This document shows positions 1-54,483 of a DNA stretch of 54,483 nt, piece after piece. The position numbers were made by a program, and so were the translations under genes. The notes under the pieces are model-generated. The model was not told the origin of the DNA and ran no database searches. It saw only the letters and a list, made by a program, of their open reading frames with translations. Position 1 is the stretch's first letter. Every line of letters starts with the position of its first letter. This stretch comes from Nitrospira sp. GTDB lineage: Bacteria > Nitrospirota > Nitrospiria > Nitrospirales > Nitrospiraceae. The DNA lies in NCBI GenBank assembly GCA_030692565.1, contig JAUYAO010000043.1, forward strand, positions 1-54,483, in the 5' to 3' direction.

Positions 1-1249
1 ATCCCCACTCGCGCGGGGAACACGTACCAGAGACGCCTCGCGTTGCTCAGTTCAACGGTTCATCCCCACTCGCGCGGGGAACACTTTAAGACCGGCACAA
101 TCCCGTTCTTCTCGGCCGGTTCATCCCCACTCGCGCGGGGAACACTTCGTGAACACCACGAACCAACCGCACCAGGGCGGTTCAACCCCACTCGCGCGGG
201 GAACACACCGGTCAGGGCAATGGCTGGGTGTTCCACTACGGTTCATCCCCACTCGCGCGGGGAACACTCACACAGTTCTGTCCTGCGAACAGAATATAAC
301 GGTTCATCCCCACTCGCGCGGGGAACACCTCTTACGGCATCAGCGGGATCTCCGCCCGCTCGGTTCATCCCCACTCGCGCGGGGAACACAGATCGCCCCG
401 GCGTTCATCGGCCTGTAGTTTCGGTTCATCCCCACTCGCGCGGGGAACACAACTTCTCAAGCCGCGCCAGCAGCGCCTTCGCCGGTTCATCCCCACTCGC
501 GCGGGGAACACTAGTCCGCCGGGTAGAACTGCATATACGGCAACGGTTCATCCCCACTCGCGCGGGGAACACGACGGCTCCGGCCTTGGGTAAGCTCTTC
601 AAGGCGGTTCATCCCCACTCGCGCGGGGAACACGCCAGGCAGTCAGGATCTATGACGAGCCTTCGACTTCCGGTTCATCCCCACTCGCGCGGGGAACACC
701 ACTCGTGGCATTATGAAGAAAGAGGACTGATCGGTTCATCCCCACTCGCGCGGGGAACACTGCGCACACTCCAGAATGAATTATTTGATGGACGGTTCAT
801 CCCCACTCGCGCGGGGAACACCTGAGCAGCATCATGGCGGCGAGGTTATACACCGGTTCATCCCCACTCGCGCGGGGAACACTAACGAATTCTGCGACAT
901 AGCTCCCCCCTTGTCGGTTCATCCCCACTCGCGCGGGGAACACCCCATTTGATGATTATCATAGGTAAAATAATCCGGTTCATCCCCACTCGCGCGGGGA
1001 ACACACCCCCTCCTCCGTTACCGGCATCGCATAGGCCGGTTCATCCCCACTCGCGCGGGGAACACCCCTTCAAATCCTTATAGTCACCATAGACAAACGG
1101 TTCATCCCCACTCGCGCGGGGAACACATTTTGTCATTCGCAATCATTATCATTGTGGCCGGTTCATCCCCACTCGCGCGGGGAACACCACCAACTTCTTC
1201 CCCGGCCATTCCTTGCCACCCGGTTCATCCCCACTCGCGCGGGGAACAC
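1..1249 (-). CRISPR. Type I-E CRISPR array, 21 repeats visible
   Basis: Twenty full repeats and one partial repeat (1-23, cut by the window edge) alternate with 20 spacers at a 61-bp period. Read on the minus strand the repeat begins GTGTTCCCCGCG and ends GATGAACCG, close to the E. coli I-E repeat. The base next to GAACC is G in every copy, so the unit is 29 nt with 32-nt spacers; in E. coli that final G comes from the PAM. Two spacers are abnormal: 634-670 is 37 nt and 1188-1220 is 33 nt. The repeat at 178-206 carries one substitution (CAACCCC for CATCCCC). The leader and cas2 lie on the right, so new spacers enter near 1249 and the left end is oldest. The array continues beyond the window. 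Confidence 0.98.
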
Positions 1250-1328
1250 ACTTCTTTCATCACATTGATCTACCAGGCAAATCCATTGCCAGTAAAACCT
1301 ACCAACTAATTTTGAGACCTGCCGCCCA
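1250..1328 (-). promoter_or_regulatory. CRISPR leader
   Basis: This AT-richer 79-bp gap lies between the first repeat and the cas2 stop codon, where a I-E leader belongs. On the minus strand GATCAATGTGATG sits about 8 bp before the first repeat. It resembles the IHF consensus WATCAANNNNTTR but misses it at two positions. IHF bends the E. coli leader for Cas1-Cas2 integration; that role here is inference. I see no convincing -35/-10 pair, so the array promoter may lie within the 3' end of cas2. Confidence 0.6.
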
Positions 1329-2541
<1,213 letters not shown>

Positions 2542-2565
2542 ACAAAGACTCCAACATCATCTAAG

Positions 2566-3264
2566 TCACACACGCCGGACCAGTAACAATCCGCAGCCAA
2601 AACCTTTGGCAGGACCGACGCCTTTGAGTAACGCATCAGTGAACCGTGCGGGGTCAACTATGGTCAGGCAACCTTCTAAATCCAGCATGGAGAGCTCAAT
2701 GCTCTTGGCACTATGTTTCCGCCAGGTGAGATAACCGTCCGCACGCACGGCGGCATCATCAAACTTGCACCCTAACCGTTCCGCGCGCGCCTGCAGCCAA
2801 GTCTCACCGGCTTTCTGCGCTAGGTAAGCCAGTGTTGGGCGTTGATCTTCTGGCAGATGTTTCCAATTCATCTGGCGTTTGGCATCCATCACTACATCAT
2901 GACGCTTGCTGCGACTGCCTGCTTCCCCTGCGCGTGTCACAACAGGATTCACCCGCAATTTGAAAGCTAGGCGATTGCCGACTTGGATGTCAGGCTGATA
3001 TGGCTTGGACTCAATATCCCACAGCCCCGCATGGTCGAGAGGCTGGCGCTTGGATAAAAGGTAAAACGCTGGCAAGCGGTTTTTGCTCTCAGTGCGGAAC
3101 AGAAATTCAGCTCGATCTGTGCGGTCTTTCTTCGCCACGTCGAATAACTTCCACAATGCCTGATGCTGTCCATACGGATCGAGCGCGCCTAAATCAACAA
3201 GCTGGGAATAAGTAACGTCGGGCCTAGGCGTGACACGGGAGAGCCAATGGGGTTCGCCATTCAT
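2566..3264 (-). CDS. cas6e: crRNA-processing endoribonuclease Cas6e (CasE/Cse3)
   Basis: A 232-aa RAMP protein that cuts the repeat hairpin of the pre-crRNA and stays bound to the 3' end of the crRNA. It has the C-terminal glycine-rich loop of the family (KGVGPAKGFGCGLLLVRR), and H34 in YGQHQALWKLF is the likely catalytic histidine, by analogy with His26 of the Thermus enzyme. Its substrate, the GC-rich stem CCCCGCGCGAGTGGGG, is present in every repeat of the adjacent array. The start overlaps cas5e by 4 bp. Confidence 0.95.
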   Translation of the reverse strand: MNGEPHWLSRVTPRPDVTYSQLVDLGALDPYGQHQALWKLFDVAKKDRTDRAEFLFRTESKNRLPAFYLLSKRQPLDHAGLWDIESKPYQPDIQVGNRLAFKLRVNPVVTRAGEAGSRSKRHDVVMDAKRQMNWKHLPEDQRPTLAYLAQKAGETWLQARAERLGCKFDDAAVRADGYLTWRKHSAKSIELSMLDLEGCLTIVDPARFTDALLKGVGPAKGFGCGLLLVRRV

Positions 3265-4076
3265 GGCTGCCCTCCTTGTCCGAGATGGGCTTGGTGTTCG
3301 TCACGCACCGTGAACTGCCAACGACGGCGTGAGAGCAGCGCATCGCGTCGGATGACGGTTTGCTCTGGCGACAAGCGAGTCTCAGCGTCACTATCCCACA
3401 ACAACAAGGGCGCGCAGGGCTGGAAACGCATAAGAGGTTTAGTCCATCCGGCATCACCACCCGCTTCTGCCACTCGCGCTAAAATACCTTCAATCTGTAT
3501 ACTCGCCACCGCATCTTCCACCGATGCTGCACTCTTCACCTCCGGTTGTAGCGGCAGCGCCAGCGGGCAAGATTTTCGACCAAGATACAGCATGAAGCAG
3601 GGTTCCAGTAGTGCGCGACGCAACTCATGAAGGGTGTGAGGCGCAGTGGTTCGTGCCCATAAGGCGACAGCATGGAAAGCATCTTGGCGATACTCGCGGC
3701 GGGAAAGGATCGTGTTGAGGTCAAATTTGTCCCCATGGGTCAGTTCGTCCCGCCGAGTGGAGAAGACCTTGCGATTCCTTCCGGAACCGGACGAAGGTAC
3801 CTGAACCGTGTGATAGTCGGACAATGGCAAACCCAGCGTCTCCATTTTTACTGCCATGCCATAGCCCTTAGCCAAGGAGATATGGCATGACTCCCATTCA
3901 TCACGTTCCATTTCCGTGCGGGCAGTATCGGGGCGACGCAAACCCAAGGCTGCCGCCACTATTCCTAGTACGGCGGACTTAGTCGGTGTCATCGCCGATG
4001 GGCGTGTCTCTCCTACCGTAATGTCGCCCCACGCGACCAACGGTCCGTAGAGCTGAAACACGAGGTAGTCACGCAT
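3261..4076 (-). CDS. cas5e: Cascade subunit Cas5e (CasD)
   Basis: A 271-aa RAMP subunit that caps the 5' handle of the crRNA within Cascade. The N-terminus (MRDYLVFQLYGPLVAWGD) followed by a conserved TPTKSAVLGIVAAALG stretch is characteristic of CasD proteins. It is slightly longer than the E. coli protein (about 225 aa), mostly at the C-terminus, which ends in a polar HQAHLGQGGQP tail. It is translationally coupled on both sides, sharing a single base with the end of cas7e (TAATG-type junction) and overlapping cas6e by 4 bp. Confidence 0.95.
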   Translation of the reverse strand: MRDYLVFQLYGPLVAWGDITVGETRPSAMTPTKSAVLGIVAAALGLRRPDTARTEMERDEWESCHISLAKGYGMAVKMETLGLPLSDYHTVQVPSSGSGRNRKVFSTRRDELTHGDKFDLNTILSRREYRQDAFHAVALWARTTAPHTLHELRRALLEPCFMLYLGRKSCPLALPLQPEVKSAASVEDAVASIQIEGILARVAEAGGDAGWTKPLMRFQPCAPLLLWDSDAETRLSPEQTVIRRDALLSRRRWQFTVRDEHQAHLGQGGQP

Positions 4077-5152
4077 TACGCACCTCCGGTTCCGGCGGCG
4101 AAGTTAAGTAACTCCTGGAAGTCGCCTATGCCAGTCAACGCATTGATGCTCTTACTCGGCAATGAGTTATCTTGGTAATACACCTTGTCCAGGTTCATGC
4201 GCATCGAAGCAAGTGCTGTCACAGCATTGCCAATCATGCCTTCACCGTATTCGTTGACCGGCTTCATAAATGCCAACGAAAGCCCACGAGGCTGACGACT
4301 GCCTCTCTCAGCCAGCACATAGGGTGCCCATGCCCGCGAGGCAAAGCTGTTCTGCTTGCCGGTTGGGGGGACAGTGGCGGCGGCTTCAACCAACGCCTTG
4401 ATTGCCTTTTTTGCTAACTCGACATTACCGCCTAAGTTTTCGCTCAACAGATCGCAGTCGAGACACACATAGCTATAAAACAGTCCAGCCCCAAAGCCCT
4501 GCTCACCGATATGCGCCGAACCGGCATCCTCCTCGTGGGTATTGAGGTCGTCCACGGCGGTAAAGTAGTCGTCCTCCACAGCAGCGCGATGAACAGTGAT
4601 GGCGTGGGCAACCTGGCACGCGGCCTCTGTGTTATACCCAGGACTGCTGGCGAGCATGCGCCCGAATAAAGCAATATCCGCGGCCGTGTGCTCTTTGCGA
4701 AGTAGATTCAGCTCTTCTTCTGTCATTTTACGTTTGTCGGCGGCCAGTTTGTCCGCCAAAGCATTAATGGCTGCTTCTTCCTCAGGACTGAAATGAGCAA
4801 GCTGTTCGATTTCAAGATCATTGAACGGTTTGCCATCTTTCTTAGATTTAAGGGCACCAAACTTTCCAGCAATTTCTTGGGCCCATTCCTTGGCATCCTT
4901 CTCTTTAAGACCAGCTTTGACCATGCGATTATAAATTTGAACACCCATCAGCTTGGTACGCGTACCCATGTGACCTTTTAGGGCAGCCTCAAACTGCTCC
5001 GATGTCCGCCATGCCCGCTTCAAACTCTGAGACGATACACGGAGTCTCGGCACCCCTCCCATAATGGCGGTCTTTGGGCGGTTGAGGTCATCGCGATTAA
5101 GGCAGGCGGGCGGGTAGCTTGTGAGCATGTGCAGTTGCAGAAATGTGGTCAT
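4076..5152 (-). CDS. cas7e: Cascade backbone subunit Cas7e (CasC)
   Basis: A 358-aa protein that forms the helical backbone of Cascade along the crRNA spacer. The N-terminal sequence (FLQLHMLTSYPPACLNRDD) and the following PRLRVSSQSLKRAWR motif are hallmarks of Cas7e. I chose the ATG at 5152 because GGAGG lies five bases upstream; an in-frame ATG at 5170 would place that ribosome site inside the gene. It overlaps the cas5e start and lies 33 bp downstream of cse2. The length is normal. Confidence 0.95.
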   Translation of the reverse strand: MTTFLQLHMLTSYPPACLNRDDLNRPKTAIMGGVPRLRVSSQSLKRAWRTSEQFEAALKGHMGTRTKLMGVQIYNRMVKAGLKEKDAKEWAQEIAGKFGALKSKKDGKPFNDLEIEQLAHFSPEEEAAINALADKLAADKRKMTEEELNLLRKEHTAADIALFGRMLASSPGYNTEAACQVAHAITVHRAAVEDDYFTAVDDLNTHEEDAGSAHIGEQGFGAGLFYSYVCLDCDLLSENLGGNVELAKKAIKALVEAAATVPPTGKQNSFASRAWAPYVLAERGSRQPRGLSLAFMKPVNEYGEGMIGNAVTALASMRMNLDKVYYQDNSLPSKSINALTGIGDFQELLNFAAGTGGA

Positions 5153-5185
5153 GGTTTCCTCCATCTCCATTGTTAAAGCTTCTGG

Positions 5186-5737
5186 TCAAAGTGGTGCGAC
5201 AGCGTAATAGTCGTATGCCAGTCGGCGGCGTGGATCGTTCGAACGTTTTTCGTCCATCGGTGACCAGTGCCAAAGTGTCGCCGCAAGGTCTGCCAAGTTC
5301 GCTTGGTCGCCCAGTAAGGCAAGTGCCCGTCGCAACAGGGTATACAACTCCTCTACGTCGTCACAGGCGAGCACACGGCGAACCCGCAAGTCAGACATGG
5401 CGGCCTTGTCGCTTCCGCTTTTAGGACTACCCATGCGGGTAGCAAGCGTCTCAGATGTTTCCGTCTTGACGCGCGCCGCCAATCCGGCAATGGCAGCGAG
5501 CTTCGGATAACGGTAGTCCGCCACGCCGCAACCTGCCCGACGTAACGAATTGAGCAGGCGGTGAAAGGCCGGACTCAGCATCACCTCGGTGAGGCTGGCC
5601 GCTCGGCGCAGCGCGGCACGTTCACCACGATCAGTCTCCAGAGACTGCCACCAGGTCTTAAGAACAGCGAACGATGGATGGTCGGGTTTGCCCTGAGGAA
5701 AGGGGTTGTCCGGTCTGGTTTTGTCGCTCATGAACAT
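5186..5737 (-). CDS. cse2: Cascade small subunit Cse2 (CasB/Cas11)
   Basis: A 183-aa mostly alpha-helical protein. Two copies of Cse2 form the belly of Cascade and stabilise the displaced DNA strand. The recognisable core is LKTWWQSLETDRGERAALRR near residues 25-45 and the Arg/Leu-rich helices after it. Small subunits are poorly conserved, so the call rests on this core, the size, and the position between cas8e (12 bp upstream) and cas7e. It ends in a short hydrophobic tail (YDYYAVAPL). Confidence 0.92.
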   Translation of the reverse strand: MFMSDKTRPDNPFPQGKPDHPSFAVLKTWWQSLETDRGERAALRRAASLTEVMLSPAFHRLLNSLRRAGCGVADYRYPKLAAIAGLAARVKTETSETLATRMGSPKSGSDKAAMSDLRVRRVLACDDVEELYTLLRRALALLGDQANLADLAATLWHWSPMDEKRSNDPRRRLAYDYYAVAPL

Positions 5738-5749
5738 CTCCTTATAAAA

Positions 5750-7315
5750 TTAGGCCGTTTTTTTATGGACGGGTTGAGGCAGACCGAGTAGTTGGCGTAG
5801 TTTCTTGCCAGCAAGCGTCTTCTTTAGGTCATTACGGGCCACCGCCATCCGTCGGGGATCAACAGCATCGAAATCCCCGGCTTGAGCATAGTGGTCAAAC
5901 ACAGAGAACGCTGCCATACGGAGATCTGCGAGCCAGCTTTCCAGCACGCTTAACTCCCCAAGAGGCATAGATAAGTTGTCCCGCAAACGTCGGACGTGTT
6001 CGTAAAAACCAGCTTCTGTAGCACCCCAGAAATGGTTCTGAATGAAGGACAGATCGCCACGTGTATTCTCTTTGCCAAGCAAGACATCCTTGACTCGCCA
6101 TCTCAGTATCTGGGCGACCCAACTAGCGCCACGAACCAGGCATTCCACCTGTCCCTTGAAGCTCACCTCTATCTCCATTGGCACAACAAAGATAGGCATG
6201 GTAGCGTCATACCAACAACGCGCCTTCATGTTGTCCATATCGAACCCGAACGCCCATAGCCGCGCATCTTCCCGTGCTAAAGATCGAAACTGCTCGATTG
6301 CCCTGGCAGGTCGGCGCTCCACGTTGCCGTCTGTGCTATTTTCCACTAGGCCAAGCCAATGCCGATAACCGATGCCACCTGGTTGTGGATGCACCGGGCT
6401 AGCAATACCGTCTTTGACATAATGCGGACTCAAGGGATGCTCAAATCCTTTGTAGCTCACACCATAATTTTTGGTGACAAAATGACGGCATGCACAGATG
6501 ATCTTTGCCCCACAAAGATCGCAGAATGATATTTTTTCGAGTTTATCGAACTGCAGACGGATACGCCTTGGCATGGCCCAGAATTGCTGGTCAGGGTGAA
6601 CATCGACCAGCCCCGTCATCCCTGCCGGTGGATCCGCTTCGCTTGTGCGCGTGCCAGCTAGCCAAGGAAAGCGATCTGCGTCACCAGACTTGTTAAGATC
6701 GGCGGTCGCAAGATAACGGGCTTTTGTGAGAATATTTCGCCAGCAAGTTTCCCAAAGCGTTCCGCCGAGCACCAGCGTGCATAACGGCCCTCCGCCACGC
6801 AGACCGGTGCGATGTCCTTGGCCGCCAGAGGGTGCGTTAGTCTGGAGGGTAAATAGGGCAGTTGCTGCGCAGTGCGAACAAAGCTGTTCCACTCGCCCGC
6901 GTTTGATGAAGTGATCCTTGTTTTCTTTCAAGGTTTGCTCACCTGGGGCCTCGATCAAGAGTGCTGCAATGTTCAGCCTGTTACTTAACTCAGAAGGCGA
7001 GAAGTCCTGCATGAAGGCTCTTGCACCTTCCAACTCAAAGGCTTCAAGCACCGTCACAAATCGCTCCCGCAAAGTCTCCGGTGTTGGTGGACTTTCTCGC
7101 CAGTCCCACCATTTACTTTCGCTTGGCGTGCACGTGGTTTGCAGCAGTCCGATCACAAACTGGATGAGCGCGCCGTCAAAATCAGGGCGCGGCGAGGCGA
7201 TGGCGACGATGGGGCTCTTGCCCTCAGTGAAATCGGTGATGCGCCAGGCTTCGACCTTTTCGCATGTCCCGTCTACCCGCCGGATAGGTATCCAGGGTTC
7301 ATTGATCAGATTCAT
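5750..7315 (-). CDS. cas8e: Cascade large subunit Cas8e (Cse1/CasA)
   Basis: A 521-aa large subunit that recognises the PAM and recruits Cas3. The N-terminus MNLINEPWIPIRRVDG is the standard Cse1 start, and the segment near residues 145-175 (CSHCAATALFTLQ, then a Gly-rich GQGHRTGLRGGGP) is the most conserved part of the family. A second pair of CxxC-like cysteines occurs near residue 265 (CDLCGAKIICAC), suggesting a bound zinc. The start overlaps the end of cas3 by 17 bp. Length and domain layout are typical. Confidence 0.96.
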   Translation of the reverse strand: MNLINEPWIPIRRVDGTCEKVEAWRITDFTEGKSPIVAIASPRPDFDGALIQFVIGLLQTTCTPSESKWWDWRESPPTPETLRERFVTVLEAFELEGARAFMQDFSPSELSNRLNIAALLIEAPGEQTLKENKDHFIKRGRVEQLCSHCAATALFTLQTNAPSGGQGHRTGLRGGGPLCTLVLGGTLWETCWRNILTKARYLATADLNKSGDADRFPWLAGTRTSEADPPAGMTGLVDVHPDQQFWAMPRRIRLQFDKLEKISFCDLCGAKIICACRHFVTKNYGVSYKGFEHPLSPHYVKDGIASPVHPQPGGIGYRHWLGLVENSTDGNVERRPARAIEQFRSLAREDARLWAFGFDMDNMKARCWYDATMPIFVVPMEIEVSFKGQVECLVRGASWVAQILRWRVKDVLLGKENTRGDLSFIQNHFWGATEAGFYEHVRRLRDNLSMPLGELSVLESWLADLRMAAFSVFDHYAQAGDFDAVDPRRMAVARNDLKKTLAGKKLRQLLGLPQPVHKKTA

Positions 7316-10031
7316 CTTTCACTCCTTTTTCGACGGTGAGTCCCATGACAGATGAATATGCGACACAGACTTCCTCGTTGCGCATACTTTTGGCATAGCC
7401 GCGCCATGTCTCGCCGTCTTTATTTAACGCGATGATGACGACATAACGACCTTCATCGGGCATGGTGAATCTAGCTGCCGCTAATGCTGCTGCCATGCGC
7501 TCACTTTCCTTGGCAATCAGACGATAGGGGACGGTAAGTTCGGATAGTGCCCATTCCATGCCGGTCGTAGTTTGTGCCCAGGGTCGAAGAACACCATCCA
7601 GCAGGCGAGCCAATCGTACACGTACTGTTTTTTCACCAAGACGGGTGGGAGCTTCGCCTTCGTCCTGCCATTGCAGGCTGGTGGGGTTGTAGCCTTCGTC
7701 AAAAGCGAGCAGGTTACCACGCGCCACCCCTTGGTCGGCGCGGCTAGCACCCTCGGCTCTCAGCGCTATTTCTTTGAGTCCCTCAGGCAAGCTGTCGAAA
7801 GCTGCCTCATCATATACGGCCTCTATCATGTCTCTCGCTTGCCGTGGCAAATCGAACCCGCCGTTTTGGAAAAGCCAGCGAGCGGTCAGCCAAAGTTTTC
7901 CGTGATCGGGATAAACCATCCCTCCCCTCGGAAGTAAATCAATCATCCAGCGCTTGGCTGCATCTTCTACGGGCATGGGCATAAGCACAGCCATCCGTGC
8001 GTCCCCGCGTCCATCGACAATGTTGGTATCTTGCAGCCGGTTACCGTCGGCATCTCGTTTGTGACGTTGCAACCGCCCGGCGCGCTGGACCACCAGATCA
8101 ATCGGAGCGAGGTCGGTCACCATGTCGTCGAAGTCCACATCCAGCGATTGCTCGATGACCTGAGTCGCGATAACCAGCTTTCCGCGTCTGGCGACGGGTG
8201 TGCTGTCGGGGCCGAAGACAACCTCAATCTTTTCCTTACCAATACGCAGGCGATCAACTAAGGCAAAGCGAGCATGAAAGAGCGTCGCCGGATATTCTGG
8301 ATAAGAGGCATTCCAGGCTTTCCAGGTTTCTACTGCATCCGCCACGCTATTGCGTATCCACACAACGCAACGGCCTTGCGCAAGCGAGTTTTGCAAGCGT
8401 TCCTGGACTTCCCTTTCTTCATGCAGCGCATGCACGACAACATGACGGGCAGATTCCGCGCGAGTTTCAAGCGGCTGTTCGACAAGCCCATTGGTGGAAA
8501 AATGGCTTGCTAGTGGATAACCAACTTCCATCGGGCACGCCACCGCCATGTCCGCACCCTCGGCGAAAACTTTGATATAGCGGGCGCGTTGGGACAGTGG
8601 AAGGGTTGCTGAAAGCAAAATGACCGACCCACCCAGAGCAGCATGAAAACGCAACAGACTAACCAGCAGCTCACCCATATAGGAGTCGCAGGCATGAACC
8701 TCATCCACCACCAACACCTTGTTGGCCAGTCCCAACAACCGCAGCGACTGATGTCGTGCAGGCAGCACTGCGAGTAGCGCCTGATCCAAAGTACCCACGC
8801 CAAAATCCGCCAACAGTGCTTTCTTGCGGCTATCTGCGAGCCAGGCTGTGCAATTTCTTGAGGCTGATTCCTCTTCTCCAGGACCATAGCCAGCATCCTG
8901 TCGATTAGCTTCTTCCAGGCGAAGTTTCAGTCGATCCGCTGAATGAGCCAAGGCAAGCTGCGCTTCTCCACCGGCGAAGAATCGCCGCCAAACATCATCC
9001 CGGCGGACCCGGTCGAACATGGCATCCGCCGTCGCCATGGTAGGCAACGCCAGATAGACACCCCGCCCCTGGCCCTCTGCCATGAGGCGGGCGGCTAACG
9101 TGAGCGCGGCCTCAGTCTTGCCGGAGCCTGTGAGCTCCTCTAGCACGAAGAGTTGAGGGCTGTTCGTGATATGGACGGTCTCGGCCCAGGCTTGTAAGGG
9201 CGAGGGAGTCTTGATGCTCGGGAACAGGTTTTCGAATCCCGAGAAGATGGGGATGTTTGGTGTAAGTCCGCTCTCAGCAACGGCTCGGTGTGCCTGGGGG
9301 AGTGCCGTGTCCCGCCAGTATTTTGGAAGTCCGACTTCTGGTTTTTGATAGGGAAACCAGAGAGTGTTAGAACCTAGCCAGTCCGCCGTCACCGCAAGTC
9401 CTGAAAGCAGCCAAGAGGATTGCCGATAGCGTTCAGACTGCCCGTCCTGGTGTACGGGCAATGGATGCCCATCGGGCATCAACAACTCCGTCGCTTCGAG
9501 AACAAACTGTCGGGTATCCTCCAGCACTTGAGCGGGAAAGTGATCCCGCAGCAGCCTTACAGAATCCCCGGTGGAGAGATTTTTCGGTGGTTTCCCGTGG
9601 TGACCGGTCACAGCCGCCAGCCAGGGTCGCATCTGTTGCCCACCACGTCGAGCTAGCTCTGGGTGATTCAGCCATTGAGGCAAGAACTCCATCAGTAGTT
9701 CATAGCCGAGGGTGTCGTGACGTTCCCCAGGTCTGGCGTCCTCAGTCCGGCCCTGAAGGGTCTGCCACAAATCGGGCCGCAAACTTTGGAAACCATCGCC
9801 GAACTTGCCTGAATCGTGAAGAGTCAAGAGAAACGCTACCCAATCAGGCAACTCATCCAAAGAAATTCCCGACAACCGCCCCAAACTCGCTAACCATGCG
9901 GGCTGCGCATTCAGCAGCACATGCCCGCACGCCGCCACATCCAGGCAGTGATACGCCAGCGGATGCCAACTTGTTGCGCCGACGTATTTCTCGTCGGCTT
10001 TGCCCCAGTATTGAAACAAATGATTCTGCAT
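7299..10031 (-). CDS. cas3: CRISPR-associated helicase/nuclease Cas3 (HD domain fused)
   Basis: A 910-aa effector that Cascade recruits to degrade target DNA. The N-terminal HD nuclease shows H28, the H72-D73 pair (TLHDSGKFG) and a GHHG motif near residue 143. The superfamily 2 helicase part has Walker A TGSGKT (301-306), a DEVH box (444-447), SAT (475-477) and motif VI QRAGRLQRH (650-658). All catalytic motifs are kept. It is the first gene of the operon. The upstream gap has no obvious Shine-Dalgarno sequence, but the MQNHLFQYWGKAD start matches the family. Confidence 0.97.
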   Translation of the reverse strand: MQNHLFQYWGKADEKYVGATSWHPLAYHCLDVAACGHVLLNAQPAWLASLGRLSGISLDELPDWVAFLLTLHDSGKFGDGFQSLRPDLWQTLQGRTEDARPGERHDTLGYELLMEFLPQWLNHPELARRGGQQMRPWLAAVTGHHGKPPKNLSTGDSVRLLRDHFPAQVLEDTRQFVLEATELLMPDGHPLPVHQDGQSERYRQSSWLLSGLAVTADWLGSNTLWFPYQKPEVGLPKYWRDTALPQAHRAVAESGLTPNIPIFSGFENLFPSIKTPSPLQAWAETVHITNSPQLFVLEELTGSGKTEAALTLAARLMAEGQGRGVYLALPTMATADAMFDRVRRDDVWRRFFAGGEAQLALAHSADRLKLRLEEANRQDAGYGPGEEESASRNCTAWLADSRKKALLADFGVGTLDQALLAVLPARHQSLRLLGLANKVLVVDEVHACDSYMGELLVSLLRFHAALGGSVILLSATLPLSQRARYIKVFAEGADMAVACPMEVGYPLASHFSTNGLVEQPLETRAESARHVVVHALHEEREVQERLQNSLAQGRCVVWIRNSVADAVETWKAWNASYPEYPATLFHARFALVDRLRIGKEKIEVVFGPDSTPVARRGKLVIATQVIEQSLDVDFDDMVTDLAPIDLVVQRAGRLQRHKRDADGNRLQDTNIVDGRGDARMAVLMPMPVEDAAKRWMIDLLPRGGMVYPDHGKLWLTARWLFQNGGFDLPRQARDMIEAVYDEAAFDSLPEGLKEIALRAEGASRADQGVARGNLLAFDEGYNPTSLQWQDEGEAPTRLGEKTVRVRLARLLDGVLRPWAQTTTGMEWALSELTVPYRLIAKESERMAAALAAARFTMPDEGRYVVIIALNKDGETWRGYAKSMRNEEVCVAYSSVMGLTVEKGVKDESDQ

Positions 10032-10292
10032 CGTAAAGTTTGTCGGTCGAATCAGCTATCGTGGCTCAACGAGTCTTCCCCCACTTACTTCTGTAAATTT
10101 TCAACCTCTATCTCCCTGCGCAGCTCGCTCATCTACTGTATTCCAAACGATCAGGGGCTGAGGCTACCTTTTTATTGAAAATAAATCACCCCGCCTTTTG
10201 GGGAATAGGCCCTTCGCATTCTGTCACGAACTGAGCCTTTTCCAGGTAGATCTACTAGGGCCATGACCCGCCCCAGGTCACGCACTGTCGCC
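10032..10292. other. Intergenic region upstream of the cas operon
   Basis: This 261-bp gap must hold the cas3 promoter and the end of the NPF-protein transcript, both on the minus strand. At 10189-10203 CCCC and GGGG flank a 7-base loop and are followed on the minus strand by the T-rich run TGATTTATTTTC, a weak candidate Rho-independent terminator. At 10171-10185 there is a perfect AT-only palindrome, TTTATT-GAA-AATAAA, about 140 bp upstream of cas3. I see no clear sigma-70 promoter. Confidence 0.4.
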
Positions 10293-10727
10293 TCATTCCT
10301 CCCCTTCAATCCTCCATCCCTTCCCATAGGGATTGTTCGGCGAGTCGGACCTGAACGGATTCCCTGCGCCAAATTGGTTGTTCAGCGAGTCGGATGAAAA
10401 GGGCGAGCCGTAGCGGCCGAACTGGTTGCTGGTCGAGTCTGCATCGAACGGATTGGCGCTCAGCTTGCCGCGGTAATTCCCCTGCTGATCATAGAGTTTC
10501 GGAGCCTCGGTCGCAAAGGGATTGGTCGCCGAGCGGTTGCTGAACGGACTGCCGTAAGGGCTGAAGGGATTGTTGATCCCGTTTGGCGCAAACTGGCTGC
10601 CTTTACCGAAAGGGTTGGCCGTTGAATCGGCATCAAAGGGATTCGCGCTGAGATTGCCGAGGTCTTCAGCCTGGAGCGAGAATGGACTCCAGAGCAGAAC
10701 GAGAATCAGCAAGCCGATAGTCTTCAT
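10293..10727 (-). CDS. Exported NPF-repeat protein of unknown function
   Basis: A 144-aa protein with a signal peptide (MKTIGLLILVLLWSPFSLQA) followed by low-complexity sequence. Short units of the form N-[PQ]-[FY] spaced about 10-18 residues apart dominate it, for example SANPFDADSTANPFGKG, NNPFSPYGSPFS and NNQFGAGNPF. The start is the ATG at 10727, which has AGGAGA upstream and leads straight into the signal peptide; an upstream ATG at 10760 would lie inside the preceding gene. It lies 20 bp after the VWA gene and is probably co-transcribed. I do not recognise a known domain, and a structural or cell-surface role is only a guess. Confidence 0.75.
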   Translation of the reverse strand: MKTIGLLILVLLWSPFSLQAEDLGNLSANPFDADSTANPFGKGSQFAPNGINNPFSPYGSPFSNRSATNPFATEAPKLYDQQGNYRGKLSANPFDADSTSNQFGRYGSPFSSDSLNNQFGAGNPFRSDSPNNPYGKGWRIEGEE

Positions 10728-10747
10728 GGCGGTCTCCTTTCTCCCGG

Positions 10748-11437
10748 TCACTTCAGCCACGAAGGCGGTTCCTGATCGCCGGACAATGGTGTCGGCGAGG
10801 GTGGCGTCTCTTTGGGCATGAACGCATCGGCCGCTGGCTGCCCGTCACCACGGCGGTAGTTCGCAGTCGCCTGGCTTAATTGATCGAACGTGTGATCGAC
10901 CGTCCGGCGGCAGAAGGAAATGCGGCTGTCTCCCGCAATGCCGAGATCGCCACCGGCGGCCCAGATATCGTGGTCGGCGCCGAGGTAGAGAAAGGCCCAA
11001 CCCTGTTTCTCATAGTGCTTGATGAGATCGAACACCTGCTTCCGGCTGTATTCCTGCGAAGCATTCTCCCGCCCGTCGGTCAGGATGACGCAGAGTCTCC
11101 TGGCCTCGACCGGCGCTTCCTGCGTTGCCAGAGAAAGCGTGCGCCCGATGGCATCGTAGAGCGGCGTCCCGGCCTGAGGGCGATAGGTTTCTACATCCAG
11201 ATCGTTGACGGCTGACACCGGCACCGCCCGGTACCGCACTTCTGTTTTTCCGGCATTGAAGAGGGTGAGGGTGAAGCGCGTCTCGGCCGGCTCCCGCCTG
11301 AGTGTGACGAGGTAGTGATTGAACCCGGCGAGGGCGGCGCCTTTGCACGATTGCATCGAGCCGCTTTCGTCGAGAATGAGCGTGATGTAGAGCGGTTGAG
11401 GACCCGCAGCCTGCTGCCCGTTCTGTCTGTCGTTCAT
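10748..11437 (-). CDS. VWA-domain protein
   Basis: A 229-aa protein built around one von Willebrand factor A domain. The MIDAS metal site is intact at its first element (DESGSMQS, D23/S25/S27), and TPLYDAIG and ILTDGREN supply the usual Thr and Asp of the later MIDAS loops. There is no signal peptide, so it should be cytoplasmic. The C-terminal 30 residues are Pro-rich and disordered. Its start has an unusually strong ribosome site, GGAGGTGATC. It precedes the NPF-repeat gene. VWA proteins usually mediate protein-protein contacts; the partner is unknown. Confidence 0.88.
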   Translation of the reverse strand: MNDRQNGQQAAGPQPLYITLILDESGSMQSCKGAALAGFNHYLVTLRREPAETRFTLTLFNAGKTEVRYRAVPVSAVNDLDVETYRPQAGTPLYDAIGRTLSLATQEAPVEARRLCVILTDGRENASQEYSRKQVFDLIKHYEKQGWAFLYLGADHDIWAAGGDLGIAGDSRISFCRRTVDHTFDQLSQATANYRRGDGQPAADAFMPKETPPSPTPLSGDQEPPSWLK

Positions 11438-11486
11438 GCGATCACCTCCAGGGTAAATTGAGATGACCGCATCTTACGAGATGACT

Positions 11487-11605
11487 GTGACAGGGCGGGT
11501 CACACCTGACACAGAATATCGAGCAGACTGAAACCCTGGCTATTTAGGGGGTTAGGCGAAAACAGGCGGAAGAGCACTCTGCCATCACGTGACATCCGGG
11601 GTCAC
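11487..11605. promoter_or_regulatory. Pair of GTGAC-N7-GTCAC inverted repeats
   Basis: Two palindromes of identical geometry flank the gap between the VWA gene and the WYL regulator gene: 11487-11503 (GTGAC, 7 bp, GTCAC) and 11589-11605 (same half-sites, different 7-bp centre). The second overlaps the stop codon of the WYL gene. They could be operators, possibly for that regulator, or members of the GTCAC-rich repeat family seen elsewhere in the window. Confidence 0.45.
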
Positions 11606-12588
11606 TGGAGTGCTGCAATCTTTGAGGCTTCTTTCTTGACTGCGTTCCGCAGCGAATCCGGGCTGATCACCTTCGCTCCACTCCCGAAGCTCAGCACCCA
11701 CCCGACCAGTTCCCGCGTCTCCGCGATGGACAAGGCCATCCGCAGCCGCCCCCGGCTCAGGCGGGTGAGCCGCTGGCTCGGATGCCATACACGGTCTTTC
11801 ACCCAGGCGGCGGTCGGCTTGTCGAACTCCAGCTCTGCCTCGATGCGCCGCCCGCGCATGACGGTGAGCGAGTCTTCGACGAAGGATTCAAAATCGAAAT
11901 GCAGTGGAATTTGATAGGGCCGGTCGGTAGGCGTGACGGACTTGATGCGCTCGACGGCAAACATGCGCGGCTCTTTGCGGACATGGCAATAGCCGATGAG
12001 ATACAGGCCGCCGGAGACAAACCAGAGCCGGTAGGGGTCGACTTCGCGTCGCGTGACGCGCCCCCGCGCGGCGGAGTCGTAGCGCATCTGAAGGCGCTTC
12101 TTATTCGCGATGGCGCCGGTGATGCGCTCGACGGTCTCGCGGTGCTGTTTGTACCGTTTGTGCGGGCCGAGCCCGACCGAGAAGGTGTCTTCGAGTTGCT
12201 GAACCAGAGTGAGCCCGTCCGGCGGCAGCGCGGCGGAGGCTTTGCCGAGCGCCGACTGCAAGGAGGCATGCAGCGCGGTGCCTGCGAGCGGGGCAATGAG
12301 CCGGCGGCTGAGGGTGAGGGCCATGAGTTCAGTGGGCGAGAACCGCAGCGCCGGGGCATGCCGCGTCCCGTCGAACAATTTCCAGCGCGTGCGGCCGTCG
12401 ATCCGCTCCGTTACCAGCGGCCATCCGGCTGATTCGATCGCTTCCAGATCCCGGCGCACGGTGCGCGGGTGGCGGGTCCCTGAGGAATCGAGCCCTTCGG
12501 CAAGCTGTTCCAGTGTGAGTCCCTGCCGGGACGACTCCAGCTTGCTAAGGACGATCAGTTGGCGAATGGCCTGGTCGTTTCGCGGCAT
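11602..12588 (-). CDS. WYL-domain transcriptional regulator (HTH/DeoR-type plus WYL)
   Basis: A 328-aa regulator. Residues 1-60 form a winged helix-turn-helix (IRQLIVLSKLE...LTLEQLAEGL...TVRRDLEAIESAGWPL). The C-terminal half is a WYL domain (DPYRLWFVSGGLYLIGYCHVRKEPRMFAVERI) with a WCX-like tail. WYL domains sense nucleic acid or nucleotide ligands in several systems. The start at 12588 (MPRNDQAIRQL) gives the usual family N-terminus; an in-frame ATG at 12678 would add 30 atypical residues. It is divergent from the TPR gene, with about 210 bp between the starts. Its target is not shown by the sequence. Confidence 0.9.
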   Translation of the reverse strand: MPRNDQAIRQLIVLSKLESSRQGLTLEQLAEGLDSSGTRHPRTVRRDLEAIESAGWPLVTERIDGRTRWKLFDGTRHAPALRFSPTELMALTLSRRLIAPLAGTALHASLQSALGKASAALPPDGLTLVQQLEDTFSVGLGPHKRYKQHRETVERITGAIANKKRLQMRYDSAARGRVTRREVDPYRLWFVSGGLYLIGYCHVRKEPRMFAVERIKSVTPTDRPYQIPLHFDFESFVEDSLTVMRGRRIEAELEFDKPTAAWVKDRVWHPSQRLTRLSRGRLRMALSIAETRELVGWVLSFGSGAKVISPDSLRNAVKKEASKIAALQ

Positions 12589-12799
12589 TGATGGCTTTCG
12601 TACGAACCCACACCCGTTCGTGGCGAGACCGATCGGCTCCTGCTGCGGCAGAATACCTCTTTCCCCCTGGGAAAGCACGCCTCCGGGGACAGCGCCCCCG
12701 TGCGCCTGACCCCGTTCCCGCCCTTTGACCCCGCGCGTATTTTTCGTATAGGCTGCTCCTGACGATCAACACTCCCGTCGATGCTGCCAGGAACCGCCG

Positions 12800-14497
12800 A
12801 TGAATCGATCGAACCGCCGCCGACAGGAATCGCGTCAAGCCAAGACCGGCTCCACGTCCGATAGTTTCGCCGTTCACACGCTGCTCGACCAAGGGAAACG
12901 CCATCACCAGGCAGGCCAGCTGGCTGAGGCCGAACGAAACTATCAGCTGGCGCTGAATAGGGCGCCCGGCCACCCCGAAGCGCTGCACCTCTTGGGACTG
13001 TTAGCGTATCGCGTCGGCAGCTACGAGCAAGCCATCGAGCTCATCACCCGCGCCATCGAGGGCACACCCACTTCCCCGTTGTACTGGTTCAACCTGGGCG
13101 TCGTCACCCAGCGTGCGGGAAAATCCGAAGAGGCCATCCGTGCCTATGAGCGGGCCATCACCCTCAATCCCAAATACGTCGACGCCCTCATCAATCTCGG
13201 CAACGTCCTGAAAGACCTGCAGCGCCTTGACGCCGCAGTCGAAACCTATCGCAAAGCCCTGACCCTGAACCCGGCCCACGCCGACACCCACAACAACCTC
13301 GGCGTCGCACTCAAAGAACAGAATGCCCTCCGGGATGCGATCGCCTCCTATCGCGAAGCCATCCGGCTGAAACCCGCGCACTTCGAAGCCTGGAACAACC
13401 TCGGCCTGGCGCTGATGGAAACCGGCGCAATCGATGACGCCCTCGCCTCATTCCAGCAGGCCTTGACCATCGTGCCGGATTCATCGAAGACACTCTACAA
13501 CCTGGGAATCGCGGCGATGTGGAACGGCGACCATGCCGGCGCCATGGCCCGCTTCTCCCAAGTGGCTAAGGCGAAGCACGATCACAACGGTCCGATTCAA
13601 GAGACCACGCTCTTCCGGTCGCGGCTGAAGCATGACGCCGAACAAACCCGACTGCTCATCGAGCGGGGCCGCCTCGATGCCTCGCACCGGAGTTATATCG
13701 ATGCGCTGGAGCGATTGGAAATTACGCTGGCCGCGGCCTTCCCGACACGCAACCGATGTCCCGTCGATCCGGCTGCGCTCGCGGCGATTGCGCCCTCCTT
13801 CAATCGATTCCTCTATCGCGCCCCCTGCGAACGGCTGGTGAATGGCGCCTTGAATCCGCAGCTCGATGTCCGGGCGATCGAAGCGCGCTACCTGGGACAG
13901 CTGCCGGAAGTCACATTCATCGATCAACTGCTCAAGCCGGAGGCCCTGGCAGCCCTACGCACCTTTTGCTTGGAATCCACAATCTGGAAAAAGGACTACG
14001 AGAACGGCTACCTCGGGGCGTTTCTCGGCGATGGATTCGCCACGCCGCTCCTCTTGCAAATTGCCGAAGAACTCCGTCGCGCGCTTCCCGGCATCTTCAA
14101 AGATCATCGACTGACGCAGGCCTGGGCCTTCAAGCAGGATAGCGCCAGGCGCGGCCTCTCCATCCATGCCGACGCCGCAGCCGTCAATGTGAACTTTTGG
14201 ATTACACCGGATGAGGCGAACCTGGATCCTGAGAAAGGCGGGCTCGTGGTGTACAGCAAAGAAGCGCCGGCGGATTGGAACTTCGCGGCCTATAACAGCG
14301 AGCAGAACAAACCGAAGATTCTCGAATGGCTCGCACAAGCCGGCGCCCGGACGATCCGGGTGCCCTATCGTGCCAACCGTGCGCTGGTCTTTAACTCCGA
14401 CCTCTTTCACGAAACCGATGATGTAACCTTCCGCGACGACTACCTCAGCCGGCGCATCAACATTACGCTGCTTTACGGCTATCGCCATCAGGCCTAA
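12800..14497 (+). CDS. TPR protein with C-terminal 2OG-Fe(II) oxygenase-like domain
   Basis: A 565-aa fusion. Residues about 28-265 are seven or so tetratricopeptide repeats (for example NLGNVLKDLQRLDAAVETYRKALTLNPAHADTHNNLG, in pieces). After a linker, residues 370-563 look like a prolyl-4-hydroxylase-type 2-oxoglutarate oxygenase: an H-x-D pair (SIHADAA, about 455-457), a distal His (SDLFHETD, about 536) and an Arg (SRRINITLL, about 551) in the positions expected for iron and 2OG binding. Substrate is unknown; TPRs may bind a partner protein. No signal peptide. The 3' end overlaps the convergent sensor gene by 35 bp. Confidence 0.85.
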   Translation: MNRSNRRRQESRQAKTGSTSDSFAVHTLLDQGKRHHQAGQLAEAERNYQLALNRAPGHPEALHLLGLLAYRVGSYEQAIELITRAIEGTPTSPLYWFNLGVVTQRAGKSEEAIRAYERAITLNPKYVDALINLGNVLKDLQRLDAAVETYRKALTLNPAHADTHNNLGVALKEQNALRDAIASYREAIRLKPAHFEAWNNLGLALMETGAIDDALASFQQALTIVPDSSKTLYNLGIAAMWNGDHAGAMARFSQVAKAKHDHNGPIQETTLFRSRLKHDAEQTRLLIERGRLDASHRSYIDALERLEITLAAAFPTRNRCPVDPAALAAIAPSFNRFLYRAPCERLVNGALNPQLDVRAIEARYLGQLPEVTFIDQLLKPEALAALRTFCLESTIWKKDYENGYLGAFLGDGFATPLLLQIAEELRRALPGIFKDHRLTQAWAFKQDSARRGLSIHADAAAVNVNFWITPDEANLDPEKGGLVVYSKEAPADWNFAAYNSEQNKPKILEWLAQAGARTIRVPYRANRALVFNSDLFHETDDVTFRDDYLSRRINITLLYGYRHQA

Positions 14498-15182
14498 CCA
14501 AACCATCCCTGAACGACCTCTCGCCATTCTGTGACGACGGCTGGGCGGTCATAGCCGCGGCCACCACGGACTGGATCCGCTGCTGCATACGCGACGTCGC
14601 GAACCGCATCGCGAGACCGATGGCCGCAACCAGGAACACAAACACCGGGACCATAATTCGGCCGACCTGTTCAAGCCGCTCTTGCGGACTGCGCACGGCA
14701 TCCTGTTGTCTCGCCCGCACAAAGGTGAGCCTGCCCCACGCAATCGTAGATCCCTTGTCCTGGATCGGTTCAATTACGGTAAGACGCTCCTGACCCGGCG
14801 CCGGCTCGTCTCGAATCAGGACCTCCCGATTCTGCGCACGGATGGCCGCCCAGTTCGCATCCTGAATCTGCTGCCCTACATAGCCGGCATTGGACGCGGC
14901 AAATACCCGATTGCCGTTATCGATCACCATCGCATCGGCAAGACCGCTGGTCCGCCAGGCCCCGACCAGCGCCTCCTGCACTTTGGCCACATCCACAACC
15001 AGCGCTGCCGCACTGATGGATGAAAAGGCTCGGCTTACCATCAGCGCTTCCTGCTGCGCGGCCTGACTGATCTGCGCCTCCCGCTGCTGCCCTTGCGCCA
15101 CGTCAGACCGTTTGAGCGTGTAATAGAGCAGGCCCCCGATGAGAACCGTCGCCAAGAGACTGACCATGAGTGCACGAAGCAT
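14463..15182 (-). CDS. Membrane protein with periplasmic sensor-like domain
   Basis: A 239-aa protein with a membrane segment at residues 3-23 (ALMVSLLATVLIGGLLYYTL), a periplasmic region of about 150 residues, a second membrane segment near 175-195 (IMVPVFVFLVAAIGLAMRF) and a short cytoplasmic tail. The two-helix topology and the middle part (MVIDNGNRVFAASNAGYVGQ) resemble the Cache-type sensor halves of chemoreceptors and kinases, but no HAMP, kinase or methyl-accepting output domain follows. It may be a stand-alone sensor or a truncated receptor. Neighbouring PilZ suggests a link to cyclic-di-GMP or motility, which is inference. Confidence 0.7.
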   Translation of the reverse strand: MLRALMVSLLATVLIGGLLYYTLKRSDVAQGQQREAQISQAAQQEALMVSRAFSSISAAALVVDVAKVQEALVGAWRTSGLADAMVIDNGNRVFAASNAGYVGQQIQDANWAAIRAQNREVLIRDEPAPGQERLTVIEPIQDKGSTIAWGRLTFVRARQQDAVRSPQERLEQVGRIMVPVFVFLVAAIGLAMRFATSRMQQRIQSVVAAAMTAQPSSQNGERSFRDGLVRPDGDSRKAA

Positions 15183-15266
15183 CGGAGAGTACCTCCTCAG
15201 ATAGTTGGACTTACGAAGGGCCGACAGGAAAGTTACCCTCGAGGCACGCGCTGAGGAAGGACGACC

Positions 15267-15617
15267 TCAGACGGCCTCCTCCGATGAACCGGCACGCTGA
15301 TAGGGCTCCAGCTCGAGCTCTTTGACCACATGTTGGAGTCGCGCCCATTCATCCGGCGTCAAACTGGCAAACTCCAACCCGAAGCTGCGATCACGGCACC
15401 ACCGGACTACCGCTTGCGTGACCTGAATCGGTGGCTGATCGTCCGATACGTTAACACGCAGCTGCAACGTGGTACCGGGCTTCACCGCGGTTGCGCTGAA
15501 CACACAGCAGCCTCGGATGGAGAGATCGGTCAGGTTGCCGTCACCGGAAACAATGTTGGCGGAGCTGAAAGAGCTGCGAAACTGGACAGGAAAGCGAGGA
15601 TGTTGCCGATGTTCCAC
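15267..15617 (-). CDS. PilZ-domain protein
   Basis: A 116-aa single PilZ domain, a cyclic-di-GMP receptor fold. The two binding signatures are present: RxxxR at R4-R8 (RQHPR) and a D-x-S-x-x-G element (DLSIRGCC). The remaining beta-barrel strands follow (VKPGTTLQLRVNV, AVVRWCRDRSFGLEF). It should bind cyclic-di-GMP and act as a small adaptor protein. It lies 84 bp upstream of the membrane sensor gene on the same strand, so the two may be one transcript. Confidence 0.9.
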   Translation of the reverse strand: MEHRQHPRFPVQFRSSFSSANIVSGDGNLTDLSIRGCCVFSATAVKPGTTLQLRVNVSDDQPPIQVTQAVVRWCRDRSFGLEFASLTPDEWARLQHVVKELELEPYQRAGSSEEAV

Positions 15618-15651
15618 GGGGAGACCTCATAGCCTGAAAGCCTGAAGGTGT

Positions 15652-17106
15652 CTACCCCTTAATATTGCCAATAGGTCGGAGTTCCGCTACCTTTTTTGTA
15701 ATTCCCGCACGCTCAACCGACTCCACTACCTCCGATATGTTTTTGTAGGCGAATCCGGCCTCTTCCGCGAGCCCGGACATCGACACCGCCTTCACGAGAA
15801 TCCCCCGCTGCTTCATCTGCTGCTGGAGCTGCTCGCCGCGAATCGATTTCTTGGCCTGCGTCCTCGACATCGTGCGTCCGGAGCCATGCATGGTCGAACC
15901 GAACGTCTCTTCCGAAGCCCTCGTCGTGCCCACCAGCAGATAGGAACCGGTTTCCATCGAGCCGCCGCAGATCACCGGCTGGCCGATCGATCGGTAGCAG
16001 GCCGGCAAGTCAGGACTGCCCGGGCCAAGCGCACGCGTCGCCCCTTTTCGGTGCACGACCAACTCGCCCTCGGGGTACCGCTCGACCTTGGCGATGTTGT
16101 GCGCCACATCATAGACCAGCTCCATACCCAGCTCTTCTCCCGACCGGCCGAAAACCGCGGCAAAGGCCTCGCGAATCTGATGCGTGATGACTTGCCGGTT
16201 GGCAAACGCCGTATTGGCGGCGCAGTTCATTGCGGCGAAATAGTCCTGGCCTTCCTCGGAGAGAAACGGCGCGCAAGCCAACTGCTGATCCTTCACCGTA
16301 ATTCCGTATCGCCGCATGGCCTTCTCGAAGACTTTGAGATAGTCGCTGGCCACCTGATGGCCGAAGCCGCGCGACCCGCAATGCACCATGATGACAATCT
16401 GGTCCTGCCCGGTAATGCCGAAGGCGGCCGCCGTCTCCCGGTCGAAGATCCGGTCGTTCGACACCACTTGCACTTCAAGGTAATGATTGCCCGAGCCCAG
16501 CGTCCCCAGTTGGTTCATTCCCCGCGTCACCGCGTGGTCGCTGACTTTGTCGGGATCGGCGCCTGGCAGACATCCGCCCTGCTCCATCCGCTCCAAGTCG
16601 CGATGCCATCCATAGCCTTGCTCGATACACCATCGAGCTCCTTTGGTCATCACTCGATCGAAGGACACCCGATCCATCGACACAAAGCCGCTCGCCCCGA
16701 CACCTGCCGGGACGCGTCGAAAGAGTTCGGTCATCAGCTGCTCGAGTTTAGGCTGCACCTCCGCCAGCGTAAGGTCCGTCCGAATCAACCGCATCCCGCA
16801 GTTGACGTCGTATCCCACCCCGCCGGGAGAAATAATGCCCGACCGCACATCGAACGCGGCCACGCCGCCGATCGGAAACCCATAGCCCCAATGGCCGTCG
16901 GGCATGCAGAGCGCATAGCGGCGGATGCCGGGGAGGCAGGCCACGTTCGTCACCTGTTCGAACACACCGGTATCCATGGCCCGGAGAATGGACTCGGTTC
17001 CATAGATGCGGGCCGGCACCAGCATGCCGGATTTCTCCGTAACGGGGATCTCCCACACCTCGTCCGTAATCCGATTCACCTTCATCGCAGTATTTAACTT
17101 CATCAT
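15652..17106 (-). CDS. rtcB: RNA-splicing ligase RtcB
   Basis: A 484-aa 3'-5' RNA ligase that joins 2',3'-cyclic phosphate and 5'-hydroxyl ends using GTP and Mn2+. Family signatures are clear: the metal-binding Cys in DVNCGMRL, GSGNHYLEVQ, VHCGSRGFGHQ, and the guanylated His in the STMHGSGRTMSR segment near the C-terminus. I place the start at 17106 (MMKLNTAMKVNRITDEVWE); an in-frame ATG at 17151 would translate the GTCAC repeat upstream. It follows archease by 65 bp, and archease activates RtcB. All key residues are kept. Confidence 0.96.
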   Translation of the reverse strand: MMKLNTAMKVNRITDEVWEIPVTEKSGMLVPARIYGTESILRAMDTGVFEQVTNVACLPGIRRYALCMPDGHWGYGFPIGGVAAFDVRSGIISPGGVGYDVNCGMRLIRTDLTLAEVQPKLEQLMTELFRRVPAGVGASGFVSMDRVSFDRVMTKGARWCIEQGYGWHRDLERMEQGGCLPGADPDKVSDHAVTRGMNQLGTLGSGNHYLEVQVVSNDRIFDRETAAAFGITGQDQIVIMVHCGSRGFGHQVASDYLKVFEKAMRRYGITVKDQQLACAPFLSEEGQDYFAAMNCAANTAFANRQVITHQIREAFAAVFGRSGEELGMELVYDVAHNIAKVERYPEGELVVHRKGATRALGPGSPDLPACYRSIGQPVICGGSMETGSYLLVGTTRASEETFGSTMHGSGRTMSRTQAKKSIRGEQLQQQMKQRGILVKAVSMSGLAEEAGFAYKNISEVVESVERAGITKKVAELRPIGNIKG

Positions 17107-17138
17107 GGACCTGGTGTCGTTTCCCTTCTCCTGGCGCT

Positions 17139-17160
17139 CGTCACGTGTCACCGGTCACAG
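17139..17160. repeat. Heptad GTCAC repeat
   Basis: TCAC occurs at 17141, 17148 and 17155, exactly 7 bp apart (TCACGTG, TCACCGG, TCACAGA). It sits between archease and rtcB. Similar GTCAC/GTGAC clusters occur at 11487-11605 and 18580-18690, so this looks like a short dispersed repeat family rather than coding sequence. Confidence 0.5.
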
Positions 17161-17171
17161 ACTCCACCCCA

Positions 17172-17606
17172 TCATACGTCGAGGACCACTCTCACGCGCC
17201 ACCGACCGTTCTCTTGATGCAGCCGATACAAATGTTTCGTCACGCCCTTCACATCGTTGCGCAACACTTGCGTGGCCTGATTCACCGGCTCGCCGACCAG
17301 CGTCCCATCGAGCTTCCATTGGCCGCCTTCACGGGTCAGCGATATCGAAGTGCGACTGAACACAACGCCCGCCGCATCCTTCCAATAGACGAAATCGGAG
17401 AGCCAATCGAACAGCAGCTCGGCGAGATCGCTCTCCGCATGTTCGATGCGGCGCTCCCAGGTCGCACCGACCGTCGCGGGATCGGCCATCGCCTCCATCA
17501 CCGCGTTTGAGGCAGCTTCAAAGACCTCCTGAACGGAATCGCCCTCGGCATCGAAGGCCAGATCCGCCAGGGCCACGTCCTCAAGAAATTGGAAGGAAGC
17601 CGGCAT
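17172..17606 (-). CDS. Archease
   Basis: A 144-aa protein of the archease family, which speeds guanylation of RtcB and protects its activity. The pattern is complete: an N-terminal FLEDVALADLAFDAEGDSV (the family usually has H-T-A-D in this place), the central AESDLAELLFDWLSDFVY, and the C-terminal VLRNDVKGVTKHLYRL with the conserved K-x-x-T/H segment. It lies 12 bp after the Fe-S subunit gene and upstream of rtcB, a known functional pairing. Confidence 0.93.
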   Translation of the reverse strand: MPASFQFLEDVALADLAFDAEGDSVQEVFEAASNAVMEAMADPATVGATWERRIEHAESDLAELLFDWLSDFVYWKDAAGVVFSRTSISLTREGGQWKLDGTLVGEPVNQATQVLRNDVKGVTKHLYRLHQENGRWRVRVVLDV

Positions 17607-17618
17607 CGATGATCGTTA

Positions 17619-18581
17619 TCACGCCGTCGGACGGCGAGCCCGCTGAAAGATCCCTCGCACTTGCGCCAATCCTGGAATCCGGTGCGCCAATGGATTGGGC
17701 ACCTTCCCTTTGAAGAACATCCTGACGCCGAGAGGAAGAATCCTGAGAAAGCGGGACAGATCGAAGCCAACAACTTTAAGCGGCATGATCGCTTCGTTCA
17801 GCCGCCCCTGCTGTTCAATGATCGAGACAAATGCGGTGATGTGGCGCGCGCCACCCGTTGACGCCAATCCCCGGTCGAGCGCAGCCCGTCGCAGCCGGAT
17901 GATCGCCTCCATCGGCTTCACATCTTTCGGGCAGACTTCCACGCAGTAATTGCACCGCGTGCAATCCCACATCCCGTTCGGCTCTTGCAGGACGGCAAGC
18001 CGCGCCCCTTTCAGCTTCTCCGGCTCACGCGGATCCGACAGAAATCGATCGACTTTGGCGAGCGCCGCCGGTCCGGCAAACCCGGGCGACACGGCATGCA
18101 CGGTGCAGGCTCCCACACAGGCGCCGCACATGATGCAGGCATCGACATTGTGATAACCGGGTCCCGTTGAACCCGGATCGTGCGCGGCGGCGCGGTCGGC
18201 TGGCACGGCCATCGACGTCGACAACCAGGGCGTAATGTCGCGAATCTTGCCCCAGAACGGACGCATATCGACGACGAGATCTTTGATGACCGGAAGGTGC
18301 TGTAGGGGAGCGATACGTAGCTGCCCGTGCCGTTCCAGTTCCTTCCGGACCGACGTGCGGCAAGCGAGTTTCTCGCCGCCATTGATCGTCATGGCACACG
18401 ATCCGCAAATCGCCGACCGGCAGGAATACCGTAAGGCCAGACTGCCGTCGAGCTCGTTTTTGACCCGGATCAGCAGGTCGAGCACGGTTGCGCCGCGCCG
18501 CACATCCAGGCGCACCTGTTCATCGTGCGGCTTCGCATCCTGTTCGGGATTGAATCGTTGGAGAGTGATCGTAAGGCGCAT
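17619..18581 (-). CDS. Succinate dehydrogenase/fumarate reductase-type iron-sulfur subunit
   Basis: A 320-aa electron-transfer subunit. The N-terminal ferredoxin domain carries the [2Fe-2S] ligands (SCRSAICGSCAM and the later LACRTS). The C-terminal domain has two cysteine clusters, CIMCGACVGACTVHAV and CTRCNYCVEVCPKDV, for the [4Fe-4S] and [3Fe-4S] centres. It is longer than typical SdhB (about 240-260 aa), with an extra C-terminal basic tail. No flavoprotein or membrane-anchor gene is adjacent, so its partners must be encoded elsewhere. It heads an operon with archease and rtcB. Confidence 0.92.
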   Translation of the reverse strand: MRLTITLQRFNPEQDAKPHDEQVRLDVRRGATVLDLLIRVKNELDGSLALRYSCRSAICGSCAMTINGGEKLACRTSVRKELERHGQLRIAPLQHLPVIKDLVVDMRPFWGKIRDITPWLSTSMAVPADRAAAHDPGSTGPGYHNVDACIMCGACVGACTVHAVSPGFAGPAALAKVDRFLSDPREPEKLKGARLAVLQEPNGMWDCTRCNYCVEVCPKDVKPMEAIIRLRRAALDRGLASTGGARHITAFVSIIEQQGRLNEAIMPLKVVGFDLSRFLRILPLGVRMFFKGKVPNPLAHRIPGLAQVRGIFQRARRPTA

Positions 18582-18674
18582 CAGAAACCCGTGACCAGTG
18601 ATGGGTGCCGCGTGACGCGTTTAGAAGGGAGGCCCGGATCTACCGACTCAACTGACTCGTCACCCGTTTCTGAT
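18580..18674. repeat. Short inverted-repeat element
   Basis: The arms ATCAGAAACCCGTGACCAG (18580-18598) and CTCGTCACCCGTTTCTGAT (18656-18674) are inverted copies that match at 16 of 19 positions. The interior contains further GTGAC/GTCAC words. The left arm overlaps the first bases of the Fe-S subunit gene. It is probably a small dispersed palindromic repeat; it could also form a transcript-stabilising hairpin. Confidence 0.65.
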
Positions 18675-18690
18675 CACGCGTGACAGCAGC

Positions 18691-19839
18691 TCAGCCCAGC
18701 TCGAAGACCTTCGGGAAATCGGTCAAATTGCGGCAACCGTCGCTCGTGACCAGCACCATATCTTCGATCCGCACCGCGCCCAATCCGGGATAATAGAGCC
18801 CCGGCTCGACGGTCACGACATGGCCTTCCTGCAAGAGCGAGCCGGTCCGGCTGATCCGGGGCGCTTCATGAATATCCAACCCCACGCCATGGCCGGTCCC
18901 GTGAAAATAGCCCTGCATCCGGCCGTCGACCAGCCCCGTCTTATACCCGGCCTTTTCAAATCGGTCGCAGATCCCTTGATGAATCTTCATGCCGTCGGCG
19001 CCGTCCTTCACCTTCGTGATGGCTTCTTCCTGCGCATCCTTCACGGTCTGATACAACCGCTTGAGTTCAGGACTGGCGGCACCACGGATCACCGTGCGGG
19101 ACATGTCGGCAAAATACCGGCTATTGGCGGATCGAGGGAACACATCGAAAATAATGCTGCGGTTCGCAGGCAATGGGCCCGTGCCTTCATGGTGCGGATC
19201 GCAGGCCTGTTCGCCGCCGGCCACAATGGTATGCTGTGCCACGCAATCACGCTCCATCAACTTCACGTTGATCAGCTTCTTAATGCGTTCGGAGGTCAGT
19301 ACCTCCCCGTCCAGCCACAGCTCGCCGCCGCGAATGGTTGCCTGTTTGAGTGTCGCATGGGCCGCCGCCACCGCTTCTTCCGTTGCGCGCTGCGCCGCTT
19401 CGATGCATCGCACCTCGTCGGCGGTCTTCACCACGCGCCGCTCATAGAAGGGATCGCGCTTCGGCTTCATACTGTAACCCAGCTCTTGAAGCCGCGTGGC
19501 GTGGATAAAAGGGAAATTAGCGGGAACCAGCAACTGCCGGACTTTGGCTTCCCGAAGGATCACATGGACGATATCGACCGTGCTCGGTTCCTTGGTCCCG
19601 TTCGACTTCGCCTTCTTTTCCAGTTCGGAATATGACAACACCCGATCCACCGACGCCTGCGACTTGGCTCGATCCATTTCAAGATCGCTCATGACCAGCA
19701 GCCGCTCGCCCTTCACCTCCATATAGATGAAGGGGTCCGGCGCGACAAACCGCGTCGCATAATAGAGATTCGAATCAAGTTCGCTGGCGGCGATAAAAAG
19801 CGTCGCAACGTCAGGTTGTGCGGCCGTAGTTCGTTTCAT
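18691..19839 (-). CDS. Xaa-Pro aminopeptidase-like M24 metallopeptidase
   Basis: A 382-aa protein of the creatinase/prolidase fold. The five metal ligands of family M24 are visible: two Asp (IIFDVFP and FADMSRT), a His (FHGTGHGVGLDIHE), and two Glu (VTVEPGLYYPG and VRIEDMVLV). The N-terminal creatinase-like domain (residues 1-150) is present. There is no signal peptide, so it is cytoplasmic and likely removes N-terminal residues ahead of proline or acts on dipeptides. It is separated from the Fe-S gene by the inverted-repeat element. Confidence 0.92.
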   Translation of the reverse strand: MKRTTAAQPDVATLFIAASELDSNLYYATRFVAPDPFIYMEVKGERLLVMSDLEMDRAKSQASVDRVLSYSELEKKAKSNGTKEPSTVDIVHVILREAKVRQLLVPANFPFIHATRLQELGYSMKPKRDPFYERRVVKTADEVRCIEAAQRATEEAVAAAHATLKQATIRGGELWLDGEVLTSERIKKLINVKLMERDCVAQHTIVAGGEQACDPHHEGTGPLPANRSIIFDVFPRSANSRYFADMSRTVIRGAASPELKRLYQTVKDAQEEAITKVKDGADGMKIHQGICDRFEKAGYKTGLVDGRMQGYFHGTGHGVGLDIHEAPRISRTGSLLQEGHVVTVEPGLYYPGLGAVRIEDMVLVTSDGCRNLTDFPKVFELG

Positions 19840-19924
19840 GGATGGGTGAGACGAGGGAGTTCGGACCGGCTTGAGGTGGTTCGGCGCATGAATGGGCTGA
19901 TGCTAACATGGGGTCTAATGACGG

Positions 19925-22900
19925 TCAAGGCGTCGTCCGTGCGCCTTCCGGCACAAACTCAAGCTCAGGCGCGGCAGGCTTCTCCTCATTCGGCGTCATG
20001 AGATCCATCGGAAGTGTCAGTGTGTTCTTCAACACATCGACAGCCAATTGTGCCAGGCCTGACAACCCCGTTGTAAATGATTTCATCGGTAGATACGTCA
20101 CCTCGGGATCTTCCACGGCGCCCTTGATCGAAAAAATGGCTGTGGTCATCCCTTTGCGCTCACCCGCAAAGATACGTCCGAACAAGGGAATCGTCTTGAG
20201 AAACGTGGCATAGGACCCGAAGGGACTGACCGCCACCACCATATCTAGCTGATCCGTAGGCAGATCGTAGTTGCCCGCCGCCGTAATCTTGAGGATCGGA
20301 CTGTCGACGACCAGATTCTCCGTCTGGAACGATCCGTTTTGAATCGCCACCGTGGCGGAGATGCGATTATAGGGCAAGCCCTCTTTATCCAAATCCACTT
20401 TCCCCTGCAGCACCGCCGGAAGGTTCAGGATGCTCAAGATTTTCCAAATCGCGCGCTCTTTCGACTTCAAGATGCGTCCATTCTCCAGCAATACCTCGGT
20501 TTTCCCATTCAGCGAAGGATAGACCCCATGAGGATTACGCCCATGCCCACGGATGGTCCCGTTCAGCCGCACCTGGCCCGAGACGCCCTGGATGTCCGCA
20601 TGAGTCAGCCGCAGGAGATCCTCGACCGAGACTCCGGTAGCCCGCAGGGAAACCTCTGTCTCGGCCGGCGCTTTGGCAGGCAGCTGCACGACCACCCGGC
20701 CGGCCACTTGGCCGTTGGTCGAGTCTCCGCCGATCCGATCGATATCCAGCACGCCGTCTTGAATCGTGATCCGCGCCGTCAGCCCGCCGAACTTGAGATG
20801 CCGATAGTGCGCCCGGGCAGCCGATGCCGTCATAGTGACCTGGCTGGAAGAAGCCAATGTCTCCAACAACTCCCGCATCGGCGAGCGCTCGCCTTTAGGA
20901 ATCACGAGGTCGAGGTCCAGCTGATTCGACTCGATCTTGCCGGTGATCACCGGTTTGGCCGGCCAGTTCCGCACCGTCGCTTCCAACGCCAGATCACTGT
21001 CCTGCACCTTGAACGACAGCCGCTTCACCTCCGCTCCATTCCGCACCAATTTCACCCGGGCATACAGATCGTCGATATGCCCGGCCCCCTTGACCAGCAC
21101 CAGGCCGTTCGTCACCGCCATCCATCCCGTCGTCTTCCAGGTTTTCCAATCGGTGTCTTTCCCCTTTACATCCAGCGACACCTCGACATTGCCGGCTTCG
21201 AACCCGCCCTTCGCAATCCACTCAGGCAGACCGGACAAGGACAATTCTCCCGTGGCCAGCGTCGCATCAATGGAAAACTTGTCTCCGATCTGAATCGCAC
21301 CCTTCACGGGGATCCGCACGGAGGGCAAGACCAGCTCAACGCGTGTGACCGTCGCGATGTTCGCCCGCGTCAGGTTGCCCTCAAACTCAAGGATTGCCGG
21401 AGCGCCGATCGGCTTCTCGATCGCGTTCGGCACCACCACCTTGGATTCCGTCAACACCACGTTGCCGCGCACATGCGGCGCCGTCGTGGCACCGCTCAGC
21501 TGCACGGCCGCACTGAGCAGCCCTTCAAACATCCCGACCGGAATCACCTTAGCGGGAACAAATCGCATGATATGGCCGGCATCGCCGTTCGCACGAACGA
21601 CGAACTCTTGAAACACGCTCGCCGGCCCGCCTGACAGGCCGCCCTGGACCTGAAGAATCGTATCGCCCAGATGCCCCGTCACCTGCTCAAATCGCGTTCC
21701 GCCATCGGCTAACACAAACTTCCCCTGAAGCGCCGTCAGACGTTCCGGCAAAGACGGATGTGTGAGACTGATGTACCGGGCCGCGATCTCTCCCCCGGCA
21801 AAGGTCACGCCCCCGGGTTCGTTCAGCGGCCCCACCAACCGAAACGTCGGCAAAGCCGTCCCTTCGACATCGCGAAGACCGGCCAGCAGATGCACGAACC
21901 CCTCGGCCTTGACCGTCTTGGCAAGCAGCTGCACCAAATCGGTGGCCGCCATGCTGCCGGTGATTTCTAATTCCAGCCACGGTCCGGCTTCGAGAAAAGA
22001 CACCGTCGCCTTCCCCTCAGTGATCTGAATGGCGCCATACCTGCCGGTGAAACTCGCGGCCCGCACACGGCCGGTCTCCACGACAATGACCCCGGCCAGG
22101 TCTTTGGTGAGCACGTGCTCCTCTCCCAGCAAGGCTTGTCCCTCTTGGACACGGAATTCTCCCGTCACCGACAATTGCGGCCCCGAGGTCGCCGATCCGG
22201 TGAGTGTGGCATTGACCACCTGAACTTTTCCGTCGATCTGCCGCTCCGCCAACACCGCCGGGAGCTGGGGATGGATCCATTGAGCTGGGATGATGTTGAG
22301 CAATTCCTTCAGCGTGACCAGCGACGAGTTAAACGTCACGGCAAAGGTCGGCTGCGCCGTGAGTAATCCCGCGAGATTGGCCTTGCCGGTCAACGTAAGC
22401 TGATTTAGGCGCGCCGTCATGCTCGACAACACCGCATCGTATCCGGCAAGGCCCGGCATGATCCGCACCTGACCTTGCACATTCACCATCCCGTCCAATT
22501 GTTCGGGGACCGGCCGAGGACCGAAGAAATCCGCCACGTCTCGCAGCACCACATTCGCGGCATCCACCTGCCCCTCGAACTGAAACACTGACGTGGGTGT
22601 CGCCGCAGGCGGCGGCTCTGCCGGTGCCGCAGGCTCTTCAGCCGTCAACGCATCAGACCGCTCGACCCGTTTGATTTGCCCTACAAGAGACACGGCCGAC
22701 AGACCATCCTGGCCGGTCTGCGCCACCGACAGATGCACGTCGGCCATGGCGCGCTCCGGACGAATCATCATCCCGCCTTCGACCCGCTCCAGCTTCAGCG
22801 TTCTGGTCCCACCGGGCCTGCCCTCATCGATGACCGTGATGCTCCCGTTCACGACTGTGGCCTGGCGGATCATGAAGACGCGCGTCATCATGTCCAACGT

Positions 22901-23344
22901 GCGCTGATCCGTCGCCGCCTGATTGGTGTTATCCAGAATGTTCCAGTGGCCGGCTTCATTCCGGTGAATCGTGAGGACCGGATCTTCAACCAGGAGCCGC
23001 TTCCCCACCACCTGCTTGCGCAACAAGGGCAGCAGACGAAGCACGAGATCAATCCGCTTCGCCGAAAACACGACCTCATCGGAATTGGGATCGTGAATCG
23101 CAACCTGGGTGAGTTCAACGCGGATGCGCGGGAAGATGACAAACTTGGCGCGATGCACCTCAATCTTGCGCCCGAGGCTTTCCTCAAGCTGCTGCAAGAC
23201 GAACTCTTTCAGGTAATCTTCGCCGATCAGCGTATTGGAAAAGAGCAGGAAGGTACCGACACCCACCGCGAGGGCCAAGACCATGACCAGAAACAGCCGA
23301 AGACGCGACACTCTCCCCCCTCGCACCATACGTACAATTGCCAT
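19925..23344 (-). CDS. Giant AsmA-family envelope protein
   Basis: A 1139-aa protein with one N-terminal membrane anchor (LFLVMVLALAVGVGTFLLF, about residues 17-36) and a very long periplasmic part rich in beta strands. The opening segment (EDYLKEFVLQQLEESLGRKIEV) and repeated short domains, ending with a C-terminal AsmA-like region (GYNL-type strands, LDMVVAVSPFGSY), match the AsmA/TamB class that forms lipid-transport bridges between membranes. Function here is inferred from the family. A Pro/Ala-rich linker lies near residue 240. It is divergent from the MFS gene. Confidence 0.85.
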   Translation of the reverse strand: MAIVRMVRGGRVSRLRLFLVMVLALAVGVGTFLLFSNTLIGEDYLKEFVLQQLEESLGRKIEVHRAKFVIFPRIRVELTQVAIHDPNSDEVVFSAKRIDLVLRLLPLLRKQVVGKRLLVEDPVLTIHRNEAGHWNILDNTNQAATDQRTLDMMTRVFMIRQATVVNGSITVIDEGRPGGTRTLKLERVEGGMMIRPERAMADVHLSVAQTGQDGLSAVSLVGQIKRVERSDALTAEEPAAPAEPPPAATPTSVFQFEGQVDAANVVLRDVADFFGPRPVPEQLDGMVNVQGQVRIMPGLAGYDAVLSSMTARLNQLTLTGKANLAGLLTAQPTFAVTFNSSLVTLKELLNIIPAQWIHPQLPAVLAERQIDGKVQVVNATLTGSATSGPQLSVTGEFRVQEGQALLGEEHVLTKDLAGVIVVETGRVRAASFTGRYGAIQITEGKATVSFLEAGPWLELEITGSMAATDLVQLLAKTVKAEGFVHLLAGLRDVEGTALPTFRLVGPLNEPGGVTFAGGEIAARYISLTHPSLPERLTALQGKFVLADGGTRFEQVTGHLGDTILQVQGGLSGGPASVFQEFVVRANGDAGHIMRFVPAKVIPVGMFEGLLSAAVQLSGATTAPHVRGNVVLTESKVVVPNAIEKPIGAPAILEFEGNLTRANIATVTRVELVLPSVRIPVKGAIQIGDKFSIDATLATGELSLSGLPEWIAKGGFEAGNVEVSLDVKGKDTDWKTWKTTGWMAVTNGLVLVKGAGHIDDLYARVKLVRNGAEVKRLSFKVQDSDLALEATVRNWPAKPVITGKIESNQLDLDLVIPKGERSPMRELLETLASSSQVTMTASAARAHYRHLKFGGLTARITIQDGVLDIDRIGGDSTNGQVAGRVVVQLPAKAPAETEVSLRATGVSVEDLLRLTHADIQGVSGQVRLNGTIRGHGRNPHGVYPSLNGKTEVLLENGRILKSKERAIWKILSILNLPAVLQGKVDLDKEGLPYNRISATVAIQNGSFQTENLVVDSPILKITAAGNYDLPTDQLDMVVAVSPFGSYATFLKTIPLFGRIFAGERKGMTTAIFSIKGAVEDPEVTYLPMKSFTTGLSGLAQLAVDVLKNTLTLPMDLMTPNEEKPAAPELEFVPEGARTTP

Positions 23345-23438
23345 TGCGATCTTACCGGAAGCCTCTAGTTAAATCCACCAACCCTGCGTCGAACAAGGAG
23401 TTTTCTACCAATTCATAGTCAACCAATAACCGCTCTAC

Positions 23439-24827
23439 ATGGAATTTGCGCTAGAGCCCCTGCCCTCGACTCGCTATAATGCCGGCCTCCACTGGATCGA
23501 CTTAGCGTTGCACCCACACGATTCCTCTGATCATGACTCTCCGCCTCTCACGCGCATCCGCTGGGTGATTCTCGGGCTGCTCTTTGCCATTAGCGTCGTC
23601 ACCTATATCGACCGCGTCAACATTTCCGTGACGGCCCGCCATATGATGCCGGCGCTGGGCCTGACCGATCAGCAGATGGGGTTTGTCTTTTCGGCCTTCG
23701 TCATCGGCTATGCCCTGTTTCAAATTCCCGGCGGCTGGCTCGGCGACCGCTGGGGCGCGCGGATCATTCTGACTCTGGCGCTGCTCTGGTGGTCCGTCTT
23801 CACCGCCTGGACCGCCATGGCTCCGGCCTCGCCGCTGGCCGGATGGCTCGGCATCATGGGCGCGCTCGCGCTTGCGCGTTTTCTATTGGGTGTCGGCGAA
23901 GCGGTGGCCTTGCCGAATTTCAATCGGGTCGTCACCGACTGGCTTCCGGCGGGAGAGCGCGGGCTCGGGATCGGCATCGCGATCGGAGGCATCGGCGTCG
24001 GCGCCGCCATCACCCCGCCCATCACCGCCTGGATCATGGTGAACTTCGGCTGGCAGACGGCCTTCTACCTGTCGGCCGTCCTCGGCTTAGGCCTCGCCGT
24101 CATCTGGTGGTTCATCGCGCGCAATCATCCGCTCGAGCATCCATGGATTACCAAGCGGACCACCAATCGAAACACCGGCACCACAGCCACAACCGGTCAG
24201 GCTCCATCCCCTTCTATTCCCTGGGCAGCGCTGCGACAGACTCCGACAGTCTGGTGGCTCGTCCTGAGTTATAGCTGCCTGGGCTATGTCGCCTATGTGT
24301 ATATGTCCTGGTTCTATCTCTATCTCGTCAACGTGCGCGGCTTCGATATCCTGCGCGGCGGATTCTTCGCATCCGCGCCCTTCCTCGCGATTCTGATCTT
24401 TTGTCCAATCGGAGGCTGGGTCACGGATCGATTGGCCATCCGTCATGGACTCACGGCCGGTCGCCGACAGGCAGGTATGGCGGGAATGCTTCTCGCCGGC
24501 TGTGCGATCGGACTCGGCGCCTGGATCGATTCGCCCTATCTCGCCATCGCCAGTCTGTCGCTGGGCGCGGGCTGGCTCTACTTCAGCGTCGGCGCCTACT
24601 GGTCTTCCACCAGCGACTTGTCCAAGACACACGCCGGCAGTCTGTCGGGCTTGATGAACATGGGGGCCAATATCGGAGGGGCTATTTCTCCTACCGTCAC
24701 GCCCTGGATTGCCGAACAGTGGGGTTGGCCCCTGTCGCTCGGCACCGCCGCGCTGGTTGCCGTCCTCGGCGGGATACTCTGGCTCTGGATCGACCCGGAA
24801 AAAGGTCTCGCGCAAGAGAAGTGCTGA
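23439..24827 (+). CDS. MFS transporter, anion:cation symporter-like
   Basis: A 462-aa permease with 12 predicted membrane helices. The loop 2-3 motif G-x-L-x-D-R-x-G is seen as GGWLGDRWGARI, and YIDRVNISVTARHM in helix 1 is typical of the ACS family that moves organic acids such as glucarate or hexuronates. The exact substrate cannot be read. The first 35 residues are hydrophilic and unusual, and a perfect TATAAT (23475-23480) lies inside them, so the true start may be downstream, for instance a TTG at 23518. The stop codon overlaps a repeat. Confidence 0.85.
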   Translation: MEFALEPLPSTRYNAGLHWIDLALHPHDSSDHDSPPLTRIRWVILGLLFAISVVTYIDRVNISVTARHMMPALGLTDQQMGFVFSAFVIGYALFQIPGGWLGDRWGARIILTLALLWWSVFTAWTAMAPASPLAGWLGIMGALALARFLLGVGEAVALPNFNRVVTDWLPAGERGLGIGIAIGGIGVGAAITPPITAWIMVNFGWQTAFYLSAVLGLGLAVIWWFIARNHPLEHPWITKRTTNRNTGTTATTGQAPSPSIPWAALRQTPTVWWLVLSYSCLGYVAYVYMSWFYLYLVNVRGFDILRGGFFASAPFLAILIFCPIGGWVTDRLAIRHGLTAGRRQAGMAGMLLAGCAIGLGAWIDSPYLAIASLSLGAGWLYFSVGAYWSSTSDLSKTHAGSLSGLMNMGANIGGAISPTVTPWIAEQWGWPLSLGTAALVAVLGGILWLWIDPEKGLAQEKC

Positions 24828-24881
24828 GTTCTGGGTCCTGAGTCGAGCCTACTCAGCACTCAAAGCTCAGCACTCAGCACT
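24821..24881. repeat. CTCAGCACT repeat cluster
   Basis: GTGCTGAGT at 24821-24829 (over the MFS stop codon) is the perfect inverse of ACTCAGCAC at 24851-24859. CTCAGCACT is then repeated directly at 24852, 24866 and 24873. It can fold as a 9-bp hairpin and may act as a terminator-like or REP-type element between the transporter and the cyclophilin gene. There is no T-run. Confidence 0.55.
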
Positions 24882-24930
24882 GCCCCAAGGCCTTGCCTCG
24901 AAAGCGGCGCCCCTGTTACATTGCACGGCT

Positions 24931-25452
24931 ATGACTATGCAATTTCAAAAGAAGGATCCGCGCGCGACGATCGTCACCAAGTTCGGCGAGATTAAGATCC
25001 GCTTCTATCCCGACGATGCCCCGCGCCACGTCGAGAATTTCATCAATCTGGCCAAGATGGGCTTCTTCGACGGCACGACCTTCCACCGCGTCGTCCCCGG
25101 CTTTCTCATCCAGGGCGGCGACCCCTTCAGCAAGAGCCCCGACCGTACGACGCACGGCACCGGCGGCCCCGGCTACTTTCTGACCCCCGAGCCGAGCGAT
25201 CGCCCGCACAAACGCGGCGCCGTTTCGATGGCGAAGATGCCGCGCGAAAGCAACAGCACGCGCGACTTCAACGACAACGGCTCGCAGTTTTTTATTTGCG
25301 TGGGAGATAACAGCGGACTGGACCGGCGCTACACCGTGTTCGGGGAAATCTTTCGCGGCATCGAAGTTCTGGATAAGATCGTCGCCGCCGCCCGCGACGC
25401 CGCCGACAACCCGATTGAGCCGATCACGATGACCGTGACGGTAAAAGAATAG
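24931..25452 (+). CDS. Peptidyl-prolyl cis-trans isomerase (cyclophilin type)
   Basis: A 173-aa single-domain cyclophilin that catalyses proline isomerisation during folding. The active-site pattern is intact: FHRVVPGFLIQGGDP, then GSQFFICVGDNSGLDRRYTVFGE. An insertion around RTTHGTGGPGYFLTPEPSD is common in bacterial forms. No signal peptide, so cytoplasmic. I chose the ATG at 24931 (MTMQFQKKDPRATI); longer in-frame starts run back through the CTCAGCACT repeat and the MFS gene. Confidence 0.93.
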   Translation: MTMQFQKKDPRATIVTKFGEIKIRFYPDDAPRHVENFINLAKMGFFDGTTFHRVVPGFLIQGGDPFSKSPDRTTHGTGGPGYFLTPEPSDRPHKRGAVSMAKMPRESNSTRDFNDNGSQFFICVGDNSGLDRRYTVFGEIFRGIEVLDKIVAAARDAADNPIEPITMTVTVKE

Positions 25453-25661
25453 CGTTCTCTGAACTTTAGTGCGCGCCTGCACGACCGTGCATCTGCGCAC
25501 CCGGCTCCTCCTCCTTGCAGGACACTTCCCATCAACCAACCTCCGCAGCATCACAGCGAAGCATCGTTTTTCACCTTTTCATCGGGAATCAGCGCCTCGA
25601 TCGCAACGGTACTGTTCTTGCTGAACCTTGATACCAAGTCACTTTTAAGACGCGAGGTGTC

Positions 25662-27353
25662 ATGGACTCGATACCCATACTCATCACTATCGCATCTCCG
25701 TTACTCGCGAGCATCGTGACGGTCCTCTTCGGACGGCTGCTCGGCGAACGAGTTGCTCAAATAGGCGTGGCGGCGTTGACTCTTTCGACCGGGACCGCCC
25801 TCCTGTCCTTCTATCAGATCTTCGGCTCTGACTCTCTCGCTCTCACGCTCCCAGGGCTGCCGGCGCTGCTGACCCCCGCACTGCTTTACGATCGCCTGGC
25901 CGGAATCATGGTGATCCTCATCAGTGTCGTGAGCTTGGTGATCCACGTCTATTCCCGGCAGTATATGCAGGGCGATCCCGATTACGTCAGGTTCTTCGGG
26001 CTGCTCGGCCTGCTGACCTTCGCGCTCCTGACTCTGGTCACGAGCGGGCACCTCTTGTGGTTCTTCCTCGCCTGGCACACCGTGACCTGGCTGCTCGCCA
26101 CATTCATTTCCTTTAACCGCGCCAGTGCCGCGGCCCGCCAAGCGGGACGGACGACTCTGCTGATCCAAGGGTTCGGAGATGTCGCACTCCTGCTGGCGAT
26201 CCTGACACTCTATGCGGCCTTCGGCACACTTGATCTGACGGCGCTGTTCCGCGCACTCGAGGCGATGCCGAGCCGCCCGACCCTCTGGACCGGAACCCCG
26301 TTCGAATCGGATGCGATCACGAGCAGCACGCTGCTGATGGTCTTCGCGATTATGACCAAGTCCGCGCAGTTTCCGTTTCATATCTGGTTGCCCGGCACGA
26401 TCGAAGCACCGACTCCTGTTTCGGCGATGTTGCATGCCGGCATCGTGAATGCCGGAGGATTTCTGGTGAACCGCCTGGCGCCGCTGTTCGGCCAGTCTCC
26501 GACCACGCTCTATATCTTGTTCGTGGTGGGCGCGCTCACCGCCTTGATCGGCGCCTCAACCATGCTGACCCAATCGAGCATCAAACGCACGCTCGCCTAC
26601 TCGACCATGGGACAGATGGGCTATATGGTCATGGAATGCGGCCTGGGCGCCTTCGCCCTCGCCATCTTTCACCTGTGCGCCCACGGTCTTTTCAAAGCCA
26701 CGCTGTTTTTGAATTCAGGCGATCACATCCACAAGGCGAGAACCGAGTACAAGCTGCCCGAGCCTCGCAGGGTCAGCGACACGCCGAGGTTCTCGTTCGT
26801 TCCCTGGGGAACCGGACTCGCCATCACGCTCATTCTGCCGCTCCTGATTCTACTGATGACCCACGGCCTGGTCCATATTTCCCTGTTCGAATCACAGAGC
26901 ACCATGATCTTTCTGTTCTTCGCCTGGGTCACCTCGGCCCAGGCCATCTTCAGCCTCTACCGGCTGAACGTGGCCGCCTCCTGGAAAGTCTCGCTCACGA
27001 TGCTCGCGACCCTGACCTTCATCGTCCTCACCTATCTCTGGGCCGGGGACGCCTTTACGCACTTCCTCTATCCGGCGCCGGCCCATGTCGCCGCCTATTT
27101 CCAAGCGGCCGCCTGGCACGAGGGCCTCTTCGATGCCGTCATCGTCGCGTCAACCCTGATCATCATCGGAGTCTGGATGCTGCTCTACGGCAAGGCGCAC
27201 GGCTACCAGCCGATGCTCCCCGCAGGATTCACCACTCTGCACACGCGCCTCTACGTGGGGTTCCTCGCCGGCCTCTATGTCGAGGATCTGCTGCGGGCCC
27301 TGCGCCCGGGGCTCAAACCGTTACGTGCGGCGTCTCGTCGGCCGCCCGGCTGA
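25662..27353 (+). CDS. NuoL/DabB-like proton-conducting membrane protein
   Basis: A 563-aa integral membrane protein of the complex I L/M/N antiporter fold, with about 14 helices. The core (MTKSAQFPFHIWLPGTIEAPTPV in pieces, then MLHAGIVNAGGF and YSTMGQMGY) carries the conserved Lys and His of the proton channel. It is shorter than NuoL (about 610 aa or more) and lacks the long lateral helix, which fits DabB, the membrane half of the DabA-DabB inorganic-carbon pump. The expected DabA (DUF2309, about 800-1000 aa) is not next to it. A PII-like gene follows by 104 bp. Stand-alone subunits of Mrp or hydrogenase complexes are alternatives. Confidence 0.85.
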   Translation: MDSIPILITIASPLLASIVTVLFGRLLGERVAQIGVAALTLSTGTALLSFYQIFGSDSLALTLPGLPALLTPALLYDRLAGIMVILISVVSLVIHVYSRQYMQGDPDYVRFFGLLGLLTFALLTLVTSGHLLWFFLAWHTVTWLLATFISFNRASAAARQAGRTTLLIQGFGDVALLLAILTLYAAFGTLDLTALFRALEAMPSRPTLWTGTPFESDAITSSTLLMVFAIMTKSAQFPFHIWLPGTIEAPTPVSAMLHAGIVNAGGFLVNRLAPLFGQSPTTLYILFVVGALTALIGASTMLTQSSIKRTLAYSTMGQMGYMVMECGLGAFALAIFHLCAHGLFKATLFLNSGDHIHKARTEYKLPEPRRVSDTPRFSFVPWGTGLAITLILPLLILLMTHGLVHISLFESQSTMIFLFFAWVTSAQAIFSLYRLNVAASWKVSLTMLATLTFIVLTYLWAGDAFTHFLYPAPAHVAAYFQAAAWHEGLFDAVIVASTLIIIGVWMLLYGKAHGYQPMLPAGFTTLHTRLYVGFLAGLYVEDLLRALRPGLKPLRAASRRPPG

Positions 27354-27384
27354 CATAAAAGATTGCAAGATTCGAACGGGACAT

Positions 27385-27407
27385 CACCGGCAGCTCGAGC
27401 GCCGGTG
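27385..27407 (+). promoter_or_regulatory. Hairpin between NuoL/DabB-like and PII-like genes
   Basis: CACCGGC (27385-27391) and GCCGGTG (27401-27407) form a perfect 7-bp stem with a 9-base loop, between the two genes. There is no T-run after it, so it is not a clear terminator; it may set the relative level of the two messages. Confidence 0.4.
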
Positions 27408-27457
27408 TAAACAAGCAAGATGAAAATTCGACAGTCTGAACCGAGGAGGAGATCACC

Positions 27458-27787
27458 ATGAGAGGCCTGACACTGCATCCGATGAAAGAAATCAAGATCA
27501 TCGTGCAAGGCGACCAGTTGAAGTTTATCACCGAGCTGTTGGACCGGACCGGAGCCACCGGTTATACGATCATCAACAATATCTCGGGCAAGGGCCATCA
27601 CGGCTTTCACGAGGGGCATCTGCTGTTCAACGACACCAGCAGCCAGGTGATGGTGTTCACCGTCGTACCCGAAGACAAGGTGGAACCGATTCTGGCCGGC
27701 CTGGGCCCGCTCTTCAATCGGCATTCCGGCGCCATGTTCGTGACCGACGTGGCGGTCAGCCGGCGGGACCATTTTGCATCCAAGTGA
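27458..27787 (+). CDS. PII-like signalling protein
   Basis: A 109-aa protein of the GlnB/PII fold: strand MKEIKIIVQGDQLKFITELLDRTGATGYTI, a T-loop-like section (GKGHHGFHEGHLLFND), then VMVFTVVPEDKVEPILAGLGPLF. The uridylylated Tyr of classic GlnB is not at the expected place. PII-like proteins of this kind often sit beside transporters, including inorganic-carbon transporters, and tune them in response to adenine nucleotides or bicarbonate. The start at 27458 has a strong GGAGGAG site. Its position behind the DabB-like gene suggests it regulates that membrane protein. Confidence 0.85.
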   Translation: MRGLTLHPMKEIKIIVQGDQLKFITELLDRTGATGYTIINNISGKGHHGFHEGHLLFNDTSSQVMVFTVVPEDKVEPILAGLGPLFNRHSGAMFVTDVAVSRRDHFASK

Positions 27788-27909
27788 GCCGATCGTTCGG
27801 CCGGAATCCCTCTCCTTCTCTCGACGGCTTCCTGTTCGACTCGGTATACTGTGGCGGCACGTGACCGGGTCCGATACTTACCACAAGCCCGATTCGTAGG
27901 TACCTCGAT

Positions 27910-29898
27910 ATGCCGCCAGCACAACCCGGCAGTTCCCGCGAACCTGCCGTAGCAAAACCGGAAGTCGCCGCCGCTGAAATCCTGGCATGGGTCAGCGACT
28001 GCATCGAGGGTGGGCTCTGCCTGATCGCGCGCGGCATATTAATTTTCGAAAATGCGCAATTCGGCGAATTGGTGGAAACCCCGGCCAAGGAGGACCTTGC
28101 TCCATCGAAGTCCGGCGGCTCCCTGCGAGCACGGCTATTCGCCGACGCGCTCGCATGGAACGAGGAGTCGCTGGGGACTCGCGGGACCATGACCTATCAC
28201 CTGACCCATCGTGACGGACAGCCACTGATTTATGACTGCCGATTCAACGTGGTCCCCTACCACGAAGATACCGGCGTGCTCCTCGTCCTGCAGAACGTGA
28301 CGGAGCGGACCGTCCTCGAGCATGAAGCCTCCCAGGTCGCCCGATTCCAAACGGTGCTGGCCCGCATTGGAACCCTTGCCGTCAGCGACGCCTCGGCTCA
28401 AGACCTCATGAACGAGGCCGTGCGACATACGGCGCAAGCGCTGGGCGTCGAGCTCTGCAAGATCCTGATCGCCAGGGAGTCCGACGATCACCTCGCCGTC
28501 GTGGCGGGGATCGGCCTCGAAGAGGAGCTGATCGGCAAACTGACGATCGAAGGCGGCACGCATTCACAGGCCGGCTTTGCCATTCGCGAGCGCGTGCCCG
28601 TGGTCGTGCGGGACCTCCGGAATGAAACCCGGTTTACCCCTTCGAAGCTCCTCACCGAACATGGCGGCATCGCCGGCATGTGCGTCCCCATGCTCGTCGA
28701 GGACCGCGTCTACGGCGTCATGACGGCTCATTCGAAACAGGTCAGAGACTTCACCGGCAAAGAACAGGAATTCCTCTGCGCCGTTGCGAACACGGTGGCC
28801 ACGGTCCTGGAACGGCGGCGGCGGGCCGACACGCAGCGGGATCTCTATCACCGGCTCTTCATGTCCGCGCAGGACGGCATCATGCTCACCGACACCGACG
28901 GCCGCATCCTGGAATGGAATCCCGCGCTCGAACGGATGACGGGCTGGCGTCGCGAAGAGGCCCTCGGGCAGCGTCCCGGCATCTTGAAATCCGGCAAACA
29001 TGCGCCGGAGTTCTACGATCGACTCTGGCAAGCGATTCGCGCAGGCCAGGCGTTCGCCGACCGCTTCGTCAACCGGCGCAAAGACGGGTCTGAATTTCTG
29101 GTCTGGGAAAGCGTCAGCCCCGTGAAAGACCGGGACGGCACCACCCAATTCTATATGGCCATCCTCACCGACTTGAGCGAACGGGAACAGATGCTGGAAG
29201 CGCTGCGCCATACCGAACAGGTCAAGCTCGTCGGACAATTGGCCGGAGGGATCTTGCATGAAGTACGCAACCCCCTGATCGGCCTCGGCAGCCTCGCCAC
29301 CCATCTGGCCGAGCAGAACCAGCTCCCCCAGTCCGCCAGAGACCGCTGCCGTCTTATCGCGCGCGAGGCGGCGCGGATCGACGAACTGCTCGAATCGCAC
29401 CTGGGACAGCTGCGGCCGCGGCCGTTCGATCTCCGGCCCTGCGATCTGCCCTCGCTCATCGACGACACGCTGGCCCTGCTCCGTCCCAATCTGTCCAAGC
29501 AGCGCATCGCCGTCCGGAAGACGATGGCAAATAACCTGCCGATGGTCGAGGCCTCGCGCGCCCATCTTCAGCAAGTGTGTCTGAACATCACGATGAATGC
29601 GATCGACGCCATGCCGGACGGAGGCGAGCTGGCGATCACGATCGGGCCTGAAACCAAGCGCGGCGCCGGGGTGCTCCTCCGCTTCTCGGACACCGGCAAG
29701 GGCATCGCCCCGGACAACTTACAGCGGATTTTCGAACCCTTCTTCACCAACGGCAAGGCCAAGGGCGTCGGGCTCGGACTGACGATCACGCATGACATCG
29801 TCGAGCGCCATGGCGGGCAGCTGTCCATCAGCAGCCCGCCTGGCAGCGGCGCCGTGGTCGATGTATGGCTGCCCGTTGGAACACGAGGCCTCGCATGA
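27910..29898 (+). CDS. Sensor histidine kinase (PAS-GAF-PAS-HisKA-HATPase)
   Basis: A 662-aa soluble kinase without membrane segments. A degenerate PAS domain (about 25-135) is followed by a GAF domain (about 145-300), a PAS domain (about 310-425; TDTDGRILEWNPALERMTGW), the phosphoacceptor H450 in GGILHEVRNPL, and an ATPase domain with the N box (N563), G1 box (FSDTGKGI) and GVGLGLTI. This is the NtrB-like type that senses a cytoplasmic signal. Its stop overlaps the start of the response regulator (ATGA), so the two form one unit. Confidence 0.94.
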   Translation: MPPAQPGSSREPAVAKPEVAAAEILAWVSDCIEGGLCLIARGILIFENAQFGELVETPAKEDLAPSKSGGSLRARLFADALAWNEESLGTRGTMTYHLTHRDGQPLIYDCRFNVVPYHEDTGVLLVLQNVTERTVLEHEASQVARFQTVLARIGTLAVSDASAQDLMNEAVRHTAQALGVELCKILIARESDDHLAVVAGIGLEEELIGKLTIEGGTHSQAGFAIRERVPVVVRDLRNETRFTPSKLLTEHGGIAGMCVPMLVEDRVYGVMTAHSKQVRDFTGKEQEFLCAVANTVATVLERRRRADTQRDLYHRLFMSAQDGIMLTDTDGRILEWNPALERMTGWRREEALGQRPGILKSGKHAPEFYDRLWQAIRAGQAFADRFVNRRKDGSEFLVWESVSPVKDRDGTTQFYMAILTDLSEREQMLEALRHTEQVKLVGQLAGGILHEVRNPLIGLGSLATHLAEQNQLPQSARDRCRLIAREAARIDELLESHLGQLRPRPFDLRPCDLPSLIDDTLALLRPNLSKQRIAVRKTMANNLPMVEASRAHLQQVCLNITMNAIDAMPDGGELAITIGPETKRGAGVLLRFSDTGKGIAPDNLQRIFEPFFTNGKAKGVGLGLTITHDIVERHGGQLSISSPPGSGAVVDVWLPVGTRGLA

Positions 29899-31295
29899 CC
29901 TGGCAATTATTACTGGTAGAAGACGAGCCCTCGGTGCGCGAGGCCTTTGCCCTCCGGCTGAGCGATCAGGGCTATATCGTGCAAACCGCCGGCTCCGGCG
30001 AAGAGGCGTTCGCCCTGCTGCGCTCGTTTGAACCGGACATCCTCATTCTCGACCTGGTCATGCCGAACCTCTCGGGGCTCGACGTGCTGGCCCGGGTCAA
30101 ACAGACATCCCCTCATCTGCTGGTCATTCTCTTGACGGCGAGGGGAACCGTCAAGGATGCGGTGGAAGCAACGAAGCTCGGCGCCTTCGACTTCGTCGCC
30201 AAGTCTATCGATATGGAGGACTTGCAGCATGCGCTCCGCCGCGCCACCGAACTGCTCACCCTGCAACGCCAGGTCCGGTTACAGAGCGGACAGGACGCGG
30301 AACGGTATGCGCTGGATCGGATTATCGCCAGGAGCCCCGTTACGCAGGCCTTCCTGAGTCAGCTCCGGGAACTGGCAAACACCGACCGAGTCACCGTGCT
30401 GCTCCAAGGCGAAACCGGCACCGGCAAACAGTATATGAGCCGCGTGATTCACTACAACAGCGCCAGGGGACAGAAGCCCTGCATCGAGGTGGACTGTCCG
30501 TCGATCCCCCGCGAGCTGTTCGAAAGCGAATTGTTCGGGCATGAAAAAGGATCATTCACCGGCGCCCTGGGACGAAAGGCCGGATTGATCGAGATGGCCG
30601 AGGGCGGAACGGTCCTCTTCGACGAGATCGGCGACCTGCCGCTCCCGTTACAGGCCAAGCTGCTCCGCGTCATCGAAGAACGGACCCTGCGCCGCGTCGG
30701 TGGGTCGGCGACCATCCCCGTGGATGTCCGGTTCATGGCGGCCACCAACCGCAATCTCAAAGAGGCCGTGGCCAAAGGCGAGTTCCGCGAGGATCTCTAC
30801 TTCAGATTGAACGTCGTCACGTTGACCGTCCCGCCGCTGCGCGAACGAGGCGAAGACATCCTCCCCCTCGCCGAACAATTCATGGCCCGCTCCGCCGTCG
30901 CCCTCAAAAAGCCGGTGCGCATGATCGGAGAGAGCGGCAAGGCAGTCCTGCGCCGCTATGCCTTTCCTGGTAACGTTCGCGAATTGGGCAATCTCATCGA
31001 GCGGGCCGTGCTGTTCTGCCCGGGCGATTCGCTCGAAGCCGGGAATTTTCCAGCCGATGTGCAAGCCGAGCATTCCGCGAGTCCCCGCACAAGGCCCCTC
31101 CACGCACCGGAAGCTCCCGCTCCGGACGACCCGAACAACGTGCACCTGACGTTTCGACTCGGTGAACAGTCTCTCTCGGATTTGGAAGACCGCATCATCG
31201 CCGAAGTCCTTCGGCGTTCCGACGGCAATAAAACCCTTGCGGCCAAACACCTCGGCATCACCCGTTGGATGCTCGACCGGCGCCGAAAAACATAG
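29895..31295 (+). CDS. Sigma-54-dependent response regulator (NtrC family)
   Basis: A 466-aa activator of sigma-54 RNA polymerase. The receiver has the acidic pair (E9-D10), phosphoacceptor D53 and K103. The AAA+ domain has Walker A GETGTGK (172-178), Walker B LFDEIGD (241-247) and the sigma-54 contact loop GSFTGA (219-224), with Ser in place of the usual Ala in the second position. The C-terminus is a Fis-type helix-turn-helix (LAAKHLGITRWMLDRRRK). The start at 29895 overlaps the kinase stop codon. Targets should be promoters of the TGGC-N8-TTGC type, which I did not locate nearby. Confidence 0.95.
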   Translation: MTWQLLLVEDEPSVREAFALRLSDQGYIVQTAGSGEEAFALLRSFEPDILILDLVMPNLSGLDVLARVKQTSPHLLVILLTARGTVKDAVEATKLGAFDFVAKSIDMEDLQHALRRATELLTLQRQVRLQSGQDAERYALDRIIARSPVTQAFLSQLRELANTDRVTVLLQGETGTGKQYMSRVIHYNSARGQKPCIEVDCPSIPRELFESELFGHEKGSFTGALGRKAGLIEMAEGGTVLFDEIGDLPLPLQAKLLRVIEERTLRRVGGSATIPVDVRFMAATNRNLKEAVAKGEFREDLYFRLNVVTLTVPPLRERGEDILPLAEQFMARSAVALKKPVRMIGESGKAVLRRYAFPGNVRELGNLIERAVLFCPGDSLEAGNFPADVQAEHSASPRTRPLHAPEAPAPDDPNNVHLTFRLGEQSLSDLEDRIIAEVLRRSDGNKTLAAKHLGITRWMLDRRRKT

Positions 31296-31585
31296 TGCTG
31301 GTCCGCCTCAATTCTGCTTGACGGGCAGAATCGAGTCCGGTATACGAGGCTGTGGTTTGTGCGCCTCAGAATTGTAGTGCAGAGAGAGAAACGGCTTGAT
31401 GGACGGACACACGAGCGAGGCCTCTGATGGACCCGGACGGTAGTTGTTCTCACAGAACCAGATTCAAAGCGACACCCACTCCGTGTCCTTGGGCCACTGA
31501 CTGTCCTGATCGCCTCCTCTTTCTGATTGAATGAGCGTGGTGGCAGCTCCGCCCGTGACGCGAGAACGGGCTGCAAGGAGTTGTC
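31296..31585 (+). other. Gap after the two-component pair
   Basis: This 290-bp gap contains a perfect 7-bp hairpin at 31311-31331 (ATTCTGC, loop of 7, GCAGAAT) soon after the response-regulator stop codon. It is not followed by a T-run, so termination is uncertain. Otherwise I see no gene. It marks the change from the orderly backbone to the region of broken genes. Confidence 0.35.
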
Positions 31586-32457
31586 ATGACGCTCAGTCTT
31601 CTTTTCGCACCGGTCTATTCCCAATTCTGGTTTGGGATTCCGCTGGTGACGCGGATAGGAACAACCGCTGGCCGCGGTCTTCGCCTGGTTGCTGGATACC
31701 TCGCCGGTCTCGTCGCACTGATGCAAGCGAACGAAGCCTCGGCGGTTCGACCGTTTGTGACCGATGATGCCCGGGTCGTCTATCCCGGGCAACTCGAGAT
31801 GGAAAATTTCGCGGAAGTCGCCACCACGCGAGGCCAGAAGCCGAGCTACCTGGCGCGGTCCCTTCAAGGGGTCTCGCTCACCGATCGGTTGGAACTCATT
31901 GCGGGCGGCTTTGGCCCCGTCTACGAGCACGGACAGATCAAGCCGGTGGACCTGGTGTTTCAACCGAAGTACGTCCTCTATCGCAGTTTTGGGGCCATCC
32001 CCTCGGTGTCTGTCGCAGCCGCTCAATTATTCCCCCTGAGCGGCAATCGTCAACTGTGGAACTCCTAGGCCATGGCGCCTGTGAGCTGGTTCTGTTCATG
32101 CCTCCGGAGAGCACCGACCCGTACGACAACGGGCTCGCGATCCACCTGAATCTGGGAACCAAATCTCAGCTCAACTCCGGCCTCGGCGGGCGATACACCA
32201 CCAAGCCCTACTAGGCGGCAGGGTTCGAGGTGATCACGTTCACGCGGGAGTTGCGCTACCTCGGGGAGGTCTTCGCCGGCGATCCCTCCACCTTTGAGGA
32301 GAAGGCGCCCGTGTTTCAGACTGGATTCCGATGGTGTAAGAGCCCCAACCTCCAGTAGGATCTCGTGTGGCGGGCCGCGCGCGGGGCTCAGAATCATAGC
32401 GATACGTTCCAAATCGGGTTGCGGATGGTGTTCGATGACGTGTTTCTCTTCCGGTGA
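31586..32457 (+). pseudogene. Decayed outer-membrane beta-barrel protein gene
   Basis: The first 160 codons read as an exported protein (signal-like hydrophobic N-terminus to about residue 52, then RPFVTDDARVVYPGQLEMENF and strand-like segments SLTDRLELIAGGFGPVYEHG). They end at a TAG (32066-32068). Homology-like sequence continues: AMAPVSWF in the same frame, then after a one-base loss near 32088 TDPYDNGLAIHLNLGTKSQ, AAGFEVITFTRELRYLGEVF and TFQIGLRMVFDDVFLFR in the new frame. That frame is broken by TAG at 32212 and 32356 and closes at TGA 32455-32457. Three stops and a frameshift mean this is a dead gene. The original was probably a beta-barrel of about 280 aa. The start has a good AAGGAG site. 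Confidence 0.8.
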
Positions 32458-32483
32458 AGCATCGTGATGAAAGGAGAGCAATC

Positions 32484-32744
32484 GTGGCAGCGAAGCGTAT
32501 GGTCACGCTGGCGGGAGTCATGACGGTCGGCAGCCTGCTTGTCGGATGCGGCCTTGACGGTGTAAGAGGCACGATCCTCGCCGTCGAGGGAAATCGCTAC
32601 GTGATCCGAGAGCTCAGCGGCAATGAACGGCGGAGCTCCATTGACGAACAGTCCCACCGCGATGGCGCCAAGCCGGGCGATGAGGTCCGGGTCTTTATCG
32701 CGAAAGACGGATACGCCGCCTACATCCAGAAACTGGAACCGTAG
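32484..32744 (+). CDS. Small lipoprotein of unknown function
   Basis: An 86-aa protein with an N-terminal lipoprotein signal (VTLAGVMTVGSLLVGC), so the Cys would be lipidated. The mature part (VRGTILAVEGNRYVIREL...KPGDEVRVFIAKDGYAAYI) looks like a small beta-barrel resembling OB or SH3-like folds. I chose the GTG at 32484 because AAGGAGAG lies 5-12 bases upstream; an ATG at 32454 has no such site and overlaps the preceding dead gene. Function unknown. Confidence 0.7.
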   Translation: MAAKRMVTLAGVMTVGSLLVGCGLDGVRGTILAVEGNRYVIRELSGNERRSSIDEQSHRDGAKPGDEVRVFIAKDGYAAYIQKLEP

Positions 32745-33018
32745 AGAACGGGCGGCGGCTGGTCACTGTGCAGCGCCGCACGGCATTCGGTGCAGCCGTG
32801 CATCCACTCACGACCTAACGCCATCGAGACAGAGGCTCATTCAAGCGTCGACGCGCACAATTCCAGATCGCGTGGATGGTGGAACGGCCTTTGCGTGGCT
32901 TGATGCAGCGGACAAGAAGGGATGCGATGGCATCCGATTGTGCGTCGAGGTTGCAATGGGTTCAGGGAGCGACCCGAAGGCTTCGGCCTGAATGACTGAG
33001 TGAAAGGAAAGGAGCGGC

Positions 33019-34692
<1,674 letters not shown>

Positions 34693-34696
34693 CCCG

Positions 34697-35452
34697 ATGG
34701 GGAGACACAGAACGTTGATCGGCGATGAGGCGTTCCGCTTCTTCGTGACCGGGACCGACACCGGCGTGGGTAAGACCGAAGCGGCTTGCGCCCTGCGCGC
34801 GCTGCTGGCGGACGCGGACCTCCACCCTGCGGCGATGAAGCCCTACGAGAGCGGCTGCATCGACAAGCGCCGGCCCGCCGATGCGCTGGCCTTGAAAGCT
34901 GCGGCCCGGTGCGACGACCCTCTGGCTCATGTATGTCCGTATCGGTATCGGGCTCCGCTGGCGCCGGGGGTGGCGGCGGCGCGGCGGAAGGAAATGCCGT
35001 CGTTCGCCCGCGTTCTTGCACTTGCCCGCTCCTTTGGCGCGCGTCCGCTGGTCATCGAGAGCGCGGGCGGGCTCTTCGTACCCATCGACGCACGGCGTGA
35101 CATCATCGACCTGATCAAGGTCTTGAAAATCCCGGTCCTCCTGGTCGCGCGCGCCGGGCTTGGGACGTTGAATCATACCGGCCTGTCGCTGGACGCGCTC
35201 GCCAGGCGCCGTATCCCAATCCGCGCGGTCCTCTTGACGAAAGTCCAGACAGTGAGCGATCCGTCCGAGCGGGACAATGCGGAGTGGCTCAGGCGGCGGC
35301 ATGGCGTGCCGGTGCTCGGTCCGGTCCCGTATGTGCGGAGTCCAGCCCGCCGACGGGCCGCCTATCGGCTGGTTCTTCGTCCGCTGCTGAACGCCTTTGA
35401 CAAGGAGGGGCCGCGCAGAGCCAGGTTCTCTGTTGCGCGCGAAGACCAATGA
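34697..35452 (+). CDS. bioD: Dethiobiotin synthetase
   Basis: A 251-aa ATP-dependent enzyme of biotin synthesis that closes the ureido ring of dethiobiotin. The P-loop GTDTGVGKT (residues 19-27) is nearly identical to that of characterised BioD, and the catalytic Lys/Ser region (AMKPYESGC) and IESAGGLFVPI follow. No other bio genes are nearby. It is 4 bp after ilvD and overlaps the next gene by 4 bp (ATGA), so all three are translated together. The C-terminal 20 residues are Arg-rich and less conserved. Confidence 0.93.
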   Translation: MGRHRTLIGDEAFRFFVTGTDTGVGKTEAACALRALLADADLHPAAMKPYESGCIDKRRPADALALKAAARCDDPLAHVCPYRYRAPLAPGVAAARRKEMPSFARVLALARSFGARPLVIESAGGLFVPIDARRDIIDLIKVLKIPVLLVARAGLGTLNHTGLSLDALARRRIPIRAVLLTKVQTVSDPSERDNAEWLRRRHGVPVLGPVPYVRSPARRRAAYRLVLRPLLNAFDKEGPRRARFSVAREDQ

Positions 35453-36312
35453 CTGAGTCCTGGTTCAGAGGACGCCTCGCGGTGTTGGCCACGATGCACG
35501 CCAAGGAGCAAGCCATTGCCCCCGTCCTGGAGGAGGCGCTCGGGCTTCAGGTGGAAGCGCCGCCAGGGTTGGACACCGATCGCTTCGGCACGTTCACGCG
35601 GGAAGTGCCCCGACTGGGGACGCAGCTCGAGACGGTGCGCCTGAAGGCGCAGGCGGCGCTGGCTGCCGTACCGGAGGCTGACTTTGGGCTCGCCAGCGAA
35701 GGCAGTTTCGGACCCCATCCGTGGCTGCCGTGGGTCGCCGGCGGGCGCGAGCTCGTCATCCTGATGGGCCGGGATAGTAGGCTCGAGCTCGTCGGCGTCG
35801 ATCTCACCGCCGAGACCAACTGGGGGTCTCGGCTGGTCAGCAGCGTGGCGGACGCTCTGGCCTTCGCCCAGAGCGTCGGGTTCCCCTCGCATGCCATCGT
35901 GGTGATCGGTGTGCGCAACGGGGAACCGGAGGTCTCGAAAGGCGTGTATAAGGGCCTGATGACGACGGAGAAACTCGAGGCGGCGGTCCGTGTCGTGCTC
36001 GAACAGCACGGGGCGGCGCATGTGGAAAGCGATATGCGCGCGCACGTCAATCCCACGCGGATGGCAGCCATCGGCCGCGCCGCCCGGGATCTGTCCCGCT
36101 TGGCCCTGAGCGGCTGCCCGCGCTGCGAAAGGCCTGGCTTCGATATCGTAGAGCGCCTCCGGGGACTGCCCTGTGAGGCGTGCGGGCTGCCGACGCGCCG
36201 GGTCCGGATGGACATTGTCGGCTGTCTAGGCTGCGGCTTGCGAGAAGAGCGCCCGCCGACCGCAGGACAGGCGTCGGCGTCGCCCGCCGAGTGCGACTTC
36301 TGTAATCCCTGA
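35449..36312 (+). CDS. DUF6671-type protein with C-terminal zinc-ribbon
   Basis: A 287-aa protein that I recognise as DUF6671-like, without a known function. The N-terminal 215 residues form the conserved domain (LAVLATMHAKEQAIAPVLEEALG, GSFGPHP, DMRAHVNPTRMAAI). The C-terminus has four Cys pairs (CPRC, CEAC, CLGC and the terminal CDFCNP), a probable double zinc ribbon. It is the third gene of the ilvD operon. A very similar tail, CDRCNP, recurs in front of larB at 42002, and both copies are followed by TGAYCATG. This suggests the gene normally lies next to larB. Confidence 0.8.
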   Translation: MTESWFRGRLAVLATMHAKEQAIAPVLEEALGLQVEAPPGLDTDRFGTFTREVPRLGTQLETVRLKAQAALAAVPEADFGLASEGSFGPHPWLPWVAGGRELVILMGRDSRLELVGVDLTAETNWGSRLVSSVADALAFAQSVGFPSHAIVVIGVRNGEPEVSKGVYKGLMTTEKLEAAVRVVLEQHGAAHVESDMRAHVNPTRMAAIGRAARDLSRLALSGCPRCERPGFDIVERLRGLPCEACGLPTRRVRMDIVGCLGCGLREERPPTAGQASASPAECDFCNP

Positions 36313-36914
36313 CCATGAATCCCACCTGATGGCGCCGCTCCCAGCGGGGTCGTGCGCGGACGTTGAAGGCAAGCTCTCCCGTTAATCCAGGTGGTCTCCG
36401 CGGCCAGCAGGTCGTGACTCTCCTTCGTGCGACCTGTTCGCCGATGCACAGGACTACATGCGCCGATGCACCCTGCGGTGAGCAGCGCTGATTTCGATAC
36501 GTCTTTCTCATGCAGCGGTGCGCGGTGTCAGTAGTCCTCCCACAATGTTGTCGGGCCTGCTCGGTCGACGTCCCTTCCCTAAAAGCCACAAGATGCCGCT
36601 TCACCAGATCAGATATTAATGTTTCGCTGGGTCTTTGGATTCATGCTGCATCCACCAAAAGCCCCATGAGCCTCAGACAAGGCACTTGCTTGAACTACGC
36701 TGGTCCGCACCGCTGATAACAGCGGCTTCCTTGGTCTAAAATTTGCTGTAGTAGCTCTATCGTGGGATCTCCACTTGCTTCAATGCGGCTGAGTCATAAC
36801 AGAGCGCGGCGATTCGCTGCCTCAAGGCGAATCTCTCCCACGGCTCGTTCGCGGCGGAAATCCGGAACTCGGCGGCGGGCGACCGCCTGCAAATCGCTCC
36901 TGGACGACACAGAA
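36313..36914. other. Junction region between DUF6671 gene and porin gene
   Basis: About 600 bp with no recognisable gene. The first bases (TGACCATGAAT) resemble the start of larB as seen at 42000-42010, then the reading frame closes after four codons. A perfect 6-bp hairpin (CCGCTG-ATAA-CAGCGG) lies at 36710-36725. The composition is more AT-rich than its surroundings and short broken frames exist on both strands. I read it as the left edge of inserted DNA plus the porin promoter, which I cannot pinpoint. Confidence 0.4.
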
Positions 36915-38396
36915 ATGGACACCCTGCGCATACGGCGGCCTTTGGTTCTCGGACTGATGTTTTCCCTCGCAGGTCTGCTTCCCGTCGCGTGGGCCGTTGA
37001 AGAGGGCGAGATAGTGATGAAAGAGGGACGCTGGGGATACGTCACGAGGGAAGATCCCGGTCTTAAATATCTCCTGGAGAAACACATCATCACCCAGGAG
37101 GAATATGACGAGGGTGCCCGAATCGTCGAGGAGCGGGAGCACCCCTCGGCTCCGCCGTTTCATCTCAACTATGGCCAAGGGCTCAATATCAAGACCGGGG
37201 ATCAGTTCTTTCTCAAGCTCCGCGGCCTGATGCAATTTCGATTCAACCACAACGAGTACAACCAAGCCTGGCGCACCATCGGCGATCGCAATAATTTTGC
37301 CGGCGACAAGCCTGCAGAAGCCGGGAGGCGCGCCGATCAGTCGGCAACGACGCTCAGTACCCAGGCCATGCGGTTACAGTTTTTAGGGTACGCATTCGAT
37401 CCAAACTTGCGATACGACGTGACCATCGGGGCTGATCGTCAGGAAGGGAATCCCACCGCAACGGGCGGCCTCTCGCTCGTCAACGCCTACGTGGCCTCCT
37501 GGCACGTGCCCTATGCCAACGTCGTGGTCGGCCAGTACAAAACGTGGTTCAATCGAGCCCAGATCCAGTCCGTCGCCAACCTGACGTTCACGACCCGCAT
37601 GATCGTGCAGAATGCCTTCATGGCCAACGCCATCAATCGTCGTGATATCGGCATCACCATCCTCAGCGACGAAAACAAGTACCGGGTCAACTATGCGATC
37701 GGCGTCTTCAACGGCATGGGGACCACCCTGGACCGGCTCAGCAACCCGATTGCCCAGGATGGCACCCGGGTGAACGCCAACGAGTTGATGTATGTGGGGC
37801 GACTGTTGTGGAAGGTGTCGGGGAATCCCCTCTACGGCGAGGGGGACATCCTCTATTCCACAGTGCCCCAAGTCGCCATCGCCGTGGGCTACGCCTATAA
37901 TCCCGGTGTGAACCTGTCGGATCCGATCACCGCCGTCCGGAACCAGGTCCTGGGGGTCTCCGGCAACGGCCGGTTGGTGGGGGCGGGAATCATCGACTTC
38001 CAGACGTGGGAGATGGATTTCATCGCCAGATATCGAGGCTGGGCCCTCCAGGCGGAGGGATACGTTCGCCAGCAGCAGGTTCGCGGGGGCAACTCTTCCG
38101 TGGGAAACGCCATGGGCTGGTATGCGATGCTCGGCTATTACGTGGTGCCGCGGAAGCTGGAGGTAGCGGTCCGCTACGGCATCTTCGACCCGAACACAGG
38201 CCACTCTCACGATCTGGTCAAAGAGGCCGGCGTGGCGCTGAACTATAGTTTGGACGGAACGTACGATCACCGCATCGTGGCCGATTTTACCAACGTCACG
38301 ATGGGCACCGGCGGATACGCAGCCGGTCGTCCGACCGTCAGCACTCAGGATCTCGTGACGAATAGCATCCGAGTCTTATATCAGTTCTATTGGTAG
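36915..38396 (+). CDS. Phosphate-selective porin OprP/OprO-like
   Basis: A 493-aa outer-membrane porin. From the ATG at 36915 there is a signal peptide (RRPLVLGLMFSLAGLLPVAWA), then a short N-terminal segment with EEYDEGARIVEE (coiled-coil-like) and a 16-strand-type barrel: YGQGLNIKTGDQFFLKLRGLMQFRF, VVGQYKTWFNRAQIQSV, WEMDFIARYRGWALQAEGYVRQQ, ending LYQFYW with the aromatic terminal residue of porins. Upstream in-frame codons lack a signal peptide and were left out. It heads a plus-strand group of transport genes. Phosphate, phosphonate or another oxyanion may be the substrate. Confidence 0.87.
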   Translation: MDTLRIRRPLVLGLMFSLAGLLPVAWAVEEGEIVMKEGRWGYVTREDPGLKYLLEKHIITQEEYDEGARIVEEREHPSAPPFHLNYGQGLNIKTGDQFFLKLRGLMQFRFNHNEYNQAWRTIGDRNNFAGDKPAEAGRRADQSATTLSTQAMRLQFLGYAFDPNLRYDVTIGADRQEGNPTATGGLSLVNAYVASWHVPYANVVVGQYKTWFNRAQIQSVANLTFTTRMIVQNAFMANAINRRDIGITILSDENKYRVNYAIGVFNGMGTTLDRLSNPIAQDGTRVNANELMYVGRLLWKVSGNPLYGEGDILYSTVPQVAIAVGYAYNPGVNLSDPITAVRNQVLGVSGNGRLVGAGIIDFQTWEMDFIARYRGWALQAEGYVRQQQVRGGNSSVGNAMGWYAMLGYYVVPRKLEVAVRYGIFDPNTGHSHDLVKEAGVALNYSLDGTYDHRIVADFTNVTMGTGGYAAGRPTVSTQDLVTNSIRVLYQFYW

Positions 38397-38432
38397 TGCC
38401 TACGGGATATCTGTTTAGGGCCTGGAGGATAC

Positions 38433-39236
38433 ATGGTCGCATATAGAATGGAATGGCAACGGAGGAGCGCCTGGTGCCTCGCGTCGCTCCTGGTGGCGTT
38501 GAGCCTGGCCGAGCAGCCGGCGTATAGCGAAGTCTTGACGATCGGCGCCGCGCACAGTTTAAAGCCCGTACTCCGCGAAGTGCTCCCGATCTTCGAGTCC
38601 CGGAATCAGCCTGCCAAGGTGCACGTTATCTACGGTCCATCCAGAACGCAACGCGAACAGATTGCGCAAGGCGCGCCCCTGGATGTGTTTCTCCCCGCCT
38701 CATTCGATCAAGTGAGCCATCTCCAATCCCAAGGACTGACCATCGATGGACCGCCGAGAATTTACGCCAGGACGTCCGTGGTCTTGATCGCCTCCGCCGA
38801 GACTGCTGCGGTTCCTGTGTCCTTTCAGACGCTGGGGTCGGACGCCGCCGGCCGCATTGCAGTCGCGAATCCGGCCACGGATGCGCTGGGAGCCATCACC
38901 GCTCAGCTCATGTCAAACGTCGATCCCGCGAAGCGGCTGCAATCTCGGATCATCTACGGCCATCACAGCGAGATTATCGGCCTCGTATCCAGCGGCGAAG
39001 CAGACGTCGGGATCGTGTACCGCGTCGATGCGTTGCACAACAGGACCGTCCGGATTCTTGATGACGCACCGGACGGCCTCCACGCTCCCGTGGAGTTTGG
39101 CGCGGCTGTCGTGTGGACCTGTAAGCCGTCCGCGCTCCCTCTTGCGCGGAAATTCCTGGACTTTATGCTCGATCCAGCCGTGCAGCGCGTGTTACGCAAA
39201 CACGGGTTCCAGCCCACGTCTTCGCAAATGGATTAA
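38433..39236 (+). CDS. ModA-like substrate-binding protein
   Basis: A 267-aa periplasmic binding protein with a signal peptide ending near residue 33 and the ModA pattern: LTIGAAHSLKPVLREVLPIFE, then QIAQGAPLDVFLPASFDQVSHL and SGEADVGIVYRVDAL. Molybdate-binding proteins coordinate the oxyanion with Ser, Ala and Tyr residues in these segments. The usual membrane and ATPase subunits (ModB, ModC) are absent from the neighbourhood. The start at 38433 has GGAGGATAC ahead of it. The ligand may be molybdate, tungstate or another oxyanion. Confidence 0.88.
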   Translation: MVAYRMEWQRRSAWCLASLLVALSLAEQPAYSEVLTIGAAHSLKPVLREVLPIFESRNQPAKVHVIYGPSRTQREQIAQGAPLDVFLPASFDQVSHLQSQGLTIDGPPRIYARTSVVLIASAETAAVPVSFQTLGSDAAGRIAVANPATDALGAITAQLMSNVDPAKRLQSRIIYGHHSEIIGLVSSGEADVGIVYRVDALHNRTVRILDDAPDGLHAPVEFGAAVVWTCKPSALPLARKFLDFMLDPAVQRVLRKHGFQPTSSQMD

Positions 39237-39282
39237 CTGCCGGTGCTCAAGCTGTGAAGAATAACCGCGGATTCGTGCAAGC

Positions 39283-40047
39283 ATGATGAACCCTCTGAGA
39301 CACAGGTTAGCGCTCCTCCTGAGCCTCACCCTCATCGGATGTGCCGAGATCCCCGAGGTCAAGGGAAGAGTCATGTTCGTCGCCGGGTTCAACGAGGTGC
39401 GCCTGGTGCCGGAGAATGGGGCACAACGCAACGACCACCCAGTCACGTTGTCGCCGACGGAGATCGGCACGTTGCTCCACCGGGTGCTCTATGGCGAGCA
39501 GCGCAACTTTCTGCACCGTCTGATCAGCGGGGAAGCGATCAGGCGCCGGGCCTTCCGTGAGGATGAAATCGTTCTCCTGGCTCCTGCGCTCTCCCACGCC
39601 TTGGCGCAAGCCACGCCTGACGAGCGGGTGTTTTTTCATCTGGGACGGCCGGGCTCTGGGGGAGGCGAGAAGGGGACGACTCCCCTCCAAACCGGCATGC
39701 CTGGCGTGGCCTTGGGCCGGCCTGCCACGATGGGAGGGGAAGAGAGCACAACGGGATGGGTCATCGTTCGGGGGCCGTTGTTGCACCTCCTGCTGAGCGA
39801 AGTCCAGCACGTACACGGGCCGGTGGCTGACATTAATCAGTACATTCGGGAGATGCCGAACATCCCTAAAGCCACCATCGCCTTCACCCTGACCTTTGAT
39901 CCTGAAAAGTACATGGTGGCCGAAACCTCATGGGGCAGTTGGCTGACACAGGCCCCCTTGGCGGCCCTCGCCGTCAGATTCCGGGAAGCGCTGGCCGAGT
40001 TGCAGCCCTATAAAACCCTTGAAAGCAGCGAGCTATCCTCTCGGTAG
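39283..40047 (+). CDS. Lipoprotein of unknown function
   Basis: A 254-aa lipoprotein with a lipobox at LSLTLIGC, so it is anchored to a membrane by its N-terminal Cys. The mature part has segments EVKGRVMFVAGFNEVRLVPE, a helical HRVLYGEQRNFLHRLISGEAIR, and a glycine-rich loop (GRPGSGGGEKG). I do not recognise the family. It sits between the ModA-like gene and the SulP gene, 15 bp from the latter, so it may help the transporter or the porin. Confidence 0.75.
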   Translation: MMNPLRHRLALLLSLTLIGCAEIPEVKGRVMFVAGFNEVRLVPENGAQRNDHPVTLSPTEIGTLLHRVLYGEQRNFLHRLISGEAIRRRAFREDEIVLLAPALSHALAQATPDERVFFHLGRPGSGGGEKGTTPLQTGMPGVALGRPATMGGEESTTGWVIVRGPLLHLLLSEVQHVHGPVADINQYIREMPNIPKATIAFTLTFDPEKYMVAETSWGSWLTQAPLAALAVRFREALAELQPYKTLESSELSSR

Positions 40048-40062
40048 GACATACGAACGCCT

Positions 40063-41391
40063 ATGGATACAAAGAGTGCAGTGGGCTTGGGACCAGTCTA
40101 TGCGTGCCCAGTCACCATACCTGGATCAGCCGCGTTTCAGGCACAATACGCTGGCCGTGATATCGCGGCCGGGCTGATTGCGGGGTCCATGGCGATCCCC
40201 CTGACGGTGGGCATCGCCATGATGTCCGAGTTTCCCATCAAGGTCGGGTTGGCGACCGTTGCCTTCGCCTGCTTGATCGGCTGGATCAATGCCTGGATCC
40301 GGCCGGGCAACTATATCGGCTGCCCGGGCATTGCGGCAGGTCTGGCACCGGTGCTGGCCGTGGGCGTGGCCAGTTTCGGCCTGGAAAATATGGCGTTCGC
40401 CGTGTTCCTGACGGCCACTTTTCAAGCCATCATCTGGAAATTCAATTGGCAGCGATATATTTTGATCGCCGTGCCGGTGTATCTAGTCGAAGGATTACTG
40501 GCGGGCGTCGGCTTGAAGATCGCCCTCAAATTTCTGACCTTCACCTATGAGATTTCCGAGGGGCTGGAATCTGTCGATACATTCTGGAACGGCGCGCGCA
40601 TCCAGATGGCCGCCATCTCCCTGATCGGGTATGTCGGTTTTGTCTTACTGTTTTTAAAATTCAAGAAGACGCAACCTGCCGTGCCCTATTTCGTGCTGAT
40701 CATCGGCGGCGCAGTGCTCGCGCAACTCGTGTCGGTGCCCATGCTCTCCGTCAACGATATGAACCTCAAGCTCGCGTGGCCGATCCTGCATTTTGACAGT
40801 GCGTTAACCGTGGTCTATATGATCGGATTCGCCTTGTTGTTGGCGGCGATTGATGTGATCGAGCAGGTGATGAGCAACGCGGCGATTGAAAAAATCGACC
40901 CGCTCAAGCGCAAGTGCAACAGCAATAACAGCTTGCTTGCCATTTGGATCGCCAATATGGGGGCGAGCTTCTTCGGCGGCATGACCAATCTGGACGGGCT
41001 GGCCAAAAGCACCACCAATGCGCTGGCTGGAGCCCATACCAAGTTTTCCGTCCTGATTATTGGTTGCGTGGTGACCTTCTTTACATTCAATGTCGAATAC
41101 CTGGCCTATCTTCCGAAGTTTGCCTTGGCGGGGATCATGATATTCACGGGCTGGAAGATGATTGAGGGACTCGTCCATGTGACCCATCACGGCCCCTATG
41201 CCATGATCCTGGCTATTTTATGCGGCGTGCTGGTCTTCAGGGTGGGGATTTTCGAGGGCTTGCTGATTGCCCTGGCGGTGCACGGCATTGTCCATTATAT
41301 GATGTATGCCAATCTCGATAAAATGCCTGGAAGGGATATTGTGAAAAGGTACATTGATGACCTCAAAAGGAACGGCAGCAATGTAAGCTAG
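40063..41391 (+). CDS. SulP-family anion transporter without STAS domain
   Basis: A 442-aa membrane protein with about 11-12 helices in the SulP/SLC26 style: IPLTVGIAMMSEFPIKVGLATVAFACLIGW, GCPGIAAGLAPVLAVGV, a central NMGASFFGGMTNLDGLAKSTTNALAG, and LAGIMIFTGWKMI. The C-terminal STAS domain of classic sulfate permeases is missing; the protein ends soon after the last helix. Members carry sulfate, bicarbonate, molybdate or nitrate. It follows the lipoprotein gene by 15 bp. A decayed close copy lies at 53646-54345 beside cysD, which favours sulfate or a related oxyanion. Confidence 0.87.
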   Translation: MDTKSAVGLGPVYACPVTIPGSAAFQAQYAGRDIAAGLIAGSMAIPLTVGIAMMSEFPIKVGLATVAFACLIGWINAWIRPGNYIGCPGIAAGLAPVLAVGVASFGLENMAFAVFLTATFQAIIWKFNWQRYILIAVPVYLVEGLLAGVGLKIALKFLTFTYEISEGLESVDTFWNGARIQMAAISLIGYVGFVLLFLKFKKTQPAVPYFVLIIGGAVLAQLVSVPMLSVNDMNLKLAWPILHFDSALTVVYMIGFALLLAAIDVIEQVMSNAAIEKIDPLKRKCNSNNSLLAIWIANMGASFFGGMTNLDGLAKSTTNALAGAHTKFSVLIIGCVVTFFTFNVEYLAYLPKFALAGIMIFTGWKMIEGLVHVTHHGPYAMILAILCGVLVFRVGIFEGLLIALAVHGIVHYMMYANLDKMPGRDIVKRYIDDLKRNGSNVS

Positions 41392-41494
41392 CGCCGACCT
41401 GGTTCACACTGATAACGCCGCAGACATCTGAGGACAGGGAGGCAGATTTCCGTGTCCTTCGACGAAAATCACATATCCAGGAAGGAGCACCATT

Positions 41495-41901
41495 ATGTTC
41501 AAGAAAATTATGGTTGCTATCGACGGAAGCGAGATTTCGCTGGAAGCACTAAAGGAAGCGGAGAACATTGCCACCTCCTGTCATGGCACGCTGTGCATCG
41601 TCTATGCTGTTGCCGATTCAGACGATGCTGATCAGCAGGCAGGCATAGAACTATGGGAGCAGGCTAAGGCTGCTGTGAAGAATGGGTTGAACCTGGAAAC
41701 CCGTTTACTGCAAGCTCAAGCAGAATATGGCTTAACTGGTATTACAGAAGCCATTACCGATGCGGCCAACGAATGGGGCCGACTTGCTTGGTAGTGGGAA
41801 CGGCAAATCGTCGCGGATTGGACCGTCTGGTGCTCGGCTCAGTAGCCGAGCAATTGGTCGCCAAGGTGGACGCATCTATGCTCCTGGTCCGCCCACGTTA
41901 A
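41495..41901 (+). pseudogene. Universal stress protein gene with frameshifts
   Basis: The first 95 codons give a normal UspA start (MFKKIMVAIDGSEISLEALKEA) and end at a TAG at 41792-41794 shortly after DAANEWG. The rest of a Usp domain is present in other frames: ADLL in frame +1, then VVGTANRRGLDRLVLGSVAEQLV...ASMLLVRPR in frame +2, closing at TAA 41899-41901. Two single-base insertions in runs of G (near 41774 and 41790) would explain it. The ATP-binding G-2x-G-9x-G-S element lies in the shifted part, so the protein made would be inactive. Sequencing error in the G runs is possible. Confidence 0.75.
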
Positions 41902-41959
41902 ACAGTCCATTATCTAGATTGACTCGTCTACAGATGATCGAGACGAGCGCCCTGCGCCG

Positions 41960-42002
41960 GGTGACCGCTACGCCGTTCGAGTGTGACCGCTGCAACCCCT
42001 GA
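41960..42002 (+). pseudogene. Tail of a second DUF6671 gene
   Basis: The last codons before larB read ATPFECDRCNP-stop. The intact DUF6671 gene ends ASPAECDFCNP-stop. At the DNA level 25 of the 32 bases GAGTG...CATGRAT match, including the stop codon and the start codon that follows. The rest of the gene is missing, so this is a remnant. It lies in front of larB with a 2-bp gap. Confidence 0.7.
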
Positions 42003-42004
42003 TC

Positions 42005-42766
42005 ATGGATATACTCCAACTGCACAACCTCCTTGAACGTGTCCGTGCCGGTGGCGTGAGTCTTGAGGACGCGCTGCGCGAGTTGAAGGATCTCCCGTTC
42101 GCCGACCTCGGCTATGCCATGGTCGACCACCATCGCGCACTGCGACAAGGGACGCCTGAGGTCATCTTCGGATTGGGGAAGACCGCGGAGCAGATCGTGG
42201 GGATCGCGGAGGAACTTGCGCGGGCAGGCCAGAACGTGCTGATCACGCGGCTCGATCGGGAAAAAGCGGTCACGGTGACACAGACACTGCCCTTGCTGAA
42301 CTATCACGAACTCGCGCGCACGGCGACCTGGGAGCAGGCGCCGATTGCGCCGCTCGGCAAGCTCCCTGTCGCGCTCGTCTGCGCAGGCACGGCCGATGTG
42401 CCGGTGGCGGAGGAATGCGCCGAGACGCTGCGCCTGCTGGGCATTCGCGTCGAACGCCTCTATGACGTGGGGGTCGCGGGCATTCACCGGCTCCTCGACC
42501 GCCGCGAGCTCTTTGACCGGACTGCCCTGGCGATTGTGGTGGCGGGCATGGAAGGGGCGCTGCCCAGTGCGGTGGGTGGGCTGGTCTCAATCCCGGTGAT
42601 CGCGGTCCCGACGTCGGTCGGATATGGGGCTGCATTCGGCGGGGTGACGGCGCTGGCCTGCATGCTCACGAGCTGTGCCTCCGGGATTACGGTCTGCAAC
42701 ATCGATAACGGCTTTGGCGCCGCCTTCGCCGCGGCGCGCATTCTGCGCACGGCCGATCGGTTCTGA
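42005..42766 (+). CDS. larB: Nickel-pincer cofactor biosynthesis protein LarB
   Basis: A 253-aa carboxylase/hydrolase of the AIR carboxylase-like fold. LarB makes the nicotinic-acid dinucleotide intermediate of the (SCS) nickel pincer nucleotide used by lactate racemase and related enzymes. The family pattern is complete: GTPEVIFGLGKT, VALVCAGTADVPVAEE, VVAGMEGALPSAVGGLV and PVIAVPTSVGYGAAFGG. The start overlaps or abuts the DUF6671 remnant. LarC and LarE, which complete the pathway, are not in the window. Confidence 0.93.
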   Translation: MDILQLHNLLERVRAGGVSLEDALRELKDLPFADLGYAMVDHHRALRQGTPEVIFGLGKTAEQIVGIAEELARAGQNVLITRLDREKAVTVTQTLPLLNYHELARTATWEQAPIAPLGKLPVALVCAGTADVPVAEECAETLRLLGIRVERLYDVGVAGIHRLLDRRELFDRTALAIVVAGMEGALPSAVGGLVSIPVIAVPTSVGYGAAFGGVTALACMLTSCASGITVCNIDNGFGAAFAAARILRTADRF

Positions 42767-42879
42767 CCCCTCCCTTCCTCGAGAGACCTGTTCAGAAAAA
42801 CTTGTCATCGATCGGCTTTTCGCCACTGCGGCCCATGGATGGCGCCACCCTGGAAATCGTATTCGCTGGAGGCCGCATC

Positions 42880-42909
42880 TTGCCCAGGCAGAAACCCTCA
42901 AAGTAGAAT
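42880..42909 (+). promoter_or_regulatory. Candidate sigma-70 promoter
   Basis: TTGCCC (42880-42885) and TAGAAT (42904-42909) are separated by 18 bp, matching the consensus at 4 of 6 and 5 of 6 positions. They lie 24 bp upstream of the next start codon, which also has a GAGGAG ribosome site, so the following gene probably has its own transcript. Confidence 0.5.
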
Positions 42910-42932
42910 CATAACCTTACGAGGAGCACCAC

Positions 42933-44174
42933 ATGACCCCTGAAGAAGCACGAGCGCATTACAACTTCCTTCTTACGCTCTGCATCCGTAAAGCCGAATC
43001 GTTCGGCCCGATGGCATTCACCTTCATCAAGGACCATAGCTTTGCCGGGGCTGGCCTGACGCCGGAAGAGCAGTTCAACCTGATGATGGCGACCGCCGAC
43101 GCCTTCGCCGATGAGCCGAAGCGGTACGGCCACAAGCTGGATTGCCTCCGCAAAGCCTTCGAGCTGCTCCCGAGAACCCGCTTCCACGATGCGGCCCTCG
43201 CCAGGCAGATTCAGCAGGACATCCAGCGCCTCACCACCGAACTCGACTTCTATACCGCCGCGTTGAAGCCGCACCGTCCTGGAGGCGACCAGGCCGTCGC
43301 AACTCAACAGCGGATCGTAATCGAGACCGACATGCCGGATTACTTCTTCTCGATTGCCCAACAGCTGGCTACGGACTACTTTCAACGGAAATATCGCCTG
43401 TCCAAGGAAGCGAAGATCGCCCAGCACTTCACCAGCCAGATCAGGACCTTCGAGCCGGACAATCCCACCGTGCACAAGGAATTTCCCGGCGCGTGCGCCC
43501 CCTTCATGCAGGCCAGGACCGGAGCCTGGCACATCATGCTGCCGTTCGACCTCAAGATCAGCCGCTCCCCGGAGGACCCTCTCGATGCCGGCGTCCGCAT
43601 CTGGTACGTGAAAATGGGATATTCGTTTCCGCTGCGGTATGAAATGGGCAGGCTGGTCAGCTTCTACGACGATCAGGTCCTCGATGTGGAGATGACCGAC
43701 CCGCATCTCCTCTTCGTGTCCGCCGCGCCGATGGACAACCCGAACGTGGGCACGGTGAACCGTGCCATGTCCCCGGATCTCCCCTTCGAGATCGGACTTC
43801 CCCGGGCCTTTCTCGACGGCACAAACACCCTCGGCCCATACGTGCAAATCGGCTGCAACATCAAAGTCTGGTTCGACGCGACCGCCGTCAATTTGCTCCT
43901 CCAGGGTGCCCCCGACCTGCATGAATACGGGCTGCAGGGCGGTGCCGGCCTGCTGACACGGACCTACACCACGGAAAAGATCGGGGCCTACGCCGGAGCA
44001 GGACGGCAGCTGTGGCAGGAAGGGCTTAGTTTTAATTTCATCAACTTGCACCTGCAACTGCTCCCGGGTATCACCAGCGCCCTGGTGCCCGCCCACACCC
44101 CCATCTTTTCTCTCTATCCCATGGTCGTCCGAGGGCAGTACCAATTGGAGGATGCCCGCTCGCTCACCATGTAA
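42933..44174 (+). CDS. Conserved-looking protein of unknown function
   Basis: A 413-aa protein, no signal peptide or membrane segment. The N-terminal 100 residues are helical and charged (TPEEARAHYNFLLTLCIRKAESFG, RKAFELLPRTRFHDAALARQIQQDI). The rest is mixed with many aromatic residues (AWHIMLPFDLKISRSPEDPLDAG, VRIWYVKMGYSFPLRYEMGRLVSFYDD). No known motif stands out. It has its own promoter and ribosome site, and codon use like other intact genes here. It stands directly before the phosphatase fragment. I cannot assign a function. Confidence 0.75.
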   Translation: MTPEEARAHYNFLLTLCIRKAESFGPMAFTFIKDHSFAGAGLTPEEQFNLMMATADAFADEPKRYGHKLDCLRKAFELLPRTRFHDAALARQIQQDIQRLTTELDFYTAALKPHRPGGDQAVATQQRIVIETDMPDYFFSIAQQLATDYFQRKYRLSKEAKIAQHFTSQIRTFEPDNPTVHKEFPGACAPFMQARTGAWHIMLPFDLKISRSPEDPLDAGVRIWYVKMGYSFPLRYEMGRLVSFYDDQVLDVEMTDPHLLFVSAAPMDNPNVGTVNRAMSPDLPFEIGLPRAFLDGTNTLGPYVQIGCNIKVWFDATAVNLLLQGAPDLHEYGLQGGAGLLTRTYTTEKIGAYAGAGRQLWQEGLSFNFINLHLQLLPGITSALVPAHTPIFSLYPMVVRGQYQLEDARSLTM

Positions 44175-44188
44175 GACCCTCCCTCCCG

Positions 44189-44617
44189 GCGCCTCATCTC
44201 CTTGTGGTTCATCTGCTGGATGGAGGGCGCGCCGGCGCCGCACAGGGCTGGACCTCGAAGGACTATCGCACGGCGCGCCGGGCGGTGGATCGAGCGATGG
44301 GAGCGGTGCTGGAGATCTTGAAAGAACAGGGTCTGCTCACACGCACCACGGTCTTTGTCACGTCCTTACAGTAAGTGGAACCGGCGTGGCACAGGGGGCA
44401 ATCCACGACAGTCTCATCGCTCGTCCCATGGATTGCCTTCGGGGCTGGGATCAAGGCAGGTCACCCCATCCATCAGCCGATTTCCATTATCGATACGGGC
44501 GCGACGGTGATGCGGACCCTCGGGCTCGAGACCCATATGGAATGGGACAGCCGTGTGATCGAGGAGATCTTTCGCGACGCCGACGCCATCTCCGCTATTC
44601 CGACGAAGGGACGGTAG
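44189..44617 (+). pseudogene. Truncated duplicate of the phosphatase-like gene
   Basis: Reads APHLLVVHLLDGGRAGAAQGW and continues to IPTKGR-stop, matching the last 45 percent of the intact gene at 46355-47344 at roughly 80 percent of residues. The first half is absent, and the match begins 15 bp after the stop codon of the 413-aa gene. A 5-bp insertion and a later 1-bp insertion relative to the intact copy create an in-frame TAA (44372-44374) and then restore the frame. It is a dead 3' fragment, likely left by a recombination between duplicates. Confidence 0.85.
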
Positions 44618-44623
44618 ACTCTT

Positions 44624-45888
44624 ATGACTCATCTCGAAATGATCAGGCGAATGGTCTTTGGCTTGCTCGCGGTCAGCGTTTCCACCACGCCCGGTTATGG
44701 ATCGGGGTCGGGCGGGCATCACGATGCGGCCAGTTCCGCTGGCGCGATCATGGTCCGCAATGAGATCGAGATTGAGCGGTCATCATTCATGGTCTTCGTC
44801 GCACGCAAGAAGGCACCATTCTGGGGCTGCTCCCTCGCACAGTCCCTGGCCGGTTTACTCGGACCGAACTGCAGGAATTTGAACGCCGTATCCGCAACCG
44901 CAGCCTCTTCGACTGTGTCGTGGTCGCCGTCGGGGATCGGATGTTGACGGTGGAGGTGCTGGAAAAGTTCACCCTGGCACCGATCCTCAACTTTTCGACA
45001 GGGAGCAGTCTGCCAGATCTCAGCGCTACCGCCGGCCTGGTGGAATACAACATCGGCGGGACAGGAACCCAGCTTGGCGGTCAATTGAGCTATAGCCAGC
45101 GGAGCACCAACGTTGACCGGTGGCTCTCCCAGCACAGTTTCCACCCCATCCGGTGGGCTCAGGAAGCAGAGGCCTCGTACAATGCGAACGGCATCAGATT
45201 TTCCGATTCACAGGCGGCCTGGGATCGCCGGTGCCTTGGAGGAGAATATGAACTCAAAGGTCCTTGCCTCTACGGATCGCCGTTGCGATACGAAGCCGTT
45301 CTGAGAGCGTATCAGGAGACCGTCGAAGACGCGAAAGGACCGCATCCCTCCAACGGATACTTTGTCGGCCTCGCGCCCGAAGTGACGTGGGACCATGTCT
45401 CAGCGGAATTCCGCCCCGGCTACTTTCTAGGCGCCAACCAGAATCGCCATGAAGCGCGTCTTCGCTACCTGCAAGGCATCCCCCTCGCCTCGACGCCGGT
45501 GCTCATGATCAACGGCGTCGCCGAAGCGGTCAACAGGGGCAATCCCAACCACAGCGTCCTCCTCGGCAGTATCGCCGGAGTCCGGGGACTGTCGGACAAT
45601 CTGTTTCGAAACCGGGCGCAGACCTATAGCAACCTTGAACTGCGCCACGCGATCCAGCTCGCGGCACGCTGGGCGCTCCAAGGAGTCGTCTTTTCAGATG
45701 CCGGCGCCTTCCAACGCTTCACTGACCAAGGTCAGCTGCGCAGTTGGCGTGGCGCCGTGAATATCGGGGCCGGCTTCAGAGTGGTGCCGAGGTTTCTTTC
45801 GAACACATTGCTGCGTGTGGACTTCGCCCAGTTGCCGGCCCCGACACCGAACTCGCTCGTTCCGTTCGGCATTACCCAATATTTCTGA
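44624..45888 (+). pseudogene. Omp85/BamA-like outer-membrane protein, frameshifted
   Basis: Codons from 44624 give a signal-like start (IRRMVFGLLAVSVSTTPGYG) and run in frame to EIEIER near 44778. A one-base deletion there throws the frame off, and the continuation is VIIHGLRRTQEGTILGLLPRTV...FTRTELQEFERRIRN in the next frame, a POTRA-like domain. This leads into a 322-codon barrel (from 44920) with VRGLSDN in place of the Omp85 VRGF/Y motif and a terminal Phe (GITQYF). One added base would give an Omp85-type protein of about 420 aa with a single POTRA. As written, the product would lack a signal peptide. It could be a sequencing error. Confidence 0.8.
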
Positions 45889-46007
45889 GGAGCAGCGTAG
45901 ACTCATTGCACGATCGCGTACGCGCCCTGTCAGGATGCGGAAAAAGTCCGCCGTCATTCACAGGCCGTGACTCGTGAAGCGAGCCTCGTGAAGGGGGAGC
46001 AGCCGCT

Positions 46008-46104
46008 GGTTTCTCTCGTTTATTTGGTCTGTCTCGTGTGTTTGGTTGAACAAGGCCGACTCGTTGAACAAAACAAACCAGATGAACCAGATCAACTCGA
46101 CAAG
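46008..46104. repeat. TTTGGT/AACCAG inverted-repeat block
   Basis: The left half consists of variations on TTTGGTC and TCTCGT (TATTTGGTCTGTCTCGTG, TTTGGTTGAACA). The right half carries the complementary words (AACAAACCAGATGAACCAGA, TCAACTCGAC). The whole can fold as a long imperfect hairpin. I know this style of repeat from Nitrospira-type intergenic regions; that attribution rests on memory, not on a search. Confidence 0.55.
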
Positions 46105-46212
46105 CCACGCTTCACACAGAACGCTGTGCCGTGCGGCCACACACGACCACCGGGCGCAACGTGCCTCCACGCACGGCATCACCGGCGACATAGGAGATGG
46201 CTCATCCGGTTC

Positions 46213-46299
46213 CTGTCAGTGGATGAGCGGTCCACTGACAGATTCGTGAATCGCTGTGCGGAGTTACTCAATCCTCCGCACACTGCTGACTCTGAGCAG
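46213..46299. repeat. Chain of four perfect hairpins
   Basis: Four perfect inverted repeats follow each other without gaps: CTGTCAGTGGA with its inverse (46213-46241, 11-bp stem, 7-base loop), GATTC/GAATC (46241-46252), TGTGCGGAG/CTCCGCACA (46255-46282, 9-bp stem) and CTGCT/AGCAG (46283-46299). They lie 56-142 bp upstream of the phosphatase-like gene. They could be a structured leader RNA, a small RNA or a REP/recombination element. Confidence 0.65.
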
Positions 46300-46354
46300 A
46301 CTGCGGAACTCTCTTTGCAGTAGCTTTCGGCAATAACCAGGGAGAGAGCGGCCC

Positions 46355-47344
46355 ATGAAGACTATGTCCTTCGTCATCGCCTTGCTTCTGACCGGTGCGT
46401 CTGCCTGGGCAGCGACGGCTCACGCCGTTCCCGCGACACCTTCATCTTCGTCGGAACAGACGGTTCCTGAGCATGTGATTCTGTTTGTGCTGGAGGGCAT
46501 CGATCAACCGGCACTCAAGGCGGGGCCGATGCCGGTGTTAAGTCGGCTGGTGAACCAGGGATCGGCGACGTGGTCGGCCAAGACCGTCACGCCCCCTCTC
46601 CGGCTGCCCGCGATGGCCTCCCTCCTCACCGGACTGCCGGTTGAAAAACACGGCATCACCTGGGACGCGTTTGAATTCAGCCGAGGCTATCCCCGGCCTC
46701 CGACGGTCTTCGATTATCTCGACCTCAGCGGCGGACGAGACAGCGCCATCTTTTTCATGGACGAATCGCTGTACCAGCTGGCAAAACCGGAACCCTATAC
46801 GGATTACCAGATGTGCGGGCCGCTCAAGCCTGAGTGCAGTCCTGAGCGGCTCGTCTCCTACATCAAGCAGTATTTCAAGAAGGCCGCGAGCGGGCACGGA
46901 TACGGGCATGCGATTCTGGCGCTGCCGCATCTCCTCGTGGTGCATCTGCCGGATGGAGGGCGCGCCGGTGTCGCGCAGGGCTGGACCTCGACGGACTACC
47001 GCGCGGCGCTCCGGTCGGTGGATCGGGCCATGGGGTCGGTGCTGGAGATCTTCAAAGAACACGGACTGCTCACGCGCACCACGGTGCTCGTCACGTCCTT
47101 AAGTGGAACCGGCGCGGCGCCGAGCCAATCCACGACAGTCTCATCGCTCGTCCCATGGATTGCCTCCGGCGCCGGGATCAAGAGCGGACATGCGATTCGT
47201 CAGTCCGTCTCCCTTGTCGATACCGGAGCCACCGTATTGCGGGCGCTTCAACTTGAGACCCATACCGAGTGGGACAGCCGTGCAGTCGAGGAGATCTTTC
47301 GCGACACCAGTGTTGTCTCCGTTATTCCAACGAAGGGACGGTGA
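46355..47344 (+). CDS. Alkaline-phosphatase-superfamily protein, probably inactive
   Basis: A 329-aa exported protein (signal peptide to about residue 25). The fold is that of type I phosphodiesterase/nucleotide pyrophosphatases: VILFVLEGIDQP, TPPLRLPAMASLLTGLPVEKHGI, PHLLVVHLPDGGRAG, DYRAALRSVDRAMGSVLEI. Several metal ligands are missing: the first Asp is Glu (E47), the His expected after the LPDGG segment is absent, and the SDHG motif reads SLSG. It therefore looks like a pseudo-enzyme that may bind rather than cut. A 3' fragment of a close duplicate lies at 44189-44617. Confidence 0.82.
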   Translation: MKTMSFVIALLLTGASAWAATAHAVPATPSSSSEQTVPEHVILFVLEGIDQPALKAGPMPVLSRLVNQGSATWSAKTVTPPLRLPAMASLLTGLPVEKHGITWDAFEFSRGYPRPPTVFDYLDLSGGRDSAIFFMDESLYQLAKPEPYTDYQMCGPLKPECSPERLVSYIKQYFKKAASGHGYGHAILALPHLLVVHLPDGGRAGVAQGWTSTDYRAALRSVDRAMGSVLEIFKEHGLLTRTTVLVTSLSGTGAAPSQSTTVSSLVPWIASGAGIKSGHAIRQSVSLVDTGATVLRALQLETHTEWDSRAVEEIFRDTSVVSVIPTKGR

Positions 47345-47350
47345 GGACTC

Positions 47351-47812
47351 ATGACCTCTTCCGAGTACAGATCGTATCTCGCTCCACAAATCCGGCGCAT
47401 GATCCTGGGTTGCGCCGTTGTCGCATGGACTGCGTGGATGGGGTCCGCCGCCATTGCCGAATCGCGCGAGCCATCGGCAATTCAATACCCCATCACCATC
47501 AATGCCACCTCGATTGTGTCGCAGAGTTGGTGGCAGGTGCCGGGCGTGACGCCCTCGATTTGGACCTCCGATATTGAAACGTCCGATGCCTATCGGACGT
47601 CGGAGCCTCGCGTGCTTCAGTTACAGCCGGGGCATTACAAATTTATCAGTTTTACGTTCGACTTTCCCTTTGAGGTGACGCCGGAGGGAATGGTAGCGTA
47701 TGCCTCGTCGCTCAATCAATGCGTGGACGGACGGGGCACCGCAACCTTGATCGTGCGCTGCAAGCGGACCTACCCGCATGGGGGACAACCGGAGTATCCC
47801 CTCGCTCCATGA
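47351..47812 (+). CDS. Exported protein of unknown function
   Basis: A 153-aa protein with a long signal peptide (IRRMILGCAVVAWTAWMGSAAIA) and a mature part of about 117 residues with aromatic-rich strand-like sequence (SIVSQSWWQVPGVTPSIWTSD, GHYKFISFTFDFPFEVTPEG). Two Cys near the end (NQCVDG and VRCKRT) may pair. The gene follows the phosphatase-like gene by 6 bp and precedes the next by about 20 bp, so all three are probably one operon. No family recognised. Confidence 0.7.
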   Translation: MTSSEYRSYLAPQIRRMILGCAVVAWTAWMGSAAIAESREPSAIQYPITINATSIVSQSWWQVPGVTPSIWTSDIETSDAYRTSEPRVLQLQPGHYKFISFTFDFPFEVTPEGMVAYASSLNQCVDGRGTATLIVRCKRTYPHGGQPEYPLAP

Positions 47813-47832
47813 ACAAGGAACAGAGAGGCACT

Positions 47833-50211
47833 ATGGGAATGCAACATCGCTTGACGAAATGGTTGTTCGTGATGCTGGCAATGGTCGGGCCGACACTGGC
47901 TCACGACGGATCGGCGGCCATTGGGGCCAAGCCGACAACGTCCGGACAGAGCGGCCCGGCTCGCATGGTGTCGCAATATGGTGCGGCGCTCGCCGGTAAC
48001 CGGGTGGCGGAGTGGGCTGCGCTCGATCTGGGCTGCTTGACACTCAGACGCCAACGAGGCGCATCTGAGCAAACCGACAGGACCTGCTGGGACGACACGC
48101 TGAAAGCCCATCGTGAATTAGTCCAGGATCAACCGGAAACCGGAATCTTCGAGACGGGGGGGCGGGGGGTCGGTTTCGGCTTGCTGTCCGAAACGCATCG
48201 TCATGCCGATTACTGGAAGGACTATATGCCGGCGGTCGTCGTCTCCCCTGCCGTGATCGGCAAAGATGGGGGACCAGGCCCCGTCCTTGAGGTCCTCAAC
48301 GCCTCGCCCGTCAGGCCGTTCGCGTTGAACAATCTCACGGGCCAAGAGCCGGTACGGGTTTCCGGCCATACCGTCGAGGTTCGGGTATCCTACCCGGATC
48401 CGCTGACGGCTCCCCTCGCGCTGCGCCCCGGAGAGGTGTGGTGGGCCAGCGGCGTCCTGCGCCGGTACGGTCCTGTCAGGGAAGTGACGGTCCGCTTCGT
48501 GGTGGTTTCAGGATTGCGAAAGCTGGGATATCCAGTCGATCAGGCCGTCGTCAACGAGGCCCTTTCCGGTGCCCCGGTGCAGGTCGGCATTCACTACGGG
48601 CGTCTTCCGCAATCAGCCGATCCCGGTGGGCGGCAGAACGATGAGGTGAAGAGTCGCTTGGGGGCCGGCGGGCTTGTCCTGGGTTCCGCTCGCTGGTGGG
48701 ACAGGAAGGACGCGAACCAAGCCTTTGCCGCCGGGCTGGCCCGCGCCGAACAGATGCCGCGCTCTACCGAACGAGCGAGGCTGCTGACCAGGCTCACGCT
48801 CATCGATCAAGCCGATCCGGCGCTGCACACCGTCATTGCCGACGATCGGCTCCAGACATTTCTTCGGGAGGGTCTGACCAAGAGCGGAATCTCAGGACCG
48901 GATGAGGCCGTGGCGACGAGGCTGGCCGAGCTGTACTGGAACCTTCAGGCGCAGACCTGGCGCCAGGAGCTCACCGAGGTCGCAATGGGTCACTCCACGG
49001 CAGCGGAGGCCCTCTATCAGGCCATTGAATCGTTTGAACGTGTGACAGCCGGCGGACAGGCGCCCCCCGAACGGCGGCGGCAGCTCGGCGCGCTCTATCG
49101 ATGGAACAACGATGCCCCCTCCGCGCTCGCGGCGCATGAAGCGCTACTGAAAGATACCGCCTCAGGAGGATCGCTGCACGGCCGGCTCTTATCCGAACTC
49201 GCCTGGGACCGGATTCAGTGGCTCTCCTGGGAGCGGCGCCATGGTCATCCGTGGCTGGAGCAGGCCCGCCAGGAAGCCGAGCAGGCGTTGAGCCAGGTGG
49301 AGACTCCCGTCGAGAAGCTCCTGGCGGCCTATGCGCTGGTCCTGGTGGAGGCCCTGCGTGTGCCTCGCGAACCGGCGCATCTGCAGGAACGATTGCAGAC
49401 CGCGAAAATCTGGCACGATCGCGTCTCCGGCGCCGTCGGCGTCTGGCCCTATCTGGTCGGGAACGATGTCGTGAAAGCCTTGCTGCCGAACACCGAGCAG
49501 GTGACATTGCCGACGCCGGTTCGTGCATCGGATGTACTCAATGTCGAAGTCCACGCCAAACCGCGGCGGCAAGATATCGTGTGGCAGTGGAACTTCGACC
49601 AGGACGCGCTCGATGCGCCGCCCGCGGGATTTGTGGCCTGGAGCACGCCTGGAGCGGAGCCCTCCGGCTGGCGTGTGCTCCCGGACGGCCAGATCCCCAC
49701 GCGGGGCAACCTGGTCGTCCAGGATCGCCCTTGTGTGGCAAGTGAGTGCGCGCATCTCCTGCTAGCCGACCGCATCCGCACCACCTTTCCGGATGTCACC
49801 GTGCAAGTGCAAGATCTGTCGGCGGACGGAGCCGGCGAAGCCGGGATCGCGCTGGCTGTGCGCGACAACCGAAATTTCTATGCGGTCACGCTCAATCCCA
49901 CGACGGGCAAGTTAACCTCCAGGCGCGTGCTCGATGGCCGCACGACGGTGCTGGGGGAAATTACGGTCAAATTGGCTCAGCGCCCCTGGCACAGCCTGCG
50001 GGTTCAACGGATCAATTTCATTCATCTCGATCGCGGCCGGCTCAGCGTGTTCGTCGACGGTGCGCAGGTGGCTGCGGTAGCGGACGAGTGGATTCCACAG
50101 GAGGGGCTGATCGGACTGATCACCATCGGCCGGACGGCGGCCCAGTTCGACGGATTGCACGTGCTGGATCTCGTATCGAATCGCACGTTTTCCGGTCCCG
50201 CCGCCTACTAA
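47833..50211 (+). CDS. Large exported protein with C-terminal LamG-like domain
   Basis: A 792-aa protein with a signal peptide (KWLFVMLAMVGPTLA). The first part has no clear domain; the middle (residues about 300-520) is helical with repeat-like segments (ERARLLTRLTLIDQADPALH, RRRQLGALYRWNNDAPSALAAHEALL) that resemble TPRs. The last 190 residues look like a concanavalin/LamG-type beta sandwich (AGIALAVRDNRNFYAVTLNP, SVFVDGAQVAAVADEW), which binds glycans in other proteins. The start at 47833 has AGAGAGG upstream; an earlier in-frame ATG lies at 47809. Likely periplasmic or surface-bound. Confidence 0.8.
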   Translation: MGMQHRLTKWLFVMLAMVGPTLAHDGSAAIGAKPTTSGQSGPARMVSQYGAALAGNRVAEWAALDLGCLTLRRQRGASEQTDRTCWDDTLKAHRELVQDQPETGIFETGGRGVGFGLLSETHRHADYWKDYMPAVVVSPAVIGKDGGPGPVLEVLNASPVRPFALNNLTGQEPVRVSGHTVEVRVSYPDPLTAPLALRPGEVWWASGVLRRYGPVREVTVRFVVVSGLRKLGYPVDQAVVNEALSGAPVQVGIHYGRLPQSADPGGRQNDEVKSRLGAGGLVLGSARWWDRKDANQAFAAGLARAEQMPRSTERARLLTRLTLIDQADPALHTVIADDRLQTFLREGLTKSGISGPDEAVATRLAELYWNLQAQTWRQELTEVAMGHSTAAEALYQAIESFERVTAGGQAPPERRRQLGALYRWNNDAPSALAAHEALLKDTASGGSLHGRLLSELAWDRIQWLSWERRHGHPWLEQARQEAEQALSQVETPVEKLLAAYALVLVEALRVPREPAHLQERLQTAKIWHDRVSGAVGVWPYLVGNDVVKALLPNTEQVTLPTPVRASDVLNVEVHAKPRRQDIVWQWNFDQDALDAPPAGFVAWSTPGAEPSGWRVLPDGQIPTRGNLVVQDRPCVASECAHLLLADRIRTTFPDVTVQVQDLSADGAGEAGIALAVRDNRNFYAVTLNPTTGKLTSRRVLDGRTTVLGEITVKLAQRPWHSLRVQRINFIHLDRGRLSVFVDGAQVAAVADEWIPQEGLIGLITIGRTAAQFDGLHVLDLVSNRTFSGPAAY

Positions 50212-50237
50212 ACGCAGGCGGCGGGCAAAGGAATGCC

Positions 50238-50603
50238 ATGCAGCATCTTCGCGCCCTTGAAGACCAGAGCGTCTATATTCTTCGTGAAGCCTATAAGCAC
50301 TTCGACCATCTCGCCATGCTCTGGTCGTTTGTCTCGCAGGGGTCGTTATGGGCTAGCCGCTCAAGCCAATGCGCAGTACGTCTTTCAAATGGAAACCCGT
50401 TCATCGGTGGTGGCCTTGCTTCGGCTGGTACTTGGGAAATTCGCGATGGAAACGGGGGATTCATCTCAAACGGAAGTTTTTGGGCCTCGCGAGATCTGAG
50501 TTTTACGTGCAGTCTGTTTTTAAACGGTAATGTGTTTGTCGCAGGAGGCACCGCAAATTTGGGGAATTGGGAAATTCGGAATGCTAGGAGCCTGTCCGAG
50601 TAA
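50238..50603 (+). pseudogene. 5' fragment of cysD fused in frame to Kelch-like repeats
   Basis: Codons 1-30 (50238-50327) match the start of the intact cysD at 52060 almost throughout ([22 protein letters not shown]). At codon 31 the sequence changes abruptly to two Kelch-like repeats of 42-44 residues (GSLWASR...NGNPFIGGG...TWEIR and GSFWASR...NGNVFVAGG...NWEIR). The frame ends at a TAA inside the left arm of the MITE at 50584. A 121-aa chimera could be made, but the PP-loop of CysD is gone and the Kelch-like part is cut off. I treat it as debris of two rearrangements. Confidence 0.75.
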
Positions 50604-50722
50604 TCGGTTTCGCAAAATCTCTACGTGCACATTTGGCGCAGGATCAACGATCGCACTTCGGTGAGGGGTGTTCAGATACCCCTGAAATTGGCATATTTTT
50701 GAATACTCGGACAGGCTCCTAG
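50584..50722. mobile_element. MITE-like element, 139 bp
   Basis: The ends are perfect inverted copies of 19 bp: CTAGGAGCCTGTCCGAGTA (50584-50602) and its complement (50704-50722). The outer CTAG is its own inverse and may be the target duplication typical of IS5-like elements, leaving 15-bp terminal repeats. The interior has no open frame, so the element would depend on a transposase elsewhere. It interrupts the Kelch-like sequence. Confidence 0.8.
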
Positions 50723-50772
50723 CCGGTGGTATTGCCCAGACTCCTCATCCGTCACGATAAGAGCTTGGGAAC

Positions 50773-51216
50773 ATGATGGAGTCCAATCTGGGTGATCACA
50801 AAACAAGAACCCTCACGCCGCTAATGTTAATGATTGTGGTATGGGTTGGAGAAGTAGTTGCTGCCAATGATTCTCTACCGATCCACAGTGTTCTGAGGTC
50901 AGGCATGTCTTATCATCTTCATTCGGTCACCCTACAGGGAACGGTCCGTACGCTTCAGGCCGGGCTTCCCACAGTCTGGGAAGATGGGTCTCCGTGTGAG
51001 CAGTATGACTCATATCGTTTTACGCTTGAGGACCAGACGGGTTCTATCGAGGTAGCAGTTCGTGGAGTCTGTGGTCGCCCCGGAGCTGTCAGGACTGTTT
51101 CAGAAGGCGATCATGTCACAGTCCTAGCACTAATTCATGCGTTTCAGGGAGACGGTACTGCCCTGTGGGCGTTCCTGGCAATGGCCCAGGAAATCATGGT
51201 TCTCAAGGGGCCCTAG
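50773..51216 (+). CDS. Exported OB-fold-like protein
   Basis: A 147-aa protein with a hydrophobic N-terminal segment (PLMLMIVVWVGEVVAA, about residues 16-31) that may be a signal peptide or anchor. The mature part has the strand pattern of a small OB barrel: SVTLQGTVRTLQAG, YRFTLEDQTGSIEVAVRG, SEGDHVTVLALIHAF. OB folds in exported proteins bind ligands or peptides; the target here is unknown. It lies between the MITE and a dead gene and has no tight neighbours. Confidence 0.65.
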   Translation: MMESNLGDHKTRTLTPLMLMIVVWVGEVVAANDSLPIHSVLRSGMSYHLHSVTLQGTVRTLQAGLPTVWEDGSPCEQYDSYRFTLEDQTGSIEVAVRGVCGRPGAVRTVSEGDHVTVLALIHAFQGDGTALWAFLAMAQEIMVLKGP

Positions 51217-51298
51217 CCTGGGTTCGACAGGACTACGAAGGTTCCTCTGAAGCCTCCTACCCTGTCTACCTCCAGCCAGCGTTCGAACCAAGGGCCTG

Positions 51299-51528
51299 AT
51301 GAATCCGAAGGGGACAGAGAAGAAGCGCGGCGCCTCGCAGACCCGTGCGACTCTCGCCGGAGCAACGACGAAGCAACCAGTCGAGCTCCCCGACGGGATG
51401 TGGGACAGATTACGAAGAAAGCCCATGAGTTGTGGAAGCGGGAAGGGCAGCGGGAAGGGCATGACCTGTGAGACTAGTTCGCCGCGGAAGCGGTCGTCAT
51501 GGAAGAGACCCTCGACGCCCGTGAGTAA
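51299..51528 (+). pseudogene. DUF2934 gene with frameshift and two stops
   Basis: The beginning reads MNPKGTEKKRGASQTRATLAGA. In a neighbouring frame the core of a DUF2934 domain follows: ITKKAHELWKREGQREGHDL, then TGA-GAC-TAG where DWF-type residues are expected, then FAAEAVVMEETLDARE and a TAA at 51526-51528. The domain is usually a small protein of about 70-100 aa of unknown function. One frameshift and two stops show it is dead. Confidence 0.7.
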
Positions 51529-51552
51529 CCGAGCTCGTGCAGAGCTGACACT

Positions 51553-51855
51553 ATGACGCGCATCGGAGACATGTCGCGAGCGGAGTGGACCATCGCCGAG
51601 TGGATGCGCAAGCAGACCGGGCTGGATGTGCCGAGGGAGATCCCGGCGAGCATCGCCCGCGAAGTTCGGGAGGAGAACCCTCGACGCGTGACGCGCCGGA
51701 TCGATCATGAGGCGGTTCGGCAGACCTTTGCCGACCGTGGTGTCACGCCGGATTACTGTGGCGGCTACCTCGCCTGTCTCTATACCGAGTATGAACGGCA
51801 GCTCGCTGAGCGGCATGATTTCCCGCTGACCTTTCTGGAGTTTTGCGTGCACTGA
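51553..51855 (+). CDS. Small protein of unknown function
   Basis: A 100-aa cytoplasmic protein rich in charged residues (RAEWTIAEWMRKQTGLDVPREIP, RRIDHEAVRQTFADRGVTPDYCGGYLACLYTEYERQL). No domain recognised. The frame is uninterrupted and follows the dead DUF2934 gene by 24 bp. A good ribosome site is not obvious, and it lies among debris, so it may not be expressed. Confidence 0.45.
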   Translation: MTRIGDMSRAEWTIAEWMRKQTGLDVPREIPASIAREVREENPRRVTRRIDHEAVRQTFADRGVTPDYCGGYLACLYTEYERQLAERHDFPLTFLEFCVH

Positions 51856-52059
51856 TTGTACTACGAGTACAAGCTCATGATGCAACTCGCTCCGCTGTGT
51901 TTCGGACTACCGGGGAACCGGCGTGCGCGGTTCGATGGCAGCTGCTCCGAGGTTTCAGCGAGTCGCATGTGACGGTGAGCGATGGCATCGCGTTGCGCCA
52001 GGTGTCAAAACGTGGCTCGCATCGATGAGACGAGCGGGAGAAGAACTGGGGAATAGCAA

Positions 52060-52857
52060 ATGAACCACTTGCGCCAACTCGAAGACCAAAGCGTCTATAT
52101 TATTCGTGAAGCCTACAAACACTTCGACCATCTCGCCATGCTCTGGTCGATGGGCAAGGACTCGACGGTGCTGCTCTGGCTGGCGCGGAAAGCGTTCTTT
52201 GGCCACGTGCCGTTTCCGCTCGTCCACATCGATACCGGTTACGAGATGCCCGAGTTGATCGACTATCGGGACCGGCTCTGCCGCGAATGGCGGCTCGATC
52301 TGGTCGTCGGCCAGAACCGCGAGGCGCTGGCCGCCGGCATGAACCACACGGTCGGACGCGTCGCCTGCTGCTCGGCCCTAAAGATCGAGGCGCTCAAACA
52401 GACCATTGCCCAGCACGGGTGGACCGCCGTCATCCTCGGCATTCGCGCGGACGAGGAAGGCACGCGGGCGAAAGAGCGGTACTTCTCGCTCCGCGACAAA
52501 CACGGAGAATGGGATTTTCGCGATCAGCCGCCTGAACTCTGGGATCAATATAAGACCACATTTCCCGCCGGTTCACACGTTCGCGTACATCCCCTCCTCG
52601 ACTGGACCGAACTCAATATTTGGGAATACCTCGAACTGGAGCAGATTCCTTTGCCCAACCTCTACTTCGACCGAGGCAACGGTACCCGCTATCGAAGCCT
52701 CGGTTGCGTGCCCTGCACAGGGACGGTATCGTCGTGCGCCATCACCATTCCGCAGATCATCACGGAATTGCGGACCACGACGATCGCTGAGCGTTCCGGG
52801 CGGGCGCAAGACGAAGGCCGCGGGATGGAAACCCTCCGCAAGCTCGGACACATGTAA
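52060..52857 (+). CDS. cysD: CysD-like sulfate adenylyltransferase subunit 2
   Basis: A 265-aa PP-loop protein. The ATP pyrophosphatase loop SMGKDST is at residues 30-36, and the C-terminus ([35 protein letters not shown]) follows CysD rather than PAPS reductase. CysD adenylates sulfate together with the GTPase CysN, which is not found here. It is shorter than E. coli CysD (302 aa). The first 90 bases are duplicated at 50238-50327. A stand-alone or paired role with a cysN elsewhere is open. Confidence 0.88.
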
Positions 52858-53190
52858 CCGCTCGGTTTCGTGCGGCCTACTCCCTTTTTCCCGATCTCCC
52901 AATCTGTGGTCTTTCCCTGCACGACAGATTGTCGTGACTGCGCCCGCGTGTAGGCCCGCACGAGCGTGTGTCTATGCACTTGCACTTGAGCATGTGGCTC
53001 TGTGCTTACGAGTCGTTCGGCAACGCCGGTGCACGGTTTCTCCTTATTCACGAGAAGGTTACATTCCACCATTGAAGGAATACCGTGTCGCGGCCTTCTT
53101 CTTGCTGTATGTAGCTGTATGTATATGAGATATGAGGACCGCAGCGGGAGTTGTGAACAGCATGATATAGACGAAGGACAAGCCGATGCC
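52858..53190 (+). other. Gap after cysD
   Basis: About 330 bp with no recognisable gene where cysN would be expected. Composition is lower in GC than cysD. It leads into the transposase remnant, so the right flank of cysD was probably replaced by insertion events. Confidence 0.4.
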
Positions 53191-53198
53191 CTACACCG

Positions 53199-53418
53199 AT
53201 ACACAGCAGCACTCACGATTACGAAGCGCTACCGGCTGCGCTGGCAGATCGAGTTGTTCCTCAAGTGGATCAAGCAGCTTCTTCGTTTCAAGGCGCGCTT
53301 TGGCACCGAAGAGAACGCCGCACAACACAAATCTGGATCGCGATGTCCATCTACGCGCCGGGGGCGCATCGTCAAGAAGCGCCTGGCACCCTCTCCGCCA
53401 GCCTGGCCAAAACCCTGA
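53199..53418 (+). pseudogene. IS4-family-like transposase, 3' remnant
   Basis: ITKRYRLRWQIELFLKWIKQLLRFKARFGTEENA matches, as I remember the family, the Y-R-x-R-W-Q-I-E-L-F-x-K-W-I-K motif near the end of IS4-type DDE transposases. Continuations TQIWIAMSIYA and IVKKRLAPS are split over two frames, with frameshifts near 53325 and 53362. The catalytic 5' half is missing, so it is inactive. Confidence 0.75.
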
Positions 53419-53450
53419 AGAGAGCCTGACGATCTTCGAGCGAATTCTCT

Positions 53451-53554
53451 TAGGGAAGGTCTGATTAATTCGAAGTTCTGGTCAGGAACCAACCAGATTC
53501 CCTGCGTTTCGTACGCTGGTTGATAGAAATCGGGAATTATTCAGACCTTCCTTA
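53451..53554. mobile_element. Short element with 20-bp inverted ends
   Basis: TAGGGAAGGTCTGATTAATT (53451-53470) and the inverse of TAAGGAAGGTCTGAATAATT (53535-53554) match at 18 of 20 positions. They bound about 100 bp with no gene. It may be a MITE, or two IS ends left face to face after a deletion; the transposase remnant just upstream favours an IS4-like origin. Confidence 0.65.
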
Positions 53555-53645
53555 GATCAACTACTTTTCCCCTCGGAAGTAGAACGCATGTTGCCGGACT
53601 TTATCAACCAGTTCAATCTGTGCGAATGATGTTGAGACACTACCG

Positions 53646-54345
53646 ATGACAACTCGTGAAAAAGAAAGAACTGTATCGTCACACGAACCCAAAGATACAA
53701 ACAGTACAAGGGACGAGATGCCTGTAAATACAGGGCCGGTTACCATACCTGGATCAGCTGATTTTCAGGCACAATACGCTGGTCGCGATGTCGCAGCCGG
53801 ATTGATCGCTGGGTCAATGGCTATTCCATTGACGGTGGGCATCGCCATGATGTCCAAGTATCCCATCAAGGTGGGGTTGGCCACCGTCGCGTTGCCTGCT
53901 TGATCGGCTGGCTCAATGCCTGGATCAGGCCTGGCAACTATATCGGCTGGCCGGAAATCGCGGCAGGCCTGGCGCCGGTGTTGGCCGTGGGCGTGACCAG
54001 CTTTGGCCTGGGGAATATGGCCTTTGCAGTTTTCCTGACTGCGACCTTTCAAGCCGTCATATAGAAATTCAACTGGCAGCGATATATTTTGGTTGCCGTG
54101 CCGGTGTATCTGGTCGAAAGGCTGCTGGCGGGCGCCGGTTTGAAGATTGCCCTCAAGTTTCTTACGTTCACCTATGAGCTTCCTGAAGGAATGGTATCCG
54201 CCGATACGTTCTGGAACGGCGTGCGCATACAGATGGGCCTGATATCCATGGCTGGTTATGTTGGCTTTGTGTATCTGTTTTTAAAGTTCAAGAACACACA
54301 GCCCGCCGTTCCTTATTTCGTGCTGATCATAGTAGGAACAGTCCT
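53646..54345 (+). pseudogene. Decayed second copy of the SulP-family transporter
   Basis: It matches the intact transporter at 40063 from PVTIPGSADFQAQYAGRDVAAGLIAG through PAVPYFVLII, with most residues identical. A one-base loss near 53893 shifts the frame at TVALPA-stop, an in-frame TAG lies at 54062-54064 (Trp codon in the other copy), and similarity ends at about 54345, where different DNA begins. The last 40 percent of the gene is gone. It retains a longer N-terminus (TTREKERTVSSHEPKD) than the intact copy. Confidence 0.88.
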
Positions 54346-54483
54346 AGCAGCCTGTCGGTCTTCTCATCAATTTTGCCTGCAACCCTGCATTGTGGGGAAA
54401 ATTTGATCGGGTTTTCCTCACACAGATTTTTAGATTTCCATCAAATAGCTTTTCACACGCTCAAGCAGCACCGTTGCCGTCGC
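54346..54483 (-). mobile_element. Left end of a further insertion sequence, partial
   Basis: The sequence after the SulP break (GCAGCCTGTCGGTCTTCTC) resembles insertion-sequence ends such as the GAGCCTGTCCGAG end of the MITE. On the minus strand codons from 54483 to 54430 read ATATVLLERVKSYLMEI followed by TAA, a plausible C-terminus of a transposase whose body lies beyond the window. It would explain the truncation of the SulP copy. Family not determined. Confidence 0.45.

Follow-up and report, generated by a model that had tools for sequence, protein, structure and literature searches.

The window analysed here, a 54,483-nucleotide contig of Nitrospira sp., carries a forward-strand gene for a phosphodiesterase or nucleotide pyrophosphatase (46355–47344, PF01663), which is preceded by an intergenic region with a row of inverted repeats (46213–46299). 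The gene is followed on the same strand by a reading frame without a Pfam match (47351–47812), in an order that is retained in related clusters, and by a large ORF (47719–50211), also without a Pfam match, which has relatives in related clusters and whose true start may be later. A related phosphodiesterase protein is found in 165 of the 175 genomes of the family, the window type with a sigma-54 promoter forming a smaller set; relatives of the gene in named genomes come from Nitrospira or Nitrospirota records, with two labelled uncultured Nitrosospira. Upstream, an 80-aa ORF (44375–44617) resembles by eye the C-terminal end of the phosphodiesterase, which suggests a truncated second copy. Another apparently broken or fused copy is seen in a related genome (locus L214 of G033, 10378–11307), where a promoter of the phosphodiesterase type and the start of the gene lead into an AIR-carboxylase/LarB-like ORF. 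A separate part of the window (1621–10031) encodes the CRISPR-cas genes Cas1, Cas_CT1975, Cse1 and Cas3 (assigned by Pfam), which we take to be a type I-E-like system.

Inverted repeats, dyads and the phosphodiesterase promoter

The original prediction described the intergenic repeats as four perfect hairpins in a row. All four inverted repeats are present, with no strand assigned: stem 1 (46213–46241; 11 bp, 7-nt loop), stem 2 (46241–46252; GATTC-GT-GAATC, 5 bp, 2-nt loop), stem 3 (46255–46282; 9 bp, 10-nt loop) and stem 4 (46283–46299; 5 bp, 7-nt loop). Stem 2, however, shares one base with stem 1, is omitted from the minimum-energy fold and cannot close as drawn over a 2-nt loop, so that three workable hairpins remain rather than four. 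That they exceed chance was confirmed. The 87-nt row folds at -41.3 kcal/mol (z = -5.13), a stability equalled by none of 200 shuffles, and its summed perfect-stem length of 25 bp (stems of at least 5 bp, loops of 3–12 nt) was matched in none of the 5440 windows (87 nt each, at 10-base steps through the 54 kb) and in none of 1000 Markov sequences of intergenic composition.

Between the hairpins and the gene lies a sigma-54 -24/-12 promoter, CGGAACTCTCTTTGCA (46304–46319, forward strand; CGGAAC-TCTCT-TTGCA), in which GG and GC are found at the -24/-12 spacing; the sigma-54 consensus is TGGCAC-N5-TTGCW. The genome also encodes rpoN (one PF04552 match, E 7.3e-57), so that the dinucleotide spacing and the cognate sigma factor gene expected for a sigma-54-dependent promoter are both present. 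In an alignment of eight orthologous phosphodiesterase upstream regions (the window and seven relatives), GGAAC-N5-TTGCA is kept in all eight, as it is in a ninth promoter, that of G033. Ten of the 16 columns of the element are invariant in this alignment, and its mean pairwise identity is 0.85, as opposed to 0.51 for the spacer. Sigma-54 promoters start approximately 12 bp after the -12 element; by this geometry, we infer that transcription begins near 46330, past the hairpins, which would then lie at about -117 to -31 and outside that mRNA. A scan of 45850–46420 found no sigma-70-like promoter. When candidate sites were ranked by an ad hoc sigma-54 score (with a cut-off of 15.3 that we chose ourselves), 9 of 82 phosphodiesterase upstream regions exceeded the 99% level of mononucleotide shuffles, namely eight promoters that carry the dyads described below and one, L061, without a dyad. 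Four other dyad promoters (L025–L028) scored 15.5–16.5, under the 99% shuffle level.

On the far side of the hairpins there are two forward-strand enhancer dyads of the type GTGC-N6-GCAC, GTGCGGCCACACAC (46131–46144) and GTGCCTCCACGCAC (46161–46174), placed 30 bp apart and with the second approximately 143 bp before the -24/-12 element. Each has 8 of 14 columns invariant in the eight aligned sequences, with mean pairwise identities of 0.78 and 0.74, respectively, versus 0.51 for the spacer. The location, conservation and spacing of these elements can be read directly from the DNA, and the conserved promoter that surrounds the hairpin stretch bears out its earlier assignment to the regulatory region of the phosphodiesterase gene. 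The pattern GTGC-N5-CRCAC occurs seven times in the window (1.17 expected; none of 100 shuffles reached seven), although the sites of the window and its relatives are not independent evidence because the pattern was first read there.

Among the 82 phosphodiesterase upstream regions (74 loci, the window and seven further regions, with uncurated match starts taken as gene starts), 12 have one or more dyads within 300 bp and the other 70 have none there; a 700-bp rescan of these 70, three of which were shorter, gave a loose dyad match in two. In the 12 dyad regions, the best sigma-54 site begins either 142–146 or 118–119 bp past the start of the last dyad. The set of 82 does not include the phosphodiesterase copies G062 C50, G080 C84 and G128 C30, each of which has, by coordinates, a dyad pair approximately 270 bp upstream of the match. 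A composite pattern that joins the upstream sites to the promoter with a gap of 90–120 bp has two matches in the genome of the window, one of them on contig C8 (L147). Just upstream of the enhancer, a further inverted repeat (46006–46090; 23 nt, 78% complementary) has one partially similar counterpart at another site of the genome, on C41 (81% over 42 nt).

Genes beside the dyads and a candidate regulator pair

Double dyads were found in 64 of the 175 family genomes, compared with nine matches in five genomes for a reversed-pattern control. We determined the gene beside the paired dyads at 30 of the 111 dyad places in Nitrospiraceae, mostly one per genome, and found DabB in 21 cases, DabA in four, the phosphodiesterase in two and SulP in one. 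One of these four genes thus adjoins the dyads in 28 of the 30 loci, and no reference protein was assigned in the remaining two. At one locus, L151 (G014), the 3 kb give no match to any of the 11 reference proteins, and an ORF spans the dyads. When the window and ten regions were mapped, each of the eight DabB-like genes seen had a dyad pair in front of it, with a sigma-54 match at or above the cut-off in five of the eight (L211, L213 and L214 fall below 15.3).

In the window itself, paired dyads (25469–25500, forward strand) and a sigma-54-like site, CGGTACTGTTCTTGCT (25607–25622, forward strand), precede a forward-strand gene for a NuoL-family protein (25662–27353). The profile match is to the family and not DabB-specific, and we refer to the product as DabB-like because its relatives adjoin DabA. 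DabA is firmly identified (PF10070, with an E value of 1e-269 in G160) and is encoded twice in the genome of the window (on contigs C49 and C58) and not in the window. These two copies serve as an internal control: the dabA gene on C49 has one dyad and a sigma-54-like site, CGGCCTTGTTCTTGCT, and the C58 locus is free of dyads. With DabA of PF10070 and a NuoL-like DabB, the predicted transporter is a DAB inorganic-carbon pump. A third promoter, near the end of the contig, combines paired dyads (52948–52979, no strand assigned) with a sigma-54-like site, CGGCCTTCTTCTTGCT (53091–53106, forward strand), which shares its stretch of DNA with an ORF (53002–53418) that carries a transposase fragment (PF01609). 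The frame-broken stretch that follows (53646–54483) is SulP-like by eye. This third operon seems to be disrupted in the window.

The hairpins had been proposed to control an envelope operon, but the genes concerned are linked to inorganic-carbon transporters instead. Since an enhancer and a sigma-54-like site are common to dabB, dabA, sulP and the phosphodiesterase gene, the putative circuit most likely controls inorganic-carbon uptake.

Behind the DabB-like gene, two overlapping forward-strand genes encode a GAF-PAS histidine kinase (27910–29898), which is the proposed sensor, and a sigma-54 activator (29865–31295), which is the putative dyad binder. The activator has the NtrC-family architecture of a receiver, an AAA+ domain with an FTGA loop and a Fis-type helix-turn-helix (HTH; PF00072, PF00158 and PF02954). 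The usual loop motif of sigma-54 activators is GAFTGA; the variant GSFTGA is present in all 30 activator sequences compared, which had been chosen for carrying G[AST]FTGA. In the same 30 sequences, 23 of the 39 columns of the Fis-type HTH are invariant, a conservation equal to that of the AAA+ domain.

The sigma-54 activator domain has 25 matches in the genome of the window, so the assignment of this particular activator to the dyads rests on location. Orthologues (at least 71% identity) were found in 61 of the 175 genomes, at 62 places, two of them partial. Both an orthologue and a double dyad are present in 51 genomes, the dyad only in 13, the activator only in 10 and neither in 101 (Fisher p 8e-22, in a test that ignores the relatedness of the genomes). 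Four genomes, G014, G169, G170 and G171, have near-identical double dyads and no close activator orthologue. In the activator-bearing genomes, 63 of 98 dyad pairs are within 20 kb of the activator, and for 20 of the 62 activator genes no strict pair falls within that distance; a single dyad stands beside the activator in all six of the 10 activator-only genomes that were scanned. Of 30 activator loci drawn from the 62 places, 25 contain a dyad (33 dyads versus 3.7 expected); among 24 loci for other sigma-54 activators in the genome of the window, one does. The locus in the window owes its place among the 25 solely to a dyad at 32768 that is not assigned to the regulon. The dyads and the phosphodiesterase gene come immediately after the activator gene in G160, G145 and G063. 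In the window the activator gene is 15 kb from the phosphodiesterase gene, so the cluster looks rearranged there.

Conservation of the hairpin region and alternative explanations

The four stems differ greatly in their conservation among the orthologous promoters. Stem 1 has all 11 Watson–Crick pairs in the window, eight in G160, seven in G145 and two to five in the other five relatives; stem 4 has five of five in the window and zero to three in the seven relatives, being paired in 30% of alignment cells. None of the relatives has stem 1, 2 or 4 intact. By this comparison, stem 1 and stem 4 belong for the most part to this lineage. In stem 3, 81.9% of cells hold a standard pair and two pairs are changed on both sides; this stem is contained in a conserved mid-block (46239–46283, no strand assigned) with a mean pairwise identity of 0.70 and 13 invariant columns. 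The corresponding identities are 0.50 around stem 1, 0.42 around stem 4, 0.51 in the spacer and 0.68 in the leader after the promoter. Alternative pairings at 46200–46228 and 46275–46307 are not conserved and were dropped. A sequence model of the mid-block and promoter has matches in 11 of the 175 genomes, one in each, and nine of them are at a promoter of the phosphodiesterase type (the eight aligned ones and that of G033). The other two, in G101 (E 3.3e-5) and G099 (E 0.004), appear coding-like by eye, lie in loci without a dyad and were judged to be chance matches.

The original prediction had offered a structured leader, a small RNA and a REP or recombination site as possible identities of the hairpins. 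A leader RNA (riboswitch or attenuator) or a small RNA would agree with the strong predicted fold and with the conservation of stem 3, most of which is also retained by RNAalifold. Stems 1, 3 and 4 together have nine double-change pairs against a shuffled mean of 6.4, and the structure is 64% paired against 37–48% in all six slid versions, an advantage to be expected because the structure was taken from one of the aligned sequences. Nevertheless, nine double-change pairs were reached in 44 of 500 shuffles, the covariation score over the named stems was as high in 57 of 500 and the percentage paired in 83 of 500. The named stems are thus not clearly above shuffles and no helix that covaries above background was found, and stems 1 and 4 are absent from the RNAalifold structure. 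The conserved sigma-54 site, moreover, sets the probable start downstream of the hairpins in a region without a sigma-70-like site, and there was no Rfam match over the gathering score in the window. We consider an RNA function unlikely. Still less probable is a REP- or MITE-like mobile repeat or a recombination site. The inverted repeats are certainly dense within the intergenic gap, but a search of the 4.17-Mb genome returned, besides the hairpin row itself, only short chance matches of 14–20 nt with E values of 0.58 or worse rather than the several copies that such an element would have, and among the 175 genomes the model finds only the orthologous promoters and the two weak matches of apparent coding sequence.

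Just as improbable is a transcription terminator of the upstream gene (44920–45888), which is on the same strand and has the hairpins on its 3' side: they begin 325 bp beyond its stop codon, and the single terminator-like site in 45850–46420 is located elsewhere, at 45993–46016 (0.5 expected from shuffles). A more serious contender, to which we would give a substantial minority share of the probability, is that the hairpins are a functionless, lineage-specific spacer and that only the enhancer and the promoter matter. This would account for the loss of stems 1, 2 and 4 in the relatives, for the spacer-like identity around stems 1 and 4 and for the confinement of the model to one match per matching genome, mostly at this type of promoter. 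It does not account for the mid-block with stem 3, which stands clearly above its surroundings. We suggest that the mid-block is probably a DNA element of the phosphodiesterase promoter, either an accessory operator or a bending or architectural site; this role, argued from conservation, is the weakest step of the explanation that follows.

The putative circuit and its relation to known systems

Taken together, these data make it likely that the hairpin region is the DNA between a two-site enhancer and the sigma-54 promoter of a two-component-controlled regulon for inorganic-carbon uptake. In such a circuit, the sensor kinase would phosphorylate the response-regulator activator, which would bind the paired GTGC-N6-GCAC dyads on the 5' side of the -24/-12 element. 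By looping the DNA and hydrolysing ATP, the activator would then open the sigma-54 RNA polymerase at 46304–46319, with transcription starting at the position given above. The conserved part of the hairpin region, located between enhancer and promoter, would act as DNA. The signal, to judge from the target genes, may be low CO2 or bicarbonate. A bolder version, which we put forward tentatively and rate a little short of even, is that a dedicated two-component sigma-54 system of Nitrospira senses carbon shortage and co-induces DabA, DabB, SulP and a secreted phosphodiesterase, while a second factor bound to the stem 3 block gates the looped complex.

The predicted system shares with known sigma-54/NtrC-family systems the GG-10-GC spacing of the -24/-12 element, the upstream dyads and the receiver–AAA+–Fis activator with a kinase partner, and differs from them in the GTGC-N6-GCAC dyad, the GSFTGA loop and the inorganic-carbon transporter targets; the half-sites of NtrC's own site are ordered differently. 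It resembles the DAB pumps in that related clusters combine PF10070 DabA with NuoL-family genes. DAB operons of bacteria with the Calvin–Benson–Bassham (CBB) cycle are linked to LysR-type regulators, whereas the Nitrospira clusters appear to be under the control of a sigma-54 activator. The PrsK/PrsR pair of PEP-CTERM systems likewise consists of a kinase and a sigma-54 response regulator, and TIGR02915 is among the matches of the activator, but at 364.1 bits this match is below the cut-off of 502.6, and the target genes were seen without PEP-CTERM annotation.

In passages of PMC8115632, Nitrospira are described as nitrite oxidisers that use the reductive tricarboxylic acid (rTCA) cycle for CO2 fixation, and N. 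marina as having SulP/BicA-like transporters. Parts of two other papers, one on the structure of DAB2 (PMC13144422) and PMC12628692, also belong to this background, and a review asks whether dissolved-inorganic-carbon transporters of rTCA organisms follow the same pattern of expression as those of CBB organisms (PMC10880623). Among the open-access papers listed, a scope outside which subscription papers and preprints fall, none was seen that connects DAB pumps with sigma-54 or with an enhancer-binding protein. The candidate regulator, sites, promoters and targets named here for the control of inorganic-carbon transporters in rTCA Nitrospira make the question of transporter expression testable. 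Outside the carbon regulon, a double dyad and a sigma-54-like site were also observed before an ORF at L149 (G008, 1501–3036), which by eye is RND efflux-pump-like.
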